Part shown: positions 1-64,000 of the stretch, in pieces
Position numbering within the stretch: the stretch's first letter is position 1
Layout: the number at the start of each line of letters is the position of its first letter
Assembly: GCF_017876575.1 (NCBI RefSeq)
Contig: NZ_JAGIOE010000001.1
Coordinates: forward strand, 1,178,001-1,242,000
Direction: 5' to 3'
Source of the DNA: Paeniglutamicibacter psychrophenolicus
GTDB taxonomy: Bacteria > Actinomycetota > Actinomycetes > Actinomycetales > Micrococcaceae
DNA length: 64,000 nucleotides
Made by a program: the position numbers and the translations under genes
Notes under the pieces: generated by a model
Database searches by the model: none
What the model was told of the DNA's origin: nothing
Seen by the model: only the letters and a program-made list of their open reading frames with translations

Positions 1-1500
1 CGTGGCCATGATGCCCTGGGCCATTGCGTTGGTGTAGTGCCCGATCAATGCCTGGGCGTCCTCGTTCTCGCCTTCCAGCAGCGCATCTCCGCGGGTGCGC
101 AGCTCACGCCAGAGCTCGGTGAGCTGGGCGGCGCCGGGGGCCGCGTCGGTGGCGGCCAGGGCCTCGAGCTTGGCTTCCATGTCCGCGGCGATTCCCCTGT
201 GGGCGCCGTACTGCTTCATGCAGCGCAGCACGTCCAGCGCGATGACGTTGGAGGAACCCTCCCAGATGGAGCCCAGGTGCGAGTCGCGCAGCAGGCGGGA
301 GTTGGGCCAGTCCTCGATGTAGCCGTTGCCGCCGCGGACCTCCATGGCCTCGCCGGTGACCCAGCGGGCCTTCTTGCAGACGTAGTGCTTGGCTATCGGG
401 GTCAGCACGCGGATCAGCGACTTGGCGTTCTCGTCCCCGGCGTCTGCCTTCTGCAGCATGTCGCCGGAGTGGAAGATCAGCCCGAGGGCCGCCTCGGTTT
501 CCAGGGCCAGCGGCAGGATGGTGTTGCGCATCAGCGGCTGCTGCATGAGCGGCTTGCCGAAGACGACGCGTGACCGGGCGTGCTCCACCGATTCGTGCAC
601 GGCGCGGCGCATGAGCGCCGCGGCACGCATGGCGTTGGACAGGCGCGAGGTGTTGATCATCTCGGCCATCTGCTTGAATCCGCGGTCCAGCTCCCCGACC
701 TGCAGCGCGTAGGCACCATCCAGGGTGATCTCGCCCGAGGGCATCGAGCGGGTGCCGAGCTTGTCCTTGAGCCGGTCGATCACGTACGAGTTGCGGGTGC
801 CGTCCGGCAGCACCTTGGGCAGCATGAACAGGCCAACGCCGCGGGTGGTGTCATCGCCGCCCGGGTACTTGGCCAGGGTCAGCACCACGTCGGCGTCCGG
901 GTTGGAGGTGAACCACTTCTTGCCGGACAGGCGCCAGGCGTCCCCGTCCCGAACCGCCTGGGTTTCGGTCATCGCGATGTCGGTGCCGGCCTGGGTTTCG
1001 GTCATGAACATGCCGCCGGTGAAGCGGGTGTCCGCGTCGGTGGAGGTGAGCCCGTCGATGTAGGGGGCGAAGAGCTCGGGGTCGCCGAACTTGCGCAGCG
1101 TCCGGGCCGCGGCGTCGGTCATAGAGACCGGGCAGGCCAGGCCGAACTCGGCCTGCACGAAGACGTAGCTCATGGCGTACTTGGCCAGGTGCGGGGGGGT
1201 GTTCTCCCAGCCGTGGATGCCGCGGTGCGAGAGCGCCGAGAGGCCGTAGGTCTCGTAGGCGGCCCGGGAGAGCTCGATGTAGCTTGGGTGGTAGGTGATC
1301 TTGTCCACGCGCTTGCCGTCGCGGTCGAAGTGCTCCAGGGTCGGCTTGTTCTTGTCGGCGATGTCGGCCAGCGGGGCCAGGCGTTCGGCGACATCGCGGC
1401 CGAGTTCGGTCAGCACGGGAACGAGCTTCTCGCGGTCCTCGGGGCCGAGGTAGCGTTCGATCAGGGGCAGCAGGGCCGGGTCGCTGGTGGCAAAATTCAT
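1..1500 (-). CDS. AidB-like acyl-CoA dehydrogenase (partial, C-terminus off window)
   Basis: A minus-strand frame opens at ATG 1500 and stays open to the window edge, giving 500 residues without a stop. It carries the flavin-binding acyl-CoA dehydrogenase signature (TETQAGTDIAM, about residues 167-177) and a C-terminal block GGNGYIEDWPNSRLLRD followed by SIWEGSSNVIALDVLR (about 389-425). That block is closest to the AidB branch (AidB has a matching IWEGSGNV motif). AidB-type members are FAD proteins of about 540-600 residues, so only a short C-terminus should be missing. It lies 59 bp downstream of the MHS transporter on the same strand and may be co-transcribed with it. The physiological substrate cannot be told from sequence; a role in alkylation stress is known only for true AidB. 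Confidence 0.85.
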   Translation of the reverse strand, partial: MNFATSDPALLPLIERYLGPEDREKLVPVLTELGRDVAERLAPLADIADKNKPTLEHFDRDGKRVDKITYHPSYIELSRAAYETYGLSALSHRGIHGWENTPPHLAKYAMSYVFVQAEFGLACPVSMTDAAARTLRKFGDPELFAPYIDGLTSTDADTRFTGGMFMTETQAGTDIAMTETQAVRDGDAWRLSGKKWFTSNPDADVVLTLAKYPGGDDTTRGVGLFMLPKVLPDGTRNSYVIDRLKDKLGTRSMPSGEITLDGAYALQVGELDRGFKQMAEMINTSRLSNAMRAAALMRRAVHESVEHARSRVVFGKPLMQQPLMRNTILPLALETEAALGLIFHSGDMLQKADAGDENAKSLIRVLTPIAKHYVCKKARWVTGEAMEVRGGNGYIEDWPNSRLLRDSHLGSIWEGSSNVIALDVLRCMKQYGAHRGIAADMEAKLEALAATDAAPGAAQLTELWRELRTRGDALLEGENEDAQALIGHYTNAMAQGIMAT

Positions 1501-1559
1501 CGGTTTCACGTGTCTTTCAGGATTTGTTGGGAGAAGTGCGGGGTGGGGCCGGAGCGCGA

Positions 1560-2897
1560 CTAGCCGGTGACGGCGTCGACTTCGCGGTTGGCCCAGGCCT
1601 TGCCGCGCAGCAGGACGCTCATGCAGATGATCGACAGCGCCACGTAGCCCAGGGCCAGCAACACCACGGGCCAGATGGAGCCGGTGGAGGTGAGCAACGC
1701 CTGGGAAACGAACGGGGCGGTGCCGGCGAAGACGGCGGTGGAGAGCTGGTAGGCCACGGAGATCCCGGTGTAGCGGATGTGCGTGGGGAACAGCTGGGCC
1801 AGCACCCCGGCCAGGGCGGAGTAGTACATGGCATGCGGTGCGGTGGCCAGCACCATGCCGATCATGGCCAGGGCGAAGTTGCCGGTCTGGATCATGAAGA
1901 ACATCAGCGGCAGCAGCACGATCTCCGGCAGCAGCATCCACAGCACCGCCTTTTTCACGTCGATCTTCGAGGCCAGGATGGCGCCGAAGGGCTGGATGAC
2001 GACCTGGGCGATGAGGGCGACGGTGATGATCTGCAGGAATTCGGTGCGTCCGAAGCCCAGGTCCTTGGTGGCCCAGGACAGGGCGAAGGTGGTCTTCACG
2101 TAGGTGATGGCCACGCCGGCGACGACGGCGCCGACGCCCAGCAGCACCACGCGCCAGTGGTCCTTCATCAGTTCGGCCAGCGGTACGCGCTTCTGGGACT
2201 TGGACTCGACGGCCTTGACCATCTCCGGGGTTTCGGTGATGTGCAGGCGGATGTAGAGGCCAATGATGATCAACACTGCGGAGGCCAGGAAGGGCAGGCG
2301 CCAGCCCCAGGAGTTGAAGGCCTCGTTGCTCAGGAACGTCAGGCCGAGGAAGGCCAGGGTGGCCAGCAGGTTGCCCACGGGCGAGCCCTGCTGGGCGAAG
2401 GCGCCATAGAGGATCTTCTTCTTCGGGGGAGCGAACTCGGTGGCGATAAGCACCGCGCCTCCCCATTCCCCGCCCATGGCCACGCCCTGGATCACGCGCA
2501 GCAGGATCAGCAGGATCGGTGCGGCGACACCGATCTGCGCGTAGGTCGGCAGCAGGCCGACGCCGACGGTTGCGGCTCCCATGAGCAGCAGGGTGGTGAT
2601 GACGGTGTTCTTGCGGCCGAACTTGTCGCCGAAGTGCCCGAAGATGATGCCGCCCAGCGGGCGGGCCAGGAATCCGACGGCGAAGGTCGCGAAGGCGGCC
2701 AGGGTGCCGATGGCCGGCGAGGCGTCGGGGAAGAAGAGCTTGCCGAGCACCAGTGCCGAGGCGGTGCCGTAGATGTAGAAGTCGAACCACTCGATGGTGG
2801 TGCCGACGAAGGCGGCAATGCCTGCCTTGCGGCCCTGCTTCGGATCGATGCCGGCCACCGTCGGGGCGTCCGACTTTGAAGCGTTCCTGGTGCTCAT
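1560..2897 (-). CDS. MHS-family (metabolite:H+ symporter) MFS transporter
   Basis: The 445-residue product is an integral membrane symporter of the MHS branch of the major facilitator superfamily (ShiA/ProP/KgtP-like), which import organic acids or osmolytes with protons. The N-terminal GTTIEWFDFYIYG, the loop motif GHFGDKFGRKN and VIQGVAMGGEWGGAVL are typical. About twelve hydrophobic segments are visible. The start at 2897 (MSTRNASK) is preferred over an upstream in-frame ATG at 2978 because GGAGGA sits about 5 nt before it. It is transcribed divergently from the LysR gene, the usual layout for a LysR-controlled transporter, and the acyl-CoA dehydrogenase follows it. The substrate is unknown; a carboxylate is the best guess. 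Confidence 0.88.
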   Translation of the reverse strand: MSTRNASKSDAPTVAGIDPKQGRKAGIAAFVGTTIEWFDFYIYGTASALVLGKLFFPDASPAIGTLAAFATFAVGFLARPLGGIIFGHFGDKFGRKNTVITTLLLMGAATVGVGLLPTYAQIGVAAPILLILLRVIQGVAMGGEWGGAVLIATEFAPPKKKILYGAFAQQGSPVGNLLATLAFLGLTFLSNEAFNSWGWRLPFLASAVLIIIGLYIRLHITETPEMVKAVESKSQKRVPLAELMKDHWRVVLLGVGAVVAGVAITYVKTTFALSWATKDLGFGRTEFLQIITVALIAQVVIQPFGAILASKIDVKKAVLWMLLPEIVLLPLMFFMIQTGNFALAMIGMVLATAPHAMYYSALAGVLAQLFPTHIRYTGISVAYQLSTAVFAGTAPFVSQALLTSTGSIWPVVLLALGYVALSIICMSVLLRGKAWANREVDAVTG

Positions 2898-3060
2898 GGG
2901 GTTCCTCCGTGGGGTGCGGAAGCTCACTTGCTTCCTGTGTCGCGTATCACTCTTCCACCATTGATCGTTTGAGTCCAAGACATAGTTAGTGGACCATTGT
3001 TGTGAATTGTAGAATAATCAGGTGTTGTCTGCCGTGGGCAACTTAGTGGGTGGGTGTGAT

Positions 3061-3960
3061 ATGGAGATACGTCAATTCGAGGCGTTCCTGGCCGTGGCTC
3101 AGGAGCTGCATTTTGGCCGGGCGGCCGAGAACTTGGTCATGGCCCAGCCCGCACTGAGCAGGATGATCCGCATGCTTGAGAAGGAGCTGGGCACCGAGCT
3201 GTTCGAACGGACCACGCGCAAGGTGCGTCTGACCCCTTCGGGTGAGGCCTTGTTGGAGCCAGCCAAGGCCATCCACGACCAGGTGGACGGCATCAAGCGC
3301 ATCGCCCGCTCGGCCCAGCAGGGCGAGATCGGCAGTGTCAAGGTAGGTTTTGCCGGAACCACCGGGTACTCGATCCTTTCCGCGCTGGCACGCAGCGTGT
3401 CCCGGGGGCACCCGGGGATCAGCCTCGCCTTGCAGCCGCAGATGTATTCGGGAGAGGCGCTGTCCAAGCTGAGGGACGGCGAGATCGACCTGGGGGTGGT
3501 CAGTTCGCCGGCGCCACTGGGGATCTCGACATTGTTGGTAAGCAACGAAACGCTGATGGTTGCGGTGCCCGCCGACCACGAACTGGCGGCGGGAGAAAAG
3601 ATCGGCATCCAAGAGCTGCGCGACCAGCGCTTCATTGCCTATCCGGCCACGCACGGGTCGCGGGTGCGTGACGCGATGATCTCGATCTGCACCGCTGCTG
3701 GATTCGTGCCGCACATTGCCCAGGAAGCCCCGGACCCATACAGCCTCCTGGCGTTGGTCGGGGCCGGCGTCGGGGTCTCGATCGTTGTCGGTTCATCCCG
3801 GCATATCCAAGTGGATGGTGTCACCTACCGTCCGCTGATCGATGCGGGCATGGTGCTGCCGATCGCCTTGGCCTGGAGGGACACCAACCCGTCCCTGGCG
3901 CTGCGGACCGTTGTTGCCCTGGCGAAAGAGGCATTCCCGGCCCAGGTGGCCGGTCACTGA
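3061..3960 (+). CDS. LysR-family transcriptional regulator
   Basis: The 299-residue protein has the LysR N-terminal winged helix-turn-helix (MEIRQFEAFLAVAQELHFGR, then AAENLVMAQPALSRMIRMLE) and a periplasmic-binding-like effector domain from about residue 90. ATG 3061 is chosen because the protein then begins exactly where LysR proteins usually begin; an upstream start at 3022 would add 13 unlikely residues. No strong Shine-Dalgarno precedes it. LysR proteins usually activate a divergent target and repress themselves, so the MHS transporter (start 2897, 163 bp away) is the likely target. The intergenic stretch near 2990-3020 is AT-rich and is where a T-N11-A box would be sought. Confidence 0.9.
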   Translation: MEIRQFEAFLAVAQELHFGRAAENLVMAQPALSRMIRMLEKELGTELFERTTRKVRLTPSGEALLEPAKAIHDQVDGIKRIARSAQQGEIGSVKVGFAGTTGYSILSALARSVSRGHPGISLALQPQMYSGEALSKLRDGEIDLGVVSSPAPLGISTLLVSNETLMVAVPADHELAAGEKIGIQELRDQRFIAYPATHGSRVRDAMISICTAAGFVPHIAQEAPDPYSLLALVGAGVGVSIVVGSSRHIQVDGVTYRPLIDAGMVLPIALAWRDTNPSLALRTVVALAKEAFPAQVAGH

Positions 3961-4003
3961 GGAGGCTCCGCCGGGCTGCGCCAGCCCGGGGCTGGCTTAT
4001 GCG

Positions 4004-4043
4004 GCCCCTGCGTGGAACCGATGACTCGGTGCCACGCAGGGGC
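4004..4043. terminator. Bidirectional hairpin between lysR and tctA
   Basis: A 12-bp perfect inverted repeat (GCCCCTGCGTGG at 4004-4015, CCACGCAGGGGC at 4032-4043) with a 16-nt loop lies between the convergent lysR and tctA genes. The symmetric stem without a clear T-run suits a shared terminator. Confidence 0.65.
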
Positions 4044-4074
4044 GTAGACCAATGATTCGCACGCGAAAGCCGGG

Positions 4075-5580
4075 CTACACGTCCTGGCGGGCGCGGGCGT
4101 TGACCTTGCGCCACGCGGTGTAGACCAACACCAGGGCCAGCACCCCGTAGAGCGTGAGCGTAATCGGAGAGCCAACCAGAATCGAGGCGTCGCCGCCGGA
4201 GGACATCATGGCGTTGCGCAGGCTGGTTTCGGCCAAGGGGCCGAGCACGACGCCGATCATGATCGGTGCCAGCGGGAATCCATGGCGACGCAAGGCAAAA
4301 CCAAGCACGCCAATGAGCAGTACGACCACCAGGTCCGTCACCGCGGCACTGGTGGCATAGACTCCCAGCGCGCAGAAGACGGTGATGCCGCTGTAGAGGT
4401 AGTGCTTGGGAATCAGCAGCAGCTTGGCCCAGAGCGGGGCAAAGGGCAGGTTCAGGATCAGCAGCATGACCAGGCCGATGAAGAGGCTGGCCAGCAGCGC
4501 CCACACCAGGTCGGGATTGCGTTCAAAGAGCATCGGGCCCGGCTGCAAGCCATATTGCTGGAATGCAGCCAGCATGATGGCGGCCGTCGCACTGGTGGGC
4601 AGGCCCAGGGCCAGCAGCGCACCCATCGCGGTGCCGCTGGTTGCATTGCCCGCGGCCTCCGGCCCTGCAACGCCGCGAATGGCACCCTTGCCGAATTGCG
4701 GGTCCTTGCGCTTGCGGTCAAGGGCGCGCTCGGTGCCATAGGCCATGAAGGTCGGCACCTCGGCGCCACCGACGGGAATCACGCCGAAGGGTATGCCGAA
4801 CGCGGTGCCGCGCAACCACGCGGGCAGTGCCTCGCGAAACTCCTTGCGTGAAAGGTACGGACGTCCGGACACCGCGACGGCGGTGAGCTTTTCGTCTCTG
4901 TGGATCCGTGAGGCCACGTGCAGCACCTCGCCCAGGGCAAGGATTCCCACGGTGATCACGATGATCGAGATCCCGTCGAAGAGCTGAGGCACATCGGCGG
5001 TGAACCTGGAAGCACCCGAAATCCCGTCGATGCCAACCACTGCCAATGCCAGCCCGATGGCCAGTGCGGACAGTCCCTTGGCCACGGAATCGGAGACCAC
5101 CGAGGCCGTGGCAATGAAGGCGAACACCGCGAGCGCGAAGTACTCGGCAGGTCCGAACATCACCGCCAGCTCGGCCAGTTTCGGGGCGAAGAACACGACC
5201 AGGGTCGTGGCCAGCAGGCCGCCGATGAACGCGCCGATCGCGCTGGTGGCCAATGCCTGCGGGGCCCGGCCGAGCTTGGCCATGCGGTGCCCCTCGAAGG
5301 TCGTGGCGATGGCGGTGGACCCGCCGGGGGTGTTCATCAGGATCCCCATGGTCGAATCGCCGAAGAGGCCGCCGAAGTAGACCCCGGCGAACATGATGAA
5401 CGCGCCGACCGGGTCCAGGGAGAACGTCACCGGCAGCAGCAGGGCCACCGCCATGGAGGACCCGAGCCCCGGGAGCACGCCGACGGCGGTGCCCAGGAAG
5501 GCGCCGACGAACACCCAGAGCAGGTTGATCGGGGTCAGGGCCTGCGAGAAGCCCTCAAGGAGCAGGGAGAGTGATTCCAT
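4075..5580 (-). CDS. tctA: Tripartite tricarboxylate transporter, large permease TctA
   Basis: The 501-residue product is the large (about 12 TM) membrane subunit of a TctABC secondary transporter, which takes up citrate or related tricarboxylates with a periplasmic-type binding protein. Family blocks are plain: [20 protein letters not shown] near residues 27-46, [20 protein letters not shown] near 74-93, and a second half with [14 protein letters not shown]. Its start overlaps the tctB stop by one base (TAATG), showing translational coupling. The operon order is tctC-uspA-tctB-tctA. The length matches the family (about 500). Confidence 0.95.
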
Positions 5581-6125
5581 TAGCCGTAGATTCCTTCCAG
5601 GATGCCGCCGGGCAGGGTGAGCCCCAGGCCGGCGCCGAACGCCAATTGGATGAAGGCGGAGAAGACCAAGGCAACGCCGATGTCAAAGACCGGTCGCTTG
5701 CTGCCCAATGCCCGGGCCACGGCCCAGAACAGCAGGGCCGCACTGAGCAGCCAGCCCACGGGGACCAGCAAGAAGGCGAAGGCCAGGAACGCAAAGAACA
5801 CCAGGCTGACGGCCTTCCAGTCCGAGTAGAAGCGGAAGTTGCCCGCCGCGGCCGGCGCCGGTTCCGGCTGCCGGAAGGACTGCAGGACCAGCACGCTGGC
5901 CAGCAGGAAGATGGCAACGGTGATCAGGATCGGGAAAAAGCGCGGTCCCGGGGTCTTGGCGCCCTGCGGGACGTCCATGGTGATGATGCCAAAGGTGAGA
6001 TAGAGGCCCATGGCCAACAAGATGCCTGCAACCACCAGGGAACTGCGCCCGGCCAGGAAGCCGCCCGCAGACGAGGTTGCCGGCGGGGTCCGGTCGATTG
6101 ATTCGGTTGCGGTGTCAGTGCTCAT
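5580..6125 (-). CDS. tctB: Tripartite tricarboxylate transporter, small permease TctB
   Basis: A 181-residue small membrane subunit. After a hydrophilic N-terminus of about 25 residues it has four hydrophobic segments (for example SSLVVAGILLAMGLYLTFGI, then FPILITVAIFLLASVLVLQS), as in TctB. TctB pairs with TctA to form the permease. Its 3' end overlaps tctA by one base and its 5' end overlaps the upstream universal-stress gene by 11 bases, so all four genes are one transcription unit. TctB sequences diverge strongly, so the call rests on topology, size and position. Confidence 0.9.
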   Translation of the reverse strand: MSTDTATESIDRTPPATSSAGGFLAGRSSLVVAGILLAMGLYLTFGIITMDVPQGAKTPGPRFFPILITVAIFLLASVLVLQSFRQPEPAPAAAGNFRFYSDWKAVSLVFFAFLAFAFLLVPVGWLLSAALLFWAVARALGSKRPVFDIGVALVFSAFIQLAFGAGLGLTLPGGILEGIYG

Positions 6126-6495
6126 GGTTCTCCGCCTTGACGCTCAGTACCGGGATGGGCGATCCGAGGATAATGCTCTGAGCGTCGGATCCCAGCAGGA
6201 TCTTGCCGACCCGCGAGCGCGAGCGCACCCCGATGACAACCAGGCGCGCACCGATCTGCGCCCCCAGATCCAACAATTCCTCGGCTGCGTGGTTGGAGCT
6301 TGGCACGCGGGAGAGGAACTGCGTTTGGTTCCCGGCTTCCTCCAAGAGTTCCGGGCTGGGCCAGTCGGTGGCGGCGTCGATGTCAAAGAGCGGGAAGATG
6401 GCCAGCGGCGCATCCAGGAGCGCGGCGAATTCGCGGCCGTGATGCAGGGCGGCCCGGCCTTCGGCGGTTCGGGTGTAGCCAACGAGTACTGTCAT
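6115..6495 (-). CDS. Universal stress protein (UspA family) embedded in the tct operon
   Basis: The 126-residue single-domain protein begins MTVLVGYTRTAEGRAAL, typical of UspA proteins. It ends with the nucleotide-binding stretch GARLVVIGVRSRSRVGKILL followed by GSDAQSIILGSPIPVLSVK, a variant of the ATP-binding G-x2-G-x9-G-S/T motif in which the first glycine spacing is not canonical. It sits between tctC and tctB and overlaps tctB by 11 nt. UspA genes are known next to tct operons in other bacteria, but the role there is not established; sensing energy state or modulating transporter activity is inference. Confidence 0.88.
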   Translation of the reverse strand: MTVLVGYTRTAEGRAALHHGREFAALLDAPLAIFPLFDIDAATDWPSPELLEEAGNQTQFLSRVPSSNHAAEELLDLGAQIGARLVVIGVRSRSRVGKILLGSDAQSIILGSPIPVLSVKAENHEH

Positions 6496-6543
6496 GATGC
6501 TCCAATGCGAGAGGTTCTGGTGGGGTGGGTGGACAGTGTCGGG

Positions 6544-7566
6544 TCAGTAGCCAAGTTCGGTCCAGATGGCGTCGACCGCCTCGGTCTCGTTGGCCAGGAA
6601 CTCCTCGAAATCCGGTCCGGTCAGGAACGTGTCGGTCCACTGGTTGCGGTCGATCGCGTCGGCCCATTCGGGGGTCGCGACGAACTCCGAGACGATGGCC
6701 CGCAGCTCGCTCTTGGTGTCCTCGCTGATGCCCGGCGGGGCTACGATGCCGCGCCAGTTGGTCAATTCGATATTGAAGCCAAGTTCTTTCAGGGTGGGCA
6801 GGTCGATGTCCGGGACGGGTGCGGGAGCGGAGATGGCCAGGGCCTTGAGCCGTCCTGCCTCGATCTGGTCGGCGAAGTCCACCCATCCGGACACCGAGGC
6901 CTTGATGGTTCCGCTCAGCAGTGACGTGGCCAGCTCCCCGCCGCCGGAGTACGCGATGTAGTTCACCGCGGTGGGGTCGATCCCGGAGGCCTGGGCAAGT
7001 TGGGTGATGATCATCTGGTCGACGCTGCCCAGAGAGCCGCCACCGAAGGCGAAGGAGTTGGGATTCTGCTTCCAGTCGGCGACCAGGTCGGCGACCGAGT
7101 CGTAGGGGGAATCGGCAGGGACCACGAGCACGTCGTAATCGTCGGTGAGCCTGGCGATCGGCGTGACGTCCCGGACGGTGGTTTCGGACCCGTTGATGTT
7201 GATGGCGCCGAGCATGGTGATGCCCATGATCATCAGGGTGGTGCTTTCCCCGTCCATGCCGGCGAACTTGTTCAAGCCGATGGTGCCGCCGGCACCGGGG
7301 ATGTTCACGACCTGGGCGTTGTTCACGATTCCCTGGGAGCGCATGGCCTGCTGGGCTTCCCGGGCGGCACCGTCCCAGCCGCCTCCGGCCCCGGCCGGGG
7401 CGATGAGGGTCAGTTGGCTGCGGGCATCCTCGCCGCTGCCGCTGGCCGAGGCGTTGATGGAGGCCAATACGACGGCCGCCGCGCCCAGGATTGCGGCGGT
7501 GGCGGTGCCGGCGCGGCGCAGCCACCGCGGTGCCGTGCGCGGGCGCTTTGTGGGGATCTCCTGCAT
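6544..7566 (-). CDS. tctC: Tripartite tricarboxylate transporter substrate-binding protein TctC
   Basis: The 340-residue extracytoplasmic receptor delivers substrate to TctAB. It has a Sec-type signal (basic PRWLRRAG, hydrophobic ATAAILGAAAVVLASI, likely cleavage after ASA) and no lipobox. Family blocks include APAGAGGGWDGAAREAQQAM near residue 60 and VPGAGGTIGLNKFAG. ATG 7566 is chosen because the signal peptide is then of normal length and AAGGA lies about 10 nt upstream; an in-frame start at 7623 would add 19 residues. It is first in the operon. The AT-rich site at 7638-7657 overlaps its likely promoter, so the divergently conserved GntR regulator probably represses it. Confidence 0.93.
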   Translation of the reverse strand: MQEIPTKRPRTAPRWLRRAGTATAAILGAAAVVLASINASASGSGEDARSQLTLIAPAGAGGGWDGAAREAQQAMRSQGIVNNAQVVNIPGAGGTIGLNKFAGMDGESTTLMIMGITMLGAININGSETTVRDVTPIARLTDDYDVLVVPADSPYDSVADLVADWKQNPNSFAFGGGSLGSVDQMIITQLAQASGIDPTAVNYIAYSGGGELATSLLSGTIKASVSGWVDFADQIEAGRLKALAISAPAPVPDIDLPTLKELGFNIELTNWRGIVAPPGISEDTKSELRAIVSEFVATPEWADAIDRNQWTDTFLTGPDFEEFLANETEAVDAIWTELGY

Positions 7567-7637
7567 GAGGGGACGTCCTTCCGGTGCTGTTTGGTGATTG
7601 CCCCTGCCGGGCGACGGAGTCATCGGGACTCGGAATG

Positions 7638-7657
7638 TTACAAGTTACAAATTATAA
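7638..7657 (-). promoter_or_regulatory. tctC promoter with putative GntR operator
   Basis: The stretch contains two direct TTACAA hexamers (7638-7643 and 7645-7650). The second begins TTACAAATTATAA (7645-7657), a near-palindrome with one mismatch. A TATAAT box reads on the minus strand at 7656-7651, so a bound protein would cover the -10 region. The core AAATTATAA recurs upstream of the aconitase gene at 8580-8594, on the other side of gntR. Assigning it to that GntR protein is inference. Confidence 0.6.
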
Positions 7658-7767
7658 TTAACAGAGCGTAGGGGTGTGGTGCAGCTCATGTCAACCGCGG
7701 CGAAGTTGGCGATGCGCTTGTGGTCGGTTCGCAGCGCAGGAGGCATGGGCGGATTCCTCGCGGCAGC

Positions 7768-7800
7768 AAAAGGCCCGCACCAGAAAGACTGGTGCGGGCC
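7768..7800 (-). terminator. Intrinsic terminator of the gntR gene
   Basis: A perfect 12-bp stem (GGCCCGCACCAG at 7772-7783, CTGGTGCGGGCC at 7789-7800) with a 5-nt loop is followed on the minus strand by TTTT (7771-7768). It lies 36 bp past the gntR stop. Confidence 0.85.
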
Positions 7801-7835
7801 GTTGGGCGGGAGATTCGGAATGGCTGGCGGGCCTG

Positions 7836-8507
7836 CTACGGTTCGCCAGCCGATAGGATGTCGATCGCGCGGCGGCCCAGCGACCCGCGGACGTGGGCGG
7901 TCATGGCAGCCTCGGATGCGGCAACATCCCCGTCGATGACCGCTTTCATGATGGCGCGATGCTCGACGTCGACACGCTTGGTTTCAGCGGCCGAGTCGTG
8001 GCGTTCCCTCAGGCCGATCTGCCGGTAGCGGTCGGCCTTGTCCCAGAGGGATTCAAGGATGTTGACCAGCAGGTCGTTGTGCGAGGCGCGGTAGATGGCA
8101 CGGTGGAACTCGCGGTGTGCACCCAGCGCCTCCAGGTCGGTGCCCCTGCGCAGCGGCTTCATGGCACCCGCGGCTGCCTTGATTGCCGTGATGTCCGACG
8201 CGGTGCGGTGCTCGGCGGCCAGGGCCGCTGCCATGGGATCCAGTCGCTCACGCACCGTGAAGAGATTGCGTGCTTCGGTGTCGGTGAGGGCCGCAACGCA
8301 GGCGTTCTTGTGTGCGTCGATCGTCACCAGCCCCTCGGCATCGAGCCGGCGCAGGGCCTCGCGCATCGGGGTGAGGCTGACCCCGAGCTCGGCGGCCAAT
8401 TTGGATTGTGCCAGTGGTTGGCCTGGAACCAAATCCCCGTTCATGATGCGAAGGCGCACCTGTTCGTAGGCGTAGGCGTTCTTGGTCAGCGTGGGTGGGA
8501 GGCTCAT
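7836..8507 (-). CDS. GntR-family regulator, FadR/FCD subfamily (tct-acn module)
   Basis: The 223-residue protein has a GntR winged helix N-terminus (YEQVRLRIMNGDLVPGQPLA, then SKLAAELGVSLTPMREALRR, about residues 12-55) and an all-helical FCD ligand-binding domain from about 80 (EARNLFTVRERLDPMAAALA, REFHRAIYRASHN). FCD proteins are usually repressors released by a pathway acid. ATG 8507 is preferred over 8546 because the protein then starts close to the helix and AAGGGCGG lies upstream. Its neighbours are the tctC operon downstream and the aconitase gene divergent upstream. The matching AT-rich palindromes at both promoters make it the likely regulator of both. Citrate or an aconitate/isocitrate ligand is a guess. 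Confidence 0.92.
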   Translation of the reverse strand: MSLPPTLTKNAYAYEQVRLRIMNGDLVPGQPLAQSKLAAELGVSLTPMREALRRLDAEGLVTIDAHKNACVAALTDTEARNLFTVRERLDPMAAALAAEHRTASDITAIKAAAGAMKPLRRGTDLEALGAHREFHRAIYRASHNDLLVNILESLWDKADRYRQIGLRERHDSAAETKRVDVEHRAIMKAVIDGDVAASEAAMTAHVRGSLGRRAIDILSAGEP

Positions 8508-8558
8508 GTGCCACCGCCCTTTCAATAGGAATCCGTGCTCCAACAATAACCGGGAAGC

Positions 8559-8594
8559 GTGATAGCCTGCACCCTAGACTTTATAAATTATAAA
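8559..8594 (+). promoter_or_regulatory. Aconitase promoter overlapped by an AT-rich palindromic operator
   Basis: GTGATA (8559-8564) and TATAAA (8582-8587) are separated by 17 nt and make a plausible -35/-10 pair. The -10 lies inside TTTATAAATTATAAA (8580-8594), a perfect 7-bp inverted repeat around one central base. Occupancy would block RNA polymerase. The site shares its core with 7645-7657. Confidence 0.6.
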
Positions 8595-8617
8595 ACTTGA
8601 TGCGAGAGGGGACGCCC

Positions 8618-11287
8618 ATGGCCCTGCAGGGTCGCCACGGCACCATCGGATTCCGGGCCAACGGCCGGGACTACCTGGCCACTGATGTGCGCGGCACGTT
8701 CGGGGACGACTTTGGTCGCTTGCCCGTGGTGTTGCGCCTGCTGGCCGAGAACACGCTGCGGCGCTCAAGCCCGCACGAAAGCGCGCGCACCGTTGCGAAC
8801 CTGCGCCAGTGGTTGGTCCGGCGAACCTCGCAAGAGGAACTGGAATTCTGGCCCCACCGCCTGCTGATGCACGACACCACCAGCACCCCGGCACTGGTAG
8901 ACATCGCCGGCATGCGCGATTCACTGGCCGAGATCGGTATCGATCCGGGGATTCTGAATCCCCGCCTGAACGTCGAGGTGTCCGTCGACCACTCCCTGGC
9001 CGTGGAGGAATATGCCGCAAAGGACGCGGCGCCGCGCAACCTCGCGCACGAGTACCGCCGCAACCGCGAACGCTACAGCTTCCTCAAATGGGCCTCCGCA
9101 TCGATGGAAACCGTGAACATCAACCCTCCGGGCACCGGCATCATGCACACGCTGAACCTGGAACAACTGGCCACACTTGCCCACCCGGAATCCAGCGGCA
9201 GGGACGCCGATGCACCCACGTTGATCGTCCCGGACATGATGATCGGCACCGACTCGCACACCCCGATGATCAACGGCCTGGGCGTCCTGGGCTGGGGCGT
9301 GGGCGGGCTCGAGGCCCAGACCGTCATGTTCGGCATGCCCACCACGCTGCGCATCCCCGATGTCATCGGCTTCAGGCTCACCGGATCGCTGCCGGTCGGC
9401 GCCACCGCCACCGACCTGGCCCTCACCATCACCCACATGCTGCGCACCCGCGGCGTCTCTGGCGAGTTCGTTGAATTCTTCGGCCCCGGAATCTCCACGC
9501 TCAGCATCGGGGAACGAGCGGTCGTTTCCAACATGGCCCCCGAATACGGGGCGACCACCGGCTACTTCCCGGTCGACCACCACGCACTGGAGTACCTGGA
9601 AGACACCGGGCGCCCCGAGAAACAGCTCGGCCTGGTCGAGAGCTTCTACAAGGCTGTCGGCCTCTGGTTCGACCCTGCGGCAACCCCCGAATACACCGAC
9701 GTGCTCGAACTGGACTTGTCCGCGGTGTCTCTGCGCGCCGCCGGACCGCGTCGCCCCCAAGATCTGCGCACGCTGGAAGAAGTCCCACGGGTCCTGGCCG
9801 GGGAAAGCAACGGCGTGGCCGAGGATGCTAGTGAACTGCCGCGCTTCGCCATAGCGCTGGCCTCGATCACCAGCTGCACCAACACCACCGACCCGAAGCT
9901 GTTGGTGGCAGCCGGCTTGCTGGCCCGCAAGGCACGGACACTGGGACTTGTTGTTCCGCATTGGGTCAAGACCTCCCTGGCGCCGGGTTCCCCGGCTGCC
10001 GCCAGCTATCTGCGCCGCGCCGGGTTGCTTGAGGACCTTGGCTCCGTCGGGTTCGACATCGTCGGTTTCGGCTGCACCACGTGCATCGGGAACTCCGGCG
10101 CGCTTTCGGCACCCATCGCCGGGGAACTGGCCGCCGGGTCCATCCGCCCGGTGGCAGTGCTCTCCGGCAACCGCAACTTCGCCGGACGAATCCACCCGGA
10201 TCTCGACTTGGGTTTTCTCATGTCCCCGCCGCTGGTGATTGCCTATGCGCTGGCCGGACGAGCCGACGTCGATCTGCAAAGCCACGAGTTTGCCCCGGCC
10301 ACAGCGGACCGCCCGGCCGTCACGCTGAACGATCTGCTGCCCACGGCCGAAGAAATCGACGCGGCTTGGGCGCAAGGACACGATTCGAGCGACTTCGCCC
10401 GTGACTTTGCCCTCGCCACCGCCAACCCGCTGTGGAACAAGCTTGCGCACCCGCAGGGCGCGCAATTCGCCTGGGATCCGGACTCCACCATCCTGCGCCG
10501 TCCACCCTTCGCCTCCCTGGAGGCGGGAAGCCAACTCGGTTCCTACGCCGCCCACCCGCTGTTGGTCCTCGGCGACGACGTGACCACCGACCATATCTCC
10601 CCGGCCAGCGCCATTCCGGCCGAGTCAGGGGTCGCCGACTACCTGGTCGAGCGCGGGGAGAGCCGCCAGGACCTGAACGTCTTCGCCTCCCGCCGCGGCA
10701 ATTGGGAGGTCATGCTGCGCGGCGGCTTCCACGCCAAGAGCGTGCACAACAAGCTCGGGGATTCCCTGGCCGAACCGCTGCCGGTGGCCCACACCGTGCA
10801 CGCCCCGACGGGCGAGGTCATTCCCCTGCACGAGGCGGCCAACCGCTATGCCGACGCCGGGGAGTCGGTGGTCATCATTGCCGGGGAACGCTTCGGCACC
10901 GGCTCCTCCCGCGACTGGGCAGCGAAGGTGCAGCGCCTGCTGGGCGTGCGCGCCGTGCTGGCCACCAGCTTCGAACGCATCCACCGTTCCAACCTGATCG
11001 GCATGGGGGTGTTGCCGCTGCTGGTGCCCGAAACCGTGCGCGCTCGCCTGCAAGAACTGGTCCCGGGGGACACCATCGACATCGCCGCCGAGCCCGGGAG
11101 CATGGCAGTCCGTGCCGATATCCATGTGCGGCTGACGCGAAGGAACGGCGAAGTGGAGGACTTCATGGCCCGGGCGGCGGTGGAAACCGAACTCGAGGTG
11201 GCACTGCTGCGCTCCGGCGGGGTGATCCCGCATCTGCTGCGCAGCACCATCGACGCGGCACGGGCCACCAAGATCCAAGCCCGGTAA
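8618..11287 (+). CDS. acnA: Aconitate hydratase, AcnA type
   Basis: The 889-residue enzyme interconverts citrate, cis-aconitate and isocitrate using a [4Fe-4S] cluster. The three cluster cysteines are visible at 420 (SITSCTNT) and at 486 and 489 (GCTTCIGNSG). Their 66 and 3 residue spacing is the same as in E. coli AcnA (435/501/504). The active-site blocks GTDSHTPMINGLGVLGWGVG, ASRRGNWEV, GTGSSRDWAAK and ERIHRSNLIGMGVLPL are intact. ATG 8618 is chosen because GAGAGGGGA lies six nt upstream; TTG 8597 and ATG 8600 lack a ribosome-binding site. It is followed after 53 bp by icd. The local context suggests a dedicated copy for imported tricarboxylates rather than the housekeeping enzyme. A 2-methylisocitrate-type relative is a less likely alternative. 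Confidence 0.92.
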   Translation: MALQGRHGTIGFRANGRDYLATDVRGTFGDDFGRLPVVLRLLAENTLRRSSPHESARTVANLRQWLVRRTSQEELEFWPHRLLMHDTTSTPALVDIAGMRDSLAEIGIDPGILNPRLNVEVSVDHSLAVEEYAAKDAAPRNLAHEYRRNRERYSFLKWASASMETVNINPPGTGIMHTLNLEQLATLAHPESSGRDADAPTLIVPDMMIGTDSHTPMINGLGVLGWGVGGLEAQTVMFGMPTTLRIPDVIGFRLTGSLPVGATATDLALTITHMLRTRGVSGEFVEFFGPGISTLSIGERAVVSNMAPEYGATTGYFPVDHHALEYLEDTGRPEKQLGLVESFYKAVGLWFDPAATPEYTDVLELDLSAVSLRAAGPRRPQDLRTLEEVPRVLAGESNGVAEDASELPRFAIALASITSCTNTTDPKLLVAAGLLARKARTLGLVVPHWVKTSLAPGSPAAASYLRRAGLLEDLGSVGFDIVGFGCTTCIGNSGALSAPIAGELAAGSIRPVAVLSGNRNFAGRIHPDLDLGFLMSPPLVIAYALAGRADVDLQSHEFAPATADRPAVTLNDLLPTAEEIDAAWAQGHDSSDFARDFALATANPLWNKLAHPQGAQFAWDPDSTILRRPPFASLEAGSQLGSYAAHPLLVLGDDVTTDHISPASAIPAESGVADYLVERGESRQDLNVFASRRGNWEVMLRGGFHAKSVHNKLGDSLAEPLPVAHTVHAPTGEVIPLHEAANRYADAGESVVIIAGERFGTGSSRDWAAKVQRLLGVRAVLATSFERIHRSNLIGMGVLPLLVPETVRARLQELVPGDTIDIAAEPGSMAVRADIHVRLTRRNGEVEDFMARAAVETELEVALLRSGGVIPHLLRSTIDAARATKIQAR

Positions 11288-11340
11288 TGCCCCGCGGCAA
11301 ACCCGGCACGGAACAAATCGATCAACAGGAGTGATGCCAG

Positions 11341-12570
11341 ATGGACAAGGTCAAGGTGGCGCGGACGATTGTGGAGATCACCGGCGACGAAATGGCCCAG
11401 GTGATCTGGGAACTGGTGCGGGAACGCATCATCGACCCGGTGCTTCAGATCCCGCTGGATTCCTATGACCTGTCGCTGCCGAACAGGGAGCTGACCGGGG
11501 ACGCGGTGACCTCGGAGGCTGCCGCAGCGATCCTGGAACACGGGGTGGCCGTCAAGTGCTCCACCATCACTCCTGACAAGGCACGCGCGGAGGAATACGG
11601 GCTGACGCACTTGTGGCGCTCGCCCAACGGCACGCTGCGCAAGGCGCTGGACGGGGTGATCTTCCGCGAGCCGGTCATCATCGAATCCATCGAGCCGCTG
11701 GTACCGCACTGGCAGGCGCCGATCGTGATCGCCCGCCACGCCAACGCCGACCAATACCAGGCCACGGACTTCTCGGTCCCCGGGGCCGGCACCCTGACGC
11801 TGAACTACGCCCCGGCCGACGGCGGGGAGACAATCATCCGGGAGGTCGCTGAGTTCGGGCCGGACGGGGGAGTGGCACTGGGCATGTACAACAACACCGA
11901 TTCGATCGCCACCTTCGCCCGCGCCTGTTTTTCCTTCGCCTTGAACGCCAACTACCCGGTGTACCTCTCCACGAAAAACACCGTGCTCAAGGCCTACGAC
12001 GGGCTGTTCACGGAGGTCTTCGAGACGGTCTTTGCCAAGGAGTTCTCCGAGGCTTTCGCCGAACGGGAACTGACCTACGAACACCGGCTGATCGATGACA
12101 TGGTGGCCTATGCGATCAAGAGCTCCGGCGGATTCCTGTGGGCGCTGAAGAACTACGACGGTGATGTACAGGCGGACATCGTTGCCCAGGGGTTTGGTTC
12201 CCCGGGACTCATGGGCTCGGTGCTGGCCACCGCCGACGGGCGCATCCAGCTCTCCGAGGCCGCGCACGGCACGGTGGCCCGACACTATCGCCGGCACCGG
12301 GCCGGGGACCGGGTCTCCACCAACCCGATTGCCACGATCCTGGCCTGGGGCCGGGCGCTGGAGCACCGGGCGAAGCTCGATGAGGACGCAGTGCTCTTGG
12401 CCGTCGCCGGGGACCTGCGCCGCGCGGTCGCAGGCACGGTGGACGCCGGGATCGTGACCGATGACCTGGTTTCCCTGAGCGCAGTCGCCACGACCGGGTC
12501 CAGCACACAGGAGTTCATCGACGCCGTCGCCAGCCGCTTCCACCGGATGGTTGCTGGCCACCGGGTCTAG
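11341..12570 (+). CDS. icd: NADP-dependent isocitrate dehydrogenase (dimeric, eukaryotic-like type)
   Basis: The 409-residue protein oxidatively decarboxylates isocitrate to 2-oxoglutarate. It is of the homodimeric class (about 405-410 residues), not the monomeric IDH usual in actinobacteria such as Corynebacterium. Key blocks: CSTITPDKARAEE, WRSPNGTLRKALDG, substrate-binding YEHRLIDDMVA near residue 245, metal-binding NYDGDVQADIVAQGFGS near 270, and cofactor-binding AHGTVARHYRRH. AGGAG precedes the ATG. It is probably co-transcribed with acnA, 53 bp upstream, forming a citrate/aconitate to 2-oxoglutarate route behind TctABC. A few conserved positions differ from housekeeping enzymes (GSPGLMGSV rather than GSLGLMTSV). 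Confidence 0.92.
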   Translation: MDKVKVARTIVEITGDEMAQVIWELVRERIIDPVLQIPLDSYDLSLPNRELTGDAVTSEAAAAILEHGVAVKCSTITPDKARAEEYGLTHLWRSPNGTLRKALDGVIFREPVIIESIEPLVPHWQAPIVIARHANADQYQATDFSVPGAGTLTLNYAPADGGETIIREVAEFGPDGGVALGMYNNTDSIATFARACFSFALNANYPVYLSTKNTVLKAYDGLFTEVFETVFAKEFSEAFAERELTYEHRLIDDMVAYAIKSSGGFLWALKNYDGDVQADIVAQGFGSPGLMGSVLATADGRIQLSEAAHGTVARHYRRHRAGDRVSTNPIATILAWGRALEHRAKLDEDAVLLAVAGDLRRAVAGTVDAGIVTDDLVSLSAVATTGSSTQEFIDAVASRFHRMVAGHRV

Positions 12571-12630
12571 GATCCGGGCGCTCGCCAAGTCGGGTTTGGG
12601 AGCCGTTCGTCTGCCGTTACCCCTTTCTTC

Positions 12631-12646
12631 ATGAGAGCCCTCTCAT
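12631..12646. repeat. Palindrome ATGAGAG-CC-CTCTCAT upstream of the DUF4956/VTC pair
   Basis: A perfect 7-bp inverted repeat with a 2-nt centre lies in the 161-bp gap between icd and the DUF4956 gene; a related half (CATCTCAT) follows near 12660. It could be a short terminator for icd or an operator. There is no T-run. Nothing else is evident in the gap. Confidence 0.4.
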
Positions 12647-12731
12647 CAAAAACTCCTTTTCATCTCATAAAGGATCAATATCGTCCTAGTCAGACAGTGA
12701 ATGAACAACATCTGAGATGAAGGAGTTCGAT

Positions 12732-13400
12732 ATGCAGAACTTTTGGATAGCCCTGGCAGCCAACATGGTTGCGATGCTGGTGCTGGTATGCGGCATCTAC
12801 TACCGCAGGCACTTCCGCAAGGATCTTGCGCTGGCCTACCTGGCCTTGAACTTCGGCATCTTCGGGGTGACGATGCTGCTCAACGGTTCCGGGGCCGGAG
12901 CCGGCCTGGGTCTGGGACTGTTCGGCATCCTGTCGATCATCCGCCTTCGCTCCGACACCCTGACCCAGGAAGAGGTCGCCTACTATTTCATTTCGCTGGC
13001 CATCGGCCTGATCAACGGGCTGCACCCGGACCCGGCCTGGCTCTCTCCTGCCCTGAGCCTGGCCATGGTGCTGGTCATGTTCGTCGCCGACCACCCGGCT
13101 TTCGGCCGGCGCACCATGCGCCAGACCGTCACCCTTGACACGGCCTATGCCCAACAGCACCAGCTGCACGCCGCTCTGGCCGAGCTGCTCAACGCCAAGG
13201 TGCTGCGCACCGTGGTCATCGAACTGGACATGGTCCGTGACCTGACCATCGTGGACGTGCGCTTCCGCGCCAACACCGCGGCCGGAAAGCGCCGCGAGCT
13301 TCTTGACGCCCCGTCCATCGAATCGATCCCGGCCCCGGCAAGCGCGCCGCAGCCGCAGGTTGCCGGCGAACGGGACCTTGCCCAGCGCCAGGGGCGATAA
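12732..13400 (+). CDS. DUF4956 membrane protein
   Basis: The 222-residue protein starts with four hydrophobic segments (residues about 5-25, 35-60, 75-100 and 100-125; for example WIALAANMVAMLVLVCGIYY and GAGAGLGLGLFGILSIIRLR). The conserved loop SIIRLRSDTLTQEEVAYYFIS is characteristic of DUF4956. The rest is a cytoplasmic tail with a proline/alanine-rich end. ATG 12732 is chosen over 12717 because AAGGAG lies six nt before it. DUF4956 genes commonly pair with VTC-domain polyphosphate polymerase genes, as here (2 bp apart). Its biochemical role is not known to me; anchoring or polymer export is inference. Confidence 0.85.
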   Translation: MQNFWIALAANMVAMLVLVCGIYYRRHFRKDLALAYLALNFGIFGVTMLLNGSGAGAGLGLGLFGILSIIRLRSDTLTQEEVAYYFISLAIGLINGLHPDPAWLSPALSLAMVLVMFVADHPAFGRRTMRQTVTLDTAYAQQHQLHAALAELLNAKVLRTVVIELDMVRDLTIVDVRFRANTAAGKRRELLDAPSIESIPAPASAPQPQVAGERDLAQRQGR

Positions 13401-13402
13401 CC

Positions 13403-14233
13403 ATGACCCTGACGCAGGGTTCCGGGGCAGGGGTGCGGGCAGGCTCGTGCGCCCAGGCGCTGGATTGGGCTGCCGCCGCGGCGGAGCCGATCTCACTTGA
13501 AGAGGTCGTGAGCGAGGCCGCGTTGATGACCCGGGTGGACAAGAAGTTCCTGCTTTCAGCCGAACAGTTCACCGAGCTGATATGCCGTCTCGGAGACGAC
13601 TTCCGGATCATGGAGATCGAGGGACGCCGGATGTTCACCTACGAATCGGTGTACTTCGACACCCCCGACCTGGAGATGTTCACGGCGCACAAGCAGGGGC
13701 GCCGACGCCGCTACAAGATCCGCACGCGCACCTACGCCGATTCCGGGTTGTGCATGTTCGAGGCGAAATTCAAGGGGCTGCGCGGGCAGACCGTGAAGCA
13801 CCGGATTCCCTACGAACTTTCGGAGCGCGACCGCATCAACCCCGAGGCGAACGAGTTCCTGCGTGCGCAATTGCGCGCAGAATACAACCAGGAACTGCCG
13901 CACCTGGAGGCGGTCATGCGCAGCGACTATGTCCGCGGGACCTTCGTGAACCCCCTGGATGAGGAACGGCTGACCTGCGACGTGAACCTGGTGTACTCCC
14001 GGGAGGACGCCACGGTGCACGGCCCGGACCTGTTCGTGGTCGAGACGAAGACCGCCAGCGGACGCGGAGCAGCGGACGCGGCCCTTTCGCAGATGGGCAT
14101 CCGCCCGGTGAGCATGAGCAAGTACTGCCTCGGCATCGCGCTGCTGCATCCGCACCTGGCCGCCAACAAGTGGAGCCGGCTGCTCAGGCAGAACTTCGGC
14201 TGGAAACGCAGCCCGCGTAAGGTCCTGAGCTAG
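13403..14233 (+). CDS. VTC-domain polyphosphate polymerase
   Basis: The 276-residue soluble protein has a VTC domain, a triphosphate-tunnel fold that in yeast Vtc4 makes polyphosphate from ATP. Basic and acidic tunnel strands are visible: TRVDKKFLL (44-51), ESVYFDTPDLEMFTAHKQGR, RRRYKIRTRTYADSG, FEAKFKG, TVKHRIPY and the C-terminal FVVETKTASG with the metal-binding glutamate. About 25 N-terminal residues are low-complexity and unlike the family. It starts 2 bp after the DUF4956 stop, so the two are translationally coupled. Substrate specificity (polyphosphate) is transferred from the family. Confidence 0.88.
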   Translation: MTLTQGSGAGVRAGSCAQALDWAAAAAEPISLEEVVSEAALMTRVDKKFLLSAEQFTELICRLGDDFRIMEIEGRRMFTYESVYFDTPDLEMFTAHKQGRRRRYKIRTRTYADSGLCMFEAKFKGLRGQTVKHRIPYELSERDRINPEANEFLRAQLRAEYNQELPHLEAVMRSDYVRGTFVNPLDEERLTCDVNLVYSREDATVHGPDLFVVETKTASGRGAADAALSQMGIRPVSMSKYCLGIALLHPHLAANKWSRLLRQNFGWKRSPRKVLS

Positions 14234-14235
14234 GC

Positions 14236-14532
14236 AGCATTGCCAAACGGATCGGCATGGGCGTGCAGCCGCCGTTGACGTTCGAAACCTTGCGCGTGAA
14301 GCCACGGCAGCTGGTTCCGGGAGATACCATGGAAATCGTTGCCGAGCCCGGAGCCCGCACAGTCCTTGCCGACAACATATTGTGGCGGGACCGCCGGTTC
14401 GGTGGCGCGCGGGGCTACCTGGTCGGGGTCGCCGGGGAAGTCCAGTTCGGGGTGGTTCTACGGCGTTCCTCCGGGGGCGACGCACATCTTCTAGGTAGCA
14501 CCCTCGAAGCGGGGCACGCGGCGCCGGATTGA
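14236..14532 (+). pseudogene. Decayed C-terminal fragment of a second aconitase
   Basis: In this frame the translation runs SIAKRIGMGVQPPLTFETLR, then QLVPGDTMEIVAEPGARTVL. It aligns with the C-terminus of the intact aconitase at 8618-11287 (NLIGMGVLPLLVPETVRARL, then QELVPGDTIDIAAEPGSMAV), and a weaker match continues to the end (GEVQFGVVLRRSSGG against TELEVALLRSGG). About 100 residues are left, with no upstream aconitase sequence because the VTC gene ends at 14233. The remnant differs from the intact copy at many positions. It is therefore an old relic of a related aconitase, not a recent duplication. Confidence 0.75.
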
Positions 14533-14620
14533 ACGGCCGGTACCCGAACCGTGTTCTGCGATCCGGGACGGCCCGCCGCCTGCTGCAGGGCACTGCCTCG
14601 ATAGGTGCGGCCACGGCGAG

Positions 14621-15130
14621 TCACGCCCCTTTGGAACCGGTGGCCCGCTCGGCGGCCGACGGCGGACCCAGAAAATCGACGAGGACCGCAAGAACGGCCT
14701 TCGGGTCGCGCAACTCGCACTCCCACAGAACAATCGTCTTCCAGCCCAGGGCATGCAGGGCCGCAGCGTTCTCCTTGTCCCGTTCGCGTGTGCGGTTGCG
14801 CTTGTCCGCCCAGAACTGCCTATTTGTCGCCGGGGCGTGCTGCCCGGCGGGGCAGTCGTGTAAGTGCCAGAAGCAGCCGTTGATAAATACGGCCTTCCGA
14901 CGGGCGGAAAAAACGATGTCCGGGGTACCGGGGAGCTTGCCGCCGCGTAGCAATGCCGCGGGATTCTCGCGCTTCAGCGTCTCGAGTGTTCGCCGTGGAA
15001 CGCGGCCGTGAAGCCGATATCGATATCCCGCCCCGTGGAGCAAACTTCGCACGAAGATCTCGGGCTTCGTATCCTTTCCACGAATCCGTCCCATAAGTTG
15101 CGAGCGCGCCTGTGCGGACATGCTGTCCAT
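14621..15130 (-). CDS. vsr: Very short patch repair endonuclease (Vsr)
   Basis: The 169-residue protein matches the Vsr family of T:G mismatch nicking enzymes: RSQLMGRIRGKDTKPE, LPGTPDIVFSARRKAVFING, CFWHLHDCP, RQFWADKRNRTRERDKEN, LGWKTIVLWECELRD. The catalytic aspartate (PDIVF) and zinc-type Cys/His residues (CFWHLHDC) are present. An extra segment of about 15 residues (RRTLETLKRENPAALL) sits before LPGTPDIVF compared with E. coli Vsr. No cytosine methylase gene, the usual partner, is present in the window. The start at 15130 is chosen because families begin close to the MSAQARSQLM helix; 15121 and 15172 are alternatives and none has a strong ribosome site. Confidence 0.88.
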   Translation of the reverse strand: MDSMSAQARSQLMGRIRGKDTKPEIFVRSLLHGAGYRYRLHGRVPRRTLETLKRENPAALLRGGKLPGTPDIVFSARRKAVFINGCFWHLHDCPAGQHAPATNRQFWADKRNRTRERDKENAAALHALGWKTIVLWECELRDPKAVLAVLVDFLGPPSAAERATGSKGA

Positions 15131-15600
15131 GTTCCGATTGTGCACCCGCTGCTCCCGAAAGGGCCCGATCAATAGGTAGGGGAAGATTTCTTCTTGCCGC
15201 CGCCGCTATCATTGCCGCCGTTTTCCTTCACATTCCGAAAACGGTCTCATTGCGCAACGTGGCTGCGCACCTTTGGCCACACAGGTACCCGCACATGCCC
15301 TACATTCTGTTGCGTCAGCCCCAAAACGCATAGTTTTTGAGAAAACCTGCCAATCTCGATGGCTACCTTACTCGTGGGTAATCCCGAATTTTGGACCCGG
15401 GTTCGTTTCATAAATTTTCGAGGTCCAGAATATTGGGCCCCGAAAACGTTAGCCAAAAGTCTCTAGTCGCTGTTTGAAGCATGTGTTTGACTGTTGTCCT
15501 CCAGTGCCTCGGCACACACTTTTGAAGGTGGCAATGGCGCCACCGGACAGGAAAAAACGTGCAAGCAACGTACGTAAGTCAGAATCCCAAGGGCAAATCC
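15131..15600. other. Gene-free stretch between vsr and the secreted protease
   Basis: No frame with coding character was found. The stretch is noticeably less GC-rich than its surroundings, especially 15300-15480. It should carry the promoters of vsr (minus) and of the protease (plus), but I could not define either with confidence. Confidence 0.5.
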
Positions 15601-16548
15601 ATGAGCAGGACGGTAGCCGCGCTTCTTCTCGCGGGCGCCCTGATCGGTGGAACCGCTTCCACGGCAACCTCGGCCCCGCTGTCCGAAACCGGTTCGGTCG
15701 ACACGAAGAAGATCTCTTCGACGCAGGCCGACGCAGCAATGGACTACTGGACGCCGCAGCGAATGAAGGAAGCCAAGTCGGCCGACATCCTTGCTCGCGG
15801 CAAATCGGCTTCCAAGGCTCCGCTGGATATCGGCGAATCGACCAAGATTGCCGGGCGAAGCGCAAACAAGGCCAAGCCCACAGCCGGCAAGCCAATCAAG
15901 AATGTGGCCGAAACACCCGTTTCCCACATAGGCAAGGTGTTCTTCACCTTGGGTGGAGCGAACTATGTGTGTTCCGGAAATGCCGTTGTTGCAGCAAACG
16001 AGGCGACCGTCTCGACTGCGGGCCACTGTGTCAACGAAGGACCGGGTGCCTTCGCGACACGTTGGGTCTTTGTTCCTGCCTATGAAAACGGCAGCGCCCC
16101 CTATGGGTCTTTCGCGGCAACCGAGCTCGTCGCGCCGACCCAGTGGACCCAAGATGGGGACATCACCTATGACACGGCGTTTGCTGTGGTTTCGGATCAG
16201 AGCGGCGTGAGCCTGTCAGATCAGGTTGGTGCCTCGGGCGTTGCCTTCAACCAGGCCAGGGGACTGACCTACAGCGCATTTGGGTATCCGGCCGCACGGC
16301 CATTTGACGGGGAGACCCTGCAATCGTGCAGCGGAGCCGCAACAGACGATCCGTATGGGCAGACGCAGTCGCAGGGAATTCCGTGCGACATGACCGGTGG
16401 TTCTTCCGGAGGGCCGTGGTTCCTCGGTGGATCGGACGGTTTCCAGAACTCCGTGAACAGCTTCGGTTACGGAGGAATCCGCAATACGATGTTCGGCCCA
16501 TACTGGGGATCGGTCATCGAGCAGGCCTACCAGTCAGCACAAAACTAG
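15601..16548 (+). CDS. Secreted trypsin-like (V8/glutamyl-endopeptidase-like) serine protease
   Basis: The 315-residue preproprotein has a Sec signal peptide (MSRTVAALLLAGALIGGTAS, likely cleavage after TSA near residue 25), a charged pro-region to about residue 100, and a chymotrypsin-fold domain. Catalytic residues are His142 (STAGHCV), Asp191 (TYDTAFAVV) and Ser269 (MTGGSSGGPW). Cys124/Cys143 and Cys243/Cys262 could form two disulphides, as in V8-like proteases. The start at 15601 is chosen because the signal then has normal length and AAGGGC lies upstream; 15559 would add 14 residues. A small acidic protein follows after a hairpin. The target protein is unknown. Confidence 0.92.
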   Translation: MSRTVAALLLAGALIGGTASTATSAPLSETGSVDTKKISSTQADAAMDYWTPQRMKEAKSADILARGKSASKAPLDIGESTKIAGRSANKAKPTAGKPIKNVAETPVSHIGKVFFTLGGANYVCSGNAVVAANEATVSTAGHCVNEGPGAFATRWVFVPAYENGSAPYGSFAATELVAPTQWTQDGDITYDTAFAVVSDQSGVSLSDQVGASGVAFNQARGLTYSAFGYPAARPFDGETLQSCSGAATDDPYGQTQSQGIPCDMTGGSSGGPWFLGGSDGFQNSVNSFGYGGIRNTMFGPYWGSVIEQAYQSAQN

Positions 16549-16559
16549 TAGTCCAAACG

Positions 16560-16592
16560 GTGGGTGGAGCGCCATGATGGCATTCCACCCAC
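16560..16592 (+). terminator. Nested hairpin between the protease and the small acidic ORF
   Basis: GTGGGTGGA (16560-16568) pairs with TCCACCCAC (16584-16592), and GCCAT/ATGGC pair inside it. It starts 11 nt after the protease stop and ends 9 nt before the strong AGGAGG of the next ORF. There is no T-run, so it may attenuate or stabilise transcript ends rather than fully terminate. Confidence 0.55.
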
Positions 16593-16612
16593 TGTCGTTT
16601 AGGAGGTGCAAC

Positions 16613-16786
16613 ATGGAATCCAGGCTCAACGCGAAAAAAGGTCCGGAGGACATTGAACCATCCGTCTTCAGAGTGGAGGCGACGCCTGAGGAACAAATCG
16701 AATATTTCACGGAGGAACGACGAAAAGCAGCGGTACCTCGGGAAATCGAATTGACGGATCCGGAAAACATGGATGAGGAGGATTGA
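16613..16786 (+). CDS. Small acidic protein, unknown function
   Basis: The 57-residue product (MESRLNAKKGPEDIEPSVFR..., ending DPENMDEED) is hydrophilic and strongly acidic at its C-terminus, with no signal peptide or membrane segment. A perfect AGGAGG (16601-16606) six nt before ATG 16613 is among the strongest ribosome sites in the window and argues that it is expressed. An in-frame ATG at 16574 lies within the preceding hairpin and is not favoured. It follows the secreted protease by 64 bp. I do not recognise the family. An intracellular protease inhibitor or chaperone is conceivable from position, but nothing in the sequence shows this. Confidence 0.65.
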   Translation: MESRLNAKKGPEDIEPSVFRVEATPEEQIEYFTEERRKAAVPREIELTDPENMDEED

Positions 16787-16838
16787 CGTGGTTGGTAAAT
16801 CTGCACGTAAAAATTCATGAAACCGCCGTTAAAGGTTT

Positions 16839-16926
16839 GAGCACCGGCCGGACGATTCGGGGGAGGAATCGTGAATCCAACCGGTGCTCGCATCACTCGC
16901 ACCTTCATGAGGTAGTAATGACTCTA
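16839..16926. repeat. Structured repeat, copy A (hairpin plus conserved tail)
   Basis: GAGCACCGG (16839-16847) pairs with CCGGTGCTC (16881-16889), and an inner 7-bp stem ACGATTC/GAATCGT (16852-16858, 16866-16872) lies within. A 36-nt tail follows, starting CATCACTCGCACCTTCA (16891-16907) and then GAGGTAGTAA and GACTCTA. A second copy in the same orientation lies at 19058-19139 with the same outer stem and tail but a different, still complementary inner stem. The remaining sequence of the 349-bp gap (16787-17135) shows no gene. Three GTAC tetramers at 17100-17118 just upstream of tacA may be its operator. Confidence 0.75.
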
Positions 16927-17135
16927 TGGTGCCAACCTATGGAATTGATATGCAGGACCATGGGACTGGGTGGGAACGCGATGCGCAAAGGTTTTCCCTC
17001 ATCGGGTATCAAGCTTGCGGGGCGGCCGATGATGGATGGCGCCACGTGCATAAATCTTTGAAGGCCGTTCTTTCGATCCATGGACTTGGGGTTATTTTCG
17101 TACGTACAATGTGAGTACAAGAAAGGTGGCACGCC

Positions 17136-17414
17136 ATGGAATCAAGGCCCCAGAAGACACAGAGGATCAATTTACGGGCGACTGCCAGCCAAGAAGAAGC
17201 CATTCGACGTGCGGCCGAAGCGACTCATAGGTCGGTCACTGACTTTGTCTTGGAAGCAGCAAGCATTGAAGCGGACCGGGTCATGGCTGACCGCCACCGA
17301 TTTGTCCTCAGCGAAGCGCAATTCTCGGAATTTGAGCGGTTGCTCGATCAGGAGTTGCCCTCGAATTCCAAGTTGGCAAAACTTGCCAAGCGCCCAAGTC
17401 CATTCAAGTCCTAG
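17136..17414 (+). CDS. tacA: TacA-type (DUF1778) antitoxin
   Basis: The 92-residue protein has the DUF1778 ribbon-helix-helix N-terminus (RINLRATASQEEAIRRAAEA, then RSVTDFVLEAASIEADRVM), which binds operator DNA. Its C-terminal tail (RFVLSEAQFSEFERLLDQEL, then lysine-rich KLAKLAKRPS) has the form that wraps TacT toxins. It precedes the GNAT toxin gene by 3 bp, the standard order. AAAGGTGG precedes the ATG. TacA normally represses its own operon together with TacT. Its base composition is less GC-rich than the flanking catabolic genes, which fits acquisition. Confidence 0.92.
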   Translation: MESRPQKTQRINLRATASQEEAIRRAAEATHRSVTDFVLEAASIEADRVMADRHRFVLSEAQFSEFERLLDQELPSNSKLAKLAKRPSPFKS

Positions 17415-17417
17415 ATC

Positions 17418-17930
17418 GTGGAGCAAGCTGAATTTCAGGTTCCCCGACGACTTAAGGAAGACGACGATCGGACCTCATTTTCAAGCGGAGCCCCAGAACT
17501 AGATAGCTGGTTCCAGCGCTTCGCCCTTGAAAACCAACGTGCGAATCGAGCCGTCACTTACGTTGCGACTGATGGGCAATCGGTCATTGGCTATTATTCA
17601 ATTGTTGTCTCGGCGGTGGAAAAATCTGAGGCGCCGGCAAAGTTTGGCAAACCATCGGACCCAAGGCTGATACCTTGCATTTTGCTGGCACGTTTGGCGG
17701 TTTCGCAGCAACACCAAGGTTTGGGGCTCGGGGCAGGATTGTTCAAGGATGCCTTGGAACGCTCGGCGGTCTTGAGTGAAGCGGTGGCAGCGCAAGCGAT
17801 GCTGATTCATGCAAGGGATCAGGTCGCCAAGGCCTTCTACGAAAACTTGGCTGAGTGTTTTGAGCTGCCGGACAATCCCCTGCACCTGATGATTCCCATG
17901 AAATGGATCCGCTCCAGCTTTCTTCCGTAA
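17418..17930 (+). CDS. tacT: TacT-type GNAT toxin (aminoacyl-tRNA acetyltransferase)
   Basis: The 170-residue GNAT protein matches TacT/AtaT-like toxins, which acetylate the amino group of charged tRNAs and stop translation. It has the family N-terminus (FSSGAPELDSWFQRFALENQ), strand VIGYYSIVVSAV, the acetyl-CoA loop LLARLAVSQQHQGLGLGAGL (Q-x-x-G-x-G/A), and the toxin-specific AMLIHARDQVAKAFYENL, whose tyrosine is the likely general acid. The start is GTG 17418, 3 bp after tacA. It appears full length, so the toxin is probably active and held by TacA. Confidence 0.92.
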   Translation: MEQAEFQVPRRLKEDDDRTSFSSGAPELDSWFQRFALENQRANRAVTYVATDGQSVIGYYSIVVSAVEKSEAPAKFGKPSDPRLIPCILLARLAVSQQHQGLGLGAGLFKDALERSAVLSEAVAAQAMLIHARDQVAKAFYENLAECFELPDNPLHLMIPMKWIRSSFLP

Positions 17931-18242
17931 TCCGCTGGAAGTTGGCGGTCTCGAATGAATGCGGAGCCTCCGGACAGGTTGCCAAACCACATGACTGCTC
18001 GATGCGTGGTGCTCAGGGGAGCGCCGGAGGCGTCGACAATTTCCATCATGATTGGCGCCCGGCGAGGGGCTTCAAACACTTCTATGATGGGGGAGCCTTG
18101 GAAGTGAAGGTGCTTCAGGGCAATCGATTTCCAGCTGCCGTCGTCGTGCTCCCTTCCGACGCGCAGGTGTGCCTTCCGTGCACACCATGCGCGAGCGGAG
18201 TCGCCGAGTACGCGATGCGGGGCGAGAGCCGGCGCCCGGTTC
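17931..18242. other. Stretch without a convincing gene; possible gene remnant on the minus strand
   Basis: A minus-strand frame (18295-17837) reads into the tacT 3' end and into the HD gene's 3' end. It has a protein-like central piece (HFQGSPIIEVFEAPRRAPIM) but no plausible start with a ribosome site, and I do not recognise it. It may be the relic of a gene cut by insertion of the toxin-antitoxin block. No hairpin or promoter was evident. Confidence 0.35.
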
Positions 18243-18929
18243 CTAGGATCCTTGGCGGAGTTCCTGGCTTCGGGGCCACAAATTTGCCTGCTCAAGCGCG
18301 ATCAGCCCATGGGCCAGGGTGGTGGCCTCGGGGGTGAAGAGCTTGCCCACCACCCGGGACGCAGACAGGCGCAGGGCCTGCCCACGGTGAAGGCCGAACC
18401 AGTCCATGACAGTGTCCAGCCCGTGCGGGGTCAACCGCCACAGCTTGTCGGCGTCCTTGACGATCTCGTCCTCGGGATTCAGCGCGTGGGAACGCGAATC
18501 ATGTCCGTCAATGATCGCGGCGACATGTTCAATGACCGCCGAATCCACGCTGAGTGATTCGAGGATCTCCGTGGCCAGCCGTGCTCCGTCCTTCTCGTGT
18601 TGCACCACCAAATCCGGACGTCCGCCTCCGGGTGCGATGGCGGCGAGCACGAGTCCCGGTTCCACTTCGGACCATCCCACATCGTGCAGCATGACCGCTG
18701 GCAGCACCACGCCGGCATCCGCCTGCGGCCGTTCATCAAGCAGCGCCGCGGCAAGTGAAAGGGAATAGAGCGTGTGGACGTCGTTGTGGTGCACGGCCAG
18801 CATTGACCGTGCCCGCCCCCAGATTTCACCCAGCAGCGGGTGGGACTCGAACAGATCGGGGATCGGCGGCGGGATGTGCTCTGAGGTGTCGAGCCCAAAG
18901 TGGTTGTTCTGCGGATGCACTTTGATCAT
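18243..18929 (-). CDS. HD-domain hydrolase-like protein
   Basis: The 228-residue protein has an HD metal-dependent phosphohydrolase fold: HHNDVHTLYSLSLAAALL (about 47-64), PAVMLHDVGWSEVEPG with the HD pair at 82-83, HEKDGARLATEIL near 111, and IIDGHDSRSH followed by DEIVKDADKLWRLT with the last metal-ligand aspartate near 161. Such small HD proteins hydrolyse nucleotides or nucleotide signals, but the substrate is not visible. ATG 18929 is preferred because the frame further upstream runs into repeat copy B (19058-19139). No strong ribosome site precedes 18929. It stands alone between the toxin-antitoxin pair and the glycoside operon. Confidence 0.82.
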   Translation of the reverse strand: MIKVHPQNNHFGLDTSEHIPPPIPDLFESHPLLGEIWGRARSMLAVHHNDVHTLYSLSLAAALLDERPQADAGVVLPAVMLHDVGWSEVEPGLVLAAIAPGGGRPDLVVQHEKDGARLATEILESLSVDSAVIEHVAAIIDGHDSRSHALNPEDEIVKDADKLWRLTPHGLDTVMDWFGLHRGQALRLSASRVVGKLFTPEATTLAHGLIALEQANLWPRSQELRQGS

Positions 18930-19057
18930 GGGGTCATGCTTGCACCAACATGCGGGTTTCCCAAGAGTTGTCAGCGGGGAATTGAAATTGGATCGGTTCG
19001 AGAGTGTTGCAACCACTAGAATTCGAGTCCAAAAACAAACCGGCCAGTTAAATGGTT

Positions 19058-19139
19058 GAGCACCGGCCGGAAGATTATGGGGGATTCTTCCGACCGGTGC
19101 TCTCATCACTCGCACCTTCAAGAGGTAGTAACGACTCTA
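19058..19139. repeat. Structured repeat, copy B (hairpin plus conserved tail)
   Basis: The outer stem GAGCACCGG/CCGGTGCTC (19058-19066, 19094-19102) is identical to copy A. The inner stem is CGGAAGA/TCTTCCG (19068-19074, 19086-19092), different in sequence but again 7 bp. The tail CATCACTCGCACCTTCA (19104-19120), GAGGTAGTAA, GACTCTA matches copy A with two substitutions. It lies between the start of the HD gene and the 3' end of the GH42 gene. A palindrome TTCACATGTGTGAA follows at about 19156-19169. Confidence 0.75.
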
Positions 19140-19203
19140 AGCGGCCTGTCTGTGGTTCACATGTGTGAAAGCCGGGCGTTCCATGTGATTGCCTTCGGCC
19201 GTA

Positions 19204-21252
19204 TCAGGCCCGCAGCACCAGCGGGACGGCGGCCGTTCGGGCCGCGGCCAAAACCGCAACGCCATAACGCGGCAACGTCAGGACACCCTCGGACATTGGG
19301 TTGCCCAACAGGTCAACCGAACCCTGCGGGACCGTCACCGCCAGCGGCTCGGTTCCGTGGTTCAGCACGAAGGTGTAGTCGGTGTCCTCGTCGCTGCGGG
19401 TGACCACCTCGAGTACGGTGTCCGGCACGGCTCGCGCGGCAAGCCCCGCGGCGTCCAGGACCTGGCGGAAAATGGCGTCCAAGCCGGCTTCCTCCGGCAC
19501 CACCCCGAGGTACCAGGCGGCACCGGAACCGGAACCGGCTCGCTTGGTCACTGCCGCGCGTCCGGCCAGTTCGCCGCTGGTGTGCGACCCCAGCACCTCG
19601 GTGCCGGAAACGAGTTCCAGCCATTCGCTCCAGATGGAAACGGAGAACGATTCGCCGGCGACCTCGAGCTTTTCGTGGACCCCGTCGGGAATCGGCCAGT
19701 GTTCGTCGACCTCGATGCCCAGCAGCTCGCGCAACGGACCCGGGGCGCCGCCGGTGTGGACCTTCTCCGTCTCATCGACCACGCCGCTGAACGGGCCGAC
19801 GACCAGCTGGCCGCCGCGCTCCACGAATGCGGTCAGTGCCGCGGCCTGCTCATTGGTAGCGATGTACAGGTTCGGGACCACGACCACGTCGTAGCCCTCG
19901 AAGGTATCGGTGGCGCGCACAGTATCCACCGGGTGTCCGAGGCGGAAGAACGCGGCGTTCCAGGCGCGGGCCTGCGCGGCGAAGTTCAGACGCTGCGAGG
20001 GCAGGGATTCGGTGGCGGAGGAACCCCACCAGGAATCCCAGTCAACGACCAGGCCCACCGAGGCACGCACCCGCGTCCCGCGCACCGGCTCGAGTTTGTT
20101 GAGCTCGGCGCCCAGGGCCTTGGTCTCCTTGAAGCTGCGCGATTCCTCGCCGCGGTGCCCGAGCATCGCCGAGTGGAACTTCTCCTGGCCGAACTTGGCC
20201 TGGCGCCACTGGAAGAACATGGCCCCGTCGGAGCCGTGCGCGATGGCCTGCAGCGAGTCGATGCGCATCTGGCCCGGGGCCTTGGGCACGTTCACGTCGC
20301 GCCAGCTCACCGCGCTGGCCGACTGCTCGAGCAGCAGCCACGGCTGCCCGCCCTTCAGCGAGCGCATCAACCCGTAGTTCAGCGCGGCGCCCACGTGGGC
20401 CAGCGGGTCGGCCGGGTCCGGGTAGGCGTCGTCGGTGACCAGGTCCTCGGCGGCGGCGAAGTCCCAGTAGTCCAGGTCGCGCAGCAGCGACATGAAGTTG
20501 GTGGTGACAGCGATGTCCGGGGTGAGTTCACGCAGCACGTCGACCTCCACCTGGAAGAGCTCGAGCAAGGCGTCGGAGGAGAAGCGCTCGAAGTCCAGCA
20601 GCTGGGTCGGGTTGATGGGCCCGGTGGCGGTGCGGGGTGGCTCGATGTGTTCCCACTGGGTGTAGCGCTGGCCCCACACGCCCACGCCCCAGGCTTCGTT
20701 CAGGCCCTCGAGCGTGCCGTAGCGCTTGAGGAGCCACCTGCGGAAATCCACGGCGGTGACCGGGCACCAGCAGCGCGAGACGTGGTCGCCGTATTCGTTG
20801 GACACGTGCCACAGCGCCAGTGCCGGGTGCTCGCCGTAGCGTTCGGCCATGGCCCGGGTCATCCGGGCCACATGTTGGCGCCAGACCGGCGAGCTGGGGC
20901 AATAGGCCTGGCGCGAGCCGAACTCCAGCCGCTGGCCATCGACGTTGTGCGGCAGCATCTCCGGGTGCTGGCGGACTAGCCAGGATGGAGGGGTGGCCGT
21001 GGCGGTGGCCAGGTCGATCTTGATTCCCGCATTCCAGAGCACCTCGATGATCCGGTCCAGCCAACCCCAGTTGAACACGCCGGGGGTCGGTTCGAGCTGC
21101 GGCCAGGAGAAGACCGGGAGACTGACGATGTTCACCCCGGCCTCGACCATGAGCCGGGCGTCCTCGACCCAGGTTTCCTCCGACCACTGGTCGGGGTTGT
21201 AGTCCCCGCCGTAGGCAAGGGCATCAAGCCGGATAGACCGGGGTTCAAGCAT
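19204..21252 (-). CDS. Beta-galactosidase, glycoside hydrolase family 42
   Basis: The 682-residue enzyme is a retaining GH42 beta-galactosidase. N-terminal YGGDYNPDQWSEETWVEDAR is the family hallmark. The acid/base glutamate is Glu153 (WHVSNEYGDH) and the nucleophile Glu309 (PWLLLEQSASAVSW). A trimerisation and C-terminal beta domain follow, ending near the stop. There is no signal peptide, so it acts on imported oligosaccharides in the cytoplasm. ATG 21252 is preferred over 21318 because AAAGGAAC lies upstream and the protein starts as usual. It is the last gene of the importer operon (24.97-26.29 kb upstream on the same strand). GH42 enzymes often prefer plant galactosides over lactose. Confidence 0.93.
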   Translation of the reverse strand: MLEPRSIRLDALAYGGDYNPDQWSEETWVEDARLMVEAGVNIVSLPVFSWPQLEPTPGVFNWGWLDRIIEVLWNAGIKIDLATATATPPSWLVRQHPEMLPHNVDGQRLEFGSRQAYCPSSPVWRQHVARMTRAMAERYGEHPALALWHVSNEYGDHVSRCWCPVTAVDFRRWLLKRYGTLEGLNEAWGVGVWGQRYTQWEHIEPPRTATGPINPTQLLDFERFSSDALLELFQVEVDVLRELTPDIAVTTNFMSLLRDLDYWDFAAAEDLVTDDAYPDPADPLAHVGAALNYGLMRSLKGGQPWLLLEQSASAVSWRDVNVPKAPGQMRIDSLQAIAHGSDGAMFFQWRQAKFGQEKFHSAMLGHRGEESRSFKETKALGAELNKLEPVRGTRVRASVGLVVDWDSWWGSSATESLPSQRLNFAAQARAWNAAFFRLGHPVDTVRATDTFEGYDVVVVPNLYIATNEQAAALTAFVERGGQLVVGPFSGVVDETEKVHTGGAPGPLRELLGIEVDEHWPIPDGVHEKLEVAGESFSVSIWSEWLELVSGTEVLGSHTSGELAGRAAVTKRAGSGSGAAWYLGVVPEEAGLDAIFRQVLDAAGLAARAVPDTVLEVVTRSDEDTDYTFVLNHGTEPLAVTVPQGSVDLLGNPMSEGVLTLPRYGVAVLAAARTAAVPLVLRA

Positions 21253-21373
21253 GTCCGTTCCTTTCTGTGGCGGCACCTGCCGCCGGGTGTTTGTCCGTGG
21301 AAGCCGCTGGCTCCGCACGTGTGCCGGCCAGTGCGGGCCGGCGGTGTCGTGGGTGCGCGTCCTTGGCCGGGGC

Positions 21374-23095
21374 CTACCAGCGCTCGCTGGTGCTCAGCTG
21401 CACCGCAAGGTCGATGAACAGCGCGGCCGACCAGCCGAACGCGGTGGTCGCCGTCTTGGCTTTCCGGCCCGTGACAGGATTGAAGTACTCGTGCGGGCCG
21501 CCGCCGTGGATGACAAGTTTCACCGTCTGCTCGGCCAGCGCGCGGGCTCGCTCCGGCTCGCCCGAGTTTCGCAGCCCCTCGATGACCAGCGAGTTGGTGT
21601 TGATCCACACCGGTCCGCGCCACATGCGCTCGGTGGAGTAGTCGGCGTCGTCGGCCGCGACGGTCGGGATCGACCACGGGGTGCCGAACCTTTCCGGGTT
21701 TTCCAGGTCGCCGAGCATCCGGGCCTTGACCTGCTCGGGCAGCGATCCGGTCAACAGCGGCATGAGGCCGACCACCGCGTGGCTGGACACCGGTTCCCCG
21801 GCGGCACGGGCATGGAAGAATCCTGTCGATTCGTCCCACATGCCCAGCAGCAGCTCCTGGGTGCGGGCGGCGCGGGCGCGGTGCTTCCGGGCCAGTTCCT
21901 GCCAGCCTTCCCGGCCCAGGCGCTCGGCGAATCCGGCCAGTTCAAGGTCCTGCAGCACCAGGTAGGCGCCGAGGTCCGGCGCGGTTGTCGGCAGCGGGCC
22001 GTCGAAGATCGGGCTGTCGTCGAGTCCCGAGGAGTACGGGTGGCCGTATTCGGGCATGCCGTCGCCGTCCAGGTCGGAGGTGGCGAACCACCAGTCCTGT
22101 GAGCGGCGCAGGGTATCGAGCTGGGCATCCACCCAGTCCTCGCCACCGAAGCTCTCCGCGGGCTGGACCTCCAGCACCTTGCGCAGCGCCCAGGCCGCCA
22201 GCGGCGGCTTGGTCAGCGGCACCGGGGCCGAGGGATCGGCGATCGCGGAGCCGGCGCGGCGCAGTGTCTCGCGGTCGGAGGCCGGAAGGTCGTCGCTGGT
22301 GGCCAGGATGCCGAGCTCGTGCACCACGTCCGGCAGCTGGCCGTCCTCGCGCGGGAAGCCGAAGGCCAGGGACAGCTGTTCGCGGGCCAGTTCCGGGTCT
22401 CCGTGGCGCAAGCCGACGGCGATGAAGTAGGCGTCCCACTGCCACAACCCGACGTAGCCGATCTTGGAGGGGACCACCGCGCGGGCGGAGCCCAGCGCCG
22501 GCATCTCGACGATGTTGGCGCCCAGCACCCACCAGCAGAACGCGGCCATGTCCCGCAGGTCTTCGCGGACCGGCGGGCACTTGGCGAACCATTCAAGCCA
22601 GATCGACTCGGTCGCCGCCACGTGCGCGGCGTGCCCGTCGGCTTGCGTTGCCGTGGTGTGGCGATCGGCATCGATCGCAAGGTGCACGGAAACATTAGGG
22701 GCTTCTCCCACCGGGAGCGAGTGTGCCACGCCGTCGGGAGTCTGCCAGTGGATGGTTGCCGAGCCCGAATGCCCGGAACCCGGCCCGATGCCCAGGCCGG
22801 TGGGCCCGGCGAAGCTCAGCGTGATGGCGCCGTTCCCGAACTCGATCACGTGGGGCAGGACCCGGGTGACGGGCAGGACGGCACCGTCGGCACCGAGCAC
22901 CCGGAGGTTCTCCAGGACCACGCATTCGGACAGCCGCTTCTCGTACTCCGAGGTGCACACCCGCAGGCCCTCGCCCTGGGCGAAGATGATCAACCGCGAG
23001 CGCGGCAGCGTGAACGGCGCCTGGACCAGGTCCAGGTGTCCGCCGGCGGCCTCGAGGTTCTCGCGGGCATACGTGGTTTCGGTCGGGATGGGCAT
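21374..23095 (-). CDS. MGH1-type (alpha/alpha)6-barrel glycoside hydrolase
   Basis: The 573-residue protein has a short N-terminal beta region and a C-terminal (alpha/alpha)6 barrel of the MGH1/GH63-like type (trehalase, mannosyl- and glucosylglycerate hydrolase relatives). Barrel motifs include SKIGYVGLWQWDAYFIAVGL, REDGQLPDVVHELG, DLDGDGMPEYGHPYSSGLDD, TERMWRGPVWINTNSLV and GPHEYFNPVTGRKA. WQWDAYF, DSPIFDG and the late PHEYFNP glutamate are where the catalytic acids of this clan sit. No signal peptide is seen, so it is intracellular. GGAGG precedes the ATG and it follows the permease by 3 bp. The bond cleaved (alpha-glucosidic or alpha-mannosidic) is not determined by sequence. Confidence 0.85.
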   Translation of the reverse strand: MPIPTETTYARENLEAAGGHLDLVQAPFTLPRSRLIIFAQGEGLRVCTSEYEKRLSECVVLENLRVLGADGAVLPVTRVLPHVIEFGNGAITLSFAGPTGLGIGPGSGHSGSATIHWQTPDGVAHSLPVGEAPNVSVHLAIDADRHTTATQADGHAAHVAATESIWLEWFAKCPPVREDLRDMAAFCWWVLGANIVEMPALGSARAVVPSKIGYVGLWQWDAYFIAVGLRHGDPELAREQLSLAFGFPREDGQLPDVVHELGILATSDDLPASDRETLRRAGSAIADPSAPVPLTKPPLAAWALRKVLEVQPAESFGGEDWVDAQLDTLRRSQDWWFATSDLDGDGMPEYGHPYSSGLDDSPIFDGPLPTTAPDLGAYLVLQDLELAGFAERLGREGWQELARKHRARAARTQELLLGMWDESTGFFHARAAGEPVSSHAVVGLMPLLTGSLPEQVKARMLGDLENPERFGTPWSIPTVAADDADYSTERMWRGPVWINTNSLVIEGLRNSGEPERARALAEQTVKLVIHGGGPHEYFNPVTGRKAKTATTAFGWSAALFIDLAVQLSTSERW

Positions 23096-23098
23096 TGC

Positions 23099-24001
23099 TT
23101 ATTTTCCTCCCAGGCCGGATGCGGCCATGCTGTTCAGGATGCGGCGCTGGCCGATGACAAAGGCGATGAGGATCGGGATGGTGGCGATCGAGGATGCCGC
23201 CATGACCAGGCCGTAGTTGACCGAACCGAACTGGCTGGTGAAGCTGGCCAGCAACAGCGGCACCGTGTAGAGCTCCGGGGAGTTCAACAGGACCAACGGG
23301 AACAGGAAGGAATTCCACACGCTCAGCGCGGTGATGATCACCAGCACGCCCAGGCCAGGCTTCAGGTTGGGCAGGATGACGCTCCAGAAGATGCGCCAGC
23401 GGCTCGCGCCGTCGATGACCGCTGCCTCCTCGAGCTCCTTGGGCAGCGCCAGCACGAACTGGCGCATCAGGAACACCGCGAAGGGGTTGACCATCATGGC
23501 CGGGACGATCAGCGCCAGGTGGGAGTCGATCCAGCCCATCTTGCTCATGAGCAGGTAGAAGGGCACCAGGGTGACCTGCGCGGGGATCATCTGCGTGGCC
23601 AGGAAGACGATGAAGATGGCCTTGGAGCCGCGGAACTTGATGCGCGCGAACGCGTACCCGGCCATCGAGGCGGTGACCAGCGTGCCGAGGATGGAGAGCA
23701 CCGCGATGTAGAGGCTGTTGAGGTAGGCCTGCGCAAACGGGACGGCCTTCCAGGCGTCGGTGAAGTTGGACCAGGTCCACGGATCGGGCCAGAAGCTCAG
23801 CGGATCCTGCAGCAGTTGCGGCAGCCCCTTGAGCGAGGTCGCGATCATCCACAGGAACGGGAAGACCATGGCGATTCCCGCCACGAGCAGCACGATGTGC
23901 AGCGTGGAGGGGATGCCGATGGCCGCCAGGCGTTCGCGCAGCGGTGGCTTCGCGGTGGTCCCGGCGGGGACCTTGGTTTCTTCAAGGTTCAGGGTGCTCA
24001 T
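23099..24001 (-). CDS. Carbohydrate ABC transporter permease (MalG-like)
   Basis: The 300-residue inner-membrane permease has six hydrophobic segments after a cytoplasmic N-terminus, and the coupling-loop EAA motif EEAAVIDGASRWRIFWSVIL followed by PNLKPG, which contacts the ATPase. It overlaps the MalF-type gene by 4 nt (ATGA). No ATPase is encoded in the operon. Sugar importers of this class in actinobacteria usually borrow a shared MsiK-type ATPase from elsewhere. Confidence 0.93.
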   Translation of the reverse strand: MSTLNLEETKVPAGTTAKPPLRERLAAIGIPSTLHIVLLVAGIAMVFPFLWMIATSLKGLPQLLQDPLSFWPDPWTWSNFTDAWKAVPFAQAYLNSLYIAVLSILGTLVTASMAGYAFARIKFRGSKAIFIVFLATQMIPAQVTLVPFYLLMSKMGWIDSHLALIVPAMMVNPFAVFLMRQFVLALPKELEEAAVIDGASRWRIFWSVILPNLKPGLGVLVIITALSVWNSFLFPLVLLNSPELYTVPLLLASFTSQFGSVNYGLVMAASSIATIPILIAFVIGQRRILNSMAASGLGGK

Positions 24002-24972
24002 GCTGCATCATCCTCGTAGTGGACGAACTTCTTCTGGGCGCCGAACTGGATGGCCGTGATGACCAGGGTCATGACCAGCAGGATGACGGCGGCGGCGCTG
24101 GAGGGACCGAACTGGAAGCGCCCGAAGCCCAAGTCGTAGATGTGGTAGACGATGGTCCGGGTTGCGTTGTCCGGGCCGGCGTTCTGGGTCAGGATGAACA
24201 CGGTGTCGAAGGTCTGCATCGAGGAAATGAACGCCACGATCGTGGAGAAGAAGATGATCGGGGACAGCAGCGGCAGCCGGATCTTGGTGAACAGCGACCA
24301 CCACCCGGCACCGTCGATGCGCGCCGCCTCGATGATCGAGGGGGAGATGTTCTGCAGGCCGGCCAGGAAGATGATGACGTTCAGGCCCAGCGAGGACCAG
24401 ATCGACACGATCGCCACGGCGATCAGCGCGAGCTTCGGGTCGCCCAGCCAATCCGGCGGGGTGATCCCGAAGATCTTGGCGATCGTGGCGCTGAAGATCC
24501 CGTCGGAACGGAACATCTGCTGCCAGATCATGGCCACGGCCACGGTGCTTGTCACCACGGGTGCGAAGAAAAGGATCAGGTACAGGGTCCTGGTCTTGAG
24601 CTTCTCCAGCGCCACCGCGATGACAACCGCCAGGCCCAGCCCGATCGGGACCGTGATCAGTGCCAGCAGCAGGGTGTTGATGATCGACTTGTGCAGCAGC
24701 GGGTCGGCCAGCTGGTCGGTGAAGTTCTTGAACCCCACCCACGTCAGGTCCGTCAGGCCGTCCCATTCCGCAAAGGCCAGGACAAGGCTTGCCGCAAACG
24801 GGATGAGCACGAACAAGACCATGCCAATGACCTGCGGGCCGATGAAGACGTAGCCCCAGGCCCGGTCGCGCTTGCGCCAGCCTGCTTCCTTGCGCATTTC
24901 GGGGAATGGGTCGTGGGCTGAGGAGCGCCTGGTTTTCACTCGCGCGGGTTTCTCCGCGAGTGTGGTGCTCAT
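23998..24972 (-). CDS. Carbohydrate ABC transporter permease (MalF-like)
   Basis: The 324-residue permease partner has a basic N-terminus, a first membrane segment (WGYVFIGPQVIGMVLFVLIP), a large extracytoplasmic loop and the EAA loop EAARIDGAGWWSLFTKIRLP. It is coupled by 4-nt overlaps both to the binding-protein gene upstream and to the MalG-type gene downstream, so the three were translated as one unit with MGH1 and GH42. The substrate is inferred to be an oligosaccharide or glycoside. Confidence 0.93.
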   Translation of the reverse strand: MSTTLAEKPARVKTRRSSAHDPFPEMRKEAGWRKRDRAWGYVFIGPQVIGMVLFVLIPFAASLVLAFAEWDGLTDLTWVGFKNFTDQLADPLLHKSIINTLLLALITVPIGLGLAVVIAVALEKLKTRTLYLILFFAPVVTSTVAVAMIWQQMFRSDGIFSATIAKIFGITPPDWLGDPKLALIAVAIVSIWSSLGLNVIIFLAGLQNISPSIIEAARIDGAGWWSLFTKIRLPLLSPIIFFSTIVAFISSMQTFDTVFILTQNAGPDNATRTIVYHIYDLGFGRFQFGPSSAAAVILLVMTLVITAIQFGAQKKFVHYEDDAA

Positions 24973-26288
24973 TTCCCGGACTTCGAAGCGATGAGGGCCG
25001 CAACCTTGTCGAGGGTTCCCTGGGCGTTGTTCTTGCCCTGGTAAAGCTCAAGGAACAAGTCCGAGATGTCGGTGGACAGCGCCGGCACGGCGCCTTCGGC
25101 GGCGTAGTTGGCGAAGCCGATGTCACGCATGTCCAGGAAGGTCTGGGCGTGCTTCGGGTAGTTGTCCTCGAGCACCACGTCGTCGGCGCCCTTGATGGAC
25201 GGCACGGCGTTGCCGCCGCCGGTCAGGCGGAACTTCTGTCCCTCGGCGGAGAGGAACTCGGTCCAGTAGGTGAAGGCGGCGTCCTTGTTCTTGGTGTCGG
25301 AGTTGATCGCCAGGTAGGAGGCGGCGATGCCCGTCGGTGCAGCCTTGCCGTCCGGGGTCGGCCAGTCGACGATGTCGTAGCCTTCCTGGACCTTGGCGCC
25401 CTTGAGGGTGCCGATGGTGTAGCGGCCCTGGGCGAAGAAGCCGGCCTTGTGGGTCACGAACTTGCTGTCGGCGCCGGCACCGGAGGGCAGGGAATCGGCG
25501 TCGACGAACGTCTTGTCCTGGAAGTACTTGCCGAGGGTCTCGACGGCGGCAAGGGTCTTGGGATCCTTGTTGCCGACGAAGGCGCCCGATTCGTCGTAGG
25601 CGGTGCCGCCCTGGGTGGAGATCCAGCCGTAGTGGGTGGCCCAGTAGTTCCAGAACATGGAGCCGATCAGGCCCTTGGCGGCGATCTTGTCGTTCATTTC
25701 AAGGAACTTAGCGGTGGTCCACTTGCCTTCGGAGGCAAGGGTTGCAGGATCCTCGGTGATGCCGGCCTCTTCCAGGACCTTCTTGTCGTACCAGAATGCG
25801 TCGTTGTTGACGTCGTTGGGTGCGGCGTAGGTGATGCCGTCTTGCTGTGCGGCGCCGAAGGTGCCGGCGAAGAAGTCGTCCTTCTTGGTCTTGCTGGCGT
25901 CCGAGGCCATCAGGTCATCGAGCGGCATGAGGCGCTTGGAACCGACGAATTGGCCGAGCTTGTCATCGCCGACGTAGAAGACATCGGGCGCGGTCTTGCT
26001 GGTGAGCTGGGCAAGAAGCTTGGAGTGGTATTCGCCGTAGCTGGCCACCGGCTGGAGCTTGACCTTGATTTCCGGGTGGCGCTTCATGAAATCGGTGTTG
26101 AATTCGGTGAAGCGGGTCAATTCCTCGGGGGTGCCCCAGGTACTGAAAACGATGGAGCTACTGCCGTCCGCAGCCGGGCCGGCAGAGGTTCCGGATCCGC
26201 CACTACATGCGCTCAAGACCAAAGCGGAGGCCACGGCAACGCCTAGGGACAGAACACTTCTTCTTTTCAGATCCTTGGAATTCCACAT
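24969..26288 (-). CDS. Extracellular family 1 substrate-binding lipoprotein
   Basis: The 439-residue receptor for the sugar-type importer has a signal peptide ending in the lipobox LSAC (SLGVAVASALVLSACSGG), so it is lipid-anchored, then a family-1 solute-binding domain (SSSIVFSTWGTPEELTRFTE, YGISTQ-like binding strands, RYTIGTLKG). ATG 26288 is chosen because AAAGAGG lies upstream and the signal is then of normal size; the open frame extends to 26414 without a better start. It heads the five-gene glycoside operon. A CTGTATACA site lies 110 bp upstream. Confidence 0.93.
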   Translation of the reverse strand: MWNSKDLKRRSVLSLGVAVASALVLSACSGGSGTSAGPAADGSSSIVFSTWGTPEELTRFTEFNTDFMKRHPEIKVKLQPVASYGEYHSKLLAQLTSKTAPDVFYVGDDKLGQFVGSKRLMPLDDLMASDASKTKKDDFFAGTFGAAQQDGITYAAPNDVNNDAFWYDKKVLEEAGITEDPATLASEGKWTTAKFLEMNDKIAAKGLIGSMFWNYWATHYGWISTQGGTAYDESGAFVGNKDPKTLAAVETLGKYFQDKTFVDADSLPSGAGADSKFVTHKAGFFAQGRYTIGTLKGAKVQEGYDIVDWPTPDGKAAPTGIAASYLAINSDTKNKDAAFTYWTEFLSAEGQKFRLTGGGNAVPSIKGADDVVLEDNYPKHAQTFLDMRDIGFANYAAEGAVPALSTDISDLFLELYQGKNNAQGTLDKVAALIASKSGK

Positions 26289-26397
26289 GCCAATACCTCT
26301 TTCGGTGAGAACAGTCGATTCTTTGCCGCGACGGTTCAAGATGATGCGACCAATTCCCGGGATATGGAGTGATCGGCGCCACAGCGTAAGTTGTATT

Positions 26398-26406
26398 CTG
26401 TATACA
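26398..26406 (-). promoter_or_regulatory. CTGTATACA operator-like site upstream of the glycoside importer
   Basis: CTGTATACA matches nine of ten bases of the palindrome CTGTATACAG found upstream of four other transcription units in this window. It lies 110 bp before the start of the binding-protein gene. This is the weakest member of the set by position and context. Confidence 0.45.
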
Positions 26407-26941
26407 TGAGACACCTTGTGTCAAGTTCCACTTTGTTTATTTATGTTCGAAGCAAGGCGCCGGTCTGGGCTTGTCGACCGGCATGGGTCCGCGCAAACAT
26501 GCGGAATTTCCAGTCCCACCACCGGTGATATTGTACCCATCGCGCAAATATGGTTGCTTTTGTTCGAAGTCGAACAAAGTGTTTTGGGGTCGATTTCGGC
26601 CCCCGGAGTCGCGCGGGGGACTTCTTCGCGCTCCCCGGGGTGGCACGGCGGCGTGCCCGCACGCGTCGCCCGGTCCGCATTTGCGCGGCGCCCCTGGCGG
26701 GCGCCTGCCGCGCCCTTGCCCGCGCCCTTGCCCGCGCGCGGCCCGGGGCCCCGTGGTGGGCTGACTGAGGTACTGGCGTGCCCGTGGAGACCGCGCCCGT
26801 CGACCTCCAGTCGCCGGATAAACAGTTCACCGAATGGCAATGGCTCATGGGGCCGAAAGGATTTCCGATGGCCGGTGATGTTGCCGGCGGTTTCGATTCC
26901 GGCTGCCTCACAGATACCCCTTGACGGGGACACGCACGCGA

Positions 26942-26967
26942 AGCGGGCCGGAATAATCCGGCCCGCT
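26942..26967 (-). terminator. Hairpin downstream of the SDR gene (27027)
   Basis: A perfect 11-bp stem AGCGGGCCGGA/TCCGGCCCGCT (26942-26952, 26957-26967) with loop ATAA lies 60 bp past the SDR stop on the minus strand. No T-run follows on that strand; it probably ends the amidohydrolase operon. Confidence 0.65.
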
Positions 26968-27026
26968 CGAGTCTTTCGTTGGCTATTGAGTTGGTTGTTC
27001 AGCAATTCGTCCAGTGGCGTGTGCGG

Positions 27027-27782
27027 CTACTGGGTCCGGTACGACGAAGCGGTCCCTCCGGCAAGTTCCCCGCCGTCCACCACCAGCTGCTGCCCGGTGA
27101 TGAATCTGGCGTTGTCCGAGGCCAGGAAGAAGAAAGCGTCGGCAATCTCCGTCGGATCGGCGTGCCTGCGCATCGGAATCCGCTCGTTGACCTCGGCCAG
27201 CATATCGTCGGTGTATTCGCTCCGCTGCATCGGGGTCAGCACGTACCCCGGGCTGACACAGGCGGTGCGAACCCGGGGCGCAAGCTCCAGGGCGACGCTG
27301 CGGCAAAGTGCGAGCACGCCTGCCTTGGACGCGTTGTAGTCCGAGTACCAGGGGTACCCCGCTGATCCGTTGGTGGAAGCGGTGGCCAGCAGGGTGCCGG
27401 AACCCGCCTCGAACATGATCCGGCCGGCGGACTGCCAGAGGTTGATGACGCCGAAGAGATTGATCTCCAGCAATCGGCGGATGTCTTCCGGCTTCATCTC
27501 GAGGAACGCGTGCCGGGTGCTGATGCCGGCATTGGCGATGGCCGTATCGATCCCGCCTTCCTCGGCGGCGATGCCTTCCACCACCGAGCGAACCATTGCC
27601 GGATCGGTGACGTCGCATTCACGCCACTGCGCGGAGCCGGAAGCGTTTGCCGGCGGCTGCCTGTCCAGGTTGAAGACCCTTGCGCCTGAGGACGAAAAGC
27701 GTTGGGCCGTGGCTTCCCCGATGCCCGAGGATGCACCGGTGATCAGCACCACCGGTGTCTGGTTTGTCGCGGTATCAGTCAT
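27027..27782 (-). CDS. Short-chain dehydrogenase/reductase (SDR)
   Basis: The 251-residue protein is a classical SDR oxidoreductase: cofactor loop TGASSGIGEATAQRF (14-28), ANAGIST, NLFGVINLWQ, catalytic serine in TASTNGSAGYP, and the YNASK Tyr/Lys pair. The C-terminal FITGQQLVVDGGEL is typical. An acidic residue after the second strand (FNLDRQ) favours NAD over NADP. It is the last gene of the operon amidohydrolase-binding protein-permease-ATPase-SDR, 6 bp after the ATPase. It probably oxidises a hydroxyl intermediate of the imported compound. Confidence 0.9.
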   Translation of the reverse strand: MTDTATNQTPVVLITGASSGIGEATAQRFSSSGARVFNLDRQPPANASGSAQWRECDVTDPAMVRSVVEGIAAEEGGIDTAIANAGISTRHAFLEMKPEDIRRLLEINLFGVINLWQSAGRIMFEAGSGTLLATASTNGSAGYPWYSDYNASKAGVLALCRSVALELAPRVRTACVSPGYVLTPMQRSEYTDDMLAEVNERIPMRRHADPTEIADAFFFLASDNARFITGQQLVVDGGELAGGTASSYRTQ

Positions 27783-27788
27783 GGTCGA

Positions 27789-28595
27789 TCACAGCACCTT
27801 GGAGAGGAACTGCTGGGTCCTTTCGTGCTGCGGGTTGGCGATGAGTTCGCGGGGATTGCCCTTTTCCACCACGACGCCGCCGTCGATGAAGGCCAGCGAA
27901 TCCGCGACCTCACGAGCGAAACCGATTTCGTGCGTCACCAGCACCATGGTCATGCCCCCGACCGCCAGGGACTTCATGACCTCCAGCACCTCGTCGACCA
28001 GCTCCGGATCCAGGGCCGAGGTCGGTTCATCGAACAGCATGACCTGGGGATCCATCGCGAGGGATCGTGCGATGGCGACGCGCTGCTGCTGGCCGCCGGA
28101 AAGCTTCATGGGGTACTTGTGGCCGTGGCCGGCCAGTCCCACACGCTCCAGGAGTTCCTCGGCGCGTGCCAGGGCCAGTTTCTTGGGTTCGCCCTTGACC
28201 CGGGCCGGACCGCAGGCAACGTTTTCCAGCGCCGTCATGTTGGCGAAGAGATTGAAGCGCTGGAAGACCATGCCTACGTTGAGGCGGAACTTCGCGTACT
28301 CGGCGGAATTCCATTCATGGAACTTGCCCTTGCGGTAGTTGAATCCCACGTCTTCGCCGTCGATCCGGATGCGGCCGCCGTTGGGTTTTTCCAGCGCGTT
28401 GAGGCAGCGCAGGAAAGTGGACTTGCCCGAGCCTGAGGGACCGATGATGCAGGCGACCTCCCCTGCCTCGACCGAGAAATCGATGCCGGAGAGCACTTGG
28501 TGGTTGCCGAAGCTCTTGGTGACCTGTTCGGCCAGCACCAGTGGAAGGTGCCCCGCCGTCCCGGTCTCCGCGAGTGAGGTCGTCGTGCTGGTCAT
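27789..28595 (-). CDS. Polar amino acid-type ABC transporter ATP-binding protein
   Basis: The 268-residue cytoplasmic ATPase of a GlnQ/HisP-type importer has Walker [11 protein letters not shown]-loop [14 protein letters not shown], signature [13 protein letters not shown], Walker [14 protein letters not shown] and the H-loop VTHEIGF. It carries about 20 extra N-terminal residues. It overlaps the permease gene by 4 nt. Substrates of this class are amino acids, opines and similar zwitterions. Confidence 0.94.
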
Positions 28596-29566
28596 GGAGT
28601 GCTCCTTGGCGGTTCGGTGCGAAGTCGCTGGCCCAGCGCCGCTAGGTTGTCGCGGGAAAAGAACGGTTTGGAGAACTTCTGGCGCTTGCCGGTGATGGGG
28701 CGGTCCGCCGTGCCGAACTTCTTTTCAAGCTTTCCCTGGAAGTACGTGGCGATGACGGTCATGGCCATGTACCAGATGCTGGCCACGATCAGCAGTTCCA
28801 TGATCTTCCCGTTTTGCTTGTAGATCTGGCTGGCGTTGGTCATCAGGTCGTTGCCCGCGACCACGTAGACCAGCGAGGTGGTCTTGAGCATGGAAATGAA
28901 CTCGTTGCCGATCGGCGGGATGATGATCCTCGTGGCCTGCGGCAGCACCACCACCCACATCCGCTTGAACGGGGTCATGCCGATGGATGCCGCGGCCTCG
29001 GCCTGGCCCGGATCCACGGCCTGGATGCCCGCGCGCACGGTTTCCGCCGCGTAGGCGCCCAGATTCAGGCCCAGGCCCAGCATGGCCGCGGTGAAGCCGG
29101 TCATGACCACGTTGGTGTCCCACATGTAGCCGATGTTCGTGAACGGGATCTTGATGACCAGCTGTGGGAACAGGAAGGCCAGGTTGAACCAGAAGATCAG
29201 CTGGACCAGCACCGGGGTTCCGCGAAAGAACCAGATGTAGAGGTTGCTGATCCACACGGCAACCGGGTTGGCGGAGAGCTTCATCATCGCCAAGGCCACC
29301 CCGATGGCCAGTCCCATGATCGTGGCCAGGATGGAGAGCTGGATGGTGACCAGCACACCGTCCAGGATCTTGGGGAACGTCAGGTAGTGCAGGACGTCCC
29401 CCCAGATGATGTGGTCATTGGTGGCCAGCACCCAGACGAACCAGCTGATGCCAGCGATGCACAGCAGCGCTACGATGAGGCGCCCCGGGTGGCGCAGCCG
29501 GACGGTGTTGCCGGGCCCGGGTTGCTCGACCAGCCGCGGCGGTGCCGCGACTTGTTCCTGGGTCAT
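28592..29566 (-). CDS. Polar amino acid-type ABC transporter permease
   Basis: The 324-residue permease has the HisM/GlnP signature: [36 protein letters not shown] and [20 protein letters not shown] (EAA loop). An N-terminal membrane segment ([20 protein letters not shown]) precedes the core, making it longer than the usual 220 residues. A single permease implies a homodimer. It starts 3 bp after the binding-protein stop. Confidence 0.93.
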
Positions 29567-29569
29567 GGC

Positions 29570-30529
29570 CTACTTGCCCTGGTTGACGGTTGCCTCGGGA
29601 AGCGCCATCTGGTCCAGTTCCCAAGCGCCGAGGATCTCGGTGTAGGTGCCGTCCTCGATGAGCTTGTTCATGGTGTCCTGGATCAGCTTCACCAGTTCCT
29701 CGTTCTTCGGGTCGATCGCGATGCCGAACAGGGAGCTGCCGGGGATTTCGATGGCTTCCAGCGCTCCGTTGGATTCCTTGGCGCGGAAGACCGCCACCGG
29801 GTAGTCGTTCAGACCGGCGACGGCGCGGCCGTTTTGCACCTGCAGCAGGGCCTCGGGGTCGTTGGCGAAGCCCAGGATCTTGATGGGCTTCTCGTTCTTG
29901 GCCTCGCAGTCCTTGCTGAACTGTTCGGCCAGCTGCATGTAGTACCCGTTGTCGAGCACAGCCATGGTCTCGCCACAGAGGTCTGCCGGGGACTTGATGC
30001 CCTCCGGGTTGCCCTTGGCGACCATGATCGAGCCCGAGGACTTGGCGTAGTCGACGAAGGAGACCTTTTCGCGGCGCTCGGCGGTGTCGTTGAAGCCCGA
30101 CATCAGCACGTCGAAGCGACCCGAGACGACGCCGGGCATCATGCCCGAGACATCCGAGTTGCTGATCTTGGCCTCGACTCCCAGCAGGTTGCCCATGGCG
30201 CGGGCCAGGGACATGTCCACGCCGACCATGGTCTTGCCGTCGGTGTCGAACATTTCCATCGGCGGATAGCCTTCGGCCGCTGCGATCTTCAGTCCGCCGG
30301 TCTTGATGGCTTCCGGAACGCGGGCCGCGAGGTCGGAATCGACAGTGATGGCCGCGATCTGGGCGGCCGCAAGGTCGCCTGAAGGTGCGGTGTTTTTGAA
30401 CGCGCCCGCCTCCGCGGCACCGGAAGCCGAGGGGGTTTCGGCCAGGGACTGGCCGCCGCATCCGGTCAGGGCTGCTGCGCCCAGGGTGAGAACGGCAGTG
30501 AAAAGCATTCCTCGCTTGAAGGATTTCAT
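29570..30529 (-). CDS. Polar amino acid-type ABC transporter substrate-binding lipoprotein
   Basis: The 319-residue family-3 solute-binding protein has a lipobox (TLGAAALTGCGGQ), then GGLKIAAAEGYPPMEMFDTD, GVDMSLARAMGNLLGVEAKI, RFDVLMSGFNDTAERREKVS and YPVAVFRAKESN. A Ser/Ala/Pro-rich linker follows the lipid cysteine. AAGGAG precedes the ATG. It sits between the amidohydrolase and its permease. FNDTAERREKVSFVDY is the usual ligand-carboxylate region, so the ligand probably has amino-acid character. Confidence 0.93.
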   Translation of the reverse strand: MKSFKRGMLFTAVLTLGAAALTGCGGQSLAETPSASGAAEAGAFKNTAPSGDLAAAQIAAITVDSDLAARVPEAIKTGGLKIAAAEGYPPMEMFDTDGKTMVGVDMSLARAMGNLLGVEAKISNSDVSGMMPGVVSGRFDVLMSGFNDTAERREKVSFVDYAKSSGSIMVAKGNPEGIKSPADLCGETMAVLDNGYYMQLAEQFSKDCEAKNEKPIKILGFANDPEALLQVQNGRAVAGLNDYPVAVFRAKESNGALEAIEIPGSSLFGIAIDPKNEELVKLIQDTMNKLIEDGTYTEILGAWELDQMALPEATVNQGK

Positions 30530-30544
30530 GTGTTTCTCCTTGTG

Positions 30545-32134
30545 TTAGTCGGACCAGTGGATGCGGCCGTCGATGACTGTCATCAGTGTGTGGGTCGAGT
30601 GGAGTTCCAGGGGCGTGCAGGAAACCGGGTCGCGGTCAACGACGATGAAGTCGGCCAGCTTTCCGGTTTCCAGGGTTCCCTTGAGGTGCTGTTCCCCGGT
30701 GGCCCGGGTGTGCGAGGTTGCCGCGGCATGTAGGGCCTGGGAGCGGGTGAGGATCTCCTCGGGTTGCCAGCCCCCGGCAGGGAAGCCGTTGGGACGCTGG
30801 CGGGTGGTGCCGGCGTGGAGGCCATGGAAGGGGTTGGTTCCCTCGACCGGGGCGTCGGAACTGAAGGAGACTGCCCCGCCCGCGTCCAGGATGCTGCCCC
30901 ACGCGTAGGAAAGCACGTCGTGGTCGCCCAGCAGGGAGTCGACCAGCTCGATGTCCGAGGTGCAGGACGCAGGTTGCATGCAGGCCAGCGCGCCACTGGC
31001 GGCGAGCCGGGGCAGGTCGCGGCGGGCGATGTGTTGGACGTGCTCGATCCGGTTGGATGCGGCCGGCAGCGACGTGCGGTTTTGAGCGGCCAGCTCGAAG
31101 GCATCCAGGGCGTTGGAGACGGCGCGGTCGCCGATGGCGTGCACTGCGGCGGACAACCCGTTGTGGTTGGCGAGCTTGACCAAGCGGTTCAGCTCCTCCG
31201 GCGCGGTGACGGCCAGGCCCTCGGAGCGGGAGTGGCCGTAGGGTGCGTGCATGAGGCAGGTGCCCGATGAGAGGGACCCGTCGGAGAAGATCTTCACGCC
31301 GCCGCGCCGCAGCCAGGGGTCTCCCTGTCCGCTGCGCACGCCCTGCTCAATGATGTGGTCCAGCACCGCGACGGGCATGATCTTGTTGACCCGCAGTGGA
31401 AGTTCACGGCGTTCATGCAGGTCGGAGAAGGCATCCCACGCGTCCATGCCGTCGATGTCGTGAATGGAGGTGATGCCCTGGCGGACCAGGGTGCGCAGTG
31501 CTGAGGGCAGCAGCTTCGCAAGGGCGTCCCGGGTGACTTCCTCCAGGGCCCGGCCGGCGTTGAATCCGGCGGCTTCCAGCAGGATGCCGGTGGCGGAGCC
31601 GGAGGTGTCGCGCACGATGGTTCCACCGACCGGGTCGGGGGTTGCCGCGTCGATACCGAGGTATGCCAATGCCGCGGAGTTCAGCCAGTAGGTGTGCAGG
31701 TCCGAGTGGTGCAGTGCGGTGGGGTGGGAACCGGTGGCGGCGTCAAGTTCGTGCCGGTCGGGGAGTTCTGTTTGGTCCCATGCGCGGTGGTTCCAGCGGC
31801 CGCCGAAGATCCAGCTGGTGGAGTCGCCGGGTTCGAGCTGCGCCACGCGTTGGGCGACCAGGGCGACGGCTTCCGAGGATGAGCTGGCGGGGGAGAGATC
31901 GACTTCAGCCTGGCGCAGTGCGAACTGGGCGGTGTGGATGTGGCTGTCGGCCAGTCCGGGCATCGCGTGCGCCCCGCCGAGATCGATGCGTCGTGCCTGC
32001 GGGGCAAACTCCCGGGCCTCGCCGACGGATCCAAGGAAGCGGATCCGGCCCTCGTCCGCAACCAGGGCGGATGCCGTCGGATTGTGCGGGTCGAGGGTAT
32101 GGAAAACAGCATTTTCGTACACCGTGAACGTCAT
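30545..32134 (-). CDS. YtcJ-like metal-dependent amidohydrolase
   Basis: The 529-residue protein belongs to the amidohydrolase-3 group (YtcJ and N-substituted formamide deformylase relatives), which hydrolyse amide or related C-N bonds. Metal-binding His65 and His67 lie in LADSHIHTAQF. Later ligands are in GVKIFSDGSLSSGTCLMHAP, HAIGDRAVSNALD, RIEHVQHIARRDLP and FSSDAPVEGTNPFHG; the last aspartate is the catalytic base. There is no signal peptide, so it acts on imported substrate. It heads an operon with an amino-acid-type importer and an SDR. A CTGTAT-ACCGC-ATACAG site lies 65-81 bp upstream. Confidence 0.9.
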   Translation of the reverse strand: MTFTVYENAVFHTLDPHNPTASALVADEGRIRFLGSVGEAREFAPQARRIDLGGAHAMPGLADSHIHTAQFALRQAEVDLSPASSSSEAVALVAQRVAQLEPGDSTSWIFGGRWNHRAWDQTELPDRHELDAATGSHPTALHHSDLHTYWLNSAALAYLGIDAATPDPVGGTIVRDTSGSATGILLEAAGFNAGRALEEVTRDALAKLLPSALRTLVRQGITSIHDIDGMDAWDAFSDLHERRELPLRVNKIMPVAVLDHIIEQGVRSGQGDPWLRRGGVKIFSDGSLSSGTCLMHAPYGHSRSEGLAVTAPEELNRLVKLANHNGLSAAVHAIGDRAVSNALDAFELAAQNRTSLPAASNRIEHVQHIARRDLPRLAASGALACMQPASCTSDIELVDSLLGDHDVLSYAWGSILDAGGAVSFSSDAPVEGTNPFHGLHAGTTRQRPNGFPAGGWQPEEILTRSQALHAAATSHTRATGEQHLKGTLETGKLADFIVVDRDPVSCTPLELHSTHTLMTVIDGRIHWSD

Positions 32135-32198
32135 GCAGGGCCCCCATCATGCGGTGATTTTTCGCCATTCGAAGCTCCTGTGCATCGAATACTTTGCA

Positions 32199-32215
32199 CT
32201 GTATACCGCATACAG
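32199..32215 (-). promoter_or_regulatory. Operator-like site upstream of the amidohydrolase operon
   Basis: CTGTATAC (32199-32206) forms, with ATACAG (32210-32215), the inverted repeat CTGTAT-ACCGC-ATACAG. It lies between gntR (terminator side) and the amidohydrolase start at 32134. It resembles the CTGTATACAG palindromes at 33111, 40393 and 40578. Confidence 0.6.
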
Positions 32216-32310
32216 ATTCTGTTCAAGACTTTTCTTGATCCATTCAACAGGTGGCTCAATTGTGACCTGGCGTGGGGGTTCTTGGGGTCGGCGACCTTGT
32301 GGAGAAATGC

Positions 32311-32355
32311 AAAAAGCCGCGTCGGGAATCCCTGAGGGGTTCCCGACGCGGCTTT
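32311..32355 (-). terminator. Intrinsic terminator of the second gntR gene
   Basis: A perfect 16-bp stem (AAAGCCGCGTCGGGAA at 32313-32328, TTCCCGACGCGGCTTT at 32340-32355) with an 11-nt loop gives TTTTT on the minus strand. It lies 14 bp past the gntR stop. Confidence 0.9.
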
Positions 32356-32368
32356 GCGGTGGGCGGTC

Positions 32369-33034
32369 CTAGACGGCCACCTTCGCGCCTTCCTTGCTTG
32401 CCATGGCCTTGCCGATGCGAGAGGTGCTGTTGAGCCAGTTGGCGGTCAGCGCCGCCTGTGCGGCGGAAAGGTCTTTCGCAATTAGCGCCTTGGCGATTGC
32501 CGAGTGCTCGGTTGCTGCTCGTTCGACGCGGTCCTTTGCTCCAACGAAGAACTTCTCGTAGCGCCGCAGGGCAACCTTGTGCGAGGCGATGGTTTCCAGA
32601 AGCCGCCGGTTGGGGCATTTGGAGAGCAGAAGCTCGTGGAAATCATCGTCGTGGCTGTTGACCTCTTCGGCCAGGGCCTCGGTGGCGGTGAATGCCTGCG
32701 CTGCAGCCAGGATCCGTGGCGCAATCACGTTCAGCTCGTCCGCGGGACTAAGTTCCAGCCCGAGGCACTCGAGGGCGGCAATGATCTGCACGGCCTCGGC
32801 GAAATCGCGCTCACTGATGGGAGCCCAGCGGAAGCCCTTGCCGGAAATGCGCGTAATGACACCCTGCTGGGTTAGTGAAATGAGCGCTTCGCGCAGTGGA
32901 GTCCGACTGACGCCGAGATCGGCGGAGAGCGTTACCTCGTTGATGCTCTCGCCCATATCGAAATCGCCTGCGCCGACGCGGTTCATGATTTCTGTTTCGA
33001 TCTGTTCGCGCAGTGATTGGCGTTGTATTGCCAC
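32369..33034 (-). CDS. GntR-family regulator, FadR/FCD subfamily (CTGTATACAG regulon)
   Basis: The 221-residue protein has a GntR winged helix (REQIETEIMNRVGAGDFDMG, then DLGVSRTPLREALISLTQQG) and an FCD effector domain (HDDDFHELLLSKCPNRRLLE with metal- or ligand-contacting Asp/His, then the late histidine in EHSAIAKALI). GTG 33034 is preferred to GTG 33079 because AGGGGG lies six nt before it. A TACAAT box on the minus strand (33089-33084) could be its -10, with the palindromic site at 33104-33120 occupying its -35 region, so it is probably autoregulated. The same palindrome before nearby operons makes it the likely common regulator. The effector is unknown. Confidence 0.92.
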   Translation of the reverse strand: MAIQRQSLREQIETEIMNRVGAGDFDMGESINEVTLSADLGVSRTPLREALISLTQQGVITRISGKGFRWAPISERDFAEAVQIIAALECLGLELSPADELNVIAPRILAAAQAFTATEALAEEVNSHDDDFHELLLSKCPNRRLLETIASHKVALRRYEKFFVGAKDRVERAATEHSAIAKALIAKDLSAAQAALTANWLNSTSRIGKAMASKEGAKVAV

Positions 33035-33103
33035 TGTCGCCCCCTGGTTCTCGATAGATGAAGCACCGGATTTGATCACCTCTATTGTACTAGAGACTGG
33101 GTT

Positions 33104-33120
33104 CAGTATACTGTATACAG
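33104..33120. promoter_or_regulatory. Double palindromic operator between gntR and the NAD-kinase-like gene
   Basis: Two perfect 10-bp palindromes overlap: CAGTATACTG (33104-33113) and CTGTATACAG (33111-33120). They lie 22 bp before the kinase start and about 70 bp before the gntR start, so one bound regulator could control both directions. Confidence 0.7.
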
Positions 33121-33142
33121 AAATATGGGAGGAAGTTCACGC

Positions 33143-34291
33143 ATGAACGTGACCATCGGCTTGATTGTGAACCCGGTCGCCGGTCTTGGCGGCCGTTTGG
33201 CCCAGAAGGGCAGTGACGCCTCGGATATCCGCGATATGGCCGAGCGCGCGGGGATCGATTCCCTGGCTGCGGAACGGGCCGGGCAAACGGTTCGCCGGCT
33301 GATGGACGGGCTGGAACCATCCCGGGTTGCCGTGCGGATCCTTGCAGGTGCCGACGAAATGGGTGCCGATGCGCTCGACACCGGCACGCCCCATGAAACC
33401 GTCACTTCCGACGTCGTCCACCCCGGTGCCTCGAGTTCCGACGACACCAAATCAATGGCTCGGAACATGGCGGACCAAGGTGTCGACTTATTGCTCTTTG
33501 CCGGGGGAGACGGCACTGCCCGCGACATCCTCGACGCCGTCGGAACCCGCGTCCCCGCGCTGGGCATCCCCGCGGGCGTGAAGATCTACTCCGGCGTATT
33601 TGGCCTGACGCCTTCGGAAACCGGCGCGTTGGCCGCGGGTTGGCTGGCCAACCCGAACCGGTGCAGCGATGAACGCGAAGTCGTCGACATCGACGAGGAC
33701 GAACTGCGCCAGGGCCTTGCGACCCCCAGCCTCTATGGGACGCTACGGGTCCCCTCGGACTCCCGCAGGCTCCAGCCCCGCAAGTCCGGCAGCCCCGCCT
33801 CCGACGCCAACGCGGCCCGGTCGTTGGGCATTGCGTTCGCAGCCACCATGGTCCCGGACCGGCAATACGTGCTCGGCCCGGGAAGCACCACCATGGCCAT
33901 CGGCAGCGCACTGGGTTTGGAATTGACGCGGCTGGGAGTTGACGTCATCTGCAATGGCCGGCTCATGGCCGAGGACGTCGACGCCGAAACATTGAACTCG
34001 TTGGTCCCCGCGGAGGGGGCCACCATCGTTGTCACCCCGCTGGGGCAGCAAGGTTTCGTCATCGGGCGCGGCAACCAGCAAATCGATCACCGCGTGCTGC
34101 AACGCAGCGAGCTGAGAATCGTTGCCACGCCCTCCAAAATGATTTCCCTGGGCGGGCGACCGCTCTGGGTTGATTCGGGACATCCCGAACTCGATGCCAC
34201 GATCTGTGGCTACACCAAAGTATTTACCGGAGCGAAAGCCGAAGTAATTTATCCCATCAGCAATTCAGCTGATGCCCAGGTTCGAGCCTAA
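33143..34291 (+). CDS. AcoX-like ATP-NAD kinase family protein
   Basis: The 382-residue protein has the N-terminal fold of NAD kinases (MNVTIGLIVNPVAGLGGRLA; the GGDG motif at 121-124 in LLLFAGGDGTARD) and the longer C-terminal form of the AcoX branch (PGSTTMAIGSALGLEL, IVVTPLGQQGFVIGRGNQQI, TPSKMISLGGRPLWVD). True NAD kinases are about 290 residues. AcoX-type genes are known beside lipoyl-dependent acetoin dehydrogenase operons and their function is unsettled. GGGAGGAAG precedes ATG 33143, so the in-frame ATG at 33125 is not used. It is followed by an SDR gene after 19 bp. Whether it phosphorylates NAD, another nucleotide or a small metabolite is open. Confidence 0.85.
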   Translation: MNVTIGLIVNPVAGLGGRLAQKGSDASDIRDMAERAGIDSLAAERAGQTVRRLMDGLEPSRVAVRILAGADEMGADALDTGTPHETVTSDVVHPGASSSDDTKSMARNMADQGVDLLLFAGGDGTARDILDAVGTRVPALGIPAGVKIYSGVFGLTPSETGALAAGWLANPNRCSDEREVVDIDEDELRQGLATPSLYGTLRVPSDSRRLQPRKSGSPASDANAARSLGIAFAATMVPDRQYVLGPGSTTMAIGSALGLELTRLGVDVICNGRLMAEDVDAETLNSLVPAEGATIVVTPLGQQGFVIGRGNQQIDHRVLQRSELRIVATPSKMISLGGRPLWVDSGHPELDATICGYTKVFTGAKAEVIYPISNSADAQVRA

Positions 34292-34310
34292 ACACCACAA
34301 GGAGCAGTTC

Positions 34311-35069
34311 ATGCGTTTGAAGGACAAGTCTGCAATCGTCACCGGCGGCGGATCCGGCATCGGCCGGGCCACGGCACTGGCCATGGCTGCCGAAGGCGCC
34401 AACGTCGCGATCTTCGACATCAATGAAGAGGCGGCAAAGGCCGTTGCCGCCGAAGCCGCGGCATTTGGCGTCAAGTCCCTGGGCCTGGCCGTCAACGTTG
34501 CACTGGATGAAGACGTGAAGCGCGGGGTCGCCGCGGCCGCGGCCGAATTCGGCACAGTCAACGTCCTGTTCAACAACGCAGGCATCATCCGCCGCGCCAA
34601 CGTCATCGACACCACCCTCGAGGAATGGGACCAGGTCATGGGCGTGAACGTGCGCGGCCCGTTCCTGCTCTCCAAGTACGTGATCCCGCTGATGATCGCC
34701 GACGGCGGCGGTGCAATCGTCAACACCGGTTCCGGCTGGGGGCTGAAGGGCGGCGGCGATGCACTGTCCTACTGCACCTCCAAGGCAGCCGTGGTGAACA
34801 TGACCCGCGCCCTGGCCATCGACCACGGACCGGACAACATCCGCGTGAACTCGGTGAACCCTGGCGACACCAACACCCCGATGCTGCGCGAGGAAGCCCG
34901 CCAGCTGTCCCAGGCCGAGGCCGCCTTCCTGGAGGAGTCCAACGACCGCCCGCTCAAGCGCATGGGCACCCCCGAGGAAATCGCCGAGGCCGTCATCTGG
35001 CTCGCCAGCGATGCCAGTAGCTACGTCACCGGCGCGGCACTGGTTGTCGACGGTGGCGGCATCGCCTAA
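34311..35069 (+). CDS. Short-chain dehydrogenase/reductase (SDR), second in the regulon
   Basis: The 252-residue classical SDR has TGGGSGIGRATALAM (10-24), FDIN after strand two (acidic, so NAD-preferring), NNAGIIRR, NVRGPFLLSK, catalytic serine in GSGWGLKG, SYCTSKAAVV with the Tyr-x3-Lys pair, and a C-terminal YVTGAALVVDGGGIA. AAGGAG precedes ATG 34311. It is co-transcribed with the kinase-like gene and ends in a strong terminator. It resembles 3-hydroxy or polyol dehydrogenases; the substrate is not visible. Confidence 0.92.
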   Translation: MRLKDKSAIVTGGGSGIGRATALAMAAEGANVAIFDINEEAAKAVAAEAAAFGVKSLGLAVNVALDEDVKRGVAAAAAEFGTVNVLFNNAGIIRRANVIDTTLEEWDQVMGVNVRGPFLLSKYVIPLMIADGGGAIVNTGSGWGLKGGGDALSYCTSKAAVVNMTRALAIDHGPDNIRVNSVNPGDTNTPMLREEARQLSQAEAAFLEESNDRPLKRMGTPEEIAEAVIWLASDASSYVTGAALVVDGGGIA

Positions 35070-35086
35070 ACAACGCATGCAAGACG

Positions 35087-35131
35087 GAATGCCGCCGTGC
35101 GAAGCCTAGCTTCGCACGGCGGCATTCTTTA
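35087..35131 (+). terminator. Intrinsic terminator of the kinase-SDR operon
   Basis: A perfect 19-bp stem (35087-35105 with 35109-35127) around the loop CTA is followed by TTTA. It lies 17 bp past the SDR stop. Confidence 0.92.
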
Positions 35132-35263
35132 CGTTCCCCTCGTCGGGGGTACGCGAGGACCTAAAATTGTAGATGCCTACGTTAGCCGAGGACCGCGGCG
35201 AAGCTGGTTTGCGAAAGTGGCTCCAGTTGCCCGCTGTGTTTCGAGAGGAACCAGTGCATTCTT

Positions 35264-36916
35264 TCACTCGGTAACAGTAGGCTCCTCGAGAGCTCCAACT
35301 AGTTGGACTTTTTTGTGATAGTCGAAGTGACTCTTGACCTGTTCCGAGACATCAATGTTCCTCAGTTTGATTTCACTCGGTGTGAAGCCCGTGAGACCGG
35401 CTGGGGATTGTCCTGCCTCGGCGACTTTGTAGGCAACTTTTAGGACGCCGTCATCGGTCGAATGGTAGTTGTAAACCGCATCGTCAACCGCTGCGGTCAG
35501 GGTGTGCCAGTCGCTCTTGGCTCCGATAGCAGCACCCAGAAGATGGAGGGCTTCGATCCGTGGACCATCGGGTTTGGTTCCCAAGGCCTGAGCAGCGAGC
35601 ACCATTGCCCTGGCGCCGAGGCTATGGCCCACCAGCACATAGGATTCCTCGTTGGTTCGGGCGAGCAGGTCGGCCAAAATGGCGCCGGTTTTCTCAGCAC
35701 GATTCTTGGCGACGTGCCAGGGGTTCTTGGCCAGTTCGACAACGACCATGGCTGGCGCGAGCGGACCAAGCGTCCTAACGGCCCGCTTTGCGGCTTGCGC
35801 TGCGACCTTCTTCAGGGCGGCTCCGATGGCGAATCTTGCTGCTGCGTCGCCACCGAGGAGTCCCAGGTCTTTGAGTTCCTTGGCGCCCCAGTGGACCCGA
35901 TAGACAGGTGAGTCAGGGTATCGCTGAGTGATGATTTCCCGCCACTCTCCCCAACCTTTCCCGGTCTTGCTGAGGAAGCCATTGCAGACGACTACCGGTA
36001 CACCTGTTCCTCCGCACAGCATTTCGATATGGAACGACTTGTCTTCCTGCACATAGGCGTTCGCAACAGTGGAACCCAGCACGCCACCCAGAGCGGCTCC
36101 AATTCCTGTGACTACGGCAGTGCCTCCGGCCATGCCCAGTCCTCCGGCGGCAATCGCCCCGCCTCCTAGGAACGCAAGCCCATAACTGGTGGCGGCTGCG
36201 CCGGAGTAACCTCCTACGAGCACGCCGACAGCACCTCCGATGGCAGATGCGCCGAAATAAGCGAACGGCGTGGCTAGTGCGATTCCAGCACCAGCGAGAC
36301 CAACAACTTTAACGGCACGAGCAAGGTTGGGTTTGTCGTATTTGAGGAACTGTTCGTAGTCGTTGAGTGCCCCCATTTTGCTGTTTGCCTTGGCGAAACC
36401 GGGGGTTTTATGAAGGTGTTCGGCGCAGTACCGCTGTATTAGGACAGCACCTTGCCCTCGCGTGGCCATGTTTCTGCAACCAAGCCCTGCGCATGGAAGG
36501 GTTGGCGATCCGCAGTCATCACACAGATAGGCAGGCAGCTGGCCCAGCGGCCGCTTCGCCTTAATATGGTTGTGCAGACCGAAGCAGGCAGAACACCAGC
36601 CGTGCTTCTTCTCAGTCGTGAGTTCGTCTGCCACGCCGACGATCCACTCCGCCGTCTTGCGGTGCGCCTCCGCTCGCTTCTCGGCGTTCTTCTGCTGCTG
36701 TTGATCAGGCAGGTTGACCGCGGCATACCTGTCCATTGCAAAAGCCCATGCGCTGTTTACCAAAGCGCGGTTGTTCCCGAGCCCGACTTTTTCGAAGGTG
36801 GGCTCTTCACCCGTAGTGTTGCCGGTCAGTGTGAGCTTTTGGCCACTAGGCGAAACGATCTGACATTGAATCTGGTTTCCCTCAAGGACGCGGGCGACAA
36901 CCTTCGATTTCTGCAT
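35264..36916 (-). CDS. DUF726-like membrane alpha/beta hydrolase with Cys-rich N-terminal region
   Basis: The 550-residue protein has three parts. Residues 1-170 are hydrophilic and contain paired cysteines (CSACFGLH, CDDCGSPTLPCAGLGC, RYCAEHLH) that look like zinc sites. Residues about 205-300 are glycine/alanine-rich membrane segments (VGLAGAGIALATPFAYFGAS and the like). The rest is an alpha/beta hydrolase domain with PVVVCNGFL (oxyanion strand), the nucleophile elbow YVLVGHSLGARAM and a late histidine near DYHKK. The order and GHSLGA match DUF726 (TMCO4-like) proteins, lipase-like enzymes of unknown substrate. It is isolated, less GC-rich than its neighbours and interrupts the surrounding regulon. 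The start at 36916 has only a weak ribosome site. Confidence 0.75.
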   Translation of the reverse strand: MQKSKVVARVLEGNQIQCQIVSPSGQKLTLTGNTTGEEPTFEKVGLGNNRALVNSAWAFAMDRYAAVNLPDQQQQKNAEKRAEAHRKTAEWIVGVADELTTEKKHGWCSACFGLHNHIKAKRPLGQLPAYLCDDCGSPTLPCAGLGCRNMATRGQGAVLIQRYCAEHLHKTPGFAKANSKMGALNDYEQFLKYDKPNLARAVKVVGLAGAGIALATPFAYFGASAIGGAVGVLVGGYSGAAATSYGLAFLGGGAIAAGGLGMAGGTAVVTGIGAALGGVLGSTVANAYVQEDKSFHIEMLCGGTGVPVVVCNGFLSKTGKGWGEWREIITQRYPDSPVYRVHWGAKELKDLGLLGGDAAARFAIGAALKKVAAQAAKRAVRTLGPLAPAMVVVELAKNPWHVAKNRAEKTGAILADLLARTNEESYVLVGHSLGARAMVLAAQALGTKPDGPRIEALHLLGAAIGAKSDWHTLTAAVDDAVYNYHSTDDGVLKVAYKVAEAGQSPAGLTGFTPSEIKLRNIDVSEQVKSHFDYHKKVQLVGALEEPTVTE

Positions 36917-37341
36917 GCTGTCATATTCTCATGCGCAGGTCGCCGCGATGCTCATCAACCAGAGCGGGCGCGCCTTACCCAGCGAGGTGTGCATCGAGCT
37001 CGTGCAGCACGGCCACCCTATGTCAGTCTGGCGCGTTACGGGCGTGATAGATCCAATCGATTCGATAGCAACCGGTCGGAAACCATGAACCCAAGAAATT
37101 GTTCAGCGGATAGGCGCCGCGGGTTGCCTGGGTTCATGACGCTTGCGGGGCTCATCCGAGTTGACGGATTCAAACGCCTGATGCATCAGCGTTTGCCACA
37201 ATCTATTCACTTCTGGCTTGACTGGGGGAAAGGCTGTCAGAGTTATTAGCAACGTGAGCCCAGACATGGCGATACCCATGTGGGCTGCCGCCGGGAACCC
37301 GGCGACAGCCCACATGGGTTATCCGTTAGTCATCTATCTGG
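36917..37341. other. Gene-free region with three palindromes
   Basis: No coding frame is convincing. It holds an inverted repeat CATGAACCCA/TGGGTTCATG (37084-37093, 37129-37138), a near-perfect palindrome of CAAACG and CGTTTG arms around CTGATGCATCAG (37171-37195), and the terminator hairpin described separately. The region is less GC-rich than the flanks and may mark the boundary of the inserted DUF726 gene. Confidence 0.5.
37274..37320 (-). terminator. Hairpin downstream of gcvPB
   Basis: ACCCATGTGGGCTG (37274-37287) pairs with CAGCCCACATGGGT (37306-37319), and GCCGGG/CCCGGC pair inside. It begins 22 bp past the gcvPB stop. There is no clear T-run on the minus strand. Confidence 0.7.
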
Positions 37342-38943
37342 TTAGCCCACCGAAACGGGTTCTTCAGCCAACGTCGCCTCGACGCCGCTGAAGTACTTCT
37401 TCTGGTACGAGCGCCAGGTGATGGCCCAGCGTGCTGGATCGTCCAGGTCGTCGTGGTCGATCTGGTGGACGGTCTGGTTGTGCGGGGCTGAACGCACCAG
37501 CTCGGGGTTCTCCCGGGCCTCGGTGGCGACCTGTGCCAGCGCCGCGACGTACTCGTCGATTTCGGTCTTGGAGTACGATTCGGTCGGCTCCAGGGTGAAC
37601 GGCTGCGGGACCAGGTACGGGTGGTGGCTGGTCCAGTAGTGCATGCCGTAGTCGCTCATGCGGATGCCGATTTCCTCGGAGCTGATGCCGGTGTCCTCGA
37701 ACAGTTCCTGCCAGGAGTAGCGGACCTGCTCGATGCGGTGCTTGCCCGTCGCGTACGGTGCGCTGGCGCCCGGGATCTGGCGGACCAGCGCCAGCAGGTA
37801 GTTGTTGTTCAGCACGGCGATCTCGGCGACCTGGCGCAGGCCGGAGGCGCCCAGTGCCATGATCCAGGCGTAGGCGCGGACCACGTTCGGGGCGACGCCG
37901 AAGAACGGCGCAACCTTGCCGATGGACTTCTCGCCGCCGTAGTTCACGGTGAAGCCGGCGTCGGTCTTTTCGATGCGCGGGTTGGGCAGGAACGGGGCCA
38001 GACGTTCGGAGACGGCGCTGGCGCCGGCACCCGGACCGCCGCTGGCGTGCGGGGTGGAGAAGGTCTTGTGCAGGTTGAAGTGGCACAGGTCGAACCCTGC
38101 ATCCGAGGCGCGGGTGATGCCCAGGATGCCGTTGGCGTTGGCCTGGTCGTAGGCTGCAAGGCCGCCGGCCTCGTGGACGATCTGCACGAACTCGCGGATC
38201 TTGTGGTTGTAGATGCCCGTGTCTTCGGGGTTGGTGATCATCAGGGCCGCGGTGCGCGGGGAAACCGCGGCGCGCAGCGCCTCGATGTCCGGGTAGCCGT
38301 TGGCGTCCGGCATCAGGGTGATGACCTTGAAGCCGGCGGCCTTGGCACAGGCGGCATTGGAGGGATGGGAGAAGATCGTGGTGATGACCTCGTCGCGCAC
38401 CTCGCCCTCGCCGTTGGACTCGTGGAAGGCGCGGATCATGGAGATGTTGGCCCAGATCGCGGCGGAGCCGCCCTGGGTTTGCAGGCTGACGGCGTGCATG
38501 CCGGAGATCTCGGCGATCGCCTGCTCGGTGCGCCAGAAGATCTCCAGCACGCCCTGCAGCGAGGCCTCGTCCTGCAGCGGGTGCAGTTCGGCGAGCTTCG
38601 GGGTGCGGATGATCGTCTCGTTGACCTTGGGGCTGTACTTCATGGTGCAGGTGCCCTGGCCGATGTCGACGTTGAAGTCGGCTCCCAGGTTCTCCTGGCT
38701 GATGCGCAGGTAGTGGCGCACCACGCGCATCTGGGCCAGTTCCGGAAGCGCGGGGGCGCTGGCGCGGCGCAGCGAGGACAGCTGGTCCTCGACGGCGCCC
38801 AGGGCCTCGACGGCGGCCGGCTCGGCCTGGGAGACCAGGATGCCGCGCTCGCCGGGGGTGCTGAGTTCGAAGATGATCGGCTCATCCCAACGGGCCTGGT
38901 GGAACCGGCGGTGGGCTGGCTTGGGGCTGACTGGAAGGGCCAT
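37342..38943 (-). CDS. gcvPB: Glycine dehydrogenase (aminomethyl-transferring) subunit 2, GcvPB-like
   Basis: The 533-residue PLP subunit of a two-subunit P-protein has the cofactor lysine at 293 (CHFNLHKTFSTPHASGGPGA). Other blocks are TMKYSPKVNE, TQGGSAAIWAN, SHPSNAACAKAAGF and MITNPEDTGIYNHKI. The P-protein decarboxylates glycine and passes the aminomethyl group to lipoyl GcvH. ATG 38943 follows AAGGAG; the open frame extends far upstream but only inside gcvPA. The usual length is about 490, and the extra residues are at the C-terminus. Neither gcvT nor gcvH is near. Many substitutions around the conserved TNPNTLG-like stretch (here TNPEDTG) suggest a divergent paralogue that might act on another amino acid. 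Confidence 0.88.
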   Translation of the reverse strand: MALPVSPKPAHRRFHQARWDEPIIFELSTPGERGILVSQAEPAAVEALGAVEDQLSSLRRASAPALPELAQMRVVRHYLRISQENLGADFNVDIGQGTCTMKYSPKVNETIIRTPKLAELHPLQDEASLQGVLEIFWRTEQAIAEISGMHAVSLQTQGGSAAIWANISMIRAFHESNGEGEVRDEVITTIFSHPSNAACAKAAGFKVITLMPDANGYPDIEALRAAVSPRTAALMITNPEDTGIYNHKIREFVQIVHEAGGLAAYDQANANGILGITRASDAGFDLCHFNLHKTFSTPHASGGPGAGASAVSERLAPFLPNPRIEKTDAGFTVNYGGEKSIGKVAPFFGVAPNVVRAYAWIMALGASGLRQVAEIAVLNNNYLLALVRQIPGASAPYATGKHRIEQVRYSWQELFEDTGISSEEIGIRMSDYGMHYWTSHHPYLVPQPFTLEPTESYSKTEIDEYVAALAQVATEARENPELVRSAPHNQTVHQIDHDDLDDPARWAITWRSYQKKYFSGVEATLAEEPVSVG

Positions 38944-38945
38944 TG

Positions 38946-40316
38946 TTACTTCTCCTTCAGGAAATCGGTGAGGGCTGAGACCAGGGTGTCGATGTGTGCC
39001 GTGGTGATGCGTTCGGTGACGCAGACCAGCAGGTTGTGTTCGCCGATGACCACGCCGGGCTCGATGTTCAGTGCGCGCAGGGCGGTGACAACCTCGGCCG
39101 CGGTCTTGCCCGAGGCCGAAAGGTCGAGCACGAATTCGCGGAAGTGCGCGGCCGAGTCGCCGAGTGAAACGCCGTCGATGCCGGCGAGCTGCGCCTGGGC
39201 GTAGGCGGTGCGTGCCAGGACGGTGTTGCCCAGGTCGGACATGCCGGTCGGGCCCATCGAGGCCAGGTAGACGCCGGCGGCGATGCCCCAGAGGGCTGCG
39301 GCGGTGCCGACCCATTCCTTGCCTTCTTCACGCAGGGCGAAGGAGGTGCGGTCCCAGGCGACGTCGCCGAAGCCGTACTCGCCCTCGACGGAGGTGCTGG
39401 CCAGGCCGAAGAGGCGCGAGGGCATCTCCATGATGAACTTCGGGTCGTCGTGCACCGCGATGAAGCCGCCGCGTCCGCCGCCGAACCACTGGTGGATGCC
39501 CAGGGACTGGATTTCGCCGCAGACGATGTCGGCTCCCCAGTCGGCCGGGGGAGTGATGCTTCCGTAGGCGATCGGGTCGGTGCCGACGACCAGCAGCGCG
39601 CCGGCCTCGTGGGCCAGGTCCGCGATCACCTGGCCGGAGGTTTCCAGCCCGCCGTGGAAGCTGGGGGTCTGGATCCAGACCGCGGCGGTGTCGGCGTCGA
39701 GCCGTGCGGCCAGGGCAGCGGTGTCGACCAGGCCGTTGACACTCGGCACAAAGACCAGCTCGGTGTGGCTGCGCACGTAGTCGGTGACCTTGGAGACCAG
39801 ATCCGGGTTGGTGTCGGAGGCGACGATGATCTTCGAACGTCCGGTGATGCGTCCGGCCATGGCCAGCGCCGTGGCTGTGGCCTGCATGCCGTCGTAGGTC
39901 GGCACGTTGACCACGTCCATGTTGAGCAACTCGCCCATCATGGAGGTGTACTCGAACAGTGCCTGGAAGCGGCCGTGGTCCTCGTAGGGCTCGCCCGCGT
40001 AGGCGGTGAGGAATTCGCTGCGGTTGATGACCTCGTCCACGACGGACGGGACGTAGTGGTTGTAGACGCCGGCGCCCAGGAAGCTGATGACCTCGCGGGT
40101 GCTGCGGTTCTTGTTCAGCAGCCCGGTGACGTGCTCTTCCAGTTCGGCCTCGGCAAGGAACGGCTCCGGGAGGTTCAGCAGGCCCTTGACGCGCAGGCTC
40201 TGGGGAATGTCTTCGTAGAAGTCCTCGATGCTGGTTGCTCCGGTGACCGCGAGCATTTCCTCGATGACCGAGGGAACCGTATTGGGAATGTAGGGGTGAA
40301 CTGTGGAATTTTGCAT
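38946..40316 (-). CDS. gcvPA: Glycine dehydrogenase (aminomethyl-transferring) subunit 1, GcvPA-like
   Basis: The 456-residue N-terminal-half subunit has YIPNTVPSVIEEMLAVTGAT, SFLGAGVYNHYVPSVVDEVI, FLTAYAGEPYEDHGRFQALF, EYTSMMGELLNMDVVNVPTY, and ALREEGKEWVGTA, the GcvPA pattern (compare LTAYTPYQPEISQG). The canonical PYQPE-QG stretch is altered to GEPYEDHG. AGGAGG lies upstream of ATG 40316. It is coupled to gcvPB (2-nt gap). CTGTATACAG lies 77-86 bp upstream. Actinobacteria usually carry a single-chain GcvP, so a split, T/H-less copy suggests a specialised role. Confidence 0.88.
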   Translation of the reverse strand: MQNSTVHPYIPNTVPSVIEEMLAVTGATSIEDFYEDIPQSLRVKGLLNLPEPFLAEAELEEHVTGLLNKNRSTREVISFLGAGVYNHYVPSVVDEVINRSEFLTAYAGEPYEDHGRFQALFEYTSMMGELLNMDVVNVPTYDGMQATATALAMAGRITGRSKIIVASDTNPDLVSKVTDYVRSHTELVFVPSVNGLVDTAALAARLDADTAAVWIQTPSFHGGLETSGQVIADLAHEAGALLVVGTDPIAYGSITPPADWGADIVCGEIQSLGIHQWFGGGRGGFIAVHDDPKFIMEMPSRLFGLASTSVEGEYGFGDVAWDRTSFALREEGKEWVGTAAALWGIAAGVYLASMGPTGMSDLGNTVLARTAYAQAQLAGIDGVSLGDSAAHFREFVLDLSASGKTAAEVVTALRALNIEPGVVIGEHNLLVCVTERITTAHIDTLVSALTDFLKEK

Positions 40317-40630
40317 GGAAGGTCGCCTCCTGCTTTTGTCATGACCCGGCACATTCCCTGGGGGCGCAGCGCGGGATAACTTTGATGAAATTCTGTATAC
40401 AGTGCACATTATGCGGAATTGTTGCGAGAGTCAATTGTGACCCACGCCGCTCCTCGGGCGGGGCCGGGGCCCCGTGCGAGGAGCTCGGAGGGGGCCCCGG
40501 GCCTGGGGTAGTCGCGTGTGTCATTTTGGTTGGATTTGATGGAAAAAGTCCGAAAACTATCCCAAATGTTTTGAATACTGTGTACAGTGTCGTCAACTAA
40601 CGAGGTCTTCCTGACGACAAGGAGCTCCAA
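40317..40630. promoter_or_regulatory. Divergent control region with two operators and a central GC-rich hairpin
   Basis: The 314-bp region separates gcvPA (minus) from the second sugar-type importer (plus). CTGTATACAG lies at 40393-40402 on the gcvPA side and CTGTGTACAG at 40578-40587 on the importer side, 44 bp before its start. Between them CTCCTCG/CGAGGAG (40450-40456, 40477-40483) encloses GGGGCC/GGCCCC in a strong hairpin that may insulate the two promoters. No gene is present. Confidence 0.65.
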
Positions 40631-41938
40631 ATGTTCAAGCCCATGAAGCTGGCCGCACCGGCCATCGCCCTTGCCCTGTTGACCGGCTGCGCCGGCGGCG
40701 GAATTCCCGCGCAAAGTGGCGCGACACTCACGCCGGATGCACAAGTGTCAGGCGAAATCACCGTCTGGAGTTGGGATGTCGCCGCGACCGCGCTGAAGCG
40801 GCTGGCCACCTCGTACTCCGCCGAGCACCCCGGCACGACCGTCAAGGTCGTGGACATCGGATACGACAACGCCTACGACAAGATGTCGGTTTCCCTGCAG
40901 GCCAACAGCGGGCTGCCCGACGTCGTCACCGTCGAAACCGACCGGATGCCGGCCTACGTCACCCAGTTCCCCAAGGGATTCACCGACCTGGCGCCATTGA
41001 TTGACAACGCCACCAAGGACTTCGACCCGTCGAAGATCGCCGCGTCATCCGACAAGGACGGGCGCCTGCTGTCCCTGCCATGGGATTCGGGAACCGTCGG
41101 ACTGTTCGTGCGCACCGACTACTTCGCCGAGGTGGGCATCGACCCGGCCTCGATCAAGACCTGGGACGAACTGGTGACCGCCGGTGAAGCCATCAAGAAG
41201 AAGACCGGCCACACACTGATCTCCACCGATCTCTCGGGCGGCGGCATCTTCTCCATGCTGCTCCAGCAGCAGGGCAAGGGCACCTTCAACGCCGCGGGCG
41301 ACATCGACCTGAACTCGCCGGAAGCGGTACAGGCGCTGACCTTGATGAAGACCATGAACGAGAAGGGCCTGCTGCACAACGTCAAGGGCTGGGACGGACA
41401 GGTCACCGCGGCCAAGGACGGCAAGTCGGCAACCAACCCCGAGGCCGTTTGGTGGATCGGCACGCTGACCGGCGAGGCCCCGGAGCTCTCCGGGAAGTAC
41501 GGCGTGCAGCCGCTGCCGGCGTTCACCGACGGCGGCGGAACCACCTCCAACAATGGCGGTTCGACCCTGGCCGTGCCCACACAGGCCAAGAACCCGGAAC
41601 TGGCGGGCTCATTCGTCAAGTACGTGCTGGCCAACAAGGACAACCAGGTCTCGATGATGAAGGACGAGGGCTTGTTCCCGTCCTACCTGCCGGCGTTCAC
41701 CGACCCGCTCTTCGCCGAACCGCAGAAGTACTTCGGCGGGCAGAAGGTCTACCAGCTCTTCGCCGAGCAGACGGCCAAGATCCCCGCCGGCACCACCAAT
41801 AGCGACAGTGCCAAGGCAGGGGACATCGTGGCCAATGCCGTGGTTTCGGCCGTGCTCAACGGGGCAGACCCGGAGACCGAGCTGAAGTCCGCCGCCGAGC
41901 AGATCGCCACCGCTACCGGCCGCAAGATCGCCCAGTAA
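40631..41938 (+). CDS. Extracellular family 1 substrate-binding lipoprotein (second importer)
   Basis: The 435-residue receptor has a short signal and lipobox (LALLTGCAGGG), then GEITVWSWDVAATALKRLAT, YDKMSVSLQANSGLPDVVTV and GRLLSLPWDSGTVGLFVRTD, typical of sugar or glycerophosphodiester receptors. AAGGAG precedes the ATG. It is followed after 2 bp by its first permease. The variant operator CTGTGTACAG upstream places it in the same putative regulon as gcvPA. Confidence 0.93.
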   Translation: MFKPMKLAAPAIALALLTGCAGGGIPAQSGATLTPDAQVSGEITVWSWDVAATALKRLATSYSAEHPGTTVKVVDIGYDNAYDKMSVSLQANSGLPDVVTVETDRMPAYVTQFPKGFTDLAPLIDNATKDFDPSKIAASSDKDGRLLSLPWDSGTVGLFVRTDYFAEVGIDPASIKTWDELVTAGEAIKKKTGHTLISTDLSGGGIFSMLLQQQGKGTFNAAGDIDLNSPEAVQALTLMKTMNEKGLLHNVKGWDGQVTAAKDGKSATNPEAVWWIGTLTGEAPELSGKYGVQPLPAFTDGGGTTSNNGGSTLAVPTQAKNPELAGSFVKYVLANKDNQVSMMKDEGLFPSYLPAFTDPLFAEPQKYFGGQKVYQLFAEQTAKIPAGTTNSDSAKAGDIVANAVVSAVLNGADPETELKSAAEQIATATGRKIAQ

Positions 41939-41940
41939 CC

Positions 41941-42882
41941 ATGACCACCACGTTGACGCGGCCCTCCGCACCGAAGGAGGGCCGCTCCTCGGCCCGCTCC
42001 GCAGCAGGCCGGGCGGCGCGGCGGGCCGCCCGCCGCCACCGTCCCGGATATTTCTTCATCGCCCCGGCGCTCGCCCTTTTCGCCCTGTTCTTCATCTATC
42101 CGCTGGTCTCGTCGTTCATCCAAAGCTTCCAGTCGATATCCGGCGGGGAAACCAGCTGGGTGGGCCTGGCCCAGTACCAGCGGTTGTTCGACGATCCGCT
42201 GGTGGCCCAAAGCCTGTTCAACGTCTTTTTGATCCTGGTCATCCAGGTGCCGCTGATGGTGTGCATCGCTATTGCCCTGGCCTACATCCTGAACCAAAGC
42301 TGGGTGCGCTTCCGGACCGGGTTCCGGGCCATCTACTTCCTGCCCGCGGTCACCACGCTGGTGGCCTACTCGCTGGTCTTCAGGGTCATGCTGGCCACGG
42401 ACGGGGGCGCGGCAAACCAGATGCTGGGCATGTTCGGGATGGACCCGATCGACTGGCTCAACTCCGAGGGCTGGGCGCGGGTGGCGCTGATCGCCTCCAT
42501 CACCTGGCGCTGGACCGGCTACAACATGATCATCATCCTGGCAGGCCTGCAGGCGATCCCCGCGGAGCAGTACGAGGCCGCCCGGATCGACGGGGCCGGC
42601 CGCTGGGCGGTGTTCTCCAGGATCGTGGTGCCGCAATTGCGCCCGGTGATCCTGTTCAGCTCCATCACCTCGACGATCGGCGCACTGCAGCTCTTCGACG
42701 AGAACTTCATCCTGACCGGGGGAGGACCCAACAATGCGACCCTGACCCCGGTGCTGTACCTCTACAAGGTCGGCTTCCAGCAATTCGACTTCGGCTATGC
42801 CTCGGCCATCGCCTGGCTGGTCGTGGCCATCATCGCCGTCATCTCCGTTATCCAATTCCGAATCATGAGGGAAAAATCGTGA
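41941..42882 (+). CDS. Carbohydrate-type ABC transporter permease (MalF/UgpA-like)
   Basis: The 313-residue permease has a basic Ser/Ala-rich N-terminus, six hydrophobic segments from residue 38, and the EAA loop YEAARIDGAGRWAVFSRIVV. It sits 2 bp after the binding-protein gene and shares one base with the next permease. No ATPase follows, again implying a shared one. Confidence 0.93.
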   Translation: MTTTLTRPSAPKEGRSSARSAAGRAARRAARRHRPGYFFIAPALALFALFFIYPLVSSFIQSFQSISGGETSWVGLAQYQRLFDDPLVAQSLFNVFLILVIQVPLMVCIAIALAYILNQSWVRFRTGFRAIYFLPAVTTLVAYSLVFRVMLATDGGAANQMLGMFGMDPIDWLNSEGWARVALIASITWRWTGYNMIIILAGLQAIPAEQYEAARIDGAGRWAVFSRIVVPQLRPVILFSSITSTIGALQLFDENFILTGGGPNNATLTPVLYLYKVGFQQFDFGYASAIAWLVVAIIAVISVIQFRIMREKS

Positions 42883-43700
42883 TGCAGACCCTGCGCCGTT
42901 CCCCGCTCTACGTGCTGCTGGCCTTGGGCGCCGCGGTGTCCCTGGTCCCGTTCCTGTGGATGGTCATCGCCTCGACCCACACGACGGCGGAGATATTCTC
43001 CACGCCGATGCCGCTGCTGCCCGGGGGAGAGCTGTGGACCAACCTGGCCCGCCTCCAGGCGGAGACCGGCTTTGCGCGGGTCATGCTCAACAGCGTGCTG
43101 GTGGCCACCCTCTACACCGTCTTCTCCTGCATCGTCAGTGCCATGTGCGGGTACGGGCTGGCCAAGTACCGCTTCCGCGGGCGGGGCCTGATGCTCGGCG
43201 GGGTGCTGCTGACCATGATGATTCCCGGCCAGGTGCTGCTGGTGCCGCTGTTCCAGATGATGGCCAGCGTCGGGTGGATCAACAGCTTCCAGGCGCTGAT
43301 CCTGCCGTTTTTGGCCAACGCCTTCGGCATCTTCCTGATGCGCCAGGCCTTCCTCGATTTCCCCGACAGCCTCATCGAGTCCGCGCGGATCGACGGGGCC
43401 AGCGAGATCAGGACGTTCTACCGGATCGTGCTGCCGGTGGCCCGGCCGCAGCTGGCCGCCCTGGTGATCTACACCTTCATCAGCCAGTGGAACTCCTTCA
43501 TCTGGCCGCTGCTGATGCTCAACAGCGAGGAAAAGTACACGCTGCCGGTCGCGCTGAACACCATGGTGGGGCTCTCCCGCGTCGACTACTCGGGGCTGAT
43601 GCTCGGCTCGCTGCTGGCCACCCTGCCGCTGCTGATCGTCTTCCTGCTCTTCCAGAAGCAGTTCATTTCCGGGCTCATGGGCGGAGCGGTCAAGGGGTAG
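42882..43700 (+). CDS. Carbohydrate-type ABC transporter permease (MalG/UgpE-like)
   Basis: The 272-residue permease starts at ATG 42882, overlapping the upstream stop by one base (TGATG). It has six hydrophobic segments and the EAA loop IESARIDGASEIRTFYRIVL followed by PVARPQLA. It is the last gene of the importer operon; the convergent MFS gene ends 61 bp downstream, with GC-rich inverted sequence between them. Confidence 0.93.
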   Translation: MQTLRRSPLYVLLALGAAVSLVPFLWMVIASTHTTAEIFSTPMPLLPGGELWTNLARLQAETGFARVMLNSVLVATLYTVFSCIVSAMCGYGLAKYRFRGRGLMLGGVLLTMMIPGQVLLVPLFQMMASVGWINSFQALILPFLANAFGIFLMRQAFLDFPDSLIESARIDGASEIRTFYRIVLPVARPQLAALVIYTFISQWNSFIWPLLMLNSEEKYTLPVALNTMVGLSRVDYSGLMLGSLLATLPLLIVFLLFQKQFISGLMGGAVKG

Positions 43701-43761
43701 CCGGTTGCAGGCGCGCCGGCCGCTGGCTGGCCGGGCCGGGAGACCTGTGGGGACGACGATG

Positions 43762-45039
43762 TCAGGCGTGTGAAAAATGCATGCCGCCGCGCCGCCCGAC
43801 CAGGACCGCTGACAGGATAATTCCCAGGACGGCGAAGACGCTGGTCATCCACCACGTCGAAGACCAGCCGCCGGTGCTCATGGCCAGCCAGGCCACGACC
43901 ATCGGGCCGGTGAAGTTGCCGACGTTGTAGATCTGCTGCATCAAGCCCATGGCCGCTGGGGCCGAACCGCCCTCCGGCGCCAGATCCACCGCCATCCGGG
44001 TATTGGTCGCCGGGATCATGGCCCCGGAGAAGGAGAAGAACCCGACGCAGGCGACCTGCCAGGCCAGCCCGCCGGGAACCGGCGACCAGTCAACGGCAAA
44101 GGTCGCCAGGCCCGCCGCGGCCATCAGCACGAAAGACAGGAACAGCAGGGCCCGGGCCGGGGCCCCGCGCTGGAGCAGCATGCCGGTGATGATGGCGCCG
44201 ACCCCGTTGAGCCCGCCGACAACGGCCGACAACACCCCGGCGTGCGTGCCGCTCAATCCGCTGTCCCCGTAGAGAGTGGGCAGGAACCCGACCACGGCCA
44301 TCCACTGGACGGTGTAGCAGCCGAAGACCACCCCGGCGATCCACACCTTGGGCGAACGGGCGGTGATGCCGATACGTCCGGCCGCCGCCCTGGCCCCTCC
44401 TGCGCCGGCGGGCTGGTCCTTCGGGACCAGGCGCAGCACCAGCGGGATCGGCACCAGGCTGACGGCGGCCATGACCCACCACCACGCCTGCCACGTGCCG
44501 ACCTGCAGGAAGTAGGCACTGGCAATCAATCCCACGAAGGTCGCGGTGCCCTGGTAGGCGCTCCAGCAACCAACGGCCATGTTGACGCGGCGAAACGGTG
44601 CATGGCGGCGGATCAGGCCCGGGCCCACCACGGTGGCCACAATGAACCCGACGCCCTCGATGGCCCGCGAGGCCAGCAGGGTGTTCGCGCCGATGGACAG
44701 GGCGCCAAAGATCGACCCGGCACTCAGGAAAACCAATCCCAGCAACAGGGTCCGGCGCTCGCCGATGACCTCGGCCAACAGGGACACAGCCAGGCCGCCG
44801 ACCATGCCGGCCACCTGCACGATGCCCAGCAACACCCCGGCGGCAAGCAGGGACAGGCCCAGGTCCTCCTGGATCCTTGGAAGTGCCGCGGGCAATTTCC
44901 AGATATGCAGGGCAGCGGTGATGCCGGCAACCACCACCACGATCCATGCGGCGTTGCCGCTGGCGGTGCTTTGGAGGCTCGGTTGGGTCAAGGTCAATGG
45001 AACAGGTCCTTCGGTGGTCAGCTGATCGGATTCTTCCAT
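43762..45039 (-). CDS. MFS transporter (CynX/NimT-like)
   Basis: The 425-residue protein has twelve predicted membrane segments, the loop EVIGERRTLLLGLV after segment two, and AVSLVPIPLVLRLVPK in the middle. These fit the cyanate/nitroimidazole (CynX/NimT) or related MFS group. ATG 45039 is preferred to TTG 45090. It is divergent from the VOC gene and convergent with the importer operon. The substrate is unknown; export of a small anion or drug is possible. Confidence 0.82.
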   Translation of the reverse strand: MEESDQLTTEGPVPLTLTQPSLQSTASGNAAWIVVVVAGITAALHIWKLPAALPRIQEDLGLSLLAAGVLLGIVQVAGMVGGLAVSLLAEVIGERRTLLLGLVFLSAGSIFGALSIGANTLLASRAIEGVGFIVATVVGPGLIRRHAPFRRVNMAVGCWSAYQGTATFVGLIASAYFLQVGTWQAWWWVMAAVSLVPIPLVLRLVPKDQPAGAGGARAAAGRIGITARSPKVWIAGVVFGCYTVQWMAVVGFLPTLYGDSGLSGTHAGVLSAVVGGLNGVGAIITGMLLQRGAPARALLFLSFVLMAAAGLATFAVDWSPVPGGLAWQVACVGFFSFSGAMIPATNTRMAVDLAPEGGSAPAAMGLMQQIYNVGNFTGPMVVAWLAMSTGGWSSTWWMTSVFAVLGIILSAVLVGRRGGMHFSHA

Positions 45040-45207
45040 CTCAGCGACCGGAACACGAAGATAAGTCGCCGCGAGCAGGACGGCGGACAACGACCCGGAA
45101 CATGAATCGGCAAGGAACGCTGTCGGATTCCTTCAAGACCACGGACCTGCCCGAGGAGTTCAATGGAACGGCAAGCAACCATCCACGCCACCAAAGGAAA
45201 GCCGATC

Positions 45208-45741
45208 ATGTCCCCGGAACCAACAACCACGGCAGCAACCGGAAAGCACACGACCAACGGGGTGCCGAACGGCTACACGTCGCTGACGCCGTTCATCGTC
45301 GTTGAGCCGGCGCAGGCAGCCATCGAGTTCTACCGCGAGGTCTTCGGCGCCACCGTGCTCTCGGTGATGCCAGGTGCCCCGAAGGAGGACGGCAGCCCCA
45401 CCGTCTCGCATGCGGAACTCGACTTCGGCAACGGCTTCCTGCAGCTCTCGGACCCGCAGCCGGGATACGGGTTGGTCGTGGCGGATGCGCAACACACCAA
45501 CAATTCCATCGCGGTTTACGTGCAGGACGTTGACGCCGTCTTCGCACGTGCGCTGGAACGCGGAGCCACCGCCGTCGAGCAGCCCGCCGACTTCGTCTCC
45601 GGGGACCGCTTCGCCACCTTCGTGGATGCGTTTGGGCGCCGCTGGAACGTCATGACCCGCGTGGAAGACCTGTCCCGGGAGGAATCCGAGCACCGGGTCA
45701 CCGCCTGGCTGCAGACCTTCAACGCCTCGGGCACCGAGTAG
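45208..45741 (+). CDS. VOC-fold (glyoxalase/PhnB-like) protein
   Basis: The 177-residue protein has a vicinal-oxygen-chelate fold of the PhnB type: GYTSLTPFIVVEPAQAAIEF, YREVFGATVLSVMPGAPKED, SHAELDFGNGFLQLSDP, YVQDVDAVFARALERGAT and DRFATFVDAFGRRWNVMTRV. AAAGGAAAG precedes ATG 45208; an upstream in-frame ATG at 45163 is less likely. About 25 N-terminal residues are Thr/Ala-rich. It is convergent with an AraC regulator 17 bp away. The activity (glyoxalase, drug binding or epimerase) cannot be told. Confidence 0.88.
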   Translation: MSPEPTTTAATGKHTTNGVPNGYTSLTPFIVVEPAQAAIEFYREVFGATVLSVMPGAPKEDGSPTVSHAELDFGNGFLQLSDPQPGYGLVVADAQHTNNSIAVYVQDVDAVFARALERGATAVEQPADFVSGDRFATFVDAFGRRWNVMTRVEDLSREESEHRVTAWLQTFNASGTE

Positions 45742-45758
45742 CGAGATCGCGGCACGGC

Positions 45759-46586
45759 TCAGCTGCCGACGGACCCGGCCTGGACCTGCCGCACGTATTC
45801 TCCCGGGCTCATCCCGGTCACGCCGGCAAAGTCCCGGGTGAAATGCGCCTGGTCCGCATAGCCCAGCGCGTGGGCCAGGCGCGCCAGGTTCGGGCCCGTG
45901 CCCCGGCCCATCAGCGCAGCGGCCTCCTGGAGCCGGCGGCGCTGCAGCAGCCACTTCGGCGTGATGCCCATGCGGGTGTGCACCAGGCGCTGGAGGGCCC
46001 GCTCGCCGATCTGCCAGTGTTCGCACAGCTGCGCCACGCGCCCGATTCCCGGGGTGGATTCGATGTCCGCGCAGATCCGGTTCAACAGCAGTCCTTCGGC
46101 GTCCATGCCGGTCGGGAGCCGTTCCACCAACCAGTCCTCGAAGATCGCGATGGCGCTGCGCTGTTGGTGCTCGATGGTTCCCTCCGCGTGAAGGGCCTCG
46201 TGGATGGCTCCGGCGCAGTCAAGCCCGCAGTCCAGGGCAGGGATCGAGCCGTCCACCAGCTCCGGAACGGGAATGTTGCACAGCAGGGCGCCGGTGCCCG
46301 GCCGCAGCAGCACCCCGAACGCGCGGCCCGATCCGGACAGCCGCTTGAGCGAGAGCCGGGTGACCGGCCCGTAGAGCGTGCCGATGCCGTCCTCGATGGC
46401 GAGGTTGCATCCCGGGTAGGAAAGGATGCGCTGTTCGTGGTTTGCCCCGGCCGGGATCTGCCAGGTGGGGAGCCAGTAGTGGACCACCAGCTCGCGCAGC
46501 GCCGCGGAAGGTTCGAGGCGGGCGACGTGCGCCGTTCCTTCGCCTGTCGGTTGCAGCGGTCCGCGCGGGGTGTCCATGGATGCCAT
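45759..46586 (-). CDS. AraC-family transcriptional regulator
   Basis: The 275-residue protein has an N-terminal cupin-like sensor of about 150 residues (LRELVVHYWLPTWQIPAGAN, SGSGRAFGVLLRPGTGALLC) and a C-terminal pair of AraC helix-turn-helices (ADIESTPGIGRVAQLCEHWQ; RLQEAAALMGRGTGPNLARL; ALGYADQAHFTRDFAGVTGM followed by SPGEYV). The start at 46586 is the longest with a sensible N-terminus; 46577 is an alternative. It may regulate the adjacent VOC gene or the MFS gene. Confidence 0.9.
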   Translation of the reverse strand: MASMDTPRGPLQPTGEGTAHVARLEPSAALRELVVHYWLPTWQIPAGANHEQRILSYPGCNLAIEDGIGTLYGPVTRLSLKRLSGSGRAFGVLLRPGTGALLCNIPVPELVDGSIPALDCGLDCAGAIHEALHAEGTIEHQQRSAIAIFEDWLVERLPTGMDAEGLLLNRICADIESTPGIGRVAQLCEHWQIGERALQRLVHTRMGITPKWLLQRRRLQEAAALMGRGTGPNLARLAHALGYADQAHFTRDFAGVTGMSPGEYVRQVQAGSVGS

Positions 46587-46688
46587 TATGCTGCCACGGC
46601 ACGGCGAACGCCGTGGTTCGGCGCAAGAAAGCCGGGGGACGCGGTGCCGTTTCGCCCCGATCGGTCCCCGATGCAGCAGACTGGAACC

Positions 46689-48056
46689 ATGAAGAACTTG
46701 CGTACCCAGCACACGCTGCACATCCAACTCCATGGCTCAGAACCGGCCATCTGGCGGCGCATCGAGGTCGACGGATCCATGACGCTGGAGCGTTTCCACG
46801 AGGTGCTGCAGGGAGCGTTGGGCTGGACCAACTCCCACCTGCACCTGTACATGGACCGCAATCCTTTCATCCGGGGCCAGGTGGCGCCGGGCGAGCAGCC
46901 GACGACCTGGCTGATGGCCAACAGCATCGAGGACGGGCTGGAGGGCGAGGACGAAACCGGCTCCACCCTCACCGAGGCACTGGCCCGCTCCGGCGGCACG
47001 CTCTGGTACGAGTACGACCTGGGCGACAGCTGGATGCACCTGATCACCGAGGAATCCTCCCGGCCGCTGGACCCCGCGGCTCCCGAGGCCCGCGTGCTCG
47101 ACGGCGCCCTGCGTGTTCCGCTGGAAGACTGCGGGGGACTGGGCGGCTGGTACGAGATGCTCAAGCTGTCCCGCGTCCCCTCGGCGAACCCCGACCGCAG
47201 CTACATCGTGGACTGGTTCAGGGCCCACTTCGGCTACTTCACTCCCGTGGATCCCGAGGCCTTCGATGCGGGAGCGGCGAACATGCGGGTGCGCCTGCTG
47301 CTCGGCGGGATGCCCCAGGACACCGCCACCGGAAAATGGCTTTCCACCCTCCCGGTGTACGCTTCGCTGGTGTTGGCCGAGTTCCTCCACAGCCTGGGAA
47401 TCGACGTGTTCGCGCATCCGGCGCCGGCGCCGATGCCCGAGGATGCACCGCGGGCCATGGCCTCGATCCTGTGGTGGATCGCTGCCTGCGAAGGCACGGG
47501 CCTGCCGCTGACCGCGGCCGGCTACCTGTCCCCGTCCGTGCTGCCGGAGGTGATCGCGGGGATCGGCTGGGAGCACGAGGACTTCGTGCAATTCGGCGGC
47601 AAGACCGAGGTGCACCTGCACGGCATCCACGATTTCCGGTTGATGCTCATGGAAGTCGGCCTGCTCAAGGCCCAGGGCAGGAAGCTGGTGGCCACGCCCG
47701 CCGCGCTGCGCGTGGCCAGGGACCCGTCCGCGCTGTGGGCACACCTGGCCAAGCGCGCCAGGAATTCCATCCGTGACAAGGTCAGCTACGATGCGACGAT
47801 GCTGGCCCTGCTGGCTGCCGCCGGGGCGGGGGACGCGGACACCAAGGCCATCGAGGCGCGCACCAACGAGGGCATGCGGCTGCTGGAATACGTCCACCAC
47901 GACGGGCGCACCATCGAAGACGGCGACTTCAACCGGCTCGGGGACAGGTACACGGCCCTCACCAAGGCGTTCCGCATGGCGGTGCTGGAAAACGGCAACA
48001 GGGGCCGCGCGCCCGGGCTCGAGCGGGCCTTCGCGCTGGCCGTGCTGCGTTCCTGA
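46689..48056 (+). CDS. Plasmid pRiA4b ORF-3-like protein
   Basis: The 455-residue protein begins with a pRiA4b ORF-3 domain (TLHIQLHGSEPAIWRRIEVD, TLERFHEVLQGALGWTNSHL, TLWYEYDLGDSWMHLITEES, AGG-type PLEDCGGLGGWYEML), residues about 8-180. A long C-terminal region of unknown fold follows with winged-helix-like repeats (GNP-type TAAGYLSPSVLPEVIAGIGW). Proteins of this domain order are common in Micrococcaceae and uncharacterised. The start at 46689 is chosen because the domain begins directly after it. An unrelated overlapping open frame runs upstream. It ends in a strong terminator and stands alone. Confidence 0.85.
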   Translation: MKNLRTQHTLHIQLHGSEPAIWRRIEVDGSMTLERFHEVLQGALGWTNSHLHLYMDRNPFIRGQVAPGEQPTTWLMANSIEDGLEGEDETGSTLTEALARSGGTLWYEYDLGDSWMHLITEESSRPLDPAAPEARVLDGALRVPLEDCGGLGGWYEMLKLSRVPSANPDRSYIVDWFRAHFGYFTPVDPEAFDAGAANMRVRLLLGGMPQDTATGKWLSTLPVYASLVLAEFLHSLGIDVFAHPAPAPMPEDAPRAMASILWWIAACEGTGLPLTAAGYLSPSVLPEVIAGIGWEHEDFVQFGGKTEVHLHGIHDFRLMLMEVGLLKAQGRKLVATPAALRVARDPSALWAHLAKRARNSIRDKVSYDATMLALLAAAGAGDADTKAIEARTNEGMRLLEYVHHDGRTIEDGDFNRLGDRYTALTKAFRMAVLENGNRGRAPGLERAFALAVLRS

Positions 48057-48074
48057 TCGCTCCACTGTACGACC

Positions 48075-48120
48075 AAGGCCCCGGGGCCTCCCAGAAACGG
48101 GAGGCGCCGGGGCCTTGTTT
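48075..48120 (+). terminator. Terminator after the pRiA4b ORF-3-like gene
   Basis: AAGGCCCCGG (48075-48084) pairs with CCGGGGCCTT (48107-48116), and GCCTCCC/GGGAGGC pair inside around agaaac. TTGTTT follows. It may also serve the convergent transporter gene ending at 48137. Confidence 0.88.
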
Positions 48121-48136
48121 GTGGTGCGCGGCTGCG

Positions 48137-49498
48137 CTACTGCACGTGGGCACCGGAGGCGGACTCGACCTTGTGCGCGGTGCGGCCCAAAAGGTGCGTG
48201 GGCACCTTGTAGGTTTCCTTGGCGGTCAGCGCGGAGATCGAGGCAATCAGCGCGATCGCCAGGGTGAACAGGCTGATGACCACCCAGCCGCCGGGCTCCA
48301 GGCCGCCGAGGGCCGCAACGATGGACGGGGCGAAGCCGGCCATCAGGAAGCCGAGCTGGGTGCCGATGGCCAGGCCGGAGAAGCGGACCTGGGAGGAGAA
48401 CATCTCGGCGTAGAAGGAGGGCCAGACGGCATTGGCCGCGGCGTAGGCGCAGGAGAAGACCAGCAGCGAGAGTGCGAACTGCAACAGGGTGTTGCCCGAC
48501 TCCATGGAACGCAGGTAGAACGGCATGAACGCGGCCGAGGCCAGGGCCCCGTAGATGAACACCGGCTTGCGGCCGATCCGATCGGCCAGCTTGCCGAAGA
48601 ACGGCTGGGTGAACAGTGCCCCGACGTTGCCGGCAACCACCAGCCACAGGGTGACCGACGGATCCATGTCCCCAACGGTCTTGCCGTAGGAGATGGCCAG
48701 GGTGCCGTAGACGGTGGAGACCGCTGCGATGAAGGCGCAGAAGACCACGCGCAGCACGTCGCGCCAGTGGAAGCGGATCAGCACGCCCAGGGGCAGCTTG
48801 GCGATCTCGTTGTTCTTCTTGGCCTTCTCGAATTCCGGGGTCTCGTGCAGCGAGCGGCGGATGAAGAAGGTGACGATGACGACGACCGCGGAGAGCCAGA
48901 ACGGGATGCGCCAGCCGATGGTGTACTTGAACTCGTCGGGCATCGCGACCACGGGAATGAAGATCAGCGCGGCGAGGATCTGGCCGCCCTGGGTGCCGGT
49001 CAACGTCCAGGAGGTGAAGAAGGAGCGTCGGTCATCCGGTGCGTGTTCCAGGGTCAGCGAGGAGGCGCCGGCCTGCTCGCCGGCGGCAGAGAGGCCCTGC
49101 AGCAGGCGCGCGAGCACCAGCAGGATCGGGGCCAGCCAGCCGACCTGGTCGAAGGTGGGCAGGCAGCCGATCATGAAGGTCGCCGCGCCCATCAGCACCA
49201 GGGTGAACATCAGGACCTTTTGCCGCCCGATCCTGTCCCCGAAGTGGCCCAGGATCACCGCGCCGACGGGGCGGGCGACGTAGGCGAAGCCGAAGGTCGC
49301 CAGCGACATGACCGCGGAGTTGGCATCGGCGTCGGGGAAGAACACGTGCGGGAAGATCAGTGCGGCGGCGGAGCCGAAGATGAAGAAATCGTAGTACTCC
49401 ACGGCGCTGCCCATGAAGCTGGCCAGGGCGGCCTTGACCGGCGTCCTGCCCCCGGTGCCGGGCGCGGGTTGCGCCGTTGTGTGATCGGTGTTTGGCAT
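48137..49498 (-). CDS. MHS-family MFS transporter, probable shikimate/quinate importer
   Basis: The 453-residue symporter is of the MHS branch (ASFMGSAVEYYDFFIFGSAA, GHFGDRIGRQKVLMFTLVLM, RLLQGLSAAGEQAGASSLTL), most like ShiA-type shikimate transporters. Twelve membrane segments are visible. It is divergent from the shikimate dehydrogenase gene, with the operator-like palindrome between them. In Corynebacterium glutamicum the analogous qsuA transporter is part of the quinate/shikimate cluster; assigning the same substrate here rests on that context. Confidence 0.88.
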   Translation of the reverse strand: MPNTDHTTAQPAPGTGGRTPVKAALASFMGSAVEYYDFFIFGSAAALIFPHVFFPDADANSAVMSLATFGFAYVARPVGAVILGHFGDRIGRQKVLMFTLVLMGAATFMIGCLPTFDQVGWLAPILLVLARLLQGLSAAGEQAGASSLTLEHAPDDRRSFFTSWTLTGTQGGQILAALIFIPVVAMPDEFKYTIGWRIPFWLSAVVVIVTFFIRRSLHETPEFEKAKKNNEIAKLPLGVLIRFHWRDVLRVVFCAFIAAVSTVYGTLAISYGKTVGDMDPSVTLWLVVAGNVGALFTQPFFGKLADRIGRKPVFIYGALASAAFMPFYLRSMESGNTLLQFALSLLVFSCAYAAANAVWPSFYAEMFSSQVRFSGLAIGTQLGFLMAGFAPSIVAALGGLEPGGWVVISLFTLAIALIASISALTAKETYKVPTHLLGRTAHKVESASGAHVQ

Positions 49499-49553
49499 CG
49501 GATACTCCTAGGTAAGACGGGGGCATTGGGGAGATGAACGGCTATTTGTGCGC

Positions 49554-49584
49554 ATTGCGTACAGTTGTACGAATTGCGTACAAC
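49554..49584. promoter_or_regulatory. IclR-type operator in the qsu-like divergent promoter
   Basis: A perfect inverted repeat GTTGTACG-AATTG-CGTACAAC (49564-49571, 49577-49584) is overlapped by a direct repeat of ATTGCGTACA (49554-49563 and 49573-49582) with a 19-bp period. It lies 56 bp before the transporter start and about 70 bp before the dehydrogenase start. The regulator is probably the IclR protein at 52394. Confidence 0.7.
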
Positions 49585-49652
49585 CATTAGAGTAGAGCTA
49601 AATCACATCCATGACAATCCCCATGCAGGAAATCCCACGGACCGGAGCACTC

Positions 49653-50525
49653 ATGAGCACCACCACGCAGTCGTACCTTGTAGGCCTGATCGGGGACGGG
49701 GTCATGCCATCGCTGACGCCTCCCATGCACGAGGCCGAAGCGGACGCGCACGGATTGCGCTACCTCTACCGCCCCATCGACCTCACCGAGATCGGCAAGG
49801 AAGGCAAGGACGTCGGGGAGCTGCTGCGCGCCGGGGCCATGCTGGGATTCAACGCCTTCAACATCACCCACCCCTGCAAGCAACTGGTGCTCGAGCACCT
49901 GGACGAGATCAGCGAAGAAGCCCGCGCCATCGGTGCGGTGAACACCGTTCTCATCCGCGACGGGAAGTTCCACGGCTACAACACCGACGCTTCCGGCTTC
50001 ACCTACGCACTGGCCAACGGCCTGCCCGGTGCAGCCCTGGACGCGGTGCTGCAACTCGGAGTCGGCGGGGCCGGCTCCGCGGTCGCCTACGCCTTGCTGG
50101 CCTCCGGGGCCAAGGAACTCTTCCTCGTGGATCCCGAACCCTCCCGGGCCACCGAACGCGCCGACACCCTTACGGCCCAGTTCCCCGAGAGCACCATCAC
50201 CGCCCACACCCCTGCCGACGTTCCCGCCCTGCTGCCACGGGCCAGCGGCGTGCTGAACGCAAGCCCCATCGGCATGCACCACCACCCGGGTGTGCCGCTG
50301 GATGTCACCGGCCTGAACGCCGGCCACTGGGTGGCGGATGTGATCTACCGGCCCGTCGACACCGAACTCCTGAAGGCCGCCCGGGCCCTGGGCTGCCAGA
50401 CCCTCGACGGCGGGCACATGGCCGTGGGCCAGGCGGTCGACGCCTATCGCATCATCACCGGACTCGCCCCCGAGGCGCCGCGGATGCGCAACCACCTGCT
50501 TGAAATGCTGGAGGCGGGCCTGTAA
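49653..50525 (+). CDS. qsuD: Shikimate/quinate dehydrogenase (AroE/QsuD-like)
   Basis: The 290-residue enzyme has the AroE fold: catalytic Lys in NAFNITHPCKQLVLEH, Asp in YNTDASGFTYAL, the cofactor loop GVGGAGSAVAYALLASGAKE, and C-terminal GGHMAVGQAVDAYRIITG. After strand two it has an acidic residue (LFLVDPEPSRATER), expected for NAD and catabolic use rather than NADP. The shikimate-contacting serine pair (SLTPPMH) is present. ATG 49653 is chosen because GGAG lies just upstream; 49623 and 49611 are alternatives. It stops 0 bp before the qsuB-like gene. It would oxidise shikimate to 3-dehydroshikimate (or quinate to 3-dehydroquinate). Confidence 0.9.
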   Translation: MSTTTQSYLVGLIGDGVMPSLTPPMHEAEADAHGLRYLYRPIDLTEIGKEGKDVGELLRAGAMLGFNAFNITHPCKQLVLEHLDEISEEARAIGAVNTVLIRDGKFHGYNTDASGFTYALANGLPGAALDAVLQLGVGGAGSAVAYALLASGAKELFLVDPEPSRATERADTLTAQFPESTITAHTPADVPALLPRASGVLNASPIGMHHHPGVPLDVTGLNAGHWVADVIYRPVDTELLKAARALGCQTLDGGHMAVGQAVDAYRIITGLAPEAPRMRNHLLEMLEAGL

Positions 50526-52367
50526 ATGCGCACCTCCATCGCCACCGTCTGCATCTCCGGCACGCTCGAGCAGAAGATGCTCGCCTGCGCCAAGGCCGGC
50601 TTCGACGGCATCGAGATCTTCGAGCAGGACCTCACCGTCTCGGCCATGTCCCCCGAGGAGGTCCGCGCCCTGGCCGACCGCCTGGGCCTCACCCTGGATC
50701 TCTTCCAGCCCTTCCGCGACTTCGAGGGGGTCGATGGGGCAACGCTGGCCGCAAGCCTTGCCCGCGCCGAGGCCAAGTTCAAGCTCATGAACAGGCTGGG
50801 CATCGACACCATCCTGCTGTGCTCCAACGTCGGCACCGCCACCATCAACGACGACGAACTGTTCGCCACCCAGATCCGTGCCCTGGCCGAGCTTGCCGCC
50901 GCGCACGGGGTGAAGATCGCCTACGAGGCCCTGGCCTGGGGCAAGTACGTGAACACCTACCTGCATTCCTGGAAGATCGTGGAACTGGTGGACCACCCCA
51001 ACGTGGGCCTCTGCCTGGATTCCTTCCACATCCTCTCCCGCGGGGACGACCCGGCGGGCATCGCGGACATCCCGGCCGAGAAGATCTTCTTCGTCCAGCT
51101 GGCCGACGCCCCGGTGCTGTCCATGGACGTGCTCTCCTGGTCGCGGCACTACCGCGTGTTCCCCGGCGAGGGCGGCTTCGAGCTCGATAAGTTCATGGGG
51201 CACCTGGTCCGCTCGGGCTACGACGGGATCGTCTCGCTGGAGATCTTCAACGACGTCTTCCGCCAGTCCAACGTCGAGCGCACCGCCGTGGACGGGATGC
51301 GCTCGCTGATCTGGCTGCAGGACCGGGCCATCGCGCACCTGGGCGACGGCGCGGCCGATTACCCGCTGGGGATCGCGGCGCTGCCCGGCGCCCAGGCCCC
51401 CTCCGGCTTCGACTACGCCGAGATCCGCACCGAGGACCCCGAGGCCGTGGCCGGGATGCTGGCCCAACTGGGCTTCACCTTCCGCGGCCAGCACCGCCGC
51501 AAGCCGGTCACGCTCTGGAGCGCCGGGGACGCCCGGATCATCATCAACACCCAGCGCAGCCGCGGGATCACCGCGGAGGTCTCCGGCTTCGGCATCCAGG
51601 TCCCCGACGCGGCCCTGGGCACCCGGCGCGCCACCGCGCTGAAGGCCCCGGCCGTCCCTCGCCACCACACCGTGGACGAGCAGCCGCTGCACGGCTTCAC
51701 CGCCCCGGACGCGACCGAGGTGTTCTTCGGGACCACCTCCGCCGAGCCGGCCTGGGCCCCGGAGTTCGGCAACGGCAGCAAACCCGCGGACACTTCCCTG
51801 GTGACGGGCATCGACCACATCAACCTGGCCCAGCCCTGGCAGGCCTTCGACGAGTCCGTCCTCTTCTACACCTCCGCGCTGAACCTTCAGGCCCGCCCGG
51901 GCACCGAGGTCCCCAGCCCCATGGGCCTGGTCCGCTCCCAGGTGCTGCGCACGGCCGACGGCGCGGTGCGCCTGGCACTGAACATCGTGCCGCACGGACT
52001 GGAGAACACCACTGACCGCGCCCCGGGGTATCCCGAGCACATTGCGGTGCACACCGATGACATCGTCACCCTGGCCCGCCACGCGGTGGGAGCGGGCATG
52101 GAGTTCCTGGCCGTCCCGAACAACTATTATGAGGATCTGGCGGCACGGTTCGGACTCGACGAGGCCACGCTGGGGCAGCTGCAGGAACTGAACCTGCTCT
52201 ACGACCGCGACGAGCACGGGGAATTCCTGCATTTCTACACCGAAACCGTGGGCACCATGTTCCTCGAGGTCGTCGAACGCCGCGGCGGCTACGACGGCTA
52301 CGGGGCACCGAACGCCCCGGTGCGGCTTGCCGCGCAGTTCGAGCGCAACCGCCTGACGACGCACTAG
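50526..52367 (+). CDS. qsuB: 3-Dehydroshikimate dehydratase fused to an HPPD-like domain (QsuB-type)
   Basis: The 613-residue fusion has an N-terminal sugar-phosphate isomerase/epimerase TIM barrel (MRTSIATVCISGTLEQKMLA; metal ligands in KIAYEALAWGKYVNTY, GLCLDSFHILSRGDD, QLADAPVLSMD and DGIVSLEIFNDVFR), residues 1-290. Its C-terminal half is like 4-hydroxyphenylpyruvate dioxygenase (GIDHINLAQPWQAFDESVLF, HIAVHTDDIVTLARHAVGAG, EFLHFYTETVGTMFLEVVER), a VOC domain. QsuB-type enzymes dehydrate 3-dehydroshikimate to protocatechuate with the barrel; the second domain is thought to be structural or of unknown activity. It begins directly after the dehydrogenase stop. Confidence 0.92.
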   Translation: MRTSIATVCISGTLEQKMLACAKAGFDGIEIFEQDLTVSAMSPEEVRALADRLGLTLDLFQPFRDFEGVDGATLAASLARAEAKFKLMNRLGIDTILLCSNVGTATINDDELFATQIRALAELAAAHGVKIAYEALAWGKYVNTYLHSWKIVELVDHPNVGLCLDSFHILSRGDDPAGIADIPAEKIFFVQLADAPVLSMDVLSWSRHYRVFPGEGGFELDKFMGHLVRSGYDGIVSLEIFNDVFRQSNVERTAVDGMRSLIWLQDRAIAHLGDGAADYPLGIAALPGAQAPSGFDYAEIRTEDPEAVAGMLAQLGFTFRGQHRRKPVTLWSAGDARIIINTQRSRGITAEVSGFGIQVPDAALGTRRATALKAPAVPRHHTVDEQPLHGFTAPDATEVFFGTTSAEPAWAPEFGNGSKPADTSLVTGIDHINLAQPWQAFDESVLFYTSALNLQARPGTEVPSPMGLVRSQVLRTADGAVRLALNIVPHGLENTTDRAPGYPEHIAVHTDDIVTLARHAVGAGMEFLAVPNNYYEDLAARFGLDEATLGQLQELNLLYDRDEHGEFLHFYTETVGTMFLEVVERRGGYDGYGAPNAPVRLAAQFERNRLTTH

Positions 52368-52393
52368 GGAAGAACAAAGGGGAATGGTGAGCC

Positions 52394-53173
52394 ATGGCCG
52401 AGCAGCCTGACTACTACGTGAAGTCGGCGGAAAAGACGCTGGCGGTGCTGCTGGCCTTTGACGCCGGACACCAGTCGCTGACCGTCACCCAGGTGGCCGA
52501 GGCCATTTCCGTCTCGCGCGCCGCGGCCCGCCGCTTCCTGCTGACCCTGGTGGACCTGGGATACCTGGAGGCCGACGGCAACGCCTACCGGCAGACCCCG
52601 CGGGTGCTGGACATCGGCGCCTCCTACCTTTCCGGGCTGACCCTGCCGCAGGTGGCCCGCCCGCACCTGCAGTCGCTGGCCGTCGAGCTGTCCGAGACCA
52701 CGGCATTGTGCGTGCTCGATGAGCAGGACATCCTGTATGTGGAGCGCATCAGCAACCCGCGCCTGCATTCGATGAATGTGTCCATCGGCAACCGGCTTCC
52801 GGCCTGGGCCACCTCGATGGGCCGGGTGCTGGTCGCCGAGCTGCCCGAGGCCGCGCGCGAGGAATTCCTGGCCAACGCCCAGCTGCGGAACTACACCTCC
52901 AAGACCGTGGCCAGCATCGGGCAGCTGCGTGCCGAACTGGACCTGGTGCGCGCGCAGGGCTGGTCGCTGGTGGCGCAGGAACTCGACGAGGGGCTGCGCG
53001 GGCTGGCGGTTCCCGTGTACCGGGGCGCCCAGCTGCTCGGTGCCCTGAACGTCTCGGTGCAGCCCGGGCGCATCGGCTCGACCTCGATCACCGAGGAGAT
53101 GCTGCCGCTGATGCGCCGGACCGCCAAGAACATCGCCGACGACTTCGGCGGGCGCACCGCGGCACGCAACTAG
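52394..53173 (+). CDS. IclR-family regulator of the shikimate cluster (PcaR/PobR-like)
   Basis: The 259-residue protein has an N-terminal winged helix (SLTVTQVAEAISVSRAAARR followed by FLLTLVDLGYLEADG) and the IclR effector domain (SETTALCVLDEQDILYVERI, PAWATSMGRVLVAELPEAAR, VAQELDEGLRGLAVPVYRGA, ALNVSVQPGRIGS). It matches the PcaR/PcaU/PobR group, which respond to aromatic acids such as protocatechuate. It follows qsuB by 26 bp and is probably in the same operon. The operator at 49554-49584 is its likely target. Confidence 0.92.
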   Translation: MAEQPDYYVKSAEKTLAVLLAFDAGHQSLTVTQVAEAISVSRAAARRFLLTLVDLGYLEADGNAYRQTPRVLDIGASYLSGLTLPQVARPHLQSLAVELSETTALCVLDEQDILYVERISNPRLHSMNVSIGNRLPAWATSMGRVLVAELPEAAREEFLANAQLRNYTSKTVASIGQLRAELDLVRAQGWSLVAQELDEGLRGLAVPVYRGAQLLGALNVSVQPGRIGSTSITEEMLPLMRRTAKNIADDFGGRTAARN

Positions 53174-53233
53174 GGGCGCAGCGCCGGCCCGCCACCGGCC
53201 TCGCTGCACCCCAAGGCGTCGTTTTCGAAGGTG

Positions 53234-55630
<2,397 letters not shown>

Positions 55631-55779
55631 GGTCATTGCTCCTTTGCAAATGCTGACATGCGTTGGTACTGCCTCGTGCGCGAAGTCCATCGGCCGGAGA
55701 CGTTCTTTGTCCACTGTGACAGGTTTACAGCGATTTCCACTAGGTGACGTGTGCCATATTGACGTGGCAAGGGAATTGC

Positions 55780-56625
55780 CTAGTGCTTCAGCCGCATCCT
55801 CTGCAAGATGGTCGCCGCCATCTCCTCGACCGACACGCTGGACGAATTCAGGTACGGGATTCCGTGGGTGAGGTACATGAGCTCGGCGCTGCGCAGCTCG
55901 TAGCTGCACTGCCGCAACGAGGCATAGGCGGAGTCCCGCCGGCGTCCGGTGCGGATCTGGCTCAGCCGCTGCGGCGTGGAAGTAAGTCCGAAACATTTCT
56001 CCGCAAACGGTTTCAGGGGCTCGGGCAGCCCCTCCCTCTCGAAGTCCTCCTCCACCAGCGGGAAATTTGCCGCGAAGATGCCGTGTTGCAGTGCCAGGTA
56101 CATGGTGGTCGGTGTTTTCCCGCAGCGTGACGGGGCCACCAGGATGATCTGGGCCTTCTCCAGGGCCCGCAGGCTCTGGCCGTCGTCGTGCTCCATGGCA
56201 TACTCGACGGCAGTCATCCTCGATTGGTACCTGGCGGCATTCCCCAGGCCGTGCGCCTGTCCCGGCTTGCCACTGGCAGCGGCGCCCAGCGCCCCCTCGA
56301 GTTGCCAGATATGCGTCCCGATCAAATCCACCACGGTGGCCCGGCAGGTGGCCAGGGTCAACCGGATGTCACCGCCGACCACCGTGGAAAAAACGATCGG
56401 CAAGACCCCCCGGGCGGCCACCGCATCAACGGTGCTCACCACCGCCTGCGCCTGCTCGACGCTGGTGATGAACGGAATCGTGGTGCGGTCAAAGGTGCTC
56501 TGGGGGAACTGGGTGAGCAGTGTGTTGCCGAGTGTTTCCGCGGTGATTCCGGTGCTGTCCGAGAGGAAATAGACGGGGCGGGAAACCGGTTCAACGCCGC
56601 CGGGATTTTCGATATTGCCCAACAT
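55780..56625 (-). CDS. ppsR: PEP synthase regulatory kinase/pyrophosphorylase
   Basis: The 281-residue bifunctional protein (DUF299/PSRP family) switches PEP synthase or pyruvate phosphate dikinase off by ADP-dependent phosphorylation of a threonine next to the catalytic histidine, and on again by phosphorolysis. It has [20 protein letters not shown] at the N-terminus, [20 protein letters not shown], and a P-loop variant [17 protein letters not shown] near residue 170. Its target loop GGRTCH is in ppsA 149 bp downstream. AAAGGAG precedes ATG 56625. In PpsR proteins the P-loop is usually S-R-T-x-K-T-P; here Cys-Gly replaces two residues. Confidence 0.93.
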
Positions 56626-56871
56626 GCATCTCCTTTTTTCCCCATCATTGCAGATGACCCCTAATTCCGGGGCCCCACCGCAAGACGCAGTGAGTAAGGG
56701 GATGTCCAAGAGCTGAACGTGCGGGCAAGCGGCTCTATCCAACGTCATCTTTTGCCCGAGGCAGCACGGTCCAGACCGTACCGGCTCGCAGGTGCGTCGC
56801 CGGCGGACTGCGGCCGGTTTTTGGTTTGTGCGCTGGGAGGCGGGAAACCAACGGAGAAATCAGAGACAGCC

Positions 56872-57363
56872 ATGGCGAATTCCCCCTCCGGCGACTCCGT
56901 CGTGGAGCGGATCGTCAAGCTGCTCAGTGCCTTTGGGTGTTCCACCCCCGCGTTGAGCATGAGTGAACTCTTCCGCGCCACCAGCCTGCCCAGCAGCACC
57001 ACGCACCGACTGGCAACCGAGTTGCTGGCCGCCGGGTCCCTGGACCGGGACGCGGAGGGGCGCTGCGGCATCAGGGTGAAAATGTGGGAACTGGCCGCCC
57101 GCTCCAACCCTGTCGAGGAATTTCGTCGACGAGGCCTTCCGATGCTCGCGGGCATTCACGAGGCGGTGCGCCAACACGTCTCATTGTCCATCCCAAGCTT
57201 TGAGGACTTCACGGTGCTTTACCTGGAGCGCTTGGACAAGATCGGTGTAGTGGTCAACCTCGCCGAGATCGCCGGGAGACTGGATATGCATTCGACGCCA
57301 GCCGGGCTGTGCATGGTGGCGCACGCGCCGCACCACATCCAAGCTGAGCTGCTGAGCTGCTGA
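56872..57363 (+). pseudogene. Truncated IclR-family regulator
   Basis: The 163-residue product starts as a normal IclR protein: a winged helix (DSVVERIVKLLSAFGCSTPA, SMSELFRATSLPSSTTHRLA) and the first part of the effector domain (EFRRRGLPMLAGIHEAVRQH, DFTVLYLERLDKIGVVVNLA, MHSTPAGLCMVAHAPHHIQA). IclR proteins have about 250 residues, so some 90 are missing. The frame ends at a TGA lying inside four tandem copies of GCTGAGCT. None of the three frames beyond the repeat encodes a recognisable IclR C-terminus, so this looks like a decayed gene. The DNA-binding part could still be made. It is divergent from ppsR, its possible former target. Confidence 0.75.
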
Positions 57364-57374
57364 GCTGCTGAGCT
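57343..57374. repeat. Tandem repeat (GCTGAGCT)x4
   Basis: Four perfect, uninterrupted copies of the 8-bp unit GCTGAGCT end the truncated iclR frame. Since 8 is not a multiple of 3, each gain or loss of a unit shifts the reading frame. The unit contains the palindrome AGCTGAGCT-like core, which favours slippage. Confidence 0.9.
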
Positions 57375-57723
57375 GTTGGCCGGCGCGCCGGTGACGTCGG
57401 CCCAACACGCCGCGAACAGCCCCGGGCCAAGCCGCGCCAGCCACGACGATTCCGGGCTGCCCACCGGGTTGCCGGTGGGCAGCGACGAGAATGCCCTTTA
57501 CACCGACTGCAGCCCCTACTTAAACGACCCCACCGTCTGGTCGGACTTGGCCCCGACGAACTTGCGATAAAGTCCACCGGGCGTTTGCCCGTACCCGGAT
57601 CTTCCCGGGGCCCGTGAGCGGCAATGTGCATTCTGCCCGCGCCGCAATCGGGCGGCAGGAAGCTTGTCCACAGGCCTTGGTGGATCATGCCTGTGAATGG
57701 CTCCACATGGTTACCATCACAAG
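57364..57723. other. Gene-free stretch with a terminator-like hairpin
   Basis: After the truncated iclR no coding frame resembles a known protein. A perfect 12-bp stem GCTGCCCACCGG/CCGGTGGGCAGC (57456-57467, 57472-57483) with loop GTTG is probably the old iclR terminator. No promoter could be assigned to the following gene. Confidence 0.55.
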
Positions 57724-58242
57724 ATGAACCTTGCATCGTGCCCCTCGGTGGTCGACTACGACGCTGCTGCCGTGTGCACTGAACTGTCCGCCCAATTGAC
57801 AGCACTCAGCTGGCATCCGTGGGTGACGGCCTTGAGAGGTGTGCTGGCGGCCGGATTGACCGCCTATCTCAGCACGAGCGGTTCCTTGAAGGCCAAGAAG
57901 ACGGACCGGCGAAACCTCAGCCAGCGTGAGGCCCTTTATGGGGCTCAAGACGCGGCACAGGCGCTACTAAGCAGATGGACGCAGCTCAAGGACTGGCATG
58001 AAAACGGCGAACGGGGCCAAAGCCCGTTTCCAAGCCATGAAGAACAAGATTTGTTGGGAGCCCTGGAAAAAGTTGTTAGCCGGATCGAAGAGGAGCGGAT
58101 TCGAGGCAACTTCTATGAATGGCGGGATACGGCACGCTTCTTTTTCCACGCTTCGGACGGATACGACCTTCACGACGAACGGATAAGTCGTGAAAAAGCC
58201 ATCAGGGAAGCGGGTAAGCACGCCGCAAACCTGGACAAGTAG
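57724..58242 (+). CDS. Hypothetical protein with one membrane segment
   Basis: The 172-residue protein (from ATG 57724; ATG 57697 would add 9) has a single hydrophobic segment (HPWVTALRGVLAAGLTAYLS, about residues 30-50). A charged, helix-rich cytoplasmic region follows (KKTDRRNLSQREALYGAQDA; EEQDLLGALEKVVSRIEEER) with a coiled-coil look, ending FFFHASDGYDLHDERISREK. I do not recognise the family. There is no good ribosome site for either start. It converges on the small gene at 58245 with a 2-bp gap. It is less GC-rich than the neighbouring metabolic genes. Confidence 0.6.
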   Translation: MNLASCPSVVDYDAAAVCTELSAQLTALSWHPWVTALRGVLAAGLTAYLSTSGSLKAKKTDRRNLSQREALYGAQDAAQALLSRWTQLKDWHENGERGQSPFPSHEEQDLLGALEKVVSRIEEERIRGNFYEWRDTARFFFHASDGYDLHDERISREKAIREAGKHAANLDK

Positions 58243-58244
58243 TC

Positions 58245-58517
58245 CTACAAATCAGCGACTACCGCCGTGATACCGGCGGACCGGGCTGCCTCGCGTACCG
58301 CGTCGTACCATTGCTGGCCACCGCCTACTAGCTCAAACGACGTCAGGCCGGCGTCGGAAATCCTCTTGACGATCTGAAGCAGGAAGCTGTCGGTATTGAT
58401 GTCGAGATTCCGTCCGTCAATCCTGAGCGCTGACTCCAGGTCCAGTTTTACGCCATCGATGAGTCTGTCGGCCAATGCACGTGAACCTGCAACATTGGGA
58501 AGAACTACGGTAGCCAT
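58245..58517 (-). CDS. Small STAS-like protein
   Basis: The 90-residue protein starts at ATG 58517 with GGAGAG nine nt upstream, which excludes the longer frame from 58676. The pattern of strands and helices (ATVVLPNVAGSRALADRLID; VKLDLESALRIDGRNLDINT; DSFLLQIVKRISDAGLTSFE; then LVGGGQQWYDAVREAARSAG) resembles a STAS or DUF4325-type signalling fold, with DSF at the position of the usual T/S-S-F helix start. This is a fold-level resemblance only. The partner is unknown. Confidence 0.6.
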   Translation of the reverse strand: MATVVLPNVAGSRALADRLIDGVKLDLESALRIDGRNLDINTDSFLLQIVKRISDAGLTSFELVGGGQQWYDAVREAARSAGITAVVADL

Positions 58518-58732
58518 TTCACTCTCCTTATCCCTGGCAACCATCATAACGCTGAGGTCTGGAAGGCCCAGGGAAGTTTCGTTGCAAAGGTGGATTGGCA
58601 TCACTTCGCCGAGCCGTGCAATCCGGCGTCGGCAAGCGTGAAAGAGCCCGGAATCTGTCTCTTGGCAGCGGGTCAAACCATCCGGCGGAAGACTAGAATT
58701 GCGTCAGTTTCCTTAGAATCGAGGCGTTCGCC

Positions 58733-59938
58733 ATGCGAGGGCATTCTACTTCCACCCCTCGTTCCGCCGCGCGGGCGGCAGTCACCGGAGCCTTGGCACT
58801 CGCACTGGCGGTGGGCCTCTCGCCGATGGGCCCGCCCCTGGCAACGCCCGGTCCGGCGGCCGTCACCGCACCGGTGCAGCGCGCCGCGGTGAACGTCGCC
58901 GCGCTGACCCCGTCCCAGACCTTGGCCACACTGACCCTCGACCAGCGCGTCGGCCAGGTGCTGATGATGGGCGTGCCTGCCACCGGAGCCAGCGCCACGG
59001 ACCTGTCGATCCTCACGAAGAACAAGATCGGCAACGTGTTCCTCAAGGGCCGCAGCTACACCGGGGTCACCGCCACCAAGGCCGTGGTCAACAAGATCAA
59101 CGCGACGGTGTCCCTGACGAGCACCGGCGGGCAAAAGCGCTTCATCGCCACCGATCAGGAGGGCGGCTACGTCCAGGTGCTCAAGGGGCCCGGTTTCTCC
59201 ACCATGCCCACCGCGCTGCACCAGGGAACCTGGGCTCCCTCGACGCTGAAGGCCGCGGCCACCACCTGGGCCAAGCAGCTGCATGCCGCGGGCCTGAACG
59301 TGAACCTCGCGCCTGTCGCCGACACCGTCCCGTCGGCGGCCTTCGCGCCCTACAACCTGCCCATCGGGTATTGGCACCGCGAATACGGATACACCTCCTG
59401 GCACGTCGCCGACGAGGTCGCGGCGTTCGTATCGGGGATGCGTGCCGGAGGCATCGCCCCGGTGGCCAAGCACTTCCCGGGCCTCGGCCGGGTCACCAAG
59501 AACACCGACACCTCCACCAACGTGAAGGACACCATCACCACCCGCTACAGCGTCTACCGCCGGCCCTTCATCCGTGCCATGGCCTACGGCACGCGCTGGA
59601 TCATGGTCTCCAACGCGATCTACACCCAGATCGACCCAAGCCACGTCGGGCCGTTTTCCTCCACCATCATGAAGACAATGCTGCGCCACGACTTGGGCTT
59701 CACCGGGATCGTGATCTCAGATGACATGTGCAATGCCAAGCAGCTCTCGCCCTGGAGCTACGCGACCCGGGCCAAGAACTTCTTCAACGCCGGTGGCACC
59801 ATGATGCTCTGCGTGAATGCCGCCGCGATCCCGACCATCCACCAGGCGCTGGTTTCGGCGGCCAAGGCCAGCCCGAGTTTCCGGGCCAAGATCGACGCCG
59901 CAGCGCTGGAGGTGCTGCAGACCCGCGCCGGGCAGTAG
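58733..59938 (+). CDS. Secreted glycoside hydrolase family 3 (NagZ-like)
   Basis: The 401-residue protein has a signal peptide (RSAARAAVTGALALALAVGL, then SPMG) and a GH3 N-terminal barrel: QRVGQVLMMGVPATG, RFIATDQEGGYVQVLKGPGF, APVADTVP, the KHFPGLGRVTKNTDTSTN loop with the His/Asp pair used by NagZ-type enzymes, and the nucleophile in TGIVISDDMCNAKQL. It has no C-terminal GH3 domain, as in NagZ. It probably removes beta-N-acetylglucosamine from peptidoglycan or chitin fragments outside the cell. GAGGCG precedes the ATG. It stands alone. Confidence 0.9.
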   Translation: MRGHSTSTPRSAARAAVTGALALALAVGLSPMGPPLATPGPAAVTAPVQRAAVNVAALTPSQTLATLTLDQRVGQVLMMGVPATGASATDLSILTKNKIGNVFLKGRSYTGVTATKAVVNKINATVSLTSTGGQKRFIATDQEGGYVQVLKGPGFSTMPTALHQGTWAPSTLKAAATTWAKQLHAAGLNVNLAPVADTVPSAAFAPYNLPIGYWHREYGYTSWHVADEVAAFVSGMRAGGIAPVAKHFPGLGRVTKNTDTSTNVKDTITTRYSVYRRPFIRAMAYGTRWIMVSNAIYTQIDPSHVGPFSSTIMKTMLRHDLGFTGIVISDDMCNAKQLSPWSYATRAKNFFNAGGTMMLCVNAAAIPTIHQALVSAAKASPSFRAKIDAAALEVLQTRAGQ

Positions 59939-59959
59939 CAGTGCGGCCGCGCCGGCCCG

Positions 59960-60592
59960 CTACGGCTTCTCGAAATCGATGCGCATGACGAAGCGACGCG
60001 GGGTCGGGTGGCCGATCTCCCTGAAACCGGCGTCGGCAAAGATGGAACGGCTGCCCACATACAGCTCGCCCCACATCGGGGCCTTGCCCGCGGGCAACAG
60101 CAACGGGTAGCCCTCAAGTGCCCGTGCCCCGCGGGACCGGGCGAAGTCCACGGCCGCTGCGGCCAGCGCGCGGCTGACCCCGCGGCGCCTAAACCCGGTG
60201 CGGGTGACAAAACAGACCGCCGCCCACACACCCACATCGTCCTTGTCCTCGTCGCGGCCGCCAAATGTCACCCTTGAGGTGCGCAGCCGCGGGTAGGCGG
60301 TGCGCGGCTCGACGGCGCACCAGCCCACGGGCTCGTCTCCCAAATAGGCGACCAGGCCGCTGGTGCTTGGTGCATCAGGCCTCCCGCACCGGGTCTGGGC
60401 ACGCAAGTCGTGCGCGCGCTCCTGAACGGAGAGCGCATCGAAGGCCTTGCCGGGATTCTGGAACCACTGGCATTGGCAATCCCACGCGGTTCCCCTGGAT
60501 CCGAAGACCATCTCCAGGTCCGCGCTGCCGGCCTGGTTGGCCGGAACGATGCGCATCCCAGCGCTCTTCGTGGCTTCCTGGTTTGTTCCCAT
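59960..60592 (-). CDS. GNAT-family N-acetyltransferase
   Basis: The 210-residue protein has a GNAT core: DEPVGWCAVEPRTAYPRL, DDVGVWAAVCFVTRTGFRRR, GVSRALAAAAVDFARSRGAR (the R/Q-x-x-G-x-A acetyl-CoA loop, here RRRGVSRAL), and ALEGYPLLLPAGKAP. It also contains WDCQCQWF-like sequence seen in a common actinobacterial GNAT group. The start at 60592 is preferred, with 60556 as an alternative; the open frame to 61084 overlaps dps and is not coding. The substrate is unknown. Confidence 0.85.
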   Translation of the reverse strand: MGTNQEATKSAGMRIVPANQAGSADLEMVFGSRGTAWDCQCQWFQNPGKAFDALSVQERAHDLRAQTRCGRPDAPSTSGLVAYLGDEPVGWCAVEPRTAYPRLRTSRVTFGGRDEDKDDVGVWAAVCFVTRTGFRRRGVSRALAAAAVDFARSRGARALEGYPLLLPAGKAPMWGELYVGSRSIFADAGFREIGHPTPRRFVMRIDFEKP

Positions 60593-60743
60593 GCCCTTGG
60601 TTCTCCCACCCCGGCGGTATGTGCCGGGCGAGGTTCGTCCGGCCTGCTGGCTACGAGACTGCCAGCGTCGCATGCGACGGTCAACGGTGCACGCGGCCCG
60701 ATGGCCCCGTTGCCGGATTCGCGTCGGTGCGGGACGAAGGGAA

Positions 60744-60773
60744 GGGGACCCCGGAGCATGCTCCCGGGTCCCC
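60744..60773. terminator. Near-perfect 30-bp palindrome after dps
   Basis: GGGGACCCCGGAGCA and TGCTCCCGGGTCCCC (60744-60758, 60759-60773) are complementary except for one position. It lies 21 bp past the dps stop on the minus strand and is its likely terminator. Confidence 0.75.
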
Positions 60774-60794
60774 ATCCGTGCCGTGAGGCCGGCG

Positions 60795-61349
60795 CTACTT
60801 GACCTTCTTGGCCGCGCCCTTCTCGGTACGGGCCGAAGCGTTGGAGAGTTCGCCCGCGCTGTTTTCCAGGTGGGAGCGCATGAACCACTGGAATTGCTCC
60901 AGCTCCCCGGTCTGGCCAATGAGGATGTCCTCGGTGATCGGGTCCAGCTTGCCGACGTCCTCGATGGTCTTGCGCATGGAGGTGATGACCCCGGTGTAGA
61001 CCAGGTCCAGGGCGGCAAGGTGCTCGGTGGTGCTGGCCCGTCCGATTTCGTAGTCGTCCCAGCTGCGCGCCGCCACCAGGGCACCGGGCAGCCCGTTGGG
61101 TGCCACTCCCATGGTCGCCATGCGTTCGGCCAGTGCGTCGATCATGGCGCGGACCAGGTCGATCTGCGGGTCGAGCATTTCGTGGACACCGATGAAGTCG
61201 CGACCCACCACGTTCCAGTGTGCGTGCTTCAGGGTCAGTTGCAGGTCGTTGAATGCGTGGATCCGCATCTGCAGCGCGTTGGCGACCTTGTGGCCATTGG
61301 CCAGGCTCAGGCCCGGGACGGTGAATCCTGCGTTGGTTTTTGCTGCCAT
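60795..61349 (-). CDS. dps: Dps-family DNA-binding ferritin-like protein
   Basis: The 184-residue protein is a Dps miniferritin: a helical bundle with the inter-subunit ferroxidase ligands in LKHAHWNVVGRDFIGVHEML followed by DPQIDLVRAMIDALAERMAT. The C-terminal DILIGQTGELEQFQWFMRSH is also typical. A lysine-rich tail (SARTEKGAAKKVK) could bind DNA. It protects DNA by oxidising iron with peroxide. AGGAGG precedes ATG 61349, so the upstream start at 61367 is rejected. It stands alone, as stress-induced dps genes often do. Confidence 0.95.
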   Translation of the reverse strand: MAAKTNAGFTVPGLSLANGHKVANALQMRIHAFNDLQLTLKHAHWNVVGRDFIGVHEMLDPQIDLVRAMIDALAERMATMGVAPNGLPGALVAARSWDDYEIGRASTTEHLAALDLVYTGVITSMRKTIEDVGKLDPITEDILIGQTGELEQFQWFMRSHLENSAGELSNASARTEKGAAKKVK

Positions 61350-61509
61350 AACTGCCTCCTCGACCATCGACTGCCAGGCAGTCTTCCGTGGATACTCATG
61401 TGATGTAGCGGTGACAGCAACGTATCACGCGGCGGGAGCGAAACGCCCGGGGTTTTCGCGAATAGCAAACAATGATGGGTTAGTTCCCGCTCCGGGCCCG
61501 GTCCGCCGT

Positions 61510-62001
61510 TCATTCCGCCGGAAGCGTCGAGCGAGGAGTGACGATCCGCGGCAGGATGAGCAGCAGGAAGAGTGCGGCCGCCATCAGGATCCCTCCCACG
61601 ATCAGGCCCGTCTGCCAGCCGTGCAGGACCTGGACGACAAACCAGACACACCCTGCCACCAACACACCCACCCCCACAACGACAAGCCGCGAAATGATGT
61701 GGCCCAGGTGGACGGTGGTGGCCTTGAGCTGCTGGCCGAAGAAGTGCCGGTGCACGGCCACGGGAGTGACCAGCAGGAGGATCACCAGGGCCGAGGCGAC
61801 CAGCAGCACCAGGTAGAACCTTTCATCGGGCACCTCCAGGGTGTCGAAGCGGGACTGGAAGGGAAGGACCACCAGGAAGGCAGCCAGGATCTGCGCGCCG
61901 GTCTGCATGACCCGCATCTCCTGGAGCAGCTCGTTCCACTTGCGGTGCAGCTCCTCGTCGCTGTCCTCGGTCTTCGAAGGCGGTGTGCTGTGCTTGGCCA
62001 T
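61510..62001 (-). CDS. DUF6328 membrane protein
   Basis: The 163-residue protein has a charged N-terminus (SDEELHRKWNELLQEMRVMQ) and four membrane segments (TGAQILAAFLVVLPFQSRFD; LVLLVASALVILLLVTPVAV; ISRLVVVGVGVLVAGCVWFV; TGLIVGGILMAAALFLLLIL). This order and the LQEMRVMQTGAQIL block match DUF6328. The function is unknown. GAGGAAC precedes ATG 62001. The same frame is open far upstream opposite the UvrA gene, but that part is antisense. It is divergent from the UvrA paralogue (139 bp). Confidence 0.85.
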   Translation of the reverse strand: MAKHSTPPSKTEDSDEELHRKWNELLQEMRVMQTGAQILAAFLVVLPFQSRFDTLEVPDERFYLVLLVASALVILLLVTPVAVHRHFFGQQLKATTVHLGHIISRLVVVGVGVLVAGCVWFVVQVLHGWQTGLIVGGILMAAALFLLLILPRIVTPRSTLPAE

Positions 62002-62139
62002 GACGGTTCCTCTTGCCGGGGATGGTTTGTGAAAAACTTTATGCGACGCGCCGGCCCCTGCCCCGGCAACACGGCCGGTGGAATGCGCCGAAACAGCGGT
62101 GCGGGTGGAGCTCCGGCGCAAGCTGGCCCTAGGGTGGGG

Positions 62140-64000
62140 ATGGTGAACAGCATTGGCCAGAACACCGAGTACACCCCGGCACCAGGCACGCATGACGGAT
62201 TCGTCCATGTGCGCGGAGCCAACGAAAACAACCTGCAGGACGTCGAGGTGCGCATCCCGCGCGATGCCATCGTCGCCTTCACCGGGGTCTCCGGTTCCGG
62301 CAAATCCTCGCTGGCCTTCGGCACCATCTTTGCCGAGGCGCAGCGACGGTTCCTGGAATCCGTGGCACCCTATGCGCGCAGGCTCATCGCCCAGGGCCAC
62401 ACCCCCAAGGTCGAGTTCATCTCCGGCCTGCCCCCGGCCGTTGCCCTGCAGCAGCGCCGCGGCACCGCCAGCTCCCGCTCGACCGTGGGCACGCTGACCA
62501 CGCTGTCGAACTCGGTGCGGATGCTCTTCTCCCGCGCCGGGGACTATCCGGCCGGGGCGCCGCGCCTGGATTCGGATTCCTTCTCGCCGAACACCGCGGT
62601 GGGCGCCTGCCCGCAATGCCACGGGCTGGGCATAGCGCACACCGTCACCGAGGATTCGTTGGTCCCCGACCCGTCGCTGAGCATCCGCGAGGGTGCGATT
62701 GCCGCGTGGCCCGGCGCCTGGCAGGGCAAGAACCTGCGCGACATCACCACGCACCTGGGCCACGACGTGGATGTGCCCTTCCGCCAGCTGCCGAAGAAGG
62801 TGCGCGACTGGTTGCTGTTCACCGACGAACAGCCCGTGGTGGAGGTGGCACCCGAGCGCGACAGGGTCGCAAAACCCTACAAGGGCCGCTTCTGGAGCGC
62901 TCGGCGCTATGTCCTGCACACCGTGGCCGAGTCCAAGTCCGAATCGATGCGGGCCAAGGCGCTGCGCTTCATGCGCTCGGGGCCCTGCCCTCAATGCCGT
63001 GGCACCGGCTTCCGCCCCGAGGCGCTGGCCGTCACGGTGGCGTCCCTGGACATTGCCGGTTTCAACGCCACCGCGCTCGACGACCTTGCCGCGGTGCTGC
63101 GTCCGCTGGCCGATCCCCGGAACGCGGCGCCCGGGGACCTTGCCGGTGGGGTCGCCGCCTCGATCGCCGCCGACCTGCTGGGACGCATCGAGGTGCTGGC
63201 CAATCTGGGCCTGGGCTACCTGAGCCTTGACCGCGGAACCCCGACGCTCTCTCCCGGGGAGATGCAGCGCCTGCGCATCGCCACGGCGCTGCGCTCGGGT
63301 CTCTTCGGGGTCATCTATGTGCTCGACGAGCCCTCGGCCGGCCTGCATCCGGCCGATGCCAGGCCGTTGCTTGAGGTGCTTGAGGCGCTGAAGGCGTCCG
63401 GGAACTCGGTCTTCGTGGTGGAACACAACATGGAGGTGGTGGCCCGGGCGGACTGGCTGGTTGACGTGGGCCCCGGCGCGGGTGCCGGCGGCGGCCGGGT
63501 GCTCTACAGCGGCCCGGTGGCCGGGCTTGAAGACGTGTCGGAGTCCGTGACCCGGCGGTTCCTGGAGCCCCGCGAGGATGCCGCGGTGGTGCGGACGCCG
63601 CGGGTGGCCGAGCACTGGCTGGAGCTGGAGGGGATTTCCCTGCACAACCTGGCGGACCTGGATGCGCGCTTCCCGCTGGGCGTGCTCAGCGCCGTCACCG
63701 GGGTGTCCGGATCGGGCAAGTCCTCCCTGGTCAGCCGGGCGCTGGCCCACGGGCTGGCGGAGAAGTTGGGCGGCAGCCGGCGCAACGGATCCGCCGGGAC
63801 CTCCGGGCCCGACGACGTGGATCCAGACACCGATACGGCACTGGCCACGGTGCGCGAGGTGCGCGGGGCGCAGCGGATAGAGCGGATCGTGGCCATGGAC
63901 CAAAAGCCCATTGGCCGCACCCCGCGCTCGAACCTTGCCACCTACACCGGCCTGTTCGATGCGGTGCGCAAGGCCTATGCCGACACCGTGCTGGCCCGCG
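62140..64000 (+). CDS. UvrA paralogue, excinuclease-like ABC ATPase (partial)
   Basis: The frame opens at ATG 62140 (GGGTGGGG upstream) and runs off the window after 620 residues. It has two UvrA-type ATPase modules. The first has Walker A GVSGSGKSS (49-57), zinc cysteines GACPQCHGLG and GPCPQCRGTG, signature TLSPGEMQRLRIATALRSGL, Walker B VIYVLDEPSAGLHPAD and VFVVEHNMEVV. The second Walker A is again GVSGSGKSS. The signature reads SPGE instead of the usual SGGE. The UvrB-binding and insertion domains seem short, as in UvrA2-type or drug-resistance paralogues. A role in antibiotic or lesion tolerance independent of UvrB is inferred. Confidence 0.9.
   Translation, partial: MVNSIGQNTEYTPAPGTHDGFVHVRGANENNLQDVEVRIPRDAIVAFTGVSGSGKSSLAFGTIFAEAQRRFLESVAPYARRLIAQGHTPKVEFISGLPPAVALQQRRGTASSRSTVGTLTTLSNSVRMLFSRAGDYPAGAPRLDSDSFSPNTAVGACPQCHGLGIAHTVTEDSLVPDPSLSIREGAIAAWPGAWQGKNLRDITTHLGHDVDVPFRQLPKKVRDWLLFTDEQPVVEVAPERDRVAKPYKGRFWSARRYVLHTVAESKSESMRAKALRFMRSGPCPQCRGTGFRPEALAVTVASLDIAGFNATALDDLAAVLRPLADPRNAAPGDLAGGVAASIAADLLGRIEVLANLGLGYLSLDRGTPTLSPGEMQRLRIATALRSGLFGVIYVLDEPSAGLHPADARPLLEVLEALKASGNSVFVVEHNMEVVARADWLVDVGPGAGAGGGRVLYSGPVAGLEDVSESVTRRFLEPREDAAVVRTPRVAEHWLELEGISLHNLADLDARFPLGVLSAVTGVSGSGKSSLVSRALAHGLAEKLGGSRRNGSAGTSGPDDVDPDTDTALATVREVRGAQRIERIVAMDQKPIGRTPRSNLATYTGLFDAVRKAYADTVLAR

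Follow-up and report, generated by a model that had tools for sequence, protein, structure and literature searches.

What does the GntR-type regulator encoded in the middle of this gene cluster control, and what kind of compound would the controlled genes handle? The window, that is, the whole 64,000-nucleotide stretch of DNA that was analysed (G000:C1:1178001-1242000), lies in the genome of a soil bacterium, of 4.91 Mb in two contigs, and comparison of the GntR protein placed the nearest named relatives found in Arthrobacter (97% identity in Arthrobacter sp. AQ5-05, 66% in A. silviterrae and 64% in Arthrobacter sp. 35W). The first-pass annotation had proposed that a short palindrome marks a GntR regulon across 14 kb of this window. 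From the sequence, one dedicated repressor with sites at five promoters appears to govern a set of genes for three importers, for enzymes that cut sugars, and for a kinase together with a glycine-decarboxylase-like pair of proteins.

The palindromic site and its distribution

Copies of the proposed 10-bp palindrome, CTGTATACAG, were present wherever they had been named, at 26398 (one mismatch), 32199 (one), 33104 (two), 33111 (exact), 40393 (exact) and 40578 (one). The claim of a palindromic, operator-like site held, with its length corrected from 10 to 15 bp: in a side-by-side comparison the five candidate operators were copies of one 15-bp palindrome, TGTATACNGTATACA. The exact 10-bp palindrome was dropped as the full site, as outer bases were conserved on both sides in 26 aligned sites.

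The 10-mer itself was not enriched in the genome. Exact copies were found at three places in the 4.91 Mb, two of these in the cluster, and copies with up to one mismatch at 22 places, five of them in the 14.2 kb where an even spread predicts 0.06. Because a backwards control gave 27 places at the latter threshold, it was only the location of the 10-mer that stood out, and its eight copies in the window alone at up to two mismatches showed no excess over shuffles (6.31, sd 2.33). A caveat for the regulon reading is that the short 10-mer also occurs at the start of another FCD-GntR gene, where the third exact copy and a one-mismatch copy 63 bp before it lie just upstream of the GntR domain. These copies were absent from the 15-mer list at up to three mismatches, and their presence at a second FCD-GntR gene suggests that the 10-mer is general to FCD-type sites and that specificity lies in the 15-mer.

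The whole-genome scan that had been suggested as a check did not find the longer site to be common at unrelated promoters. At up to two mismatches TGTATACNGTATACA occurred at five places in the genome and all five were promoters of this cluster, with none for the backwards control. Three mismatches added 16 further places, one of which overlapped the site at 26392, and the control gave 13 at up to three. The 15-mer had been derived from the five window sites themselves, so the genomes of relatives provided an independent test.

Eight other genomes with the GntR gene and the cluster were compared. The 15-mer at up to two mismatches was found at 42 places in these relatives, compared with three for the backwards control; 32 of the 42 were within 16 kb of gntR, with at least one in each of the eight genomes, and 10 were away from the cluster. 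At one mismatch all 23 places were within 16 kb of gntR (six of these 23 near sites lay beyond the stretches fetched). In 12 same-genus genomes without the cluster, as judged by the kinase gene and not by the GntR gene, there were seven sites at up to two mismatches vs eight for the backwards control, and two one-mismatch sites. Chance origin of the sites was ruled out by their genome-wide location and their conservation in relatives.

The copy that separates the gntR and kinase genes was identical in all nine genomes compared; around it, in the seven diverged genomes, neighbouring 15-bp blocks were 32-51% identical in an ungapped comparison. Positions G2, C7, G9 and C14 were invariant across 26 sites from nine genomes (one kept of every overlapping pair), a result that is partly circular since the sites were picked by matching. 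One relative (G180) was without the amino-acid importer and also without the site before its amidohydrolase. In four more distant genomes (G190, G049, G230 and G007), in which the kinase was 38-40% identical, no site was found at up to three mismatches in the fetched 20 kb and no GntR relative was seen.

The regulator, its candidate operators and the predicted units

The regulator adds one more member to an already known family. Its gene (32369..33079 on the minus strand for the longest open reading frame, with a true start that may be nearer 33034) encodes a protein scoring above the Pfam cut-offs for PF00392 and PF07729, i.e., a winged helix and an FCD effector domain, and a palindromic site with a GTATAC core was present at its own promoter (33105-33119). 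Positioned in this way, and with the 15-bp site confined in the genome to promoters of the cluster and recurring near gntR in relatives, a local, autoregulated regulon of the FCD type is well supported as a prediction, in agreement with the first-pass annotation. The identities of the cluster genes were confirmed by Pfam and NCBIfam as they had been proposed, except that the genes named gcvPA and gcvPB were found to belong to a divergent group and not to the housekeeping glycine decarboxylase.

Operator 1 (26392..26406, minus strand, TGTATACAGAATACA, 13 of 14 specified bases) would serve a unit read as importer A with two glycosidases. The genes of this unit, all on the minus strand, encode a sugar-type binding protein (SBP_bac_1; 24969..26414, an open reading frame that includes operator 1 and whose true start is downstream), permeases A1 (23998..24972) and A2 (23099..24001), an MGH1-like glycoside hydrolase (21374..23095) and a GH42 beta-galactosidase-family enzyme (19204..21318). 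Operator 2 (32200..32214, TGTATACCGCATACA, 13/14) is upstream of a second minus-strand unit consisting of an Amidohydro_3 family hydrolase (30545..32134), an amino-acid-type importer (SBP_bac_3 binding protein, 29570..30529; permease, 28592..29566; ATPase, 27789..28595) and the first of two short-chain dehydrogenases (SDR 1, 27027..27782).

Operator 3 (33105..33119, AGTATACTGTATACA, 13/14) lies between the divergent gntR and kinase genes, the latter (33125..34291, plus strand, start probably 33143) encoding an AcoX-like or ATP-NAD-kinase-family protein with a GGDGT motif and being followed by SDR 2 (34272..35069, plus). Operator 4 (40394..40408, TGTATACAGTGCACA, 12/14) is at the promoter of the GcvPA-like gene (38946..40409, minus; the open reading frame includes the operator and its true start is downstream), which precedes the gene of the GcvPB-like pyridoxal phosphate (PLP) subunit (37342..38940, minus, start near 38940). 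Operator 5 (40572..40586, TGAATACTGTGTACA, 12/14) is upstream of sugar-type importer B, encoded on the plus strand (SBP_bac_1 binding protein, 40631..41938; permease B1, 41941..42882; permease B2, 42879..43700). One or two sugar-type importers had been thought to be regulated; the importers were there, and both have a site. Operators 4 and 5 each depart from TGTATACNGTATACA at two bases, which counts against a single regulon, and no site was found upstream of a DUF726 gene (35264-36916).

A promoter-like match, TTGACA-18-CAGAAT (26424-26395), has its second hexamer overlapped by operator 1, although such matches were not above chance in the scanned region (one found; shuffles 2.5, sd 1.6). The gcvPA promoters of all seven aligned genomes had a TTGAC(T/C) hexamer, 14-15 bp and a CATAAT-like hexamer whose last T was base 1 of the operator. 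We infer that this placement at the -10/start region fits repression by blocking of the start region. By its position, the GntR protein would act by covering the -10/start region, and it would presumably be released from its sites upon binding a compound of the pathway.

The closest characterised parallel among the systems compared was Atu1419, an FCD/VanR-type GntR repressor of Agrobacterium fabrum that, in the passages of PMC7797058 cited here, binds ATGTATACAT and has methylene-THF as its effector. Atu1419, as described there, and the window GntR protein are alike in having a GntR helix-turn-helix and an FCD domain, their sites are alike in being built on GTATAC, in which one G and the C that partners it are critical, and Atu1419 shares with the predicted regulon autoregulation and several promoters at one catabolic locus. 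In contrast to the Atu1419 site as it is described there, the window site is 15 bp long and has two GTATAC cores 7 bp apart, with all four G/C positions invariant.

The GcvPAB-like pair and its kinase partner

The window pair is additional to the main glycine decarboxylase of the genome, as a full fused GcvP (C1:1728528-1731305) and the only GcvH found (C1:1732590-1732928) are encoded elsewhere. Like the two-subunit GcvPA/GcvPB enzymes (e.g., Thermus thermophilus, 1wyt), the pair corresponds to a PLP heterodimer in which the PLP lysine is kept, and the window proteins were 28-41% identical to the canonical P-protein rows compared. In contrast to the canonical enzymes they fell in a separate tree group, had lost YTPYQ and had other group-specific residues, and their loci differed in having a constant kinase partner and no gcvT or gcvH seen.

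The two trees gave the same division. For GcvPB, 22 module and 33 canonical rows were on the two sides of one branch with 100/100 support, the module group having a stem of 1.65 changes per column; for GcvPA, 18 module and 34 canonical rows were likewise separated at 100/100. Both trees were unrooted, without an outgroup, and in both cases the tool warned about long rows and about a meeting of long branches. The GcvPB rows came from 23 module loci (L075 gave no hit) and 36 canonical loci (L104 gave no hit; L103 and L118 were under 350 aa), and the GcvPA rows from the same 23 (L065 and L076 gave no hit; L066, L068 and L069 were cut short by start-trimming) and 36 (L106 and L109 cut short), with the fused GcvP (L072) cut to its first 480 residues for the GcvPA comparison.

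The motif YTPYQPExSQG, which varied little among the 34 canonical GcvPA rows, reads AG-EPYEDHG in the window protein, the other module rows being nearly all xG-xxxxDHG, with one DQG. The second tyrosine of YTPYQ was present in 34/34 canonical rows and missing in 18/18 module rows, whereas the first motif tyrosine was kept in nine of the 18 (the window's included), with another tyrosine two places past the gap. These tyrosines correspond to human Y161 and Y164, both listed as active-site residues in the portion of PMC7259800 cited, by a mapping made here with an offset of 43 (printed human chain vs K754). In GcvPB, H291, K292, T293 and F294 were common to at least 97% of the 55 rows and the PLP lysine was kept; H404 (33/33 canonical rows) was E in 22/22 module rows, and V407 (30/33) was R in 22/22.

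Of 35 canonical loci, 24 had a relative of gcvT or gcvH and the remaining 11 were loci of 2.9-4.3 kb; none of 26 module loci had one (some genomes gave two loci, and two loci were of ~4 kb). The H-protein query set also included off-frame reading frames of the same locus, which could only have added matches. Together, the trees and the group-specific residues show that, as judged from sequence, the window 'gcvPA/gcvPB' genes belong to a divergent group distinct from the canonical glycine decarboxylase. As an enzyme module it represents a variation on a known fold, and the pair is probably mislabelled as glycine dehydrogenase. The NCBI models nevertheless scored both proteins above the GcvPA and GcvPB cut-offs, and many P-protein residues besides the PLP lysine were kept in module rows; glycine therefore stays a possible substrate.

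The kinase scored above cut-off for PF01513 and PF20143, and its GGDGT was conserved in at least 95% of the 24 rows compared. No solved relative was found by sequence at E up to 0.01, and an AlphaFold model made from four rows was poor (mean pLDDT 60.4, pTM 0.43). In the part of PMC9676059 cited, AcoX of acetoin catabolism is a predicted NAD kinase; the window kinase has the same NAD-kinase-like annotation, a likeness drawn from annotation and not from alignment. An ATP-NAD kinase gene accompanies a 2,3-butanediol dehydrogenase in the section of PMC6722718 cited, as the window kinase accompanies an SDR. Unlike AcoX, the partner of the window kinase is the GcvPAB-like pair, and no acetoin dehydrogenase subunits were seen in the scan of window genes or in the annotation tables of the plasmids.

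Among 395 family genomes the kinase was present in 13 (E up to 1e-30), and the comparison with related genomes that had been suggested as a check agreed with the proposal: in 12/12 other family genomes with the kinase, the 20-kb stretch around it also contained GcvPA/PB-like genes (G283 had a broken nearer copy and a second, whole one), and sites were near gntR in 8/8. Three of 396 phylum genomes had the kinase, the source genome included, and the other two had a GcvPA- or GcvPB-like gene in the locus. On plasmids, the kinase was beside gcvPA-gcvPB in seven of 13 records carrying it (Rhodococcus qingshengii, R. jostii RHA1, Roseicitreum, Antarctobacter, Sphingomonas, Paracoccus and Gemmobacter), the neighbourhood having been examined in ten of the 13. 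An SDR was near the module in six of these seven loci, Sphingomonas having zinc alcohol dehydrogenases instead. In Natronosalvus the kinase and the GcvPAB-like genes were on one plasmid ~57 kb apart; none of three kinase neighbours scanned in Aeromonas was GcvPAB, and in Peptoclostridium there was no GcvPAB within 8 kb of the kinase. In both actinobacteria and alphaproteobacteria the GcvPAB-like pair is accompanied by the AcoX-like kinase and, in most cases, by a dehydrogenase. A search of open-licence papers found no description of this module, which is weak evidence of its absence from the literature.

The Peptoclostridium kinase adjoins another PLP enzyme, which fitted HisC better than CobD. 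Threonine-phosphate-type chemistry for the kinase was set aside as a weak lead, as this enzyme reached neither cut-off. A connection to the BluE threonine kinase was also set aside.

Alternative readings, substrate and significance

Three other explanations have to be weighed against a single dedicated regulon around a divergent enzyme. If the sites were generic FCD-GntR sites common to several regulators, the set would be cross-regulated, a reading to which the copies of CTGTATACAG at the other FCD-GntR gene and the binding of ATGTATACAT by Atu1419, as described in the cited passages of PMC7797058, lend something; we regard it as very unlikely, however, as the 15-bp form separates the two sets of sites and accompanies the window-type GntR gene in relatives. 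The position of the sites alone leaves the sign of regulation undecided, and the GntR protein might activate these units. An activator would be the more surprising because the gcvPA and importer A sites are on or directly after a -10-like hexamer, the usual position for a repressor, and we consider this highly improbable.

The remaining alternative concerns the enzyme and not the regulator: the GcvPA/GcvPB-like pair could be an extra glycine decarboxylase, inducible and served by the housekeeping H-, T- and L-proteins, that is needed for the large amount of glycine set free in this pathway. The NCBIfam scores, the retained PLP lysine and HK-T-F motif and the presence of GcvH in the genome are all in keeping with such a role, whereas the long stem of the separate GcvPB group, the second motif tyrosine missing throughout the module rows and the constancy of the kinase, and not gcvT/gcvH, as partner argue against it. 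On balance we think a second glycine decarboxylase unlikely. We consider it likely that the locus as a whole is one local regulon under an FCD-GntR protein, the core of which would be the divergent GcvPAB-like enzyme, the kinase and the SDR, fed by the importers and hydrolases.

The gene content fits an amide- or glycoside-linked amino compound as the substrate, as the first-pass annotation had supposed. Our best guess is a hydroxy-amino compound that reaches the core from glycoside or amide conjugates by way of the importers and hydrolases. The importers would take up one small compound of this type in its glycosylated and amide-linked forms and the hydrolases would free it; the kinase, GcvPAB-like enzyme and SDR would then degrade it, probably not by lipoyl-H-protein glycine cleavage. 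The glycosidase set is tied to the core beyond the window by four genomes (G269, G182, G221 and G056) in which importer A and the MGH1-like gene follow immediately on the GcvPAB-like genes. No glycosidases or sugar importers were seen in module loci outside the Arthrobacter group, so these do not define the substrate of the core. The window glycosidases are family members of the MGH1-like (mannosylglycerate-hydrolase-type) and GH42 enzymes; the best solved relative of the MGH1-like protein was distant (E 3e-26, a partial match), and the solved relatives of the hydrolases and binding proteins fixed no substrate.

Pairs of a kinase and a PLP lyase are known from amino alcohol and hydroxylysine breakdown. 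We speculate, as a quite unlikely possibility, that the kinase together with the GcvPAB-like enzyme constitutes a phosphorylation-dependent PLP pathway of a new kind, in which phosphate loss replaces lipoyl transfer and glycosides feed the reaction. The AcoX-like kinase would phosphorylate the hydroxyl of the amino compound and the GcvPAB-like enzyme would form the usual carbanion; loss of phosphate, in place of transfer to the lipoyl arm of the H-protein, would then give an aldehyde or ketone for the SDR. As phosphorylation would provide the leaving group, the PLP enzyme would need no lipoyl acceptor, and in the Arthrobacter group the regulon would supply glycosides whose sugar masks that same hydroxyl. 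If this speculation is correct, an enzyme family present in several phyla is currently filed as glycine dehydrogenase.

A single-cluster GntR regulon is of an ordinary kind, and its value here is that it links these genes, with one inducer, around an enzyme module to which automatic annotation gives the label 'glycine dehydrogenase subunits' in actinobacteria, alphaproteobacteria and haloarchaea. The site and its repressor offer a direct handle, as the releasing compound or inducing substrate would reveal the role of the kinase and GcvPAB-like enzyme. Such a compound would also show how a P-protein fold can operate with no lipoyl H-protein dedicated to it, should that be the case.

The DUF726 gene within the cluster

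The gene for a DUF726 protein (window 35264-36916) lies inside the cluster and is without a site. As none of the compared loci of relatives matched the DUF726 query, this gene looks like a bystander in the cluster.

Palindromic sites elsewhere in the genome

A pair of CTGTATACAG-type sites with a spacing of 63 bp (L003 1438-1510; G000:C1:3720482-3720554) was located immediately 5' of the GntR domain of an FCD-GntR gene other than that of the window. The pair is probably the adjoining gene's own operator. Two further copies of CTGTATACAG, each with one mismatch and at a distance of 727 bp from each other (L013 and L014; G000:C1:2397812 and 2398539), lay in a stretch with Sua5-like and glycosyltransferase-4 genes, and no GntR gene was identified near them in the three frames scanned.

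The kinase and GcvPA/GcvPB-like genes in relatives

Where relatives carried a module of the second type, the core was joined by a short 3-hydroxyacyl-CoA-dehydrogenase-like gene (L068 7893-8717, L071 11598-12431) and likewise accompanied by MFS transporters; a similar dehydrogenase was nearby in Paracoccus aminophilus. A single TAG was reported within the match of the kinase frame of one such relative (L050, G190:C1:236519-237631).

The relative G283 had gcvPA/gcvPB-like genes twice (L061 13754-15849, L062 1838-4769), a broken copy at the syntenic position and a whole copy further along, which adjoined a GH42-like gene. In Peptoclostridium acidaminophilum (L081 7992-10068), a gene of the cluster's kinase family overlapped the gene for a HisC/CobD-like PLP enzyme, a further kinase-PLP pairing.
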